64,000 nt of DNA from Saccoglossus kowalevskii. Taxonomy: Eukaryota > Hemichordata > Enteropneusta > Harrimaniidae. The notes under the pieces are model-generated. The model searched no databases. It had not been told where the DNA came from and saw only the letters and a list, made by a program, of their open reading frames with translations. Where the stretch lies: contig NW_003131853.1 in assembly GCF_000003605.2 (NCBI RefSeq), positions 340,917-404,916 on the forward strand, in the 5' to 3' direction. This document shows, one piece after another, positions 1 through 64,000 of the stretch (positions are counted from its first letter, which is position 1; every line of letters starts with the position of its first letter). Position numbers and translations under genes: made by a program.

Positions 1-635
1 AATAGGACCTTGATGCACGTCATTTTTTTTTTCGGATCAAGTTCGAAATGCCGACTGGCGGCCATTTTTGTTTTAAAGAATTCAGTTCTGGATCCGTATC
101 CGAGACATGCTTGGATTGATCGAGTTCAAACTTCACACACACAAGGTACATCATGTCACAAATATGTATGTGCATTTGTTTCATGATCTCATTAACGATA
201 GCCAAATGGCGGCCGCTTTAAGGCCGAAAATGCATTGAAATCGCACATTTTCACCATTCCGGGACCCGTATCTCAGTTATGCATGGATGGATTTTGTTCA
301 AATTTTGTACATACATTAAACATAATAGGACCTTGATGCACGTCTTTTTTTTTTTCGGATCAAGTTCGAAATGGCCGACTGGCGGCTTTTTTGTTTTAAA
401 GAATTCACTTCTGGATCCGTATCCAAGACATGTCTGGATTGATCAAGTTCAAACTTCACACACACATGGTACATCATGTCACAAATAGATATGTGCCTTT
501 GTTTCATGGTCTGCTTAACAATAGCGAAATGATGGCCATTTTAAGGCCGAAAATGCATCAAAATCACGTATTTTCACAATTCCAGAACCGGATCTCAGTC
601 ATGCATGGATGGATTTTGTTCAGATTTAGCACAAT
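1..635. repeat. Tandem duplication, ~323-bp unit
   Basis: The block beginning 'aataggaccttgatgcacgt' at position 1 recurs at 324 and stays alignable, with scattered substitutions, to about 635. A shorter decayed third piece may follow to about 690. The first copy probably begins to the left of the window, so the array may be longer. Shared landmarks are the poly-T run, 'ttcggatcaagttcgaaatg' and 'atgcatggatggattttgtt'. No protein is recognisable. It resembles interspersed or satellite-like repeats of marine invertebrates, but I cannot assign a family. Confidence 0.85.
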
Positions 636-1117
636 GTGTTGTACATATGCAGGTGCATTTCAGTCATGATCTGCTTTGAATGTATATGTCACTCAAATAT
701 GAACGGAACGGGGACGTGTCATTGACAATGACTTGTTATAACTGGAAGCATAGTTGCTGTTGCACCATATCCTTGATTCGATAGGCCAGAGTTCAAATCA
801 TACCTGACTTGAACACCAAAAGGATTGACCTCTATCCTGGATGAGTGTGCCAACTCAACGGGGAAGGCCAAATCCACTTTATGCTCAGCAGGTTCTTGTG
901 TTCGACAAGGATAACGCATTAAATTGCCATTATAATCAGAAGATTGTCACTCAGCCCCGTCATGTAGTTTCAAACAAGGAATATCATTTCAGTGGCAAAA
1001 TGCATTACTGTATTTGGTCTTAGTAGTGCATTCACTTCCTGGTACATAATTTTAAGGGCTTTTTCTATAGTCAGAATAAGTAAAATTTCAATGATTTAGT
1101 ATACAGGCAATGCATTT
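636..1117. other. Non-coding stretch, no gene seen
   Basis: Only short chance open frames occur here, on both strands around 719-1020. The phrase 'gagttcaaatca' near 790 loosely resembles a Pol III B box, but no A box or tRNA fold accompanies it. Confidence 0.5.
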
Positions 1118-1876
1118 TTAGCTCTGCTGTCGACTTTGTCGAGCGGAGCTTATCATATGAGTGATTGTCTGTCGTCCGTGTCAATGTTTTACTTTTCCTG
1201 ACTTCTTCTTGAAAACTACAAGCCTGAATGCTTTGATACTTGGTGTATATGTACCGTACCGTACCTTGGGTAGACCTCTCTCAGATTTGTTCATTTCATG
1301 ATCATATCTTCAATTCTCTAATTTTGGTGAATATTTTTGTCATTTTTGGTAAAAAGTGATATTTTCAACTTCTTGTTAAAAACCGCAAGTCCAATTGCTT
1401 AGATATTACACGCATAGGTACTACATGTGGACCTCTCTCAGATTTGTTCATTTTGTAATGATATCTTTAATTATCTAATTTTGGTGAATATTTTTGTCAT
1501 TTTTGGTAAAAAGTGATATTGTCGACTTCTTGTTAAAAACGACAAGTCCAATTGCTTTGATATTATCACATATATAAATACTACATGTGGACCTCTCTCA
1601 GATTTGTTCATTTTGTAATGATATCTTTAATTATCTAATTTTGATGAATATTTTTGTCATTTTTGGTAAAAAGTGATATTTTCAACTTCTTGTTAAAAAC
1701 CACAATCATTTATGGTTAAAAATTATATTTTTGAATTCTTGTTGAAAACAGCAAGTCCCATTGCATTGATACTATGCATATTGTTCATTTTCTAATGATA
1801 TCTTCTGTTCTTTAATTGAAATGTGCATTGCTAACAGCGGAGCTATCTCAGCCGAGAGGCTGCTTGTTTGGTTAAT
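1118..1876 (+). repeat. Hairpin-ended non-autonomous repeat (copy A)
   Basis: The 5' end is a hairpin at 1120-1150, with arms AGCTCTGCTGTCGAC and GTCGAGCGGAGCT around a TTT loop. The 3' end repeats AGCGGAGCT (1836-1844) and closes with CAGCC-GAGA-GGCTG (1849-1862). Between them a unit of about 157-160 bp is repeated three or more times; 'gacctctctcagatttgtt' recurs at 1273, 1430 and 1590. No coding capacity is seen. Two further copies lie in the ataxin-1 intron, so this is a dispersed family. Its class is unknown: the terminal hairpins are suggestive of a mobile element, but no target duplication was found. Confidence 0.7.
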
Positions 1877-4800
1877 ATGAGCTGGAGATGTACTTGCAAT
1901 AGAGCAAATACAGTATATGTCGACTCTCTCCCTCGCACATGCAAATTGCACATAAAAAAAAAAAACTAGGAGAGAAATTTGTGATGTTTAATGACTGGTG
2001 CTACATGTATCTTGGCACAAAAATATTTAAAAATAAATAAAATAATTTAATATAATGTATTCAACCTAGATTTGATCTAAGCTGTTAATTGTGACTATAA
2101 TGTCATTCAGTTCATTTGACAATATTTTGAATTAAATTTTTATTTTACCAATGTGAAAATTTATTTGTAGCTGTAGACTCTGCAGCATGATTTATTTACA
2201 CAAGTTATTATCTTTCACTGTTTATGTATGCAAAATTAATAAAAACTTGATGGGCAATATTTCATCATTTCCTGAATGAGTCCGTGTTATGTAGCTATGA
2301 TTGCTAGAGTAAGTGGTTAAAATATTGGACTGTAATGTTACATGCAGCTCAGCCTTGTAATTTAATTCAGTGCGTAATGCCAGTAGTCATCTGATAAAAC
2401 CTATCAAGTATCAATGGTAGCATGTCATTGTGGTCTGTACTACATAACCTTTAACCCCATAGTCTCTCTGGAGGTATTCTTCCCATCATGCCACTGTCTG
2501 CTGCATGCTGTCTGACCAGCTCCAGGTTATTTATAGTGTGCATTTGATAGGCAGTGTGCGCACACACTCACACAGGCAGTGATGGCTATACATTAAAAGT
2601 TGATCATGTGAGATGTGAGTATTACTACATGTTTAATACTGTATAAGGTACTGTATGTCATATTAGAGGGTGAGAATAGTGCAGCTTTGAACAGAGTTCA
2701 GGTTTGGTACGTTTGTTGAGACCTGTCCAGGAGAGTAAATTGTATATATTGGATGTGTTACAGTGAAATACTTAAGAATGTTGGTGGTATGCAAGTATCT
2801 ACAGCTGCTGGCTAGCACACCATGGTACCAAAGGACAAGATAATTTAGACTGCTATAAAATGACACAAAACTGCTTACCATTACTCTGAGTGTACATTTT
2901 GTGTTTCACTGGAAACAAATTATTTTACACTTCCCTACTGCTCATTGTCCACAGTATGATATAATATGTGAAAACTGTACCAATTATATTGTAAGTACCA
3001 ATATGAAAGCGTATTAACTATATAATACTATTACTACACTGATGATGATGTACATCTTTCCTGAGTGTAGGGATTCTTCTTTTCAACTTAGTGTCAAGGT
3101 TGGTAGAGAATGCCCCACCCAAATTCAGTGCCCTGGTAATGTTTACAAATGAGTGAAAAATATAAATTTATTGTGCCTCGTGTACTTACTACATGTAATA
3201 CTAGTTTCAAGGCTTTTGATCTTTATTTGCATGTTAATTTATTGTTGATCCATTGGATACAATTGTGTTTCAAATCTTTTTTTATAGAGATTTCGATTTT
3301 ACATCACCATGATCTAATACTTAATGGGATAAATATTTATTGGAAATTGTATTTTTAGACATAATGCAATGCGAGTAATATAAATAACCCTCACTTTTAG
3401 ATTAATACCTGCTACATATTTTTTATATGCAATGTATACATGAATTTTATATACACAATAATGCTATTAATGTTGCTTCTGGGTGGTCATTCATTGTTCA
3501 GTGTTCGTGTTTTTTTTCGGGCTGTTTTTATGACGATTTGTGTTTGCTAGTTTGCTAGCTATGACAGTAAATAGAATGTCATTTTAAAAATGTGGAAGTA
3601 TATACCACATGCTTGCATATTGATGCGTATTTCATTACTTATTTCATTACTTAATTCATTAATTAATTTGTCATATTGATTGAACACCATCATGTATTGC
3701 TGTCACAAAGTACTATGCTGTTGTTGCTTAAAATAGATTTATTAAAATATGATATAGCATGCCTTTCATATATCCGTGTACATGCCCCCCCCCCCTTTTT
3801 TTTCTGGCCATTGCCCATTCTGATGTGCAGATGAAATATGCTAGTCGTGACTGCTTTCTAGGGTTTAATATTGAAGAGATGACTCATATGTAGAGTAAGT
3901 TAATGGTGTGTAGTGGTCAATCCATCCATAATGCAAACTTGGCATTCTGTCTGTCATGTCTTGATTAATGCATTATACTACATAGTACAGACATGGAATG
4001 GTGTTGTATGTTGGTGTGTAGTCTACAGGAGTGGAAGTGGAATTCTAATCAGGCGTAGATATGGGTATGTGTATCATTGACTTAAGGCCTAAAAGATGAG
4101 TAGCCTTATGTGTTTATACTGTATTTATGGATGGTAGAGGCCAGTCATATAATGATAGGGGTTTTCTACAGTGTATGTGTATGACAACATTGTCCCTGAC
4201 CTTTGTCTAATTTATGATATCTCAAAGATGAATCTATCAAGTTTAAAATATTACCAGACTTGTATGACTTGTATGTTTTACTTTTTTCTCAGTCTTTCAT
4301 ACTGCTGATAACAGATTTCACAGTAATTGCCAGACATGATAGTGTCCATTTAGTATGATTAACATACTTATATACCTTCCTATATATTTGGCGTTATTCT
4401 AATGCTTTACTTCCTATGTTAGAGTTTATAATTATCTCAGTGTTATTTATTAGAATTATAAATGCTGCACAGTTTCACAATCATCTGTACAGCTGGATCA
4501 GATAGTCTTTGCCCCTCTGTGGCTGTGCTGTATCTTAAATTGGTGTGGAAAGTTTTCAGTCTCTTGGTTATTAAGCATTCTTTTTGTGGCCATGTGGACA
4601 CACACATATACCTAGGCAATTTTGTGTTGTGCATTTGCATGTGCATCAGTTTGAGACACACATGTAGTACATGTTTAGTTTGATTAACATAGTATTTAGT
4701 AGTATTTATGTCGTGTGTTATGACAATTCCATAGCCTCAACATGTTTGTGGGATATGGAAGTTAAAAGTGATGTTGTGTATCCTGCAGCCATATTTACAT

Positions 4801-4950
4801 GAGCGAAACAAATAAATATGCATATGGTTCTGTTATTACACATGTCCCAAGACTTCATGAAAATCTTCAAGAAAATTGTCATCACAGCAGCTACAATTTT
4901 CATGTGCGCAATTTTTGACCTACTTTAAATTCTGTTCAGTGAATCGTTCA
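1877..4950. other. AT-rich non-coding DNA, no gene seen
   Basis: There are only short, low-quality open frames and homopolymer runs, including a poly-C/poly-T run near 3786-3805. No splice-flanked coding segment, RNA gene or transposase was recognised. It could be intergenic DNA or a 5' intron of the downstream ataxin-1 gene. Confidence 0.5.
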
Positions 4951-5405
4951 GTGTTGGCGTTTCGTTCCATTCTATTCATATGCTAATGTGTACTCGCTCA
5001 GTGTTGGCGTTTCGTTCCATTCTATTCATATGCTAATGTGTACTCGCTCAGTGTTGGCGTTTCGTTCCATTCTATTCATATGCTAATGTGTACTCGCTCA
5101 GTGTTGGCGTTTCGTTCCATTCTATTCATATGCTAATGTGTACTCGCTCAGTGTTGGCGTTTCGTTCCATTCTATTCATATGCTAATGTGTACTCGCTCA
5201 GTGTTGGCGTTTCGTTCCATTCTATTCATATGCTAATGTGTACTCGCTCAGTGTTGGCGTTTCGTTCCATTCTATTCATATGCTAATGTGTACTCGCTCA
5301 GTGTTGGCGTTTCGTTCCATTCTATTCATATGCTAATGTGTACTCGCTCAGTGTTGGCGTTTCGTTCCATTCTATTCATATGCTAATGTGTACTCGCTCA
5401 GTGTT
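4951..5405. repeat. Perfect 50-bp minisatellite, nine units
   Basis: Units start with 'gtgttggcgtttcgttccat' at 4951, 5001, 5051, 5101, 5151, 5201, 5251, 5301 and 5351. All nine read identically at exactly 50-bp spacing. A tenth unit breaks off after 'gtgtt' at 5405. Each unit contains 'catatgctaatg', which includes the octamer-like ATGCTAAT. Complete identity implies recent expansion or continuing homogenisation. Between the repeats there are no variable spacers, so this is not a CRISPR array. Confidence 0.97.
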
Positions 5406-8400
5406 AGTGACAAATACCAACCAATAAATGCAGAAGCTTTTCAAAATAAAAAATGTACACTGTAATCCACCACTGTTGGTTGAGACATGGCGACCTTATT
5501 TAAACTTATTTGACATCAACATCAAAAAATAAACATGTATTTCAAATGCGTCCAATGACGGCACTAGAGTTTTGGCAGTGGAATATTCTAAGTATATTTT
5601 CAAGGTTGAAACAAAGTAAACTGCAGTACATTTGTAACAATTGGTGTTATTTCCTAGCTTTACTTCCTATGTTAGTAGCATCTATGAGTTTACATGTTAT
5701 CGTCTTCCTTTTAAACCATTAACTTAATCTACTAGATTGTAATTTCACCAGGTGCTTGCATATCCTACTGCTCTTATGGGTCATGTTTTGCATTTGAACA
5801 CACAACTGATGTATTATTTACATCATCCCACAATGGAGCATTGAATATGTTAATTTGTTCAAAGTAAATTGAGTAATTCCCAGTGACTAGCATGAAAAAA
5901 AAGGAGATTCCATGGTGCATTTCACGTTTTGTTGAATTAAGTGCCTCGAGCTGTTTCAAATTATTGAATGGAGTATCGATCCCGTAAATTGTACTTTAAA
6001 TTGTACATTTCAAAGAATCAATAAAAACAATGACAACTTGTGTGTAATTAATCACTTTGCAGAAGAGCGAGACTAGTAATGATTGTTTTTAAGGTGTGCA
6101 TACTTAATATCATTCAACTGCAAATGAGAATGAGTCATCCCTCAGCTTAACCATTTGCTACTATATATAGTGTTCAGATATTGAATGCCCTGTAGGTGCA
6201 GCCAACCAGCTATAGGTCATACAATACAGTCTTCATTATGACATGTCCTGGATAAATCATATCAAGGATACATGATATTTCTTGAGACATCCTCAAATGT
6301 ACCCCTCAACTAAACAACTCAATTTATTAATGAATTTATAAGCTTCTTTTTTTAATTTTTGTCAAAACATTATTTATTGCACGTTTACCAAATTGTTTCT
6401 TGCATTTCTATTTGCTCTATCTTTTGAATAAGAGTTAACAGAGTGAAACCTGGCATGGAAATGTGGCCATTTTTATAACTCTGTACATAGGTTCTGGGAA
6501 TCATTTTAAATAGTCATTGACCAAGGCTAAATTATTTTGTTACTGCAGATGGGTTTTGCAATACATTGTTAATTACCATAACTTTTGCAAGTCCGGGCAC
6601 TTGTGGATATGTCTGTCACATTATCACAGAAGTTCATGAGCTGATTTTTTTCAAACTTAGTACATAGTTGATGGTATACATAAGCTGCCGTATTTGATCC
6701 CAAAATTGCCTAAAAACCTACATTTTATGTGTAAAGCATTATCTCCAAGTTCTGCTGTTGGCATACAAAGACAGATTCTCAATTTTTGTATTTTTGGTCT
6801 ACTGGTGGCCATTTTGTATGGCAAAAATACTTATTTTTGCTAATAACTTGCTTATCAGTTTATTCTGACATGATACTTGTGTTCTGAAGATGCAAGTGGA
6901 CGAGAGTCGATGCTGTTCAACTAGTTCCAAACTTGGTCCATAGACGATTATATTAAGCTCATTAATAAAAACTTATTTGTGTTACAATCAAATCTAATAT
7001 GGTCAACTGAAAGCCATTTTGTTTTTACCTTCTTTCTTTTTTTGCACATTTCTGAATGTATATTAAATTTAAGCTGTCAACATTGGGTCCAGACTTACTG
7101 TAGTGACCTGCAACATTCTATTTGTATGGAATTGATGCCATTATGAAGTACAAAAACTTGTACCATATGAATATCTCAACTTTTACTGTAATTGTCATCT
7201 AGTGTATGTTATAGCAGAATTAGTGGATTTGTGGTCGCTGCAGGTGACTATGGCAAACTTCCAAACCTTCATATTGGCAGCAGACATGTTGGTTGACAGG
7301 TACATTTTTGTATGTCTCAAGCAAAGATAAAAAATGGCATGAAAATGAAACTGTGCAAATAGTGAAAGTTATTTCAGTGTTTTTAGTGAAAGATCAGCAA
7401 AATTGAATTCAAACAAACAATAAATTGAAACAGAATGGTGGAATGGTAAAATTAACAATGCAGTATGTAAAAGATGGGTAAAATTCTCAGTTTACTGTTA
7501 TTCAAGCATGGTGAGATTTGTGAACTTATATTGTTTGTATAGGTAAAGGTTTAGTTGGTCTACTGATTTATTGTGCGGTATGGTTGTCGCAAATGAAATA
7601 ATTTGGATGCATCATTGTTTTATGTTCACAAAATTCAGGGATTGCACAAGTCACAATTAAAAAATTGAAGTCGTATTGACTATTTTGTGTATCCTTGTTA
7701 GAAATGGGACCCTTTAGTAAATTGGAAATCTCTGTAATATTGGTATCTTCATCAGCCAAGGACCATTTATTCGGCCGAAGCCACAACATTAACCCTTGGC
7801 AGATTTCACCGCGATTTATTGTATGTCGCACGCCCTCAAACTATTATAAGATTCACTTGCATTACCCAATCAGAACTCACTTTAGAAACTACATATTACT
7901 TGGTAAAATCATGGCGCTAGCAACGAAGACAGATCAGAAAAGTCGATATGTTACTGATTTGTTTCGACTGTTTTGTCAGTTTGCTAAAACATGGTTTGCA
8001 CAAATATTTAATCATTCCATAGTCTTCATTCACTTGTCCACAAACAATTTTCAAAGTTGGAATAAAACATTTTGGAAACGTGTCAATGAACATAGACCTT
8101 CTGTTCTGGACTCAGGGTGAATCACCACAAAGCCTACACACTGCCATTGTTTTAATCTATGATGACCCCGGATCTGATTGGTAGCACCAGCTTCTTGGCG
8201 CGTCCAATCAAACTGCAGTGAAATACCGCTTTTTCTAACACTATCACGCACGGCTTCGGGGGCCGGTTATGAATGGCCGGTTTTAGCGAAACCGTGCGAT
8301 TCGGACAATGTAATATTGGGGCTACAGGAAGCAAAATATGCGGTTAACTCAATCCCTGAAATTATGGTCAGATTTTTTCTGGTTTAATTGCTGACTCAAG

Positions 8401-10435
8401 CCAAAAAAGTTGAGATGCCCAGATATAGAACCAAATAATGGTTCACCTATCATCCGCATGGCAATTGAACTGATGGGTGTATTTACAACAGAATCTGCTG
8501 TATACATGCGTACAAGAAAAGACAAGAGCAACTTTCACTACCAATCTTGTTTCGAGCTGGGGAAAGATGACTGAATTTATAATTATCGTTATTGAATATT
8601 CATGAACTTTTTGTACTTCAATAACTGGCATTTTGCTGGGTTATGTTTACAACACTGGAAACCTTGCACAAGTGTATTTGTTATTATATATGTTTTAATT
8701 ATATCTCAGAATACATATTCAGTTGCACATATATCTATAGGTTTTAAACTATGTCGGGCTGTAAATTTTCTTGCTGTGTTTATATGAACTTATCAAGGTT
8801 AAATTCTTTGCAGTGACTAGCAATATTCTTTCATGGGAACAGAAAGTAAGATTTTTATTATTAACATGGAGGGGGGGGGGCTGGTTATCATAAGGGGAGA
8901 TGTTAGTCGGGAAAAATCATTCTGTGATATTATTATGACAGTTTGCTTGTAGCGTTTGAGGCATTTATGTTAGGCAATCTGGGAAAATTCACCAGTTGAA
9001 AGTTAGTTCATTCTGACCCTGTATAATCGCCACATCAACTAGTGTATTGCTCTGTGTATTCAAATATACCATTGTGCTGGTCTACCCAGACAGATAGTTA
9101 AGTAGATTTGGAAAGATGAATAAAAGGTAGATGACCTTTTGTGAGGCACCCTGTCCAGTGCAGGATGCTTGTGGCTGCCCTTACAGTTGTTCTTGTATAT
9201 TAGTTTGTACATTTTAATGTATTCATAACTGAAAATCCATTATTAATGAAACATTCAGAACTATAATTAAATACTATGGACCAGTATAGGTTAAAGGTGT
9301 TTATATAAATATGTCATGATGAACATCACTAGTGTTAGAAAGCAATTTAATGTCTGGTGTCAGTTACACAAGTGTTATGGCAAAGACTGGCCTGCTGATC
9401 AATTTTGTACATGTAACTGGGGTGCCTCAAGTCTTTTCCTATAACTGATGACAGCAGACAAGTTAATAACAGTTACTTTAGGATCTTATTTGTATTGAAT
9501 GAGTTTATATTATATATTTGTATCAGTAAAGACGTGTTTCAAGTGATTTTACGGCTTCTTTTGTCATCATCAGGCTAACTAGTGGACAGTGTGTATTTAA
9601 AATTTGACAAGTAATAGTAAAGGTTATTATGCAACTGTGTGATGCTTGTATTTGTGTGATTGCGTATTTGCTCCAGTAGAGGCACACATAAACCAAAAAT
9701 TTCATGTATATGGTGCAAAGCACATACAGGAGGCAAATGTCTTTTTCTGGATGGATGTTTTTGCATCAAGTTTTGTTCCACTACTACAAACTCCATGCCA
9801 GATTAGTCCAAATCTTTGCATATTAATTATGTAATTTGCATATTTACCATTGTCGGCCTACTACTATTTTGTTGATATCCGATGAGTGACACTTGGTGTA
9901 CCTAATGTTTTTGTAGTTGGATGTCTAACACTATATTTAGGTTAATCAGAATATATTATTTGCATATTAATTAACAACTTTCAATGTGTTTGTTGTTGAT
10001 ATTCTGACAATTGCTTTAAATGGATTCAAATTTGTTAAATGCGGACTGATAATTGTTGGGCATCAATCTGCGTTTCAGCATTAGATTGTTAGTGAAAATA
10101 GATTCAAAATCATGGCAGCCATAAAATTAAAATGTACAGTTGGATAATTAATTTTATTGATCCATGATTACATGCATCTATGATAACTGATGGATAAATA
10201 TGGCATGAACAAATATTCAATGATATAATGCACATAAAAAGATCTTTTATATTGATTCAGTCATTCATAATTTCCATTACTAAATATCAGTTTCATTTCC
10301 AGGTATAAAATGATAATTAAATCCATTTGTTATCTATAGTGATGGTAATATAGTTCTAACATGGATTATTTATAGACTGTTTTCTTGTATTGCCATTTGC
10401 CCTAATGCCTTTTCATCGTCTTTATCGTATTACAG
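5406..10435. other. Non-coding DNA upstream of ataxin-1
   Basis: No supported exon was found. Around 6565-7300 the text resembles the class of repeat at 1-635, with phrases such as 'tttcaaacttagtacatag' and 'ggccattttg', and is probably an old interspersed repeat. A G-run lies at 8871-8880. A somewhat CpG-rich stretch at about 7770-8330 is described separately. The segment may include 5' untranslated exons and introns of ataxin-1. Confidence 0.45.
8170..8300. promoter_or_regulatory. Possible CpG-richer promoter-like patch with hairpin
   Basis: In otherwise AT-rich DNA this patch is GC- and CpG-rich. It holds an inverted CCAAT box (ATTGG, 8177-8181) and a direct CCAAT (8204-8208). A hairpin follows with arms CGCACGGCTTCG (8247-8258) and CGAAACCGTGCG (8287-8298), matching at 11 of 12 positions, around a direct repeat of GGCCGGTT. 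It could be a start region for ataxin-1 or a short inverted-repeat element. The functional call is inference only. Confidence 0.25.
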
Positions 10436-13400
10436 TGTCAGAAGGCCAATCACTGCTGTGTTCAGAGTCTATGTTATCATCCACACCACCATCTGATGAA
10501 TCTCTGAGGCAAACAGACAAGGCTGGAACACCATGGAAACACAGTGATGAAGTGTCTCAATATCGGCAGTCACCTGTTATTTCCCAGCCAGTGACCTCGC
10601 CCAGTAATCCAGACAGGATAAGGGATTATTCTCAACAAAGTGAAAATCAAAGTAACTCACGAAATACTCCTGTCATTGACGACAGGCGAGAGGAATATGA
10701 AGCTGCATGTGGCAATAATGCCACTAGTCAAAAAATGACGGACAACTATAAAACATTGCCAATAAATACTACAAGTGAAAACTTAAACTGGTTAGCTGAT
10801 GTTGCTGTCAGCCAATCAGAAAGAACTCTTGTTGGCATGCCTACTGGAACTACGAGTATACCTTCAGGGAGTATTTTCCGCCCACCATTACCAGAATATA
10901 ACGCTGCTCAGAGACTTTATACTCCTGGTCAGTTTTCTACTGTTTATTCTACGTCGTCACTTGGACAAGTTCCTTTTCCTCCATTGCAATATTCATCTCG
11001 CATACCTCCTGTTACTTTGCATTCTACAACTTTGCCATCATTTGCACCATATATTGGACCACCTCCATTTGGTACAACGCCATACCCACCTCCTGGTTTC
11101 ACACATGCTCAGTTGACTAGTGGACACTATCCCCAGATTGAGTCATACTCTGCTATGTTAGCCAGTATGGGAAGTCATGTACAGGCGCAAGGGCATCATC
11201 GACCATGTACTTTTATACCAGCCCATTTAGCATCTTCCTTGCACAGTCAGTATATACAGTCTATGGGATCAGCACATTCAGCGGAAAGCACAGAGAAAAA
11301 TTCTGCAATCAGTGCTTCAGTGTACCAAACAGTTCACTCTTTGGCACCTGGACGTATTGTGATGAATCCTGTGAACATTGCTCCTCATGTTCATAGCCCT
11401 CCACCTGGACCTATGATGAAAAGTGAAAACAAAGATAGAATTGACAGCCAAGATATTGTTGAATGTGCTCAACAACTATCAGTTCAAGACAAACCAGATG
11501 GAAGTGTTTATGCTGTTATGAACAGATCTCCAAGACACTCCCCAGTCAATATTGCAATGGTCAGGGCTGGTCTCGCTACTTCAAGAGTAAGTGACATTGA
11601 GACTGCTTCTCCTGCCAAACTAAGCTCTCCTGTCCCTATGGAAGAGAGAAGCCTAAGACACAACAGACCACCTAATATTAATATTAATCCAATGAGTATC
11701 CAATCCAATAAGTATGAGTTAATTAACCAGGATCATCATAGATTGGCTGACAGTCAGTCACCATTGTCACATACTGTGCATGGTAATGCAAAAGGGGCTT
11801 CATCTACACCAGGATGGTCTTGTGCTATGCCACCTCCTCAGACACCCCCTCATACTCCTCGTACACCTAGCTCTGCAAACAAGTCAACAAAAGCAGTGAA
11901 TGCCGATTCTCAGTATCAGTTATCACCTCCTGCCTACTCAAGTCAACCACCCCATCCACATTTCCCACCTCATTTCATGAAAGGATCCATCATCCAACTA
12001 GCAAACAGCGAACTCAAAAAGGTTGAAGATTTGAGAACTGAGGACTTTGTTCAAAGTGCTGCTTTGAGCGAGGACTTGAAAATAGACTCTAGTACTGTTG
12101 TTAGAATTGATGAAGAACATGAAGCAGGTCTGGCTCTTCTTGGATTCTCTGTGGGCGAACTCAGAATACAAGTATGTCATATTTTCATATTAGATCTGGT
12201 TCTCTGTAAATAACAACTGTCTCATTCAATCTTGCTGTGGTGTAGGTTACTTGTGTATGTTTCTGAGCAGGTATTGTTGAATAACAAACAGGCCATTACT
12301 CTGATGTCTGCTTGTCTTGATTTTATTTGTATTTACTGCAAAAAATTAAAACTATATTCATTATGTGAATAAACACAGCCATAAGCATTTTTAGCTTGTG
12401 GGTTATTGTCATGAATTTTTTAGTTTCGCTGTCATTGAAAATAACAGAGCTGAAGCTGATCATATAGGTTATTGTCCGTAGTCTACCAACTTCTTGAAAA
12501 CTACCAGCTCAATTGATAGTTGATATGTAGGTACCTTGGGTGGACTTTTGTCAGATTTGTTCATTTTAGAATCTTCAATTCTCTATTTTTGGCTTCGCCG
12601 TCAACTTTGTCGAGCAGAGCTCATCATTTTAGTGATTGTCCAATGCCCATAGTCCGTGTCAACTTATACTTTTTCAACTTATTCTTGAAAACTACATTTC
12701 TGATTGCTTTGATAATCTACACATATGTACCTCAGGTAGCCCTCTCTCAGATTTATTCATTTTCTAATGTCGGCAGAGCTACATGTATCTAAGCTGAGAC
12801 AGCTTGATACTGAATATTCTTGCCATTTTTGGTGAATTTTGTGACGTTACAAATGTATCATTAATTCTCTATTTAGTTAAAATTGATATTTTCATCTTCG
12901 TCTTGAAAACTACCAGCTCGATTGACTTAATATTTGATGTGTACTTAATTTGTTCTTAATAGCCAGAGCCAAACTACATGTTAGTGAATTAACTGTTTTG
13001 TCTTGTGCATGTGCAATACTTGACTAGGCTACCACAATGTTTTTGTAAGAATGTTTTGTTTTGGAATGTCACTAAAATCTCAAAATATATTAAGCCAATC
13101 AAGATGAAATATTTGGGAAAATGTTGTATTTTGGAAATCTGATCCCGTCCTCCCTAAACGATAGACTCCAAGAACAAAATGGAGTGCCTATTACATCCTG
13201 GGAGTTGTCAGAAGACATCATAATCTCACCTCATTTTATTTTAAATTAGCACAATGAGCTCGGTGGACTTCATTTCAGGTCCTTAAACTTAATAATTGCA
13301 TTTTAGTAGAGATGTTGCTAAAAGATTTTCTAAGCATGCCTCCTTTATTCCTTTTTCACTGGGACTGAACTGATTTACATATTATCTTTTACATTCATTT

Positions 13401-14033
13401 TAATAGGTTACTGTGGAATCAACTGTTGAACATCCATTCTTTGTATTTGGTCAAGGCTGGTCTTCCGTTAGACCCGATCGTACCTTGCAGCGGTATGGCC
13501 TATCATGCCATCAGCTGTCTGTAGGTGATGTTTGTATTTCATTGACATTAAAAGAGAAAAATGGAAGACTACAACAAAAAGAAGTGAAACATGGTAATAT
13601 TGCGAGTGACACTGCTGACAGTTTAGAGCAACCAGAATTCAAGAGACCGAAACTTGAACCGCCAGCACTACCTCATGAAAACATTGGTTTGCAAACAGAC
13701 ATGCATACAAGATCACTAGAGACAAATATAGGTCATTATACAACCTATTATACTATAACAGATAAACAACAACAACAACAACACAACAACAACAAAGAAC
13801 AGTCTGTGGAAAGGAGTACAACACCTGTTGACCAGAATAGAAATGTTTATGAACAGTCGGCAAAAGAAGACAAGAAGTTAGTACGTCTGAAAAAACGAAG
13901 ATGGTCAGATCCGGGTCAACTTGTAGAAAAAGAAGACAAAGAATCTGATGATCATCTTCCTGTACCTTTACCGTTAGAAACTCTAGCTAAGTTTTCACGT
14001 CAACCTATACCATATGGAATCTCAGGGACGTAG
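10436..14033 (+). CDS. ATXN1: Ataxin-1 family protein, two coding exons
   Basis: Coding exons are 10436-12171 and 13407-14033, joined in phase 0. The 5' acceptor is 'cgtattacag' and the donor 'caa|gtatgt'. The first in-frame Met after the acceptor is at 10471, giving about 775 residues (human ataxin-1 is about 815). Residues ~503-617 form the AXH domain, with FMKGSIIQLA, EDLKIDSSTV, PFFVFGQGWSS and LSVGDVCISLTLK; the intron falls inside it. The N-terminal half is Pro/Ser/Thr/His-rich and keeps the ataxin-1 motif QIESYSAMLASMGS. Near the C-terminus KKRRWSDPG (W733, S734) matches the vertebrate nuclear-localisation, UHM-ligand and 14-3-3 site around S776. The only glutamine run is Q5 at residues 688-692, after the AXH domain. 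Family role: a nuclear transcriptional co-repressor and RNA-binding partner, for example of Capicua. Upstream untranslated exons were not identified. Confidence 0.95.
12417..12970 (+). repeat. Hairpin-ended repeat copy B, in ataxin-1 intron
   Basis: This is a diverged copy of the family at 1118-1876. It retains 'cagatttgttcatttt', 'tcttcaattctctattttt' and, after an interruption, 'cttgccatttttggtgaat' and 'cttgaaaactaccagctcg'. It is split at about 12590 by another copy of the same family. The whole lies within the intron 12172-13406. Confidence 0.65.
12591..12808 (+). repeat. Hairpin-ended repeat copy C, nested in copy B
   Basis: It starts 'ggcttcgccgtcaactttgt' followed by CGAGCAGAGCTC, which is the family's 5' hairpin. 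It ends at the 3' hairpin AAGCT-GAGAC-AGCTT (12791-12805). Only one internal unit remains, so it is about 218 bp against about 760 bp for copy A. The flanking copy B sequence resumes directly after it. Confidence 0.6.
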
Positions 14034-17000
14034 GCAATGCATAATATATAAATATCATTATATTACACAAGAATCGGTAATGGGATTATGTCTAGTCTTT
14101 CCTACTCCAATGTTTTGTACATTTTGAGAAAACTTAGTTTTTTTTGTTATTGAGAAAGACAAATTTAGCAGCTGCTTTGTAATCACTGCCTTGTGTCAAA
14201 AACACCCAAATTGTCAATATGTGTCGGTTTCTCTTATATGAAAAAAAAAGGAATTCTTTGGCATATATCCCATTAGTTTCTTAGTGTGTTTTTACCATTT
14301 ACAATGCTGACACAAGTAAATAGCACATAGAAGTATCTGTATTAAAGTTGTAATATCTATCTCCACCCAAGATAGCTAGCTCTTAAAATAATATTGCTGC
14401 TGCCATGCTTTCATTGATTTGCAAGGTGCAACTGGGAAGAGCAAACTCTTTATACGACTGTCTACATTTACATTTTACATAAGTCTGTATGGTGTAGAGA
14501 GTTTTGTACTTTTCTTGTTGTGCCCCAAGGCTTCACATGCTTATTCTCATTTCCTATATAGTATTTGTACTGAATTAAAACTGGAGTAAAAAAAAAACAT
14601 ATTTACAAAAATTATAATATAGAACTTTTTTTTTTAACTGAAAGCTTTATAAATTATAGTTGAAATGTTTTCAAAATTCCATTTCTTCATATAAATAATA
14701 ACGATAATAGTGTTGGATGCATGATTTTGTTTGTGTTAAGGTCATTTAAATTTCTTTATTGAAAGTACCCATTTGTCATGTACATTAGGTCACTTTGAAA
14801 ATGTACCTGTACCTACAAGTAACAAGGGAGGGCTGACTATATTATTAAATTGTGTTATAACAAATCTTGGTGCTGCATGGTACATTGTAAAGCTTTCTTT
14901 TTTCTGTTATGTTCATACTAGTATTTCCAACATTTCCGAATATTTCAACATTTACAAGTTACGATTTCATAGTTTGTTGTTTTACACTTATTGCAAAATG
15001 GTCTCAATATATCTTGGTATATTTGGCTTTTAGATTTAAACACTGCATACATATATATTATATACATATGGTATATATAAATAAACAAATAAGTTCATAT
15101 AATAATGTGATGGGTTGTTGACCTTTCCTTTCTCAGGGTTGGAAATGCAACTAAAATGGACCTCTTGCTGTGAAATGTACATTTTATACATTTTGATACT
15201 ACCAATGTATGGCAAAGTTTTTTTTTTGTCTCTTGCAAACATAATTATGTGCATGAAAGATTGGCAATAATTAACCCTGCGCTCAGCTCTCACAATAACC
15301 ACCCATTGCCCTGAAGTGTTGTGCTGCAAGTTACAAGGCATCCAATATATCTTTTCTTTTTAGCTGTTTATATCATTTGCTGAACCAACAAGGGCTGAAA
15401 TAATTGTCAGAAACCTTTCTTTATGGTTTTATTTTCTGCTGGTAGTGAAGTAGTTTATTTTTGTGCGATGCACTAATAGTAAGTTCACTTGATGCTGTTC
15501 AACTTTGTATGTGATGGTATTACTTTACAGTAGTATTACAGAAAAACGAAAGTTAGCATCAATTTGGTGTCCACTTGCATTCCATGGCATCACTGACTGT
15601 GTAAACATAACTACCTGCAAAGGAAATTATGAAATGATTGTTGATTCTTCATATTGGTAATTAACATTGACAGATGCTTGGTAATACAGCAAATAGAACT
15701 GTACAATAAGTTTATTGCAGTAAATTCAAGTTGAAGTGTTTTTAGTGCTTAGAACATTCACCTTCAAACCACAAGTACAAGCAGAAAAGTGTACATTAGT
15801 AATCTGGGCTTAAGCATTGGCAAATTGCATTTAGATTTGGCTACAGATTGTAATTTTCGCCACCAATGGGTAAGCACAATTTCAAATGACTCTGATCATG
15901 AACTAGAATGTAACCTCAATCGCAGAAAGGTAAATTGAAGATATTGCAAGATGGAAATTGTTAAAAGTACAATTTTGTGTTATTTTCCCCCATCTATTTG
16001 AAAAGTGGCTTTGCATAGTTGGTATGAGGGCTGTGAAAAACAATGTAGTATTACCCACAATCACTAAAGCTAATTAAACTAATCCATGGTGTGAGCCCAA
16101 AGTAATAGTTCATGGAGAACGTACAAAGTTTGATTTGACCTATGCGACATGTAGTGTCAGGTCAGTCTCCAGGCAATGCCGTACACATCAGTTCAAATTG
16201 TGTGCAGCACCATAAAATGTGCTTGCCTACATGCTACCATTTTGTGTGCATGCATTGAACTAAGCTGGTGTTCGCTTCTCATCAAAACATTTACATTGTA
16301 TTTTTGTCTGTTTCATGGTTTGTACAGGGATAGAGAGCTCGTTGCTACATTCAAGAGAATGGCCAAGATTGTATTTAACAAGAAACCTTGATATTTGTTG
16401 GCTGTAGGAACCTTGATTTTTCATATTCAACATATCATGTTGACTAACTTAATGCTAGGACTTGCTGGATGCGATTTGTTACTGTACGAGTAATTGTAAA
16501 TCAATGCTTGATTCTGCTTTGTGCCAAATGTATGAAAAATGCTGTTCTGGTCTTTTTACAGATATCTTGATTTATTCTCTTGTAGCAGTTGTATTTACAC
16601 ATAAACAGTGGCAATGATGTACTATGAACACTTTACATGTATCTCATTTGAAAATGATTTTGAGGAGACTCGTGATTTACAATGAATTATTTGCAAGTCA
16701 ATGGGATGTAAGCTAGTTTCAATGGATTTTTTTTCAACTTAGTGCAGATGTAGAGTTGGAAGTAACACTGGATTGTAAAATTTCAGCACTATCAATCTTG
16801 TTGCAGATTGTTAAAGCACCGCAGTTTCAAAGCATGTGTACCGGTAATTCAAATGTTGTTTGAACAATGCATTTTATATTTTTTATGGCACCCATTAGGA
16901 ACTTGGCATGTGTAAACTTGTGTTGCTTTAATATTATGTTCAGGATTGTCAAACCAGTGGTAAAAATCTATAAGTAATGTCATTAACTTAAAAACAGACG

Positions 17001-18067
17001 ATAGGTGTACACAATTCATTGACTGGGGATTAAGGAAAGTGTTTTACTGAATTAGTGTGTATTAATACAAAATTGCAATGTCTGATAGCTACCTCAATAC
17101 TTAATTCACCAGGATTATGGCTGGAACAACAATCGCTGTAACTTGTTTTGCACTTCTTTTGTTGCTGTATTATTTCCATATGTGAAATGAAAATAATATA
17201 GCACTGTACAGTTTCTCATCCCCTTGTGAATTGGCAATTTGAGTGATAGTCTTACATTTCCCCAAATCACGTTGCATTGTATATTTATGTTTGCTAATGT
17301 ATACTACAGCTTTCTTTGCTATTATGTGTGAACTTCACTATATACACCTGACCAGAGCGTTTGAAGGGTTACAGTCATCGTGAAGCATACATTTCAATTT
17401 TGTGTAAAAATTGCATTTTATACACATGGTGTATATTGCATAGAATTTGTATCAAACATGTGACTGTGGCACTTTAAGGTTGAACAAAAACAAAAAAACA
17501 TTCTATATATTACAACCTATTTTATTGCACATTAAACTAATTTGCCCTGGAATCATGTTTTCCATTTTATCATTTATTGTTTTTCCAACATTCAAATCAT
17601 AAATTCATACATGCACCCTTTGTGTTTTTTTGGTGCCTTGTCTTTGTAAAGTGGGAAACTTTGATTCCATGGCTTGGTAGTATATTCCCCAACAATTAAA
17701 TGGTTTATCCAAATGTGATGTTACAATATGTATACCATGTAATGCTTTGTGTTTTTTTTTAATATTATAAATAGACCATTTCATTTTACATGGAAAGTCT
17801 GGTGTTACAGGTCAGGGTTAGGAAGCTTAAGAAACATTTACTCTAATAACTCATTATAGACTGAATATATTATCTGGTATAAATCCAATTACCAGTCCAA
17901 AATGACTTGGCCTGAAAGAGATTCTGCTACCTCCGATTCTAATTTTATTTCATCCTACCTGTTTTTAATTGTCATGCTGTGCATGCCACACAATTTTATT
18001 GTTGGAATGTTTGCAAAAATTCCTGGAATAAAAAGGTAATATAGTGTCTCTATATAATTGCAATAAA
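14034..18067 (+). other. Probable long 3' UTR of ataxin-1
   Basis: No coding exon is recognisable in these 4 kb on either strand. AATAAA signals lie at 18027-18032 and 18062-18067, and a minor one near 15077. Vertebrate ATXN1 also has a 3' UTR of several kilobases, so reading this stretch as the transcript tail is reasonable but inferred. Confidence 0.45.
18027..18067 (+). terminator. Candidate polyadenylation signals
   Basis: Two AATAAA hexamers, 35 bp apart, occur at 18027 and 18062, followed by T-rich sequence ('tgtctgttttat'). They are the best candidate for the ataxin-1 transcript end. Confidence 0.4.
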
Positions 18068-18665
18068 TGTCTGTTTTATTTAAAGCCATTGCCTCTCAAT
18101 ATTGCACTTGTATCATGTTAGACATGTGTATCTAACCATATTTATAGTATGGAACAAGAAATTGTGCTAATTTTATATACACATACTATATTGGATATGT
18201 CATCCATATGCATGTACATGTGAAAGTTGTACATCTGATCTTGGTATGTGTAACCACTTTCCAAAACATTGAAATTTCAAGATGTGCAAAATTAGACTCC
18301 AATGTGAAACTAGTTCACAAGATGCAATATTTAACTGCATTCAACTGTACATCTTTTTTTTTCCTAGATGAAGATAATTGGATCTGTGTTGAGCAGTGGT
18401 TAGCGCCACCTAACATTGAGGGAGAAAATGCTTAATTTGCCCGTTGAGGGAGACATTTCTCATTGTGGTAGAATAGTCTTTTTGCGGTAAACTGATGTAC
18501 ATGAAGAATAACTACTGGTATATATCTGTTTTATACTGTTCACGAATTGGGTATAAATCATGCAGTTTAATACTTAAAGAAGTGAGTTGTGCATGTGCAG
18601 TTATAGGATTATACAAACCTAGATTCCCCCCCCCCCCTCAAGATATTGATTCATCCATTTTTAAG

Positions 18666-19354
18666 ATGACTACGGCGAATGACCAAACCAATGGCCTGAG
18701 GGCAATTATGGGTGTATGGATATCTCTCATTTTTTACAATGCTTATATTCTGGACTGTAAGTGCATAGTTCTATCAAGTATTAAAACTTGTTTATACAAT
18801 GGAATTCTTCCACATTGTATCCAAATAGTACATGCCAAAATTTGAATTTTCCATGAACTTTAAGGCAAAGCTTAATTAAGTGATAATTGTTTTGTATATT
18901 TATGTATTACTTATAAAATACTACACAATTGTATATGTTTTATGGTCTTTAACATTAATGGAGACTACATTGCAAAAACGCTTGTTGACTCAGTGACTCT
19001 TGGCTCATTGGAAATATAGGCAATGAAACATGAAAAAACATTATCTCTGAGCAAGATCCATCACATTCCACAAAGACATCGAGGATTTGAGACTTAATTT
19101 TTGCAGAAGGTCCTGTTAACAATTTAGTGAATAGTCAGATGAAGATGTGGTCACTTATACCTGTGTTTAGCATTTCTATTTTCTTTTTGCTGATTTCCTC
19201 GTAGCAGCTTCCAGGATGGTGGCATCAACCCCAAGACGTGACTCTTTCAATCAAAAGCCCATTGATGCTCTCTCCAATCAATACACAAACTACAAGGAGA
19301 GAGGCAGCAACACTTGCGGCCTAAAAGAATCACGTTCAATAAACTCATTCACTA
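18666..19354 (+). CDS. Possible two-exon gene start, unknown product
   Basis: Candidate exon 1 is 18666-18756, beginning MTTANDQTNGLRAIMG and followed by a hydrophobic stretch, with donor 'ct|gtaagt'. Candidate exon 2 is 19208-19354, after acceptor 'cgtagcag'; it encodes a polar basic segment including MVASTPRRDSFNQKP and ends at donor 'acta|gtaagc'. The two join in frame in phase 1, and exon 2 is less AT-rich than its surroundings. A phase-1 continuation was not found. No homology is recognised, and the segment does not join in frame to the channel gene at 32391. It may be chance. Confidence 0.25.
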
Positions 19355-20617
19355 GTAAGCGAAACAAACTGACAAACAGAACACTATTTAAAAAGGTTAT
19401 TTCGCTTTCAAGACCAATTTGAAAGTTGATGTAGAAGTGGAGGTACAATCTTATCCCGCCGTATCCGTATCAGATTTAAAGAGACAACAATTTAGAATTT
19501 GACTTAGTTCAACAGTATACACATTTGTAGAACTTTGCAACAATGTTAATAGATACAGGCACACTTGACTGAAAAGCGTTCAGTGATTCTTGAAGTACTC
19601 TTCCAAGCGTCTTTGTCTCAGGTCTTGGTCTCCTAGACCCTTGGTTAAAATTGAACTAATTCTTATTTTAAAGTACCCAGTGTCCCCATCCTGTCAGCGG
19701 AGGGCACTGTATCATATAAAACATCATATGACCGAAGGATTTATAATCTGATGAATAAAACCTTAATTTGTCTACAAGATAAATCTTGTACGAATATATG
19801 GTATTATCATGCATACAAGTGTGTTATCCACTTATTTCTATTGTTATAGAAGTGAAAATATCAGTACTACTTGTACAATTGAAAAGTGGACAGTGTAAAT
19901 TAACCTTATTCATTCAGGATGAAACATATTAAAACATTGTTCCCCAATTATATGTAGGTATTTCAGATGTGTTTCCATAAAAACTATGTACTTCCATAAT
20001 ATTTATGCGAGTGTGCTGAAGAGATTTGTGATTTAGCCAATGGATATGTCCCAAACTCACTCGCGTACGAGTAGCATTGCATTTCGTCCGAGGCTTCCAG
20101 TGAAAGTCTCTACTTTTCCTCCGTCAAATTCCATCACTATTTCCAACAGAACTGTATCATATGATACAAAATCATTGCACTCTGAATCGATAAGTAATGG
20201 CAAGACATTTGTCAATAGTTTTAATGCCACAATAATGAATATTTTGACAATTTAACTACTCATTCAATTATGAACAACATTTAATATTTTTAATATCTGA
20301 TTGCCACATACAAATTTATAATGTCATTAAATTCCAAAACAAATTTTCAATTTGAAATATACTTTGGGTATAAATTATTGTCTTCACTATTATAAATCCC
20401 GTCATTTATATTAGATTTCTGCATAAGGTGCATGCTGAACTAACCTAGAAAATATGTAGTTCGAAGTTAACAAGTAGAATTAATATAGTAATCCAATAAA
20501 TTCGAAAGGAAGGGACATAATTGCTCTACATAAAACAAAGTCTAGTGTGCATTTCATACTAAGCATATTGCAAATATTGATTTTGTAATATATACCATCA
20601 TCGAACAGTCCATTGTC

Positions 20618-20690
20618 AAACCTGGTACCTAACACAATGAATAGCGTGTCTGCCTAGCATAAGGTAGATTGTGGTTCAGACTCTTAGCAG
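20618..20690 (+). repeat. tRNA-like SINE head (tentative)
   Basis: The segment 'aatagcgtgtctgcctagca' followed by 'taaggtagattgtggttcag' resembles a decayed tRNA-Ala-like sequence, with a B-box-like GGTTCAGACTC. It does not fold into an intact tRNA. A tRNA-derived SINE remnant is the simplest reading. Confidence 0.3.
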
Positions 20691-23154
20691 TTCTCAGACA
20701 GATATTATGGGTCTCAACAGGTGACTGACTTATCTCCTAATGAGTGAGCAGATCTATTATTCTATAGTTCACCCTTCAACTGCCTCACCTATCTTGCTGG
20801 ACTGGTCATTGCCTTGAATGGTGTTCTCAGAGGCACAACACATATTATTAGGGACACACTACTTAAATATCTTTCTTCCATGGAGAAGGTGAATATGACA
20901 CTGAAAACCAGCTTTGCATGTTGTCTACTAATTTAAGCAATGCACACAACTAAGATGCACGATTGGAGTTCCCGTGTTTTCTGTGCTGACGTCACTATTG
21001 ATCATGTGTTGGTAGAGGGTCATTTGTTCTCTATGACTTCGAGAAACTCCCCCAGGCAGTAACATGTCATGACTGGTAAATGCATTTCAGTCTCCTCACA
21101 CACTTTGATTTGCGAGCTGTTCATATTTCATATTGAGTTCAAAGTTACAGGCACACATACACACATATAAACATGAAACATTGGATACGTACTCGCAACT
21201 ATGGCCCTGTAAGTCTAGCCTTGTTCGTTTGGGTACTTCATATGTCATGGGTGTATTGAATATCTTGTACAGAGTACATCTGCAATATCTCGTTTATATC
21301 AAGTTTTATCACTTTAGGTACTAGTCTTATTCCAGTATTTAGAAATATTCACTGGGACTGATGTGTTAGAACAATTATCACGACCAGAAACATAAATATC
21401 GTAGAGGAACGACTTATGACGTCATGTACCAATTCTACCCCAGAAGAAATAACATGGGCAGATAAAATGAACGAAGTCACAGGTTCGAGAAAGTTCAGCA
21501 TTAAAATCTTTTCTTTCCCCACAGGATAACCTATTTCAATGTTCTTGCAATTTATAATTATTATTTTTATAATATGCATAATACAAGGAGCATACATGGC
21601 ACTTCCAACGCCATTGGTGATATTGCTATGGTGACGTCTCACTATGGCATTTATTTACACATTATGTAAAGTGGAAATAACATATCCAAAAGTCCTATAG
21701 GGAAAATGTAAACTCAACTACAGCCGTAAAAGCTGTGCGAAGTTTGGAGTAATAACAGGGAAAAATCATTAATACAAATTGTAGATTTTTTTTACATAAA
21801 AAACTACAGAAGTATTTTCTAACACCATTATTATTGGCGAATAATATATTCAATTATTGTATCTTTAACTTTAATTATTCAACCAGCTGAAACATATGCC
21901 AGTACGGAAGGAAATTGTATTAAACAGAGAATTGTAGTGTGTATTGCTCGTAGAGATATGTTGGGACTCGTTTGTGGATTATTATATAAGCACACCCTTA
22001 GGGATCACACGTACGCTTACACATTGAATATATAGAAAACTATTTTACTGCATTAGTATATGTTGTTAATATGTGTTCCGCACTGCTCCAGGGAAGATTA
22101 CCCACAATTCACTATATTGATATTTGTCATACAGTGCACTTTAATTGAAGGAACACAAGCTTCAAAACCCCATTCCGACTATATACTGTAAAATAGTTTA
22201 TTTAAGCTAGCATTAATTTTGGCTGAAAGGACATTTTGGCTGTTTTTTATGAATGCCATTTATATATGATGATGATCGGCGGTAATTAGTGCCATTGTCA
22301 AACCTCATAATTGTGATTCCCACTAGAAAATTGGGTTGTGGGAAAATCAATGTTTATCAACAACATGTCGCACATTCGCAGCGCGACGACCACTGACCTT
22401 TAAGGTCCTTTCAAACGTTCGCTAGATTTTGAGAGGCTGCTTTATGTAACATGACAATACACAGCTGTATCAGTTACTATCATGGTCTAATTGATTGTGT
22501 CTCAGTGGTGAAATGACATATCGTAGTTAAAAAACAAAAGTGTAGCAAATGAACTAGTTTCAACTAACAACGATACTTCGTCAGATTTCGTATCGTAATG
22601 AATAACAACTACGTGAATGACGTCACTGACCACTATGTTATATTATTTATGATGACATTCATTTCAGATAAGCTGAAAGTAAGGCTATTAAATTAAGGGA
22701 TGGAGTGACAGGTTGAAGCTGGTGTTTGTAAGACTCAATGACGTAAAATTGATGTTAGAGTCACGACACAACACAAAATAATGCAGTTGTCCATCATTAT
22801 TTTCTGTGCATGTTATTTGTGTTTCAGTTTGCTTGTTTTGTACTTATTGACTGTCATTCAGCCATTTATTTTGTGTTGTTCGATTTTCCATTTTTTATGT
22901 ATTTTTAATCTTATGAGTTTTGTGATCAATCGGGCATAGTGTTCTCCTAAAGCTTTTTACACCACAATTATGGTCAAAATGTTTATTTAACTATTTGCAA
23001 TAACAGAACATAACAATTAGCAATAACAGTTCATCATATGCCATACCAAAAACGTTTTGGTCATTATGTCGCTGATAATGCTATTATTTTTAACAACTCA
23101 AAGTGTACATGATTTCTAGCAATGGTATATTTATCTATACCAATTATTTGACAT

Positions 23155-23705
23155 GTCACATACCACCTCGTTATACTGGAACTCTTTTAGATGCAACCTC
23201 GTTATATATTAACCTATTTTGCACATCCCCTTGTTATACTGAACCGCCTACAAATACCAACTCATGATCATACGGAAACCATTTTACATGCCACGTTGTA
23301 TTAATCCCGGGCACATGCCACCTCTTCATAATGACATACCACTTCATTACACAGGACCCCTTCACACACAACATTTTTATATTGAGCCCCTCTCATATGA
23401 CACCTTGTTATACTCAACACCTTTCACACACCAACTCGTAACAATGAAAATGGTTCTTCACATACCACCTTCTTATATTGAACCCCTTTCACAAGCCACC
23501 TTGCTATACTGAATACATTTCACATACCACCTTGTTATACCGAACTTTTTCATATACCACCTCGTTATAACACCTTAATATGCAACCTCTTTATACTGAA
23601 CCCACCTCGTTATAATACACTTCTTTTCATGCCACTTCTTTCTATTGAACCCCTTGCAATTACCAGCTCGTCACACTGAACCCCTTAGTAAACCATCTCA
23701 TACGA
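23155..23705. repeat. Degenerate ~31-bp minisatellite
   Basis: About 17 diverged units follow the pattern 'cacataccacctcgttatac' then 'tgaacccctttt'. The best-preserved pair is at 23459-23520, where the spacing is 31 bp. The open frame across it is a by-product of the repeat. The divergence points to an old array, in contrast to the identical units at 4951-5405. Confidence 0.8.
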
Positions 23706-26700
23706 AATTAGCTGTAATTTGTTATCAGTTTTTATAAAAACATAAATTAGTCCATTCTTCAGACAATATTTTTTTACTCTCGTTTTTATTTCATTTGTAA
23801 TATTGAAATACGTATATATTTCATTAAAAAATATGAACAGATGCCGTACATTATTCTGTAGTTACAGTGTGCATCATCACATAAGCCAACTCTGTTGCGT
23901 TAGTGGCATTATTGAACCAATCAGAAAGTTCCTTGCAGGACGTCCTTAGACGACTGGGATGGAACGATAGAAATGATGACATTACATCAGACATTGTAAT
24001 ATACACCAACAGTTAATGAATGTGTGGTGATAATTATCCGTAAGCAATCCAACAAGTCGATGCATCAGAGCAATCGTTTATTTTAATTAATTTTATTTTT
24101 AGAATGTATTGTTGCCTCCTAGCTCGTCCACCTACGGACTCATTGGAACAGTCCGCTCTCGACTCCATTCCTCCCCATCTATTTGATTTCTAACACTGTG
24201 GCCTGCCGTAAACTCGTCGTACATTGCCTCGGTGGCAACAGGGAGCTAACACAGGATAAGTATTTGCAGATATTAAATTTCCTTGTGGGGTCGGACCTTG
24301 AGTAATAATTTAGAAACACACGGTGGTCAGAACTGGGCGTTTTCATTTACATCCCGTATCATACTGTGAATGTGTGCCGTAATCTCGTGCTGTCATCTCA
24401 ACTGTAAAGGTAGGCAAAGAATGGCAATACGCGTTGACGATAAAACGAATAATATATTCTAGCGTATAAATTTATATTTGAACATGAATGTCGCTTACGC
24501 CAATCAGTAATTCTTCTTTAATATTGTTGAGGTGTGCTCGTTAACATTTTGAGATCGTTATTTCTATAGCTTTGTTGAAGGATTGTGACTATTGATATTG
24601 TGTGAACTATTTGATGGCATCGGGAAATATTTAAAAATTTGTTCCGGACTCATCCTCCTTTCAAATAACTGCTGTTTGTACTAATTTGAAACAGAGGTAT
24701 ATCGTTGCAAATCTTGTTTCATTATAACACTACTCAAAAGCGTTAGAAAATGATATTAGAACAACCCAAATAGGAAGCCGAAATGAACATAATTCCTCAA
24801 GTTCAGTTCAAAACATATTTTATATAGCAGTGGAAAGACCCCAATAACACTTTATTAAATATAACATTAAAATGGCGTGCTCCCTTGACAATAGTTGCTT
24901 CATTGACTACATTGAAGAAAATTGTAAAAGGTAAAAGACAATGAATACATTTTGTTATCAACAAATAGTGTATTTGAACCCATCTGATAAGTTCTTTTAT
25001 TTTTTGAAAAATGAAAATATATAATTGGTTTCTATCTTTGGCTGTACTTTCGTAAATATGCACAGAAACAATTTAATCTATGCTATTGTATTATTGTCAA
25101 TTCAATATATTTTTTTGCTCAAATTTAATTTTCCAATTTCAATATTTAATGCGTCGAAGCATAATTATCTTGACGTTCAACAGCCTCGATGATGAATGGA
25201 CACATGTCCTTGGTTGAATGTCTTCAAACAATCATCGAGTATCGCTGTTATCGGGCAAAGTTTATCGCAAACTAAAGTTAACTTTGAATAGCGTTAACCT
25301 TGAAATTTCGGTTAACAATAGACAATTAATAGAAATTGAAGGTGACAACAGGACAAACAAAGGTGTTGTAGTGGCGTCAAAACATAGTACGATATTTCCA
25401 CATTCGATGATAGCCAATTATGTCGAAGTCTCAATTATGTCTCAAGGCAATATTTTCCTCTGAAAGATCGCCATTTCGACATTGAACTATAGGACGAATG
25501 CAGGTTCATGATAAAATTATTCGATTTTTGCAACAGACGTTCGGTCCGCAACTTTAGTTTTATGCAATACGCGATTTCACGCAGTGAACGGCAGATCACC
25601 AATTAATTAAATGATTGCATAATTGTATAATTAAAAAAAACATAAATTCATTATACTTTCGGGAAAACCCACAAAACATCTATTTAAACAATGTAAACCT
25701 AGTGAATAATATTAGCTTTCCAGGCAAAATTCACAAAGACAATTGCATAGTTACAATGCACCAATACATATTTATTGTTATCGGTAAGACATTGAATAAA
25801 TTGATAAATCTAACAAACACATTGTATTCTAGTGGCACGTTTTTTGTGATATCTCAATTTTCTCGAATTTCGTAGACCGATATTTCTGTCCATTTTGTAC
25901 CAGGAATAACCTACCCCAATAATTATTGTAATGAAGTACATGTAAAATAAATTAAAATATCCATCGTGTACTCATTATATATGTGAATAGGAATCAATGT
26001 AGAAGTCAGATTTGAATGACAGGTGACAGATTTAAATTGTCCCTGCTGTCGTTGACTTGTTTAATAGTTGCAATGTTTTCTACTACTATTATGGAGTATT
26101 TATTCCTTGAATGTAATATTTAAAACTATGTCAATTGCGTATAAGTCAGCTGCTTATTTTGCGTGAATATTTTATTAATCCAATTGGAAGAACAGCTTTC
26201 AGATTCAGTGTTTACAATAAATTGTTTGTTGACCAAATACCAAACTGTAGCTTGTTTTAATAACACAAATAAGTCAATATTTTATTACATAATGACAAAA
26301 GTAATGTAATATGTACCAAATCAAAATGTAACTTGTTTTTTTAACATTGTATACAATTTAATTAGTTTTACACGAGTAGCCGCTGTTGTGTTTATTGTCG
26401 GGCCATTGGCGATTTATCATGCACGTTTTCACTGAACAATATATCATTGTTGACGAGAGGTGCCTTGATATTGTACAAAGTATACAATTAGTTTGTTCAC
26501 GCCCGATTATATTTTTTAGAGATTTTTTAAATTCAATGAAATTTGTAAGTGTTTATATGTTCGTGAATTAACTACCACTGTCTGCGCGCTCGTCTTTCGT
26601 CATGTATACGTATATTTACATTTATGTGTGTGATCAGTGAATTGCATAAGTTGGATGTTTACACTAAGTTATAAACTGTATGTTCCACAGTGAGTTGGAA

Positions 26701-28691
26701 TATCATATGTGAATTAAAAATACGATTATACTCGTCTTTTTCTCTCTACCCTTCTACGTTTTACAATTTTTAATCCTGAATGACCTCTGTAACAGCAAAA
26801 ATGTTTTAGTTACATAGATCATTATGATGTTCACTCAAGAATTATAATTTGCTGTATACCGATAGCGTAAATAGTGGAATACAGATGAATATTGTCCGTC
26901 TGTTTACACGCACTGGATAAGGGCTCATACCAAAACTGTTACCGCTACTGTTTTTTTGTTTATTTTAAATCTGAATCGAGTATATCCGAGGGCATTAATG
27001 TTTAAAAAATATAAAATATGTTTATTCGTAAATTTTTATACTACGATGCTTTCACGTTTTATGGGTGATACATGTTTTAGCAGGTTATGTATGTTTTCTA
27101 TAAGAGAAAAAATAATAACCAATAATTATATACATGTGTTTATCCATTGTAACTAAAAGCATTGGTCAACAAACAGTTCGGTGAAACAGCACACATTTGC
27201 TGCTGTCAATTTGCATGATTGCAAATATTATCTAAGTCAAATAAAATGTCACCTTTGTCTGACATTTCAAATCATTATTCACCAGTCACTATTCACTGTA
27301 TTTACTAGTTCTTGTTGTCAGTGTCACTACTTGTCAAATGCCTCAGACAGACTGGTCATTATAATTAAAATATTTAATAATGTCAGACAATACTCACCAC
27401 TGGTTTGTTCTGTAGAAACTTAATATATCACGAACACGGATTTCAAGTCAAAGTTAATTGCTTTCCATGGTAACTAGCGGCAAATGGTTCGGATTAACAC
27501 ATATATTTATTATTTAAACTAATTCGAATGGCGACAGGAACATACAAAGAACGAGCAAGGCTGTCTTCGTGATCACTCGAAGTCATCTGACAATTAATTT
27601 TGCAATTTCAGCTCCCTCCTTGGTTACAGCCATTGCTGCTTATGATAATATTCATGTTGTTACCTTCTCGCGTGGATAAAATGACCTGGTAACACTGAAT
27701 TATATATTAATACATTTGTAATTTAATGCTTTACATACTTGAATGGATGCTCAAATGTTTACACAAAGGAATTGAGTATTTCTTCCAAGGTTATGTTTGT
27801 AAGGACTGAATATTTTGCTAACATTTTACTATGAATTGTCTTTGCTCACATAACATGATAAAAAAAAACTGCATTCATGTAATGTTCATTAAACATTGGT
27901 ATGAGTATCGTATTTGACTGGGACATTATAAGCCATTATTTGTTATCCTGTGAAATTGTTTAGAATCGATTTATATATATATAGCTTGTTTGAAATCGAA
28001 TCTGTGACAACAAAATTAAATGAATTTATTGTATTAAATTTGACTGAATAATCAATACTGTAACATTGAATGCATATTTTAATACGATAGATATGACGCT
28101 TTGGGGAGAGCACTCTTATTACCATGTAATAAAGTGCTCTTAAATATTGTGTTTCAATTCCTATATGTAAAATAGATATGACGTAAATTCAGTTTGCGTG
28201 TAACAATGTTACAAATATAATATATTACGATGTATTAATGTATAAAACAGCTTAATACATGGAAATGTTGACTCCTACTGTTGTTATGTTGTAGTTGAAA
28301 TGTATGAAACTGTAATATAACGCGTTTTAAGAAATTGTCGAGCATGGATCAACAGTGATGAAACATGAAAAGACACGGAAAGAAACAATACAGTAAATAG
28401 CAAATCGGGATATTTTTTATTCGCATATTTTATAACCGGACAAATAGAACAATTAGTTGATTACAATGGCAATGTTCCAATGTTGAATACATTGCTTTAT
28501 CTTAAAGATTCTGATTCAAAATAGCACATCCAGCTTGGTATTCATTTTCTCATATGTATCAACTATAACTACTTGAATCTCTGTGCGAAATCATAGAATA
28601 TAAGGAAACGAGTTCGAATATACTGGTGTATGGTCGTTTCCACGTTGTTAACTCGAAGTTAACGCGGATGCGTTTCACGCGAGAAAAGGTG

Positions 28692-28723
28692 AAACCTTGC
28701 GCTACACATGTATCGCAAGGTTT
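28692..28723. repeat. Short perfect hairpin
   Basis: The arms AAACCTTGCG (28692-28701) and CGCAAGGTTT (28714-28723) pair perfectly around a 12-nt loop. They lie in a locally CpG-containing patch (28600-28760). The function is unknown. Confidence 0.5.
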
Positions 28724-31700
28724 TAGGACGTGAATACCATCGTGAAACGTTCGGATGACTTTATTTAAATTTGTGAAAGATGCTGTTTTTTCTGCAACCA
28801 CACCATTATACCGAGTTTCAACAAATTACAATGTTTCACAATTTACTTTTTCTTGTTAAAACCTTTATGTTAACTGTGTAATTTAAACATATCATACAAT
28901 TTTCTCAAAAAAGACGTTTATATTAAACTAGTCTCCCAGTTTACAAACAATGACGACATTCTCATTTTTGTTGTGAAACTGTATCGACCATCATCATGTG
29001 ATGAAGTGGATAACTATAATGAATTCATAATGTGCAAGAAAGTCCTTCATATGGTTTTTACTTAAGAGGAGATAGTAGTGTATATATATTATTGCCTGGA
29101 TTACGTAGTACTGAACAAATATTCAATTGTAATCGAGATATGCGAATACATATGTATGCATGCACCATGAGTGAAGGTTTGCATTGTTAGGTTACTGCGT
29201 GTTTTGCATTTATATGGGTTGCCATGGTTTGTCATATTACATGTCGCCATCAATATAAGAAGTTCTTTGTGTTAAAATGGCAATAAGCCGTTCTTTTTGT
29301 TTTGTCTACAACTTTTTTTTCCACCATGACATTTGTAGTACACACATGGGATACGATGTACTGATAGACAGCTTGCAAATTGAACTTAAGTCGAATAATA
29401 ACAATCATTTTCTAACTATTTGCATGCTGTTAACATACAAAATGGTACATGACAAATCACCATGTGTTTACTCATTTATTGGAAACAAATATATTTGTTG
29501 GATTAAATATTATGAAAACAATTGACGAACAATCGGAATTCACTAATCATGACGCTATAATTAATTCACATTTTTTTTCTACAGATCTGAAGTAAAATTG
29601 TATTACGATTGTGTGGTATAAGATGCGATAATGACTGACAATAAAGGTTTACAATGGCGCACCCTCGACGCAGCAGATTTACAGTAAGAAAACATACGAT
29701 TTATATTTCCCGAAATGTGCATTTTCTTACGGGAATTCCTAATTTTGTCAGAACAGTCATTTCAGGTTTTCTTCGTACAAAACGTGCCGTGATAATTATT
29801 GATAATATTCGAGTATATACAACAATTATAGTGTCACTATTTAGTCATTTTTGAACTTAAGCAATAAATATACAATGCACATTGTATGTACCATTTCAAA
29901 TAGTGTGATGTCATGATAACGTTATGTAATGTGTAATGTAACATACTCGTAAAAAGCCAGTTTGACATTTGCTTCGTTGTTTTCCAACCACACAATTTCA
30001 CTTTGCATAATATATGACGTTTTGTCGAATGCTCCTTTCAACAGGCACTTATATATTTCGTTAATTTGTTTTACCAACCGCGTATTGTGTATGTGGCTGG
30101 CGGCTAAATAGTTATTATGCAAATATGTTCACATTCTCTCCTGTCGGCGATGGACTCAGTTAAAAACGATTCCAGTTTAATTGATTTCCTCGAGACTGCT
30201 TTTTTTTTTTTCATAAATCACTTTTTATTATATCCAACCCAAACACGTTACAATTAAACACAATTCATTAATAGTTTCCGTTGGGTGATGACGTTTTCTA
30301 CGCAGTATCGATTAATTTTGCACTTTAAATTTACATTCAGTGACAAATTAATACTGCACTCAACAATGATTCGCCACATTTTAATGTTATTAGGAACTTC
30401 CTTGTCAAAGATAATATGTTGTTGTTGGGTTTTTCACAATTCTATATTATTTTTTTTTCAAGAGCGGGCAGTTGACCCGAACTGAATATATGTAATTATG
30501 TTTATTTCAACTTTCAACATGTGCCGGAAAGGTAAACCAACGATTCGATTCTAGGGTGAATATATGACGTAATCGTCGCATACAAATGTGTGCTATAATG
30601 AAATGTCAGATTGGTTTCCCATTTCAATATTAAATGCGGATAATAGATTACATGAGATTATCACAAGAGCAAGAGTGGACTCTGTATTATACTATTACAT
30701 CGCAAGAAGCCACGAGTCAGGTATTACATGACCAATTCCGGTGTCAGAGAGAAAAATCGCAATTTCACAGAACTAGCTTAAAATATTCAAAAGCTAATTT
30801 ATGCTGATCAGGCGTGACGTCTAAGCGCTTCCGTCAAAATATTACCTTTCTTTCCTACATTTATTCAAAATAAACTTTCAATCGGCATTATTTTAATGTC
30901 ATTGCACTATTCGAGTAACTTTTGTTACACTGAAATTCTCACATTGCAGTGATAAAAACTGTCTCACAATTTGTTTTTCACGGCGTAATGTTCAAACGAT
31001 CATGCCAATAATGTCGTGTAATGTGAATATCGTGACGTTTACAACAATGATAGTTCACTCTATAGCGTTGTTACTCTAAATAATATTCACAATGTGTATG
31101 TCACCTTAGTAACAATGAAGTCCGAGAATGCATCAAAAACATCAACGGATACAATATGTCGTTTAGGATAAAGCAATATGTTGTATACCAATAATATTCA
31201 ACGCACAATGCCTACTGTTACAAGTTATATTTAACACAACCAAGAATTTGCATGAATAACTCATCATAAATAACTCATTAATCATGTTGTGATTAATATT
31301 AAAATAAAATAAAGTTGTACCATAAACACAAATACTTTAACATTTAATTACATTATTAATGAACTTCCTGTTAACAGTTTGTAATTTCAGACGTTGTATG
31401 TTTATTTTACATAAAAACAAGATGGTCTTCAGGTCCCCATAAGCGGAGTATATGGTAAAATGCATTTGCAAGTTACTGCTAAAACTAAAACAACCATTTA
31501 CAAACTAGTGAGTTTTTGTTTGATTATTCTAATGCGGCAACCTGAACCGACGAATTGCCTCTTTAACAGCATGTTCATAATTGATTGATAGTAAAACACA
31601 AAACACTCGATATATGACACCACTGTATATATATATATGCCTATTAAATTTTAGCAAGAACAAACGAATCATTGTGCACAGCCCATTTGTCTTGTTTGAC

Positions 31701-32390
31701 TAATAAACATTTCCAAATATAGACTGCTTCAATCTTCTGAAGTCTATTCACTTTATTACTATACCGTATTTTGCTGTTATAATAACTATATTCACGCAAG
31801 TTGAACCTTTAACCTAGATTTCGATAAGATGACAAACTTTTTATTTCCGACCGTTTTGCGATTGTATTTTCTAGATTCTTTGATTGAACGCAGGATTTAC
31901 AGTTCATTCAAAGTCTAAAGTTGCGTTCGGACATTGATACCGTGTAACAACGTCGGTGCCGGTGATCCTCTCGTCGGTGTGCAAATTAGCCAAAATAAAA
32001 AGCATGGTCATTTGAACTCTGATATTACAAGACTGATTTTAAGGACAATCCTAGCGGAGCGGATCGCCAATAAAGAATCTGATCGTTTCGAAGTATAAAT
32101 GAGTATTTTTAACAGTTTAGCAAATTTGTTAATTAAATCAAGTTATTATGGGTTCTTGATAACACATCATTATATGGAATTGAATTGAAATGCTGCTTTG
32201 TGCCAATTAAAAAGTATATATATTGTTATTGCGCAAATGTATTCTCCCTTCATTGATTGAAATTACTTAGGGTCGCCAACATTATCAAAAAAAATGATTG
32301 TTTCTCTATTGTTTCTTTATTCTACTGTTAGAATAGAATGAGATGAATGTATGTAAGTAATTATATATCGTTACATGTGTTCTTCTGTAG

Positions 32391-35300
32391 GGCATTTAAT
32401 TCTTATGGAAGTCGTGAAACACACACGCAAGATCGTACTGAATTTGCATTGCCTAATTATGATAGGGATGACACACATCTCGCAAACAACAAGAAGAGGG
32501 ACATCAAGTTTAAATCTAGTGATGGTATGAAAGATTTGAAAGAGAAATCGTTCATTGAGATAACGCGTAACTTTGGGAAGAGTACTACAACCCACGGAAT
32601 ACCAAGAATATTCCAGTCATCGAGCTATCTCGGTAGTTGCGTATGGGCTCTGATATTCTTCACTTCGTGTGGCTGTTTTATTTGGCAAGCAACTACACTC
32701 ATTTTACAGTATATGGAATATGGCGTCACTGTTAAGGTTCGGAAAACATGCATTTAATTGTTCACACCTGTAATTGCATTATATGAAACACATTGGTGAT
32801 TTCTAAGCTCTAAGAAACAATCGAATTTACTGTTGTCTCGTCTTCAAGTTAGCCCATTTATATCGGTATGACGCGTGTAATATATAGATTGCCAATATGA
32901 ACGACTCATCTCAAATGTGTGCTAACAGTAATTGTAACATTTTATTGCAGATTGACGTTGTTACAGAGAAGAGTTTACTGTTTCCAAGTGTAACAGTTTG
33001 CAATACTAACAAATTGCGGCGATCAGCAATCATGGAATCTACCTACAAAGACATCTTGATTGTGGATGATGACATAGTCAACCCGTATTATGGTCAGTAT
33101 ATACGTATCATTGCTAACGAAACCAGCCATCAAACCACTATTATGCTTTCTCTTTCTCCGTCATGATCAGAAAACCCATTTTATTGTAATAACTATGAAA
33201 CCTAGTATAATATTAATGTGGAAGGGATATACTACTTTATATTATTCTTACAGTTCCCTGTTTGCAGAGTGATTTTGAATGTGACAACAGTGTTTTATGC
33301 GTAAAACTGTATCTGGTGTGTGATGGTGTGAACAATTGCCAGGACATGAGCGATGAAGCTAATTGTACCTATGGTATGTACCTAAATTATGTAAATATAT
33401 TCCTCATTTCAACTATCGCTATGTAGCATGTGGATATTTCAAAGCCATAATTGTACAACGTTATGATAAAATCTCATACAACCATCCAGTAACACGTTAC
33501 TGGATCGTTGTATGATATTTTATTGAAAAATATTGTCTTCAGTAATTATCGTAGCTATGATTTACTCCAGTTTTCTCTGTTTTAGTGTACCTTACATTCT
33601 CATCGCGTACTTTTATAACTGTCACTTTTTACAGGTGACTGTGGCGATAATCAGTTTAAATGCACTGCTGGTGGTGATAAGGGCATTTGTATCGATGAAG
33701 ACTTTGTATGTGACAGGAATAAAGATTGCTATGATGGATCAGACGAGGATGACTGCGGTAAGTATACCTAAATTTGTTAATACTTTATTTGGAGGTTGGC
33801 CATGGTAGTATAAAAGAATATACATGTTCTATTCAACAGAATGTAAATCCAGGGAATTCAAATGTAAAAGTAAAGGTGGATGTATCGGGAAAGATAAATT
33901 CTGTGATGGTAATTTAGACTGCACGGATGGCACTGACGAAGACGAGTGCGGTAAGTTATACCAACCCATGTCAGTCACAGTATTACTATATACTATATTG
34001 AATTTGCTTCATATCACATTTAGAAAACATGGTTTCTGCGTGGTACGTTGGTTTAGGATTAAAGTTAATTTGGAATCCCGTATCCAAATAGTAGATACAT
34101 GGAATTATATGAATAAAATAAAATTGTATGCTCATATATTTTACAATATCATTATCTTATACATATGGCTAAATATCGATAATACTTTTATGTATACTAT
34201 ATTATAATTATACATCTGGCACCAAAAACAATAAAATTTACCCGTCCGTAAAACACCATATGGAAGCGTTAGAAAGTTCAAATGCTTTCCCTATTTGGAA
34301 TGTTTAAAAAAATAGATAGCCAAGAACTGAAGAATATTTACTATCTGCATGATAATGCATAAATTATCTTCAGTTATATAATTATACAACAACGCCACCA
34401 AATACACTTGATATTCATTACATTCATTTTAATCAGTAAATATTTAGTCCTTGTAATTGCTTACAAATATTAGTTGAATGAGTGTAAGTTGCGGACATTT
34501 ATAAAGTTTTTCTTACTCCCCCACAATAGTTTACATTTTCACTTAGAATTGGCATAATCAGGTATGCCGGTTCCAGTTCTAAGATTCAATTGATAAGAAC
34601 TATCGCTGATTTCCAGAGCTGGACAAAGTCTCTTCTCCTTTGAAATTTGATCACACGAATAAAGCAGTATCTTACGATTGCAGTCATAAAATCTTAGCTT
34701 ATGGTGGGTGAAATCTACTAGAATTCCAACGTGTAGGCCAGCAGGAAACTGGGAGCGTGGGCAGCTATCAATTGCTGACGCAGCGCTGATAACGTGTTGT
34801 TTATTCTTGTGGGCTACATACCAGTTTCCACCATTTGACGGAAGTCTCAGCGCCCATGATGAGCCGTCGCTACCTAGACAAAGATCTCTGTTGCAATTCT
34901 GTTTAGCAAGTCCTATTGCAATATCTCCACGATAGACTGATGCATCACGATCCGTATAGTGTGAAAGGCTTTCCCCATGCTGCTTTTCTGCAACCTGAGT
35001 GGTGACCTCCCAGTAATGGACACCTGTTGCTAGGACTACATCTGCCAGAACGGATAACGCCCGTCCATGAAACCGACCCGTACTGGCTTTCCCTTCTTCT
35101 TGCATAACCCAAAATCCACGTGGCCTGGGCTGATATATGACAGATCGTCCTGCACTTATGATAACCAGATCTTCATGAGCTGTCTCCGGATCAAGTCGAA
35201 ATGTCATAGCTGTGGGACAAAATACAGTATTTAAAGCGGGAGGGTTGTCACCTGCGCACGCGCGGGAATTGAGTCCCATGCGACGATAACAACACACGCT

Positions 35301-38300
35301 AAAAATGCAAAGGCTCATGGGTAGACGCTTGTTTGTAAACAATGACACGCTATGGCCAGCTGGCGCATGCGCAGGTGACGACTCTCCCGCTTTAAATTTA
35401 AATTTAAATCCAACGCGTATATTGTGTTACTGGGTGTGAGATCAACCAAGAAAATAAATTCACGATCTTTATTGTGTGTTGAAACTGTTGTCAAGTGATA
35501 CTAGTTATATTTTTGTATGACTATGCGGATTTAGGGGGAGGCGCGCCAGGCCCAAACAATCTCTTCGGCCATGTGATGAGGAGATTCAATAGTAGTAGCA
35601 CGCTTTACCCCGCCCATAGTTACCAAATTTCTTTATCCGCCAGTGATGACAATATATAAATAAATGCACCTATCTGTTTACATCATGGCAGTAAGAATAT
35701 AATTGAAACACAGTGATGATTGCACCGAATATATATACCAAAATAGGATTGGGTGGAGGAAGGTGAGAATCGAGTAAGACTTGACTTATGGTACCTTGTG
35801 GTCCTGTCCTTGCAGGAAATACATTACTCCATCCAGAGGCACCAGCTTTATTCCGAACACGTGCTTTAAAGAAATACTCCGAATCAAATGCCAAGTCTTC
35901 TTTGACTAAGCGGTATTCGTCCGTTTCCCTTTCATCGCCTTTACCACATTCTATCTTGAAGTAATCCCACAATCCACCACTCTTACAGACACCCATATCA
36001 TAAGAGTCGACGATACATGGTGCGTGTTTTATTGATAGATGTACGGTGTTCCGTACTTCAATGTGTCCTCCCATCCGTGGCTTTTCAGGAGCTAATAGCA
36101 GCCCGTGACAGAAAACATATTTCATTAATCATATTTCGACTTAAAGGTATTAAAAACGTATAATTTTGTTTAAATAAATAATAGATCGCCTACTCATACG
36201 TGATTTCAGTATTAAAAGTCCGTGCATATTTTAAAGTGGAATATTTATTTATTATTATTTGTCATTAATTTCGAATTCTGGTAAATTTACTAATATACAA
36301 ATATTACCTTTTATGGTTAGTAAGTCCATTTTTTGTATAATTTGTTTCTCATACTCTAAATTGAGGATCACGTGACTAAAATCATCCGCTGTGTTCGGCT
36401 GAAGCTGGGGACACGAATCTATCGCACAATTCAACCTAGCAGAACAAAATAAATACTTAAAAGTTAAACATATCAGTAAGTTGATGTGTGATGTTATTGT
36501 AGTATATTATATTTACATGTGAGTAAATAAACATGTTCTATTCCGACAGTCGTAGTACGATTTAATTTTAATAGAAATAACTTAAAGAAATTTAATTAAC
36601 ATGTTTAATTATAAAACTTTTTTTAACACAATTGCATTATGCATTACCTGTCGTCCAATGATGCTCCCGTCTGTTGAAATGAACAAAAAAAAAACAATTT
36701 TAATTTCTGGAACAAAATCAGTAAAGATGGGTGTACGTGCCTTGGTTAAACTAACGTCGGCTTAACTGCTTTGTCAGTAACCAAAATTAAATCAAAACTA
36801 AAGAATTCTTTAGTTCCCTCATGTACGCCATGTGTATACATAATTCATGCAACACAGCCTTATTGGTTATGATCAAAAAACGTACAATAAGAAAAAAGGA
36901 AAATGACCACTGCTAGAACACGCCCCTCAAAATAAATCAGTCAGTATGGTCCATAATGAACATTAATTCAGCAAAACATCGGTAATCACAATGATTGGTA
37001 ATTACAACAAGAGGTTGCGGTCAATGACCCTTCATTGTTTGTCATTTGTATAATCATAGCAAGGATACTAAATTTACCAATAGCAGCGCAGCGGGTACCT
37101 CCTCTTTCAACACTTCTCTGGTGTATTGTATCAATCCCGCCGTGTTATGCAGTTTATCTTGACAGGCCATATTCTGTTGCTTTAATAATAATAGTTTCCT
37201 CGCCGTTTCTTCAGATATCTTTGTGTGCATAACTCTCTCCCTCTGTTCCAGCATGGCTTTAATCACTGCAAATTCTTCTGATATTCTTTGATGCATTACA
37301 GCTGCATTGGTCTGTGGTAAAACACAGAAATCCATTTTGAATTAAACAAAGTATACCCCATCTTAATCTTTGAGGGGGTACTGCATAGACAATTTCTATA
37401 TGTTTGTGCGACGCTGCCTGAATTATTATTTGTTTTCTTCTGATATATATCCGTAATACTGTTATATGACATTGATATATTCATGTTGTGCTATATACCT
37501 GTATAGATTCACCTTTTCTTTCTAGCGTTATTATAAATTCGTTAACATTCGCCATCTTAGATACAAGCTGAGCCAAGTTACTACTAAGTGTCTCCTATAA
37601 AATGAACATTGACAATTACATGTTAATCAATATATTGTATGTATAGTTGTATGATCATTCGCCATGCTAGCATTGGCCTATTGCATTTGCATGCAAATTA
37701 TATTGACTTTTTCTCAGCCCTGACGCCATACCCGGCTCGCGATATGATTGTTGTTATATGCACCTGTGCCCAAATACAGAAAACAGCATTGTATATTGGT
37801 GTTGTTGCTACACACTCACAGAATTGAATGAAATAAATAGATATTTTATGATTGGACATTTTACATAAATTACAATGCGGCATTTACTATCATATTAGTA
37901 CTCCCTAGTATGTGTTTATCTTCCGGGGATTTATTTGCAAAGTTTAAAAAGCACTCTAAATCATATACTAGTACCTTCATGAGTTTGTATGACGTCTTTA
38001 ATTCCGCTACCTGGTGACCTTTATGACCCCCAAATCTATCACACAGATAGCAGACCGGTGTCTTGCACTGCACGCAGTACATCTTAATGAGCTCGTCGTC
38101 ATGTTCGGGACAGTACACGTCCTTGCGCTTTGGGTTACGGGTAGCTTTCACCAGTTTGTGTTTGGAAAACACACCTTTACTCGGGTGATACGTGCGTAAA
38201 CACCGGTCACAGTAGGATACGCCGCACTGTATACATGTTTTACTGGCCTTAGCACCCCCACTGTCAGCACAGACGTCACACGCGACACCTTTAACCTTGA

Positions 38301-41300
38301 CTGGCCTCCCGTCTGTCGACTTTTCTTCCTTGTACCTTTCAATTATATTGTCTAGTAAAAAGTTCCTGGGTAGACCGTCTATCCCTCTTTTATCCAGTTC
38401 CACTGTAAAGCGACATGACGGGCAGACGAGACGTGAGTGTCCAGATTTCTGATTGGAGTTGCGCTTCAGAACATCGGGCAAACAGCTTCGACAAAAACTG
38501 TGCGCACAAGGCAACAAGAGTGGGTCTGTATAAAGCTCCATGCACACTGCACACGATAGTTCTCGTTCCAGTGAGTCGCCCATTTTTTGTTGAATATGTA
38601 CGTGACAACTGAAAAAAGGCTCAGTTCACTAACAGAGCAGTAAATATGTAGCTGGAGTGGAAATGAACTCTAAAATCAGCGCCAAGTTATAGAGTGTATT
38701 TAACCACCGTGTACGAACCGGGGAAACATCATATAACGGAATACAAAGGGCTATTATGGCCTAGATCCATGCTATTCACGAAATGCAGACAATACCAATT
38801 CCAGTGTTTCCTATTATTGGTTTCAAACCACTTGCTATTGTCATGTCGATGGGGTCAAACCATCGCTATTGTTACCTGTGGAAATAAGGAGAAGTTCTGG
38901 AGGTTGTCCCGTACAACTGCCAATCATCGTTGGGTGAAGCGTTTTGTACTTTTTATATAAGAGACTGTGTGATTCGATGGCGACGTCAAAACAACGTGCG
39001 TGTTGACAATACATTCTGTTCAGCTAATTAGATTTGTTCTGACGTCACTGTTGTAACAATAAGTATATCAATTACTTTAATGTTATGCTTGCAAGTTTCT
39101 AAATTACAACTGTGTTATATGTGTGTGTATGTTGACAACATGGTAACCAAGTAATTATATACTACTATATCACTGAACGCGGCACGACACTTATTTTAGT
39201 TATTTTAACGGTACATGTGGGATGGGTGGTTGCACTCAAATTATGGATACCGACCTGAGACACGTGAATTAATTGCCCCTACCACTCGTCATAATACAAT
39301 CTGAAACCGTGACCTCTCTTTAATATATGCCAGTATGTCGCCACCTGCTAAGAATCTATTTAGTAAGTGCAATGGTACGCAAGGCTGGGTCTGTATAGCA
39401 TTAGAAACTACCAGGCGTACATGACAAACACAACCACACACACCGTATGTACTCACATTACACAATTATTTGTTATTATGTTTTATTCTCCCTATAGCCC
39501 ACGAATAATAACAATTGGCATTTACGGGCAGTTTTATTATTTTTTACTGTAGGCATACAACTACGTGTTTAAGAATTCTGGGATTTTCAGTCCCGTAATA
39601 ATGCTCAGCTTAGCGCTGGAGTTAGTAAGGTCAAAGGCTGGGCACAAGTCAGTAACTTTGGCATTTACTGCATAAGAAAGCAGTAGTTTTTCTTTATAGA
39701 AAAATTCCAGTGCTCTCCGCTGATAGTCCAACAAAATGCCAAATCGACGCGTTGAATTGCACTCTAAGTTGTGTTTAATCCTTGTACACCTGTCATTGTG
39801 ATAGCCACGGGCAGTGATGCCCATTATTTCAAGGCACCATGACGACTTATTTGTTCCAAGTTGTTGGTTTCTGTGACAGTCTGCCGTAGCAACGCCAATG
39901 GCGTATGACGTTGCACCCGATTGGCTGGCCTCCACTTCCCAGTAATGCGCGTCGTCAGATAATATCACATCACCCAGAATGCAATGCACGTTTCGTACGA
40001 ACCTCATTCCTAGTTGTATTTTCTCGCTTACTTTCATTTTTTTGTGGATGTAATCTTCCCTTCTTTTGACAGTTTTACCATCCTCCGATAAGAGCAACGC
40101 CGGATGTGCTGTCTCTTCGTTTAAAATGAATTCAGTTGCTAAAAACGAAAAAAAATAATGCTAATCAGCAATGACCAAATTGGAGTTTCAAATGTAGAAG
40201 TCAACAGAATCTCATATATGTTCAAGTAACTTTTTCTTACCTACTGTTTTAGTTTTCACTGCAACAGTTTGTGACCATGGTGAGGTGCCAGCTACATTGG
40301 TCATACACACACAGAAATAGTATTCACAGTCGTAATCAAGATTGCCAAGATGGATATGATCTTCTAAACTCGCCCCTGATTGGTCTGCCATAACCTCCCA
40401 TCTCATTGTCATCCATTGACCGTTAATTGGTTGATAAGCCACGTCATACCATTTGACGTCACAGGGTTCATGGTTGACAGATAACATAACACCATTTCGG
40501 TTCATAATTTCTGTCTTCGTGATGATGGGAACTTTGGGTTCTAAAGCAAACGAATGTTATTATTCAACATATTAAATTTAATTATAATTGTCTATTCAAA
40601 TTGAATTATTTTCTTATATTGAATATAATTTCTATGCATTCCGATCATTCTTCAGAAAGTCGAGGCTTTCACTAACCACGATACAGTTTTCAATGTCAAA
40701 CAACTGCTAGACTGTTTTTAACTTTGTTACCTGTAATTTTTCTTGCTTGCATTTTTTTAATCCCTCGTATTGCTGATTTGACATCGATTATGATGTGGTC
40801 AAAGGTCAAGAAGGCCTCGTTAAGTTGGAGATTTGGACTGTTTGACAACTCCGATGTTAGTCTAGTATGCAAACATATGCGAGGAAATTTAAATACGAAT
40901 ACGATTGGTCAGTTATATATATGGTGATTATACGTGAAAAATAGCTTAAATTAAACGTGACAGTTACACTATGTATTATCAGTAATTAACCGGAAATGAC
41001 GTGACAAGTGACATCATAGTCACCCTATAGCACCAGTGTACAGTCGAAGGTAATATATCTGTATCTCTTCAGTTGTAACTACGAAATTACGGGATATTAA
41101 TTCGTGGGTTTCCCAAGAGATTTCATTAAAAAATCCAATTTGTTTCATGCTATATATGAAATAAAATTGCTGCGAACCTTACCTGTCATCCAGAGACGCA
41201 GCCGACTGTAATAAAACATAATTGTTAATGTCTGTTATAACTTTAGTATAATTGTTTAACATAATGGCATGTGCATATTTCGAGGGAGTTCCAATTTAGC

Positions 41301-44300
41301 AACTATTCTATATGTTTACGTTGCAACGACAAGGAACATGGAATAGTCGTTAAATGAACAAGATGCCAGTGTTCACCGTATACATTATTCATTGTGGTTG
41401 TGTTATTAACATTAGTATTTTACCGTAAGAAATATTGACGTTTCATTGTTGTTTTCGAGAACTACTTGGGCGAACTGTACCAACCCCGATAGGCGGCGCT
41501 GTTTATCTTGACACATCGTCATCTTTTGTTGGATTTCATACAGTTTATTAGTCATGTCCTTTGCGATGACCTCATGCATCTCCTGCTCTTTTTGGTTTAT
41601 CGTCGCGTGGAGGCGCTGACAAGAATTCGACACTTGTTCTTTCAGACTGGCTGCATCTTCCTACAAAAACACACAGGTGGTAATTTCTTAAATAAGTTCT
41701 TTCTGTAGACTGTAAAATGGAAATTTAAATTTACGTTACGTTAGAAGAGCAACTCACCTGAATCGAATCTCGTCCATTTGACAGAGCTATGAGAAAATCG
41801 TCAATATCGCTCTGCAGTCCAATCATTGTAGCCACGTTATCGCTCATCTGTTCCTGTGGATATAATGACATTTTTTGATGACTCGATTGCATAACGTTTT
41901 GCATACGTGATCTAACAGTTAGTATAAACACTGGAATGATATGGCGAAGGTGATTTAAAATAAATAGCACTTTTTACATAAATAGACGATATAATTCATG
42001 CCACTTATCCATCATTGATATTATCAATTATCGTCACGATCATTGTGTAATGAAATGAACCACTTGTCAGGTTGTAATGATCGGAGCCGTCATTTCCATG
42101 ACGTGTTTATTCATTTATACAATCTCTGTATACCTTGATAGTCTTAAAAGCGCTATGTGCCTCACGGACATGGTGTCCTTTATGCTCCCCAAATCGCTCA
42201 CATATGAAACATATCGGTATTCGACAGTCATCGCAGTACAGTTTTAACCCTTCGCCATTGTGTACAAAACACTGTAATGGCTGGATGCCATACGTGCGTT
42301 GTACAGGACCATCATGAGATAGCGGTACCAGCTGATGGGTGTTAAATACACCTTTGTTTGGGTGACACATATTTCTACAGAGGTCACAGTATGTGACTTG
42401 ACACTGGACACACTTTGTTATAGCAGGCTTATCATCACATATTTCACATGTCTGCCGTACTATGGACGTTTCTTGTTGTTTGTATCGGCTAACGATACTA
42501 TCAAGAAGGAAGTTACGGACCAGTCCATTTAGTCCCGTCTCACTGCGCAGTATAACTTCCCGTCTACAAGTCGGACAGTTTATAACAATTCCATCTGAAT
42601 CTTTAGAATCTGTTGGTACATCGCACGGTTCGTCGGCCTCTGGTCTACAATCACCACCATCGTCGCCGTGGCATGTGCTTGTAGCTGTGGCGGCAAATCC
42701 ATTGGATTTCGCTATCAAATCTTCCAAACATTTTCGACAGAACGTGTGAGCACATGGCAAAAGAAGAGGTTCGTTGTACAACTCCATGCATATTGTACAT
42801 GAAAGCTCTCTCTCCATAGGATTTTCCATCGCAATCCCCCAAACAAATTTAAAAGTTATAAGTCTAACCGTTTTATGTTAGATGTCACAAAAAGCGTCGC
42901 TCAATAACAATCTCGTTAATCCAGACGGTTAACAGGTGGTTTAATATTTAACGTTGAGTTCGAATTGCTCCCTCTGGCGACAATATGCTATATTGATATT
43001 TTGTGTTGTCTGTCCATAGATAAGTACAACCCTACTGATTGTCAGGGTCTGTCATGTGACGAAGACAAATGTATACCCTCAAGCTGGAAATGTGATTCAT
43101 TCGCTGATTGCGCTGATCGAAGTGACGAAAAAGATTGTGATACGGACGCAACAGGTATATACCACACTTACGCCCCTATTTCTTGTTCGTGAGTTAACGC
43201 TATTTTGCCACGGATACGTTTTACACCTGAATTTAAATACCATCAATCTTCCAAGAATTTCATTAACCCCGTATACTGTTTTCCGGAATCCAAATCTTCG
43301 AGAGAGACCATTTAGTCATAAATATATGTACAGCATATATTTTCAATTCTTCTTCATTTTTTGTCACCGGGACTCACTACAGAAAAATGGTAACGCGAAT
43401 ATATATTTCTTGTGATTTATTATCATTTGTTCACAGCGCTTGTTATTTGCACGTCATTTGAATTTCTATGCGATGCAACAAATTGCATACCAGAGTACTG
43501 GGTGTGTGATGGTTTCAGTGACTGTGGAGATTCCACCGACGAGGCGAATTGTGGCACTGGAACTGGCGATGGAACAGATGGTAACGTATTGAATGTAAAA
43601 TTGTATACTTGTAATCATGTGACTCGTTTTAAATTGTCCAGCGCCGATGTCATTTTCGGTCACTATTTTGCTGGTTCGGTCGCCTTCATCATGGTGCTGA
43701 TGTGCGTATTGAATTGTGGGATACAATGGTTTGTAAAACAATGTACTTCCTTCGTATGATTGCTCGTTATAACCTGATTAAAGCGCAGTGGTCGCCGCGC
43801 AGCGCGTGTTCGAATTTCATGTAAATAGACAATGCATTTTACATGCGTTGTATACGTCGCTATGAGTCCCATATCGAACAGGACGCGACACGACGACTGC
43901 CGCCCTTTAATTTGAACTGAGACTTCACTGTTTAGTTGCGTATTTACGATTGGTAGATAGTTTTGCATTCAAGCTATTTTTTTTTCAGATTCGGGAAACG
44001 ATTCTGTTTATATCAATGCACACACAGTCATGGTTACTAGAGGAACTTCTAGCAACCGTGACACAATTCACAGTTCCTCGACAATTATGTGCAATATACA
44101 CATATATAATGAAATTATGTTATGATACATACTTACTGTTTTATTTGTTTTTACTGTTTTGTATTAATATACCAGAGATATTTTTGATGATTTATATTCT
44201 CTGCCGTACTATGCAGCGTTTATATTTGCAATTTCAGGAACTTGTGGTCAAAGTGAATTTCTGTGTGATACCAACAATTGTATTCCTGATTTTTGGGTAT

Positions 44301-47300
44301 GTGATAATTGGGATGACTGTATAGACGGCACGGACGAAGCAAACTGCAGTAAGTATCAATGAGTATTATTTCTATATTCACCATATCTCCAGTACCATTT
44401 GTACCATAATTCACATTTTAGATATTAAACTTGAATACTCTCGTTCATTGCGAATCAAATGTATTATGAACATTATAATTTCAATCAAATAAATTGTTTG
44501 TAAATCCTATTGCCCTCTTGACTTGCATAATTAATATATTAATACACGTGTAACACGTTTTATGGTACCACATTTACAAGTAATTGCATATTCTAAACTA
44601 AATTCGTATCATTGATACAGTTATACTAGGTTTGTACTAGTGTAGACCTTCCAAGTACATGAGTGTGTAGTTCAGTGCACTGTCTGTGTATAGGAATTGT
44701 GCTTGTAAGTGCATTTGTATTTGGAATATTTTGCGCCGACAGCAATTTAGAGTAGAAATTGTCTCACCCCTTATCGTCACCACATTCCTCTCAATTATTC
44801 TCCACTCCATGGTCATGGAAGACAGTGTTTTATTGAAATTACTATAGCATATGCTAATGCATACATTGACTTAACAGCTGGATGCGGCTCTGGATTTGAG
44901 TGTGGTGACGGTTATTGTATTGTCAGTGGATGGATATGTGATGACTTCATAGACTGTGTAGATGGTACTGATGAACTGGCAGAAAACTGTCATTTACGAG
45001 GTAATGCAATGTCTTCTAAATCCAGGTACATGCCAACAATGTCTTCTTTGACCGAGGTTCGAATTACCCACAATCCCACGTTTTCATATTGTTCATTGTG
45101 TTATTCCGTACATTCATATGCATGTTTCATTTCACGGGCAGTCAGTACGAAAGAAACCAAATGGCGGCTTACAAAAATAAATCTGCATAGTGAGATCAAG
45201 TAAAACTAAATGCACCGTCAACACAATGGCTTACATTGGCTTACTCCCGGCAGTCATTTGAGCCATTTGTTTATTCCTGTAAATATAGTTCCACCAACAT
45301 TGTAAAGCATAGCCTAGTAGTAGGATGTGGAATGGGAAAAAAGTTAGAGGTTTTCTGATGAAAATGATGACCCAAAATGTGTCAGTCACAATCACGGTAG
45401 TGTGTATTGAAAGCGAGGCAGTTTAATTTGTGAAATACGCGAAGACTTTAAGTAAACGCACACTTCCGGGGTTCACTAGTCACCTAGCAACCATGGGGTC
45501 CATAAATTATGTTTTAAAATGGGTAACAGGTCCTTGTTTGACAATTTTAGAATCCAAAGTTGTGTGGATATACTAGTAATGTGGGTAATGCCACATCGAT
45601 TTAACCAGATTTTCTGATGCTGCAAAACCTGTATAATCAATTTAGAGTGGGTTTTCCTTGAAAATTTGCTTCAATGAGTGGGTTTTTCGATGAATTTAAG
45701 CTCCCGATTCGTGATTTTCACCAAAATTTGGTGCCTCACATTCTCGTATATAAATAATACAACGATTCTCCCTGGATCCCTTTCAGACAACACGTTTTTA
45801 CTAATAGTACACTTGCATATATGTATGTTATTGATAAGTAGAATAATATTGGATTAAACACATTGATCCACATTTTTAGATTCTTCGTCAACGTCAGTAT
45901 CATCAGCATCGGAATTGGAATCGGATATTGATTTGTTTTGCTGTGCGGATTCTCTAGAATGCCTCCCGATATCAGCCGTATGTGACACATTTGATGACTG
46001 TTCAGATGGGAGCGATGAAATTAACTGTGATTCAAATGAAGCAACGACGAAATCAACCCCATCAACTGCTGCTCCAGATCCACCAGGTTATTCACTTCAT
46101 TCCTTCACTTTAGTTTTTCAATAACGCCATTCAACTCAAATAAACTTATGATTCGCCTGGACGCGAAACTACTGAAGTGAATTATGTGAATCCATGCACT
46201 TCGGAATACTATTGTAGAGCGCTGGCGAATGTAATTTAAACACAGACAAATAGGAAGCCGAAACGATCGCCAACGTGCGGTTGCGCTGGAAATCTGAAAA
46301 ATTGAAAGTTTATTATATTGAACGAATCAGATATATCATGTCATAGTCCCTATGACACCAATACTGCTATATGATTAAACTCGGAGTGTAACTTTAATTT
46401 ATATATTTATATATCATTGTAATTAGCTCCACCTAATTGCACGGAGAGTGAGTTTGCCTGTGCATCTGGTCAATGCATACATCTATATGGCGAATGCAAT
46501 GGTGTTGTTGACTGTGATGATTCTACTGACGAGGTGCCAGAACAATGCATGTACAGATACCAAGGTAACCTTCTCGATTTACAGATAAATGTTCATGTTA
46601 GTTTTTGTGTGATGCTAAACAAAGAAAACTCACTGTCTCTATTGTTTACTTACTTACACAATCTCTGCCGAGAGCAAAATATAAACTGCGACTGATACTT
46701 TGTTCGATAACATATTTTGCAGTGATGAGAACTTATTATGTGTCAATGCACATATTGAATAACGTTTGCAACACCTTTAATACTCGCAATAAATTCAGCT
46801 AACGCCCATTCTTCCAAGCCCCGACCGCTTACTGCTGTCGGTGGCGTGGTTGAGGGTGCTTAGAGAATGTCATACATCCATCATGACATCGAAATTAATG
46901 TAGCACAACGAAGATAAAGAGAATGAGATATTCAGTCGACTAACTGTGCATGTTATTTGTAACTAAACATGTACAAATATGTTTTTTCAGAGGGAAGCGT
47001 GAATTTGTTTCCCCAGGGATGGAATATTCCCTATTTGATATTAACAGACGACGAAAACATTTATGAAGATTTCAAAAATAACTTTTTTTCGGATCATGGA
47101 TTCGATCGCGTGAAAGGTGAAAATCCACCGGATTGGTCTGGATTTCAGACTTTCAGCTCCAGCCCTGACTACAGCGACATGGAAGACGTCCTGAAGTTGT
47201 CTACTGAAGAAATTGCACACTTGGGTCATCAATTCGATGATTTCATCTTGCAGTGTACATTTGATCAGAAAAGCTGTGATATGAAGTATGTGTTTTATTT

Positions 47301-50300
47301 GTATCCGCCACTCCTATATGGTTCAAGTTCACCCATCACCAAGAGAGTCTGGTTTCCCATTTTTTTTATTTTTCAATTGCACAGCGGGAATTTGTTAACA
47401 ACATACTAAGATTCATATTTTTTATTTTTAAATACATGTTCACATTTTTGAACGCCAGAGCTTCAATTATGGGTTCAAACATGTCAAGCGTGCCACAATG
47501 TTACGTTTCAAATAATCTCAAAATGCAAAACGTGCGAGTAAAAAAATTAAGTCCCACGTAACTTGGTATTTAAAGAAATGGCAAACGTCAAAAATGAAAC
47601 ATATTTCAAACATATGAAGTATAACAATGCCAAACATGCAAGTCACAAATGTAAACGTTTTAAAAATACCATATGTGCGAGTATAAGAAGCTCAAAGTTG
47701 GTTTTCAACAATAATAAATATAAAAGCCATTAACGTAACTGTTTCAACAAACGGGCTATTTCGAAAGTAGGAGTCAAAATTATATAATACTACATTATAG
47801 TGGCATATTTGATTCTCGTTTTTTTGTTTTCAAACTGGCACTCTATGTATTGACAATATTTTTTTTTCAATTCTTTAGTGACTTCATTACAATCCAGGAC
47901 GACAAATATGGCAATTGCTTTCAATTTAATCATGGTAGAAACTCAACAGGCCGGTATGCTAGCAGAACAGGTGCAAAATATGGTAGGTATAGCTGAGATT
48001 AACGTACAGCATGAGCTGAAAACATAAAACATTCCTGTAATGTACACCCACCACTTACTGCGGAAGTCAAGCAAGTGTTCAAAACGTGATAAAAAAGACG
48101 CCGCCATCGGTGCGCGTGGCCCAATCAATTGACTAGCTGTCAGCCTAACTTGTCAAACAAAACATCGACGCGCCAAACTGAAAAGGTTGACGCGCCAAAA
48201 TAAAAATGTTAAACCACGCCCACTGCTTCTGAGCACATCAAACTCGTCAGCTGACTACTAAACATGGCCGGTAACGTGAGTAACACGGGCAGAAAATTTA
48301 AACGAGGTGCTGAAACATCGGGGCATTCGTAAAATATGGCAGCGATCCGTTCATTGTAGATCAAGCAAGGGCAACAGAGGTTTTTACCATAAGCTAGGTG
48401 ATGGTGACTTGGAGCTGATCGAAACTTTGAAAAGATTACAACCATCTATAACGTATCGTGCTATTGCAGACCATATCAATGAGCATGGTGAAGTTGTAGA
48501 AAATGTTTCAATCACTACTATTTCGCGGACAGTTCGAACCCGATTGTCAGGCGGCCGATGGACTTACAAAACACTAACACCGGTAGCCTTGGAGAAATTC
48601 ACGGACGCTAACATAGCATATTGCGATGAATATGTAAATTTTCTGCACACCCAAGCCCCAAATACACCCGTATTACCCCCCCCCCCCCGAGCTAAACCCG
48701 GTCGAATTTGTATCTGGGAAACTTAAGAAAACACTGAATATAACGCGCTAGCCAGAATTGATCTTCCCTTGCGATACTGGAAGCATTACGAGAAATCAAA
48801 CCATCCGATGTGCTGGGATATTACCGAGCTGTTGGGTTCTTAAATATCAATGCTGACGCTTATGAACTAAAAAAATGTTCCTGGTCACAATGTATAGATG
48901 ACAAAAATAATTAATGTCAGCAATGTATTTTTCACAAAACGACTGCAATCCAAACTGCCACATATGGGGACTAAATAACGATATATTGAAATATTTTGAA
49001 CTAATAACTTTATTGATCTTGGTGTAAAAATGCACTGTTGTACAACACTTTACAATGTATTTTGTTTATGCTTTGTCATATTTGTAAGTTTATTGTGTTA
49101 TTGCTCTGCCAGCAAACAATTCTCTTTGGGTTTCAAATTGACAATTTTAGTTTCAACTGAAAACATACTTATTCATTTTTTTCAAAACGCTCTTATCATA
49201 ACTATTTGCCATCAGCACAAATATGTTACCCCTAAAGTTACAAAATAATAGCAAATAACACGAACTCTCAATTATGTTAACTTTATGCAAACAAAATGTC
49301 CATTCCCTGCCAACAATTTTAGTAACAAACTCACCAATTACTGTAACTATGAGATACAACTACGTATACGTAAAGTTGTGTCCAAAATTTAGAAAAAATA
49401 TATTTTCTTGTGTCAGCTCAATTTATTTGGGTTTTTTTTCATCAATTTAGATGAATCAACGAGAAAAACTCAAAAATAATAAACATAATGATACTATATT
49501 TTACCATGAAAACAAAATATAGTCAGTATTCACAAGTCACCTAACATCCGAGCGGATTCATATAATTTTAATAAATTATTAGTTTCATCTCCTGGATCAT
49601 CTTGTATCCCAGTGTGCTGGTTATTGTCAACTCAATGCCAGTAGTGGTACTGTTTTCCGACGCTTGTTTAGTTTCCTTATTTACAGTATTTGAACTGCCA
49701 AATTTCCTATGGTTGTCAATATTTGTAGGCTGAAAGGGGACGATAAGTCATTCTCGNNNNNNNNNNNNNNNNNNNNNNNNNNNNNNNNNNNNNNNNNNNN
49801 NNNNNNNNNNNNNNNNNNNNNNNNNNNNNNNNNNNNNNNNNNNNNNNNNNNNNNNNNNNNNNNNNNNNNNNNNNNNNNNNNNNNNNNNNNNNNNNNNNNN
49901 NNNNNNNNNNNNNNNNNNNNNNNNNNNNNNNNNNNNNNNNNNNNNNNNNNNNNNNNNNNNNNNNNNNNNNNNNNNNNNNNNNNNNNNNNNNNNNNNNNNN
50001 NNNNNNNNNNNNNNNNNNNNNNNNNNNNNNNNNNNNNNNNNNNNNNNNNNNNNNNNNNNNNNNNNNNNNNNNNNNNNNNNNNNNNNNNNNNNNNNNNNNN
50101 NNNNNNNNNNNNNNNNNNNNNNNNNNNNNNNNNNNNNNNNNNNNNNNNNNNNNNNNNNNNNNNNNNNNNNNNNNNNNNNNNNNNNNNNNNNNNNNNNNNN
50201 NNNNNNNNNNNNNNNNNNNNNNNNNNNNNNNNNNNNNNNNNNNNNNNNNNNNNNNNNNNNNNNNNNNNNNNNNNNNNNNNNNNNNNNNNNNNNNNNNNNN

Positions 50301-53300
50301 NNNNNNNNNNNNNNNNNNNNNNNNNNNNNNNNNNNNNNNNNNNNNNNNNNNNNNNNNNNNNNNNNNNNNNNNNNNNNNNNNNNNNNNNNNNNNNNNNNNN
50401 NNNNNNNNNNNNNNNNNNNNNNNNNNNNNNNNNNNNNNNNNNNNNNNNNNNNNNNNNNNNNNNNNNNNNNNNNNNNNNNNNNNNNNNNNNNNNNNNNNNN
50501 NNNNNNNNNNNNNNNNNNNNNNNNNNNNNNNNNNNNNNNNNNNNNNNNNNNNNNNNNNNNNNNNNNNNNNNNNNNNNNNNNNNNNNNNNNNNNNNNNNNN
50601 NNNNNNNNNNNNNNNNNNNNNNNNNNNNNNNNNNNNNNNNNNNNNNNNNNNNNNNNNNNNNNNNNNNNNNNNNNNNNNNNNNNNNNNNNNNNNNNNNNNN
50701 NNNNNNNNNNNNNNNNTTTTCGGTTCTATCGAAGTTATTAATTAAGATAAATTTTTCGAATAATGAAATCCCTGTATATTGTATTTATAATTTGTTTCAG
50801 TTAAATTTAAACTTTGAGGGTTGCAAGTATTACTTTTAATTAATGTATGTATATGCATGTATGTATTAACTGTCTACGTGCAGCTTTCCATGAGGGTTGT
50901 TCAGAACCTGGTCATTTCATTGAATAAACCCTTTAATGTCGAATTCTCAATTTTGTGAGGTATGTTGATATTGTGGATGAGTAATGAGAACTGCCGAATA
51001 TACATGTTTTACATATTTACAAAATTAAAATGCAATCTAAATGGTAATGATTTGCGCACCATTTAACTGAATATCATTCACAAACGCTTTCTATCTTTAA
51101 TGATAGGTTTGAAATTGACTCTATTCACCGAGCAATACGAATACATTAGCATTTATGGTCGTGATTCTGGGGTACGTGTGGCTATTCAACCTCTCTTCGT
51201 CCCGGCATTCCCCGAGGATGAAGGAGTCACGATAAGACCTGGATCTATATCATCTATCGGCATAAGAGAGGTAAATTATGTTGATATTAATCATACACTC
51301 AGATCAACATTCAACTTCGTATTGATTAAATGTTTGGTATATTTACATACAGCTTAGTATAGAATGTAAGATCTTAAGACATTGAAATCAAGACATTATT
51401 TAAATCAAAGGTATGAACCCGAAATAAAATGGTACTTATTTTCTGTATATGACTCCAAATTGCACGTCAACTGAAATGATATAATTGGAGTTTTGATATA
51501 CTTGCGTGATTCAGAGCCTATTATAGCAATATCATTGTGGTACTCACTTCGCATGTACCTTGCCGCATTTCGTTGACACCTCCATATACTTATCTTCGTT
51601 TTGGCATTACCAGTACTGTTCTCATTCCCATATGTGTATCGATGTATTCGATATTACCAGCAGCGTTCATTATATTCCAGAACGTTATTCATCGTAAACC
51701 ACATCCCTATGGAAACTGCACACAGAATGCCGAGTTTGATTCCATGTATGGAAACGATTTCAAGTATACGAAATTGGTAAGATTTAAAAAGTTTGAAAAA
51801 TGCTATTTATGGAAATTAGAGTATATGGTCTCTGTGTAACAAAATTGCCTGGGTTAGCATGGTTTGCATTATCATCACCATCATACATTATATGCAACCT
51901 GGTTGAGCTGTGGGTTGGAAAGATGTTTTCATCTGTGTCCCCCCATAATCCAGGAAATTGTTGTCAAGGCTGGTTTCTTGTTTCTGATTCTAGCATACTA
52001 GTAGTCACCGGCCCAGACCTGTGTATAACAAATTGTAAGGGCAACATAAACATGTTTTTTGGTCTTGCAATGACACACTACACTTGCCCGTCGCATGCGT
52101 ACTATTTATAAATGTATGTTTTATGGCCCGTAACAGAACAAGTTTATATTACAACACTATTCTAGTCAAAAGAATTGTGTCCCCAACGCATTATGTTCAA
52201 TAATAATGACGGTTCTTTATGTCTTCAAATGCGATTTAAGAAAATTGTTTAATTATGTATATGTGTATGTATGAATATAATCTGATAATTGAAAAAAAAA
52301 ATCCCACAAATACTCAGTAGAACACCAAGTGAATTGCGAGAATCCCATAATGCATCTCATTTTTTACGTACACAATGATTGGCAATAAAATTATGACGTA
52401 AACATAAAACTTTTAACTTATACCCAGTCTCACTTGGTGTGACATAGTTTAATTGAAGAGCCAATGAGGGCGAATATTTTTGAATATATTTAGATAATTC
52501 TGTTTCATAAATTATTCGGTAGGAACATATGTATTGCAGAAAATGTCGCAGTATTTGTTCGATAAATTGAAGTACAATTCTCACGCATCATTGACGTATC
52601 TATACGAACTGGTATTCGATGCGCATGAGTGAAAATGTTTCCATTATTGCCTAACACTTGCTCTTTTTATGATAAATCATGACATTATATTGTTTTTAAT
52701 CAGAATGCATTTTCAAACAATTTCAAATTATTTAAACCTACTGAAAGTTATCCTCATTGCTTTTTATTTTGATATAGGCGTGTGAGTCAACCTGCTTGCA
52801 GCATCAGATATTAAAACACTGTCACTGTGTTGATACTCATCTCATTCAGGCACCAAGATGTCATCTGCTTAATCGGACGCAAGGTAAGGTATATATCACG
52901 TAAGTTGTTAGCGCAATGCATTGTGGTCATTGTGGTTTCCTGTCGACGCAAATCTCGCAGCCTGATTGCACACAGATGACAATAACCAACAACTTTCAAC
53001 ACGCTCGACATTTTAATGTACCAAAACGCACCCCGTTTAATAAAATTAATTTCATTTCATATTTTAATTATCGTCATATAAATAAATACGAGTCTAAATG
53101 TGTCCTAAACAGACTCTTTATGAACAAGTCATGACTTGTTATTTGTTTGTTATTATTTATTTCCAGATGTGTGTAAGCAATTGATGTACTTTTTTTACAA
53201 AGCTGATCTCCTGCCATGTGATTGCAAGCAGTCATGCGAGTGAGTACATGCTTACTAGGCGTGCATGAATACAACACCCGAACCCATCCCAAGATACGGT

Positions 53301-55295
53301 CGCTTGGACTGTATAGGTACTTTTTTCGAGTCCTGAAATCATGTAATCGAAAACACTCCACGTCTACTTTCCACTTGATATACAAAGCATGCCATTATGA
53401 TTCGTGACTGGTCGCAGGTGGCTTTCAATGTGACATAATTTGAATACAAACACACAAATCGGGTAACCTCAACTATTATGTGTGTTATCACTCTTTGGAT
53501 TGTAGCACACAAGTCCCCGCGTGTATGCTGATGTATGCGAGTTTTACAAACTATGATGGCAGCGGTGTTAGACGCCGTCGAAAGGAAGCATAGCCAACAA
53601 CCCGGTACCATGATCCGCACTGCATCGCAGGGGCTGATCCAGCAAAATGTATTGGCTTAAATTTTACGGAGCGTAAATCGCAGAGAAGCTATGCGTTATC
53701 CAGATGCATTTTCATGCGTTGGGGGGGGGGGGGCATGGCCCCCTGGCCCCCCTCTGGATCCGCCACTGTTGCATCGTGATTCTGGTGTACTACAAATACG
53801 GCATTTGAAGCAACCATGAATCAACAAAGCTAAAAGTGAAACTACGCAGCTTCGCTGACGTCATAAACATCGACTATAATCAATTGAGCATATAATTTAA
53901 CGCAATGCTACGTTTTCTTTTCAGTGAAAAGTGGTACGAAATAACGCTGTCGCAATCACTGTGGCCATCAGACAGATATTTAGTAAGTATATGTTGACAT
54001 TTTATGAGTGAGACGCGGGATGAATAGTTAAAGGAACACGTGATATAAATAAGTTCTGTATAAGGTGCTGCTCTTTTTTTATACGGTTTAAAACAATAAC
54101 ACGAAACTCTTGTGTAAATTGGATTGTAAAAGGTCATGTGAGTATAAAATGTTCATATATCATTATTACGCATTTCTTTCTCGCGGAGACCAAAAATATC
54201 CAAACGTTAAATTAAATTACAAAAAAATGAAATAAAAGAAGACGTGGCCGATATGGGGATCGAACCCACGACCTCAGCGTTATTAGCACCGCGCTCTAAC
54301 CAACTGAGCTAACCGGCCGTCTTGACATAGCTTGTATTTTTAACGCTCAAATCATCTGGGCATCAATCACTACTGATCTGTTTATATTATTTTAATATTT
54401 CTGTTTTCATTAGAAACACCTTCTCAAAAACATCCATGGTATTAACGACAAAACGAGGAATATCAACGACGAAAAAGCTGTCAGGTGAGTGCGCCCTCTG
54501 TGGCTAGTATGCTTAAATTACAGGCTAGACTTGTACTTTGTTTCATGAACCTTTGTGTTAAACGGCCTGGGACAAAGTACGAGTCTAACCACAGACAGCG
54601 GATCGAATGCGCAATTATTCAAATCACAATCCCTCTAGAGGGACTGTGTTCAAAACAAGACTAAGGACGAACACGGTCTCTTATGAGAAAATAGTAACTG
54701 GTAATGTTCGTCAAACTACTGTTACGTATCATTTTGATTGACTGAGAATTTTAATCAATTTCAGCTCTAACTTGGTTCGCTTAGAGGTCTACTTTGAAGA
54801 GCTGAACTACCAAGACGTGTCCGAGATTCCTGCATATGGTGTAAGTATACAATACTCGATATATTTGGCGACTACCTGGGATACACCGTAACACTGGCAA
54901 TTAATCATACCCCACAATAGCATTGTCTATTGCCAATCAGACAGTACATCGCAAGATACACCTCGGCAATCATATTCCTCGGCCAACCAGTAAGCGGGGT
55001 GCACTGGGTGATATCACACTTATGTTCAAATCACAATTTAGAAAGTCGTTAATTGTTTTATAACTCTGTAATATTCTTAATACATTACACGGGTGGTATA
55101 GTTCAAATTATTAAAACAAGGGCGACTGCGATCTCTGTATATCTTTGATAATTTTATCTTATTTTACAGCGTTCGGATTTATTAAGTGACGTCGGAGGCA
55201 GTCTAGGGTTGTATATCGGTCTGTCTATCATCACAGTCTGCGAGTTCCTGCATTATATCTCACAAATTATTAAGTTATTTTTTCGAAGATTATGA
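32391..55295 (+). CDS. DEG/ENaC-family channel with nine LDLa domains
   Basis: Exons: 32391-32736, 32951-33092, 33254-33373, 33635-33757, 33840-33950, 43020-43154, 43437-43580, 44238-44348, 44878-45000, 45880-46086, 46427-46564, 46991-47285, 47879-47982, 51107-51270, 51681-51776, 52778-52883, 53167-53239, 53925-53982, 54414-54484, 54765-54840, 55170-55295. All join in frame to about 955 residues and a TGA stop. The order is: cytosolic His-Gly gate motif (THGIPRI, H68-G69), TM1 (~79-102), FPSVTVCN, nine LDLa modules (163-566), the palm/finger core ([56 protein letters not shown]), YFEELNYQ and [10 protein letters not shown], then TM2 with the G-L-S selectivity filter (931-933). The family forms trimeric sodium or cation channels. 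The first exon begins inside a codon, so a 5' exon is missing, or translation starts at M46 (32527). The exon 13-14 intron contains an assembly gap. Confidence 0.9.
33254..33950 (+). other. LDLa modules 1-3 of the channel
   Basis: Three exons of 120, 123 and 111 bp each encode one LDL-receptor class A module. Each has six cysteines and the calcium-cage ending: [20 protein letters not shown] and [10 protein letters not shown]. Each is flanked by phase-1 introns, so exons can be added or lost without frame change. Confidence 0.92.
33466..33523. repeat. 58-bp foldback (28-bp inverted arms)
   Basis: The arms 33466-33493 and 33496-33523 match at 26 of 28 positions around a 2-nt loop; the core is CCAGTAAC-AC-GTTACTGG. 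The foldback lies in the channel intron between exons 3 and 4. It looks like two transposon ends joined head to head, or a very small palindromic MITE. No clear target duplication was seen. Confidence 0.75.
34539..38583 (-). CDS. MID-like TRIM E3 ubiquitin ligase (TRIM copy A)
   Basis: Minus-strand exons: 38583-37975, 37594-37499, 37311-37078, 36670-36648, 36435-36308, 36091-35795, 35209-34539; all junctions are in frame, giving 685 residues. Domains: a C3HC4 RING (C11, C14, C26, H28, C31, C34, C54, C57), B-box 1 (~102-142), B-box 2 (C158-H190), a coiled coil (204-313), a COS-like segment (314-364), FN3 (365-463) and a PRY/SPRY (464-685, with HYWEV). This is the class-I layout of MID1/MID2 (667 and 685-735 residues in human), and the RING and B-boxes align best to MID. 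The 96-bp and 23-bp exons are hallmarks of TRIM genes. Known role of the family: a microtubule-associated E3 ligase. The whole gene lies antisense inside an intron of the DEG/ENaC gene, about 1 kb from its paralogue. It could equally be called TRIM36-like. Confidence 0.92.
35235..35391. mobile_element. 157-bp MITE flanked by TTAA
   Basis: Terminal inverted repeats begin AGCGGGAG and stay alignable for about 29 bp, with 3 mismatches (AGCGGGAGGGTTGTCACCTG on the left). TTAA lies immediately outside both ends (35231-35234 and 35392-35395), as expected for a TTAA target duplication of the piggyBac or Kolobok type. It sits 25 bp upstream of the SPRY-exon acceptor of TRIM copy A. It has no coding capacity. 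Confidence 0.8.
39561..42829 (-). CDS. MID-like TRIM E3 ubiquitin ligase (TRIM copy B)
   Basis: Minus-strand exons: 42829-42134, 41853-41758, 41660-41424, 41205-41183, 40861-40731, 40540-40241, 40138-39561, giving 686 residues. The domain order equals that of copy A: RING (C11, C14, C26, H28, C31, C34, C85, C88), B-box 1 (C128-H165), B-box 2 (C187-H219), coiled coil, COS-like segment, FN3 and SPRY ([13 protein letters not shown]). Exon sizes follow copy A closely, including the 96-bp and 23-bp exons and the same phases, so the pair arose by tandem duplication. Copy B carries about 31 extra acidic and Cys-containing residues in the RING loop between C34 and C85. A polyadenylation signal lies about 22 bp past the stop (AATAAA on the minus strand, 39538-39533). 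Predicted role: a cytosolic, cytoskeleton-associated ubiquitin ligase. Confidence 0.92.
43020..46564 (+). other. LDLa modules 4-9 of the channel
   Basis: Six phase 1-1 exons encode further LDLa modules. Their calcium-site endings are [52 protein letters not shown] and [12 protein letters not shown]. Module 8 (45880-46086) is longer, with Ser-rich and Thr/Pro-rich linkers on either side. Phase 1 at 33950 matches phase 1 at 43020, which supports continuity across the 9-kb intron. Confidence 0.92.
47983..48264. other. Channel intron 13, left of transposase remnant
   Basis: This is the start of the intron between exons 13 and 14. It may include the left end of the Tc1-type element, but no terminal inverted repeat was identified. 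Confidence 0.3.
48265..48914 (+). pseudogene. Tc1/IS630-type transposase remnant, core deleted
   Basis: The longest frame, 48307-48726, shows a helix-turn-helix region ([31 protein letters not shown]) and the following [18 protein letters not shown]. It then runs through a poly-C tract. Just beyond it, in another frame, is [13 protein letters not shown], the conserved block near the last catalytic acid of DDE_3 transposases. The C-terminal segment ([18 protein letters not shown]) follows and ends at 48914. The stretch holding the first two catalytic acids is absent, and the frame changes at least twice. A weak N-terminal start ([15 protein letters not shown]) is at 48265. It is a dead DNA transposon inside a channel intron. 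Confidence 0.75.
48915..49756. other. Intronic AT-rich DNA, no gene seen
   Basis: This is intron 13 of the channel gene between the transposase remnant and the gap. It could contain the right end of the Tc1-type element; none was recognised. Confidence 0.4.
49757..50716. other. Assembly gap, 960 N
   Basis: This is an unbroken run of N within the intron between channel exons 13 (ends 47982) and 14 (starts 51107). Exon 13 joins exon 14 in frame (Y-G|LKLTLF), and the family sequence is continuous there, so no coding exon need be missing. Confidence 0.99.
53628..53768. mobile_element. 141-bp hAT-like MITE
   Basis: The left end reads CAGGGGCTGATCCAG. The right end, on the other strand, reads CAGTGGCGGATCCAG. 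The 8 bp outside are CTGCATCG on the left and TTGCATCG on the right, 7 of 8 identical, consistent with the 8-bp target duplication of hAT elements. A long G-run and 'ggccccctggcccccc' lie near the right end. It is in the channel intron between exons 17 and 18. Confidence 0.75.
54245..54318 (-). tRNA. tRNA-Ile (anticodon AAT)
   Basis: On the minus strand the 74-nt sequence starts GGCCGGTTAGCTCAGTTGG and ends ATCGGCC plus discriminator A. The acceptor stem pairs 7 bp (one G-T), the D arm is GCTC/GAGC, the anticodon loop is CTAATAA with AAT at positions 34-36, and the T arm is GTGGG-TTCGATC-CCCAT. T-runs for Pol III termination lie just downstream (opposite 54234-54237). No CCA is encoded, as usual in eukaryotes. 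It lies antisense in the channel intron between exons 18 and 19. Confidence 0.95.
54523..54590. repeat. 68-bp foldback with 19-bp inverted arms
   Basis: The arms GGCTAGACTTGTACTTTGT (54523-54541) and ACAAAGTACGAGTCTAACC (54572-54590) match at 17 of 19 positions around a 30-bp spacer. It is in the intron between channel exons 19 and 20 and is probably a small MITE or its remnant. Confidence 0.65.
54625..54648. mobile_element. 24-bp palindromic insertion
   Basis: CACAATCCCTCT|AGAGGGACTGTG is a palindrome with one mismatched pair. It is flanked by TTCAAAT (54618-54624) and TTCAAAA (54649-54655), 6 of 7 identical. The arms match the CACAGTCCCTC terminal repeat of the element at 57916-58303. I read it as two ends of that family joined head to head with nothing between. 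Confidence 0.55.
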
Positions 55296-56940
55296 ACAAG
55301 AAAAATCCATATATTAAATGTTTTTATATTTTAATTTAGATTTCGTTTTACAATTATACATCATTTTTGTAGAAAGTTTCTATGTCATTAGAACAATTTA
55401 TTTGAAAGCTGGTCTAAAATTCATAGAGACTACCTTTTCAGCAAGACAAAGTGGAATTTTGAGCACACATTCTGTAGACTATCCACATGTGAGATCTACA
55501 GAAAATGTTTCTCTATGTTTCTCACCGCGTCTTCGTCGTTGCCTCTTCTTCTACTTCTCATTAAAATAATTTAAATGCCCCTTTGCAGGTATATCATTGG
55601 TTTAGAATTACTTTGTATTATAATTTACATACCATCAAAAAACATAACGAAATCGTGCCTTCAATTAATCCCACTTATAGAATTGATTATAAATCAATTT
55701 ATATAATTTACGTAGAACGCAAGAAAAAAACGAAAAACAATAACGAGTTTGTTATTGTTAACACTTCCCTTTCTTTTCAAAGCTAAATCGCAGAACCTCA
55801 ATGTTCATTGGCATTATTTGTTTTAACGTTTTGTTGGTAATTCTCTTAAATTTCAAACTGTATCTCGAAACCAAATCTGGATGAGGGCATTCAATAGTAT
55901 ACATGACACAAACATAGTTAACAGTTCATGTAAATAGTGGCATGCACTTAAACAGCCCGTTTTGGTATAATTATGGGCACCCAAAAAAAGAATTGTAATT
56001 TTGTCAATTTAGAAATGGTAACTTTGATAGTGTAAATCGCTAGATAAAATGTAGAAACCATGAAACTGCTTTGTTCCATGCTTGGAAAGAAAGTTTACCA
56101 TGCTACCAACCTGCGAAAACCCTGATTTTTCCTGGGAGACGTTTTGTTTTTCACTTTTCTGGAGAGTTTAGGTCAACTTAGAACATAGTGGGATAACATG
56201 CAATGAATACTTGTGAAAATATCCTCTTTATGGAATCTGTGAAGTCTGAATGGCTAAACGAAGTAGCGGAACAGTTTTAGATATCATGGAACACTGGGAT
56301 AAATAATCACGCGATATTCACGCGACGACAGCAGTTAACCCTGAAAGAATATTATTATTAAATAGGTCGTAACTAAATGGTTGGTTTTCAATTTGAACAA
56401 TGAATTCAAATGTAAATTGTCACGACCAGCGTTATAAATGTTTACATACCACGATGGTACTGATGATACCACGGGCCGAGTATTGTTATCAATGCCAAGG
56501 GGGTATCGTGTAATAAGATTACGTGTAGATCTGACGATATATTTTTGCTAATACAATACATATTTTAATGTATTTACATATTATTAGCATATTATTAAAA
56601 TATTTACATACTGGTATATTGTTTACTTGGTGAATGGATTTTACATACATTATGTTTTGAACTTTACATAGTTAAGTTATAAGAAGTAGATCGTCATAAA
56701 GGTTATATATTAAAATGAAGTGATTTTATGAATTTATATTATTTATAATATTATAGCTTATTTGGTGTGTCACCCCTACGTCGCAGGTTATATTATTAAA
56801 TTAATCTTGTCTAGATGAACTATTTATTTGAAAACAATGATGTAGGGAAACTTTAATTGTTGTACACGTATTGAGTTCCATCTATATACATGTACACAAT
56901 AAACGCTTGCTTATATATTTGTATGTATGCATACTGTCAG
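55296..56940. other. 3' flank of the channel gene, no gene seen
   Basis: This is AT-rich sequence after the channel stop codon, presumably its 3' UTR and intergenic DNA. No AATAAA close to the stop codon was recognised, so the transcript end is uncertain. An AT-rich imperfect hairpin (TGCTAATA / TATTAGCA) lies at about 56548-56596. Confidence 0.45.
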
Positions 56941-57108
56941 CTAAACAGACACGTGGTGGTGGTGGTGCTAGTGCTAGTGGCGGTGGTGATAGTATTAAGA
57001 TTATGGCAGAATCGGTTTTGCTTCGAAGTCTGTCGAAAAGTTTACAAGATTAAAGCCAGACGTTTTAGGAATTTAAAGATGCAATGTAGACGATTAATTT
57101 GTATATAA
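56941..57108 (+). CDS. Candidate last exon: transmembrane plus basic tail
   Basis: After a possible acceptor ('gcatactgtcag') one frame reads LNRHVVVVVLVLVAVVIVLR, a strong hydrophobic helix. A basic Cys-containing tail (VCRKVYKIKARRF, MQCRRLICI) follows, then a TAA stop at 57106. A polyadenylation signal is present near 57420. The valine run comes from a GTG/GGTG-rich microsatellite-like stretch, so the helix may be accidental. Upstream exons were not found and no family is recognised. Confidence 0.22.
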   Translation, partial: LNRHVVVVVLVLVAVVIVLRLWQNRFCFEVCRKVYKIKARRFRNLKMQCRRLICI

Positions 57109-57915
57109 TTGTTGTTTGATACTGTATGTTGATGAATACATCATGATTTTGTCTATAATTTATCATGATCTGCAAATGCTCTTCTTGTTTTTTTGGTACG
57201 TACAATTATTTGTCATCTGACGAATACTGCAATGGGTGTGTCCTGCAAACGCAACAATTTTAGTTTAGGATAAAAATCGTATTCCGATTTGTTCTACAGT
57301 ATCAAACAATATTTAAGAAATATATGTGTTAGTCTTTATCACATCTTTAAAATACTGCAGAGTGAACTGAATGATATTGAAGAAGTTCTACTTCTAGTTT
57401 GGAAGGTGGAATGTATGCAATAAAGTTAGAATTAAGAACTGCCATGTGTCTTGGAATTAATTGTATAATTGTATTGTGTATTTGTGCAGTTGTTTGTTGA
57501 ACGTATGGTGCCATTGAGATTCAATTTATTAATACAAGGGATGATAACGTACTAATCTGAACAGTAGTCGCTATGGAAACATTTGAGGCAGAAATGAACG
57601 TTCTGCTTATGACGACAATGATTTGGCGAGCAAATCCGGGCATCGGCTATTGTATTATATCTGGATTATAAGATATGGTAGTAGACATCTGATACTATAG
57701 TCTGTTATCGGATTTTGAGACATTTTCGGAGACTACGTATTCCAAGCAACTTGAATACACCAGAGCTACGCATGCAATCAATATGATGTTCAATGAGTTT
57801 CGGGTGTGTATGTGAATAAGCGTAAAGGACACGTCTTTGTTTGTGCCTATTTATCCGAAACACATGCGTGATCCACGGAGAGTGGTGTCATGTGGTTTGT
57901 ACTACTACGTCCGCT
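57109..57915. other. Intergenic, no gene seen
   Basis: It contains AATAAA near 57420 and otherwise only short open frames. Confidence 0.4.
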
Positions 57916-58303
57916 CACAGTCCCTCAACACCCGGTTGGGAAACGTTAATACTTCTTTTGTCTCAATGCGCGTTTCGCCTTCGTAAAATTGTTTATTCGT
58001 TAATCCGACGACCAAGCCTACTTAGCTTATTAACATAAAATTAGCATAGGGTATGACATCATTTTTACCTAGAAGCCTTTTCGATTCACTGCTACGCATG
58101 CGTATGCACTTTGTTTTGATTTTTACTTCAACGTGAGAGACGATGCTTATTTTAACGAGATGTGGGAGGATTTTTTAAATTTCGACGACAGTGACATCGA
58201 CTGGAATGATATATTGGAAGAAGAACCAGATTATGTTGCTGCCGAGTACATGAAAGGAGACGTAGACAAATCTGAGTCGGAGGCATCGTGTTGAGGGACT
58301 GTG
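57916..58303. mobile_element. 388-bp MITE with 16-bp perfect TIRs
   Basis: The left end CACAGTCCCTCAACAC (57916-57931) and right end GTGTTGAGGGACTGTG (58288-58303) are exact inverted repeats. The 7-bp direct repeat GTCCGCT lies directly outside both (57909-57915 and 58304-58310), a clean target duplication. Inside, the + strand holds an acidic open frame with its first Met at about 58158 (MWEDFLNFDDSDIDW, ILEEEPDYVAAEY) whose stop codon lies within the right TIR. It may be the surviving end of a transposase gene. A 7-bp duplication with CACAG termini fits no superfamily I can name with confidence. Confidence 0.85.
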
Positions 58304-58697
58304 GTCCGCTGTAGGTAACTTGGTGTCCAATGTGGGTAAGACAGGCATCGTATTTAATATAAAACTACCTCTTTCTTCCATAGTAAGTTTATTGTGGATG
58401 AATTCTGGGTATTTCCTAATGTATAGATGTAACACATACCATGATACCATATATTATTTTTATGAATGATTCTAAATCCGCCCAGTGTAACCACTCCTAT
58501 TCAAAACTGCCCATTCCAATCCCATCTGTCCGTTTAGTCAGACACCCACGTGACACGCCGTGCCCACAGCTGGCGTTGTTCATTGGTCCGTATTATTATG
58601 ATAATGCTATGATAATTAGCTTGGAGTAATAACAAGATCACAAAGCCATACTATCTGCTGCTACGCACGCCGGTATAGAAGAACAGTAAATTTACAG

Positions 58698-58914
58698 AAC
58701 TGATCAGCTCTCAGTGTGGAAACGGAGAAACCTTGAAGGTATGTCAACATTATACAAGCTTTTTTACAAGATAAAATGTGTGTAAATTTATATTTTGTTT
58801 TATCAGGATGGATTATGTTGTCCTTTGGAGCAGCCATGCCTATCTTCAGGCTTCATCGTCCTTGTGATACTTGCCTCGATAACATACTGTATCGTTAAAT
58901 TGGTGAAAAGATGA
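58698..58914 (+). CDS. 3' end of small cysteine-rich membrane protein gene
   Basis: Two exons are visible: about 58698-58738, with donor 'aag|gtatgt', and 58807-58914, after 'tttatcag'. They join in phase 0 to read SSQCGNGETLK|DGLCCPLEQPC. A hydrophobic helix (SGFIVLVILASITYCIV) follows, then the basic end KLVKR and TGA at 58912. AATAAA follows at 58967-58972, about 55 bp past the stop, so this is a believable gene end. The short extracellular C..CC..C cluster plus a single helix suggests a type I membrane protein. The 5' exons with start codon and signal peptide were not identified, and no family is recognised. Confidence 0.45.
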
Positions 58915-58966
58915 GATGACGTTGAGAGAGAGAGAGATGAAAATCGATTGTCGTTCAGAGTGTATC

Positions 58967-58972
58967 AATAAA
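58967..58972 (+). terminator. Polyadenylation signal
   Basis: AATAAA lies 53 bp after the stop codon of the small membrane-protein candidate and is followed by GT-rich sequence. Confidence 0.5.
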
Positions 58973-58989
58973 ATAGCCTGACCTGTTTT

Positions 58990-60697
58990 CAGCCTCCGCA
59001 ATGATTGTACATCATTGTTCTCGTGATATACAGTTTAGTGAATCAAACCACGCATGCTCAGAGCATCATGCTCAGAGTTAATACACCATGTCTGTGTTCC
59101 ACACCACCATTTCTACGTAATGGAGGAAATATTTTGTATAAATAATTAGATAATCACATTATTTATATACTGTAGCAGACGCAAACCGGAGTTGCCGGTA
59201 TTGTGACTGTGTATGTTTTTGTGTAGATGTAACAACCAGCAAAATGTATTTCTGAAAATATAGATTTTACGGAATATCAAACTTTTATTGCTGATTCACC
59301 ACATGATTAATGACATATACTAGTATGAATTTCTTAATAATTAGTAAATGGGGGACACGATGTCAACATATCTTGTACTGCACACATAAATTGGGCGGCA
59401 AATATCGCGTGTAAAAACAGAGTTGCAAATAACTTGAAACTTGAAATTACTTCCCCCTTCCCCAGAATAACGTGACATGCGGGAGTGTACCTCAGGATAT
59501 CCTGAGTACACAGCTGCATTGTCATGACTTATACGGAGTTCAATGAACTGTTCTTTACCTTACTCGCATGACATCCACTGAGGCACGCCGTTTTGGAGAC
59601 GCAAATATAGCAGTGTTTACGTATATGTAATTAATTACTGAAACGAAACTGCTCGTGTCATTAAGTGTGTATGATGGGATCCATGACTATAGGATATTCG
59701 TATTTGTATGTGCAATTAACATAATGGGGCCCAGCGTTCTGTAAAACAACGGATATGCCACAGAGAATAGTGTTCACGCGTGATGAACGCACAGACATAA
59801 ATAGCGGGAGATTCTTTAATTAAATTGCTAGCATATTGAAGACTGGGCAATTGCTGATAATATGACACCAAGCATCACGACACTTAATGTAGGTCGCTGT
59901 AATTATGGTATATTCATTAAAACATGACACACGAAACCAAACTAAAACTCTATCTCAGTTCCATTTTGTTTATTTTGTAGATGTACACTTTATAAATTAT
60001 TTGTTTCATATGATGAATTTCTAGTTATCGAGTTCCTTCAACGCCACTATGGAGATGCGACAATGTCTCACCTCCAAAATATTTCCAGCTATATATAGCA
60101 CATACACATATAGCTTGAGACGTTTTACTCACATATACTGATAATACTGAATCGCACAAAATATTATATTTTGTTTTGACACGTTCATTGTATTGTTTTA
60201 GTATTTTTCACTTTTCACCCTCGATTAATGGCGATTCACATAAAGGGTAGACATGTCTATCTGTCAATGTTCTCTAAAACATCGAACACACTGATTTGTC
60301 AAATATATGCTGTGAACGATCAAATATGATCATTATAATATTACAATTTCAATTGTAAGATATTATAAACACGTGTAACTAAACATTGCGTAACTCCCGT
60401 TGGCAAAAATGTATGTATTATTATTTGCTTTCGATATGTTCCAATCCATTACATTGAAATCATTTTTAGTCTCTGGATTTTAAGTTTTGGAATCGTAACA
60501 TGAACCAAAACTGATTTAATTTTTAAAAAAATACTGATTTGACAACGGCCCGTATTGTTGATTTGGTATATGTGTAACGCAGTAGCAGTTAAACACAGCT
60601 TTGATGTTTTGTATGTCTTTATACTAGTAGATTTAAATGCATTAATTCCTCATTGTATCTTCATGCAGTATTCGCTACTTTCAGGTTACAGAATATA
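58990..60697. other. Intergenic / 5' region of acyl-CoA synthetase
   Basis: No coding exon is seen. An acceptor-like 'gctactttcag' at 60675-60685 precedes the synthetase start codon, so an upstream untranslated exon probably lies in this stretch or further left. Confidence 0.45.
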
Positions 60698-63639
60698 ATG
60701 ACGGCAACAAATGATCTAAACAATCAATCCACTCAACTTCCGGTAAGATAGGTCACGTTTAAATATAGTTACAACTCATTTTTGTATTGCTAACATGGTT
60801 GACAGATTTGTTAAATGCCAGCCTCTCGTCACCGTGCCACGCGCTACACGTAATATGAATGGTTATTATCGAGTAGGTTCGTGATAATGAATCATGAATG
60901 ATTATTGCGCAATGTCCCATGATTATACGCAGCTGTACGCATTGGTTTAATCATAGACCCTCAACAAATTTGTTGAGGGTCTATGGTTTAATGGGAGAAA
61001 GGAATCACGGTTGGCATAATTACTTGTAACACTTAAGACCCCGGGAAGTGGAACGTCCTGTGATCTAACTATGGTGATATAATTATTTAATTGATCGTTT
61101 ATCTCCAGGGAGACGAATATATCAGGGTGTCTTCACTATGCAAAGACGGTAATTTACTGGAATATATGTACGAAGACGCTCGAACGTTACCAGAAGCATT
61201 TAGACGAGGGGCGAGGGTTTCGAGTGAGTATTAGTTTGATTGCAGCAACCTTTGCTCAAAATATATTGCATTCATATTCCGTGTGGCAAAGTATTCAACT
61301 TGAGATTCGGTCCTCATCCAACTAATCATATGTCACGTGACACATTCGTTTAGGAATAGTCTGCTTTGAAATGAACAAACTCACATCAGAATTATAGTTA
61401 TAAGTATAACGTTAATTCAGATCGTGTTTGTGGAGTCTTGTTAATTAATTAATTAATAATTTATGTTCGTATTTACATGTTTTTTGCTACTCAAACTGCA
61501 GTATGAATAATAATACTGTGTATCTCGTATGTAGGTCACGTAGCGTGAATATGACATTATGTCTTGCACACGATTATATTCAACATCTGATTGGTTGATT
61601 CAAGTTAAACTGCCATTGAAATTTATAAATATGTATATAAAGATGAACGCAATGGCTTTGTTGCGCCTAGAGTACTGTTGTTAATGAATTTAAACCATTT
61701 TTTGCAGATAATGGACAATGTTTGGGTTGGAGGTCTGGTGCCGACCAGCCGTACCAGTGGTTGACGTACGATCAGGTACATTACTGTGATGTACAAGCGA
61801 TTTTATTTATACTCCGGGTTTTCCAATAGTTACCAGTATTTACCAGTACTTGTGTGTCACGTTGAGTTTTTCTCAGAGTAGTTTTAAATTTCGTTTTATA
61901 GGTTTTGGAACGGGCAAAGAATTTTGGTTCTGGTTTGGCAAAGCTTGGATACCAACCCGGACAATCTACACTTGTTGGTATATATGCTCAGAACAGGGTT
62001 GAGGTGAGTTAATATAAATAATCAGACAGTTTGAGGTCAATATTAGATACCGATGAATATGATTCAAACAAAATTATAGCACTTTTAATATTATGTATGT
62101 ATTTTGCTCACACAATAAAAAATGCAAGTTTAGTATTTATATGACTGGCTTCTAGCCTTTCCTCCACCAAACTTGCCTTTTATCGCTCTCTCTAAATTCT
62201 TTTTGCAGTGGGTGGTGACGGATCAGGCATGTGGAATGTACTCCATGATAACGGTACCATTGTACGATACACTGGGTCCAGAAGCAGTCACCTTTATAAT
62301 AAACCAGGGTAGGTGAATTATTACTGCATATCAACGAGGATTCGGGCGATATTGTACGAATAAATATTAATTGATTCTGATTATGACTAACATGTAGCAG
62401 AATTGACCAAACAGTATTTGTTCAAATCAAAACACGTGTAGATGTGTGAAACATATCACTAAACATCGTGGTATTTATATTGCAGCTGGTCTCAATATAG
62501 TCGTTTGTGATGGAGAGGCCAAGGCAAAATTGATTCTAAACAAAGCAGAGAGGACACCAATATTACAACAAATTGTTGTCATGGAGCCGGTTTCCGACGA
62601 GGTGAAAGACATTGCTCGCCGAATGACCGTGGAAATACTCTCATTCTCAGACGTGGAAGTAAGTTATTGTTTAAAACCATAGTTTCTATGGCGATTAAGT
62701 TTGCCGCGATCTTCAGGCGTATAGTTATTGCGTTGCAATGCATGTATGTTATGTATTTATAAGAAGCTTGTATGTTGACGACACGTCGATTTAAATCTCA
62801 AATTTATTTCCCAATATTTACACGCAATATATACGGATGTGAATTAAAATTGTGTTATCGTTAATAATACATGTTGTTATAATGACAGGAAATGGGACGG
62901 ATGGAACCGTATGAGCCAGTGGTAAGTACATACCATCATCTGTTATTGAAAATAGTGTTGTCATTGATGATAATATCTTGTAGAATAATATAAATTGGAG
63001 TAAAATAATGAAAAAACACACACACACATTCCAGTATAGTATAAGATATGATAGTAACGTTAGTTAATACAACACATATTTATATTCTCAGATGCCTAAT
63101 CCTAACGACATGGCAACAATCTGCTATACAAGTGGCACAACAGGTAAATTACATTTGTTTGACACAGTGACATTCACGAACCATGTGACCGCCTCGTCAT
63201 ATACACATCACCTGACCTATATGATTCAATCATCACTCAGGATTTCATCACACGTATGTTGGTGTATGAAATAAACAATGCTACATAATATATGTCTTCT
63301 ATAATTAATAGGTGACCCTAAAGGAGCTATGGTAACGCATGGTAATATAATAGCTGGAATGTCTGGATGTTGTCAGCATTTAAAGGTATGTAGGAGGTTA
63401 GTTGTACAATGTATTATCATTTGTAAAAATAATACAATGATCCACACAACAAGTAATTCTCAACACATGGCTACAACATGTACTTTTTTTTGCAACCTGT
63501 GGAATCAGTTTCCGGCTCTTAGTACTGTGTGATTCTGATTAGAGTATTATATCCGACACAGGGTTATGGTGATTTGACGCCCGATGACATTACGATATCA
63601 TATCTACCACTGGCTCACATGTATGAACGAAGCGGACAG
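60698..63639 (+). CDS. ACSL: Long-chain acyl-CoA synthetase, N-terminal part
   Basis: Exons: 60698-60742, 61109-61223, 61708-61775, 61902-62003, 62209-62308, 62486-62658, 62889-62921, 63092-63143, 63312-63385 and 63562-63639, all in frame for 280 residues; the gene continues off the right edge. The enzyme joins ATP, CoA and a long-chain fatty acid to give acyl-CoA. The sequence follows the ACSL1/5/6 group: CLGWRSGADQPYQWLTYDQV, GIYAQNRVEWV, VPLYDTLGPEAVTFI, then the AMP-binding P-loop YTSGTTGDPKGAM (residues ~224-236), THGNI and ISYLPLAHMYER. The Met at 60698 gives a short polar N-terminus without the membrane anchor of vertebrate ACSL1. Another start in an upstream exon would change that. 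Confidence 0.95.
60952..60985. mobile_element. 34-bp perfect palindromic insertion
   Basis: CATAGACCCTCAACAAA (60952-60968) is followed at once by its exact reverse complement (60969-60985). GTTTAAT flanks it directly on both sides (60945-60951 and 60986-60992), a perfect 7-bp duplication. The arms resemble the CACAGTCCCTCAACA terminus at 57916. It sits in the first coding intron of the synthetase. Confidence 0.8.
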
Positions 63640-64000
63640 GTGAGTTGACACGTACAGTGAAGCGGTTTCACACGATACAGCAACTTATTCTAAAATCATA
63701 ATTGCATCCACCGCATCAGCACACTTTGAACCATCTTCAGTAGAAAAAGGTATTTATTGTTGGAATTTGTTTCAACTTTTGCCTTGCACCATAATAGCAA
63801 TTGAGGCTTGAATAATACTTGCGTCAAATTCTAAAAAAATAATCCGTAAGCATGCACAAATATGTGCATTGATCAACTGAGTGTTGGTTGTGTCAAAATC
63901 TCATATCTTGAATGAAGCTGGCTCTGCATCTTATTGAAGCCGCGAATCATGGTACTTTTTGAAAGTTGACACGTACAGTGCTGTCCATGATCGCGAGAAA
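63640..64000. other. Intron of acyl-CoA synthetase at window edge
   Basis: No exon is seen. A 17-bp exact direct repeat, AGTTGACACGTACAGTG, occurs at 63643-63659 and 63964-63980. Confidence 0.5.

What the first reader, a model, noticed from the sequence alone, without database searches (positions are those of the whole stretch)
32391..55295. DEG/ENaC channel with nine LDL-receptor class A modules inserted in its extracellular loop
Seen: a full set of DEG/ENaC landmarks (HG motif, TM1, FPSVTVCN, cysteine-rich domain, GLS filter in TM2), split by nine calcium-cage LDLa modules between the first palm strands and the finger. Known: ENaC, ASIC and degenerin subunits usually lack LDLa repeats, while LDLa modules bind lipoproteins, proteases or ligands in a calcium-dependent way. 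Inference: this may be a ligand-tethered or matrix-sensing channel, with calcium-dependent ectodomain folding. Each module is a phase 1-1 exon, so splice isoforms with different numbers of modules are possible.
Basis: partly seen in the sequence, partly recalled or inferred. Interest (0 to 1): 0.8.

Follow-up and report, generated by a model that had tools for sequence, protein, structure and literature searches.

The report
Sodium channel carrying lipoprotein-receptor modules
An animal gene encodes a degenerin/epithelial-type sodium channel subunit into whose outer "finger" nine calcium-binding modules of the kind found in lipoprotein receptors have been inserted, at the place where the human epithelial sodium channel keeps its protease-controlled gating segment, so the channel may be opened by something it catches or is tied to outside the cell.

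Summary
A 21-exon, plus-strand gene model (32391-55295) has consistent splice phases at every junction and gives 955 residues with no internal stop. Pfam finds one full-length DEG/ENaC core (PF00858) and nine LDLa modules (PF00057). The nine modules are exons 3-11; all are phase 1-1 and divisible by three, so any number can be skipped in frame. Joining exon 2 straight to exon 12 restores an unbroken channel (profile 1-455 of 455). The core keeps exactly 14 ectodomain cysteines; the array adds 54 cysteines and a net charge of -77. It has no furin site. Modules resemble those of megalin, VLDLR and LDLR. TM1 and the pore exons lie on opposite sides of the array, and exons 1-13 are free of assembly gaps, which argues against two genes or a misjoin. 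I found no paper describing such a channel, but no animal genome or transcript could be searched. That ligand binding or tethering gates the channel is inference. Verdict: a new variant of the DEG/ENaC family.

The parts
32391..32736 (+). exon 1: N-terminus, HG motif, TM1 (true 5' start open)
   Evidence: gene model; aligned to ASIC/ENaC TM1
32951..33092 (+). exon 2: first palm strand, FPSVTVCN, first finger helix; ends phase 1
33254..33373 (+). exon 3: LDLa module 1 (one cage D-to-N)
33635..33757 (+). exon 4: LDLa module 2
33840..33950 (+). exon 5: LDLa module 3
43020..43154 (+). exon 6: LDLa module 4 (Trp type)
43437..43580 (+). exon 7: LDLa module 5 (Trp type)
44238..44348 (+). exon 8: LDLa module 6 (Trp type; modelled at pLDDT 91.8; 64% identical to module 5)
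44878..45000 (+). exon 9: LDLa module 7 (Trp type)
45880..46086 (+). exon 10: Ser-rich linker, LDLa module 8 (first Cys displaced), Ser/Thr/Pro linker
46427..46564 (+). exon 11: LDLa module 9 (one cage D-to-N)
46991..47285 (+). exon 12: rest of the finger (helices 2 and 3); begins phase 1
   Evidence: low-confidence model
47879..47982 (+). exon 13: YGNCFQFN, palm/beta-ball
51107..51270 (+). exon 14: palm/beta-ball
51681..51776 (+). exon 15: palm to thumb
52778..52883 (+). exon 16: thumb, cysteine-rich
53167..53239 (+). exon 17: thumb, cysteine-rich
53925..53982 (+). exon 18: [19 protein letters not shown], lower palm
54414..54484 (+). exon 19: knuckle helix
54765..54840 (+). exon 20: [14 protein letters not shown], lower palm
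55170..55295 (+). exon 21: TM2 with GLS filter, short C-terminus, stop
49757..50716 (.). run of N (assembly gap) in the intron between exons 13 and 14

Best explanation
Shown from sequence: one gene model encodes a DEG/ENaC subunit with a complete channel core, and a 398-residue array of nine LDLa modules sits in the loop between finger helices alpha1 and alpha2. Inferred: the subunits form a trimer, so up to 27 calcium-folded, acidic modules stand out from the top of the ectodomain. Modules 4-7, with the Trp-plus-acidic-cage signature, catch basic (Lys-rich) partners such as an apolipoprotein-like, matrix or secreted protein. The load or displacement is passed through alpha1/alpha2 to finger and thumb, the same lever that ENaC's GRIP segment uses, and changes open probability. 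Module number, and so reach or avidity, can be tuned by skipping phase 1-1 exons. Calcium is needed to fold the array, so extracellular calcium would also set activity.
For: Consistent phases at all 20 introns and no stop over 955 residues. Full-length ASC match when exon 2 is joined to exon 12 (1-455/455, 296.8 bits) and nine LDLa stretches. Core closest to ASIC2, ENaC alpha and ASIC1 among solved structures. All 10 introns flanking modules are phase 1, against 2 of 10 elsewhere (chance about 1e-7 to 6e-6 for phase-1 frequencies of 0.2-0.3). The core keeps exactly 14 ectodomain Cys; the array adds 54 = 9x6 Cys and net charge -77. GRIP lies between alpha1 and alpha2 and acts on finger and thumb (PMC6197857). 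Array matches megalin, LRP4, VLDLR, LDLR. Module 6 folds at pLDDT 91.8 and matches solved LA modules of ApoER2, VLDLR, LDLR and megalin, several in ligand complexes.
Against: No transcript, protein or current was seen. No orthologue in another species could be fetched. The Lys-binding signature is from general knowledge, and no ligand is known. There is no direct evidence that the array touches the gating machinery; it could hang freely.
Confidence: 0.5

Rival explanations
1. The array is real and translated but passive: an outward spacer or a calcium-dependent folding, trafficking or clustering element, with gating done by the ordinary DEG/ENaC stimuli (protons, peptides, leak).
For: The finger without the array is still about 40 residues longer than in ASIC1 between the matched parts (query 144-239 against chain 114-169), so the core may work alone. 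Ser/Thr/Pro linkers at module 8 and phase symmetry allow an array-free isoform.
Against: The calcium cage motif is kept in all nine modules (seven with all acidic ligands), which suggests selection for folding and binding rather than bulk. The insertion point is a known gating loop in ENaC.
Confidence: 0.3
2. The array is an endocytic or scavenger head: the channel subunit doubles as a receptor that binds and takes up ligands, with the array placed in the channel by chance.
For: Closest arrays are those of endocytic receptors megalin, VLDLR and LDLR.
Against: The intracellular tail after TM2 is only a few residues, with no NPxY-type uptake motif there. Pfam finds no EGF or beta-propeller release unit with the modules.
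Confidence: 0.08
3. Two genes or two transcripts: the LDLa exons belong to another gene and are never joined to the channel.
For: A 9069-bp intron with two opposite-strand TRIM-like genes lies between exons 5 and 6. Many AATAAA/ATTAAA sites occur there in AT-rich DNA.
Against: TM1 is on the 5' side and pore and thumb are on the 3' side, so any working channel transcript must run across all LDLa exons. No signal peptide or membrane anchor exon of their own was seen among the LDLa exons. Modules sit on both sides of the long intron, and the introns around exons 1-5 are short (82-261 bp).
Confidence: 0.07
4. Assembly artefact: a misjoin placed an LDLa gene inside a channel gene.
For: There is one N run, in the intron between exons 13 and 14.
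Against: Exons 1-13, which hold TM1, all nine modules and the finger, are on gap-free sequence. Phases match at every junction, including the one across the gap.
Confidence: 0.03

Closest known systems
ENaC alpha/beta/gamma subunits (vertebrates)
   Same: Same core landmarks; a large extra piece between finger helices alpha1 and alpha2 (GRIP, PMC6197857); GNC, WPS and ELNY motifs of ENaC type and Ser before the DVGG/NLG stretch
   Different: The extra piece is nine LDLa modules, not a beta-stranded, protease-cut GRIP; no RXK/RR site; below the NCBIfam ENaC cut-off, 298 against 428 bits
ASIC1/ASIC2
   Same: Best solved relatives by sequence (ASIC2 169 bits); GLYIGLS resembles GLFIGAS; 14 ectodomain Cys
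   Different: ASIC has a short finger and no array; YHHVTKLD of ASIC1 reads EYGVTVKID here, without its histidines
Nematode degenerins (MEC-4, DEG-1)
   Same: Almost the same profile score as ENaC (295 bits); the matrix-tether model of gating (PMC10148893)
   Different: Far below the deg-1 cut-off of 598 bits
FaNaC peptide-gated channels
   Same: DEG/ENaC relatives at 148 and 128 bits
   Different: No LDLa array reported in the papers found; lower score than ASIC and ENaC
LDL-receptor family ligand-binding arrays (megalin/LRP2, LRP4, VLDLR, LDLR)
   Same: Tandem LDLa modules with Ca cages
   Different: Those are single-pass receptors with EGF and propeller units (general knowledge); here the array is a loop in an ion channel
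LDLa-bearing ENaC-activating proteases (TMPRSS3, matriptase)
   Same: LDLa modules functionally close to a DEG/ENaC channel (PMC7177719)
   Different: There the LDLa is on the protease; here on the channel itself

Membership tests
DEG/ENaC (ASC, PF00858) | full-length ASC profile match | tested here: met
   1-455/455, 4.3e-88 with the array left out; 1.2e-80 with it
DEG/ENaC (ASC, PF00858) | HG motif, two TM helices, FPxVTxCN, GxS filter | tested here: met
   residues 67, 79-105 and about 922-945, 126, 927
DEG/ENaC (ASC, PF00858) | seven conserved ectodomain disulfides | tested here: met
   exactly 14 core Cys outside the array, aligned with those of ASIC/ENaC; bonding itself not shown
DEG/ENaC (ASC, PF00858) | trimeric Na+-permeable, amiloride-sensitive channel | not testable with these tools
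   needs expression
ENaC subfamily (TIGR00859) | score above curated cut-off | tested here: not met
   298.1 against 428 bits
Degenerin deg-1 subfamily (TIGR00867) | score above curated cut-off | tested here: not met
   295.2 against 598.45 bits
ENaC subfamily (TIGR00859) | furin-cleavable GRIP domain | tested here: not met
   no R-X-K/R-R anywhere
ASIC | phylogenetic placement in ASIC groups and proton gating | not tested
   no set of animal homologues could be fetched for a tree
LDLa domain (PF00057) | six Cys and Ca cage (D..D..DE) in each module | tested here: met
   nine stretches; 7 of 9 with all acidic ligands, modules 1 and 9 with one D-to-N; module 8 with a displaced first Cys
LDLa domain (PF00057) | LDLa fold | tested here: met
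   module 6 pLDDT 91.8, TM about 0.8-0.9 to LA modules, Foldseek prob 1.00, best E 1.1e-3 at 36 residues
LDL receptor family | EGF and YWTD propeller units, single TM, NPxY tail | tested here: not met
   only ASC and LDLa found by Pfam; two TM segments

The most novel reading that the evidence does not exclude
A ligand- or tether-gated DEG/ENaC channel in which a lipoprotein-receptor-type array has taken the place of the GRIP gating segment, with splice-tunable module number, so that binding of a lipoprotein, matrix or secreted protein directly opens or closes a sodium channel.
Probability: 0.3. Interest if true: 0.85.

Novelty: new variant of a known kind. Interest (0 to 1): 0.58.

Why it matters
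It is an apparently undescribed architecture that joins two well-studied units at a loop already known to control gating. It gives a natural test of how the DEG/ENaC finger takes up large inserts and of the tether model of mechanogating. It also shows exon shuffling (phase 1-1 modules) building a channel ectodomain. The array can be deleted in frame, so function with and without it can be compared directly.

Tried and rejected
No whole genome is held for the window. The genome contigs and viral-contig scans with the channel core found no relative, as expected for an animal gene. Ten literature searches (PF00858 with PF00057, LDLa with ENaC, degenerin, ASIC and others) gave no paper on such a fusion; the ENaC-LDLa papers that bear on the subject concern LDLa-bearing proteases. 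Four DEG/ENaC papers read by term search mention no LDL or lipoprotein. The exon 12 fold was too poor to use (pLDDT 39.7). Recent duplication of modules 5-6 and 2-3 is not supported by intron similarity: apart from self-overlap, only the module exons match, at about 70-74%. Ks was saturated for most pairs. ENaC-side or ASIC-side placement is unresolved: equal scores (131.6 bits for the best stretch of ASIC2 and of ENaC alpha).

Full report
Gene model. I listed candidate coding stretches and splice sites and joined 21 exons on the plus strand between 32391 and 55295. All 20 introns begin GT and end AG, every phase matches its neighbour, and the product is 955 residues without a stop. Two short exons that the landmarks do not show at once were needed to complete the core: 53925-53982 ([19 protein letters not shown]) and 54414-54484 ([23 protein letters not shown]). 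With them the core aligns along its length with ASIC2, ENaC alpha and ASIC1. The start codon is open: exon 1 may begin at the acceptor before 32391 or at in-frame ATGs at 32347 or 32526.

Domains. Pfam gives PF00858 at 1.2e-80 and PF00057 at 4.3e-64 with nine stretches. With the array left out, PF00858 covers 1-455 of 455 positions at 296.8 bits, so the core is whole and the array is an insert. A strict LDLa pattern finds eight modules in the whole window, none outside this gene and none in 20 shuffles; the ninth (module 8) departs at its first cysteine. Module 6, folded with its eight sisters as alignment, gives pLDDT 91.8 and matches solved LA modules of CD320, VLDLR, ApoER2, LDLR and megalin. 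Foldseek E-values are only about 1e-3 because the module is 36 residues long.

Exon structure. Exons 3-11 each hold one module, each begins and ends in phase 1, and each is divisible by three. All ten introns that flank modules are phase 1, against two of the other ten. This is the classic sign of exon shuffling (general knowledge) and means that any set of modules, or the whole array, can be skipped without a frameshift. Modules 5 and 6 are most alike (64% of residues), then 2 and 3 (56%). Their introns do not match, so these duplications are not recent.

Position. The array lies after [27 protein letters not shown] (first finger helix region, my assignment by alignment) and before the rest of the finger. 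In ENaC the stretch between alpha1 and alpha2 is the GRIP domain, which holds the inhibitory peptides and acts on finger and thumb (PMC6197857). The remaining finger is about 40 residues longer than in ASIC1 and about 30 shorter than in ENaC alpha, judged from the unmatched parts. There is no furin-type site, so GRIP-like cleavage by furin is not expected.

Chemistry. The core has exactly 14 ectodomain cysteines (132; 655, 662, 678; 767; 788, 792; 801, 803; 814; 824; 839, 841; 845), that is, seven disulfides if they pair as in ASIC (pairing from general knowledge). The array holds 54 cysteines and a net charge of -77 over 398 residues. Seven modules have all acidic cage ligands; modules 1 and 9 have one D-to-N each. 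Modules 4-7 have Trp before the cage (SWKCD, YWVCD, FWVCD, GWICD), the form that in LDLR and LRP modules holds a ligand lysine (general knowledge of LDLR-RAP structures, not tested here).

One gene or two. TM1 and the first palm strand are 5' of the array; finger, thumb and pore are 3' of it. A functional channel transcript therefore has to run across the LDLa exons, and no signal peptide or anchor exon of their own was seen with the LDLa exons. The weak point is the 9069-bp intron between exons 5 and 6, which houses two TRIM-like genes on the other strand. Modules lie on both sides of it. The only assembly gap (49757-50716) is downstream of exon 13, so the join of array and channel on both sides is in gap-free sequence. 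Without cDNA, two transcripts cannot be excluded.

Relations. NCBIfam scores are 298 bits for ENaC (cut-off 428) and 295 for deg-1 (cut-off 598), so it meets neither subfamily's cut-off. ASIC2 and ENaC alpha tie in the PDB search. Some motifs (GNC, WPS, ELNY, Ser before DVGG) look ENaC-like, but I made no tree. A published phylogeny reports many uncharacterised groups in cephalochordates, ambulacrarians and protostomes (PMC10507113); this may be one of them. The library holds no paper that I could find describing LDLa modules in a DEG/ENaC channel. Automatically annotated database entries of this architecture may well exist; I could not search them.

Mechanism and odds. I put about 0.9 on the single-gene protein as described; 0.5 on the array being a ligand or tether handle that influences gating; 0.3 on it being passive. 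The steps from ligand to pore are inference by analogy with GRIP and with the tether model discussed for MEC-4 (PMC10148893).

Noticed in passing
34542-38625 and 39564-42877, minus strand: Two TRIM-like genes (RING, B-box, FN3 in the second, PRY/SPRY) nested head to tail in the 9-kb intron between exons 5 and 6; RING/B-box exons 38% identical
   Followed up: partly
10360-14030, plus strand: Ataxin-1-like gene, AXH domain split over two exons
   Followed up: partly
63305-63529, plus strand: Exon of an AMP-binding (probably long-chain acyl-CoA synthetase) gene at the window's right end; score below the Pfam cut-off
   Followed up: no
54245-54318, minus strand: Well-scoring tRNA match (62 bits) within an intron of the channel gene; may be a tRNA gene or tRNA-derived SINE
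   Followed up: no
4944-5405: Nearly perfect 50-bp tandem repeat, 9.2 copies at 99%
   Followed up: no
45880-46086: LDLa module 8 has its first cysteine moved next to the second (FCC), and its exon has three in-phase acceptors (45880, 45898, 45907)
   Followed up: partly
48280-48723, plus strand: Open frame with a weak HTH_32 match (below cut-off), probably a DNA transposon remnant in the intron between exons 13 and 14
   Followed up: no
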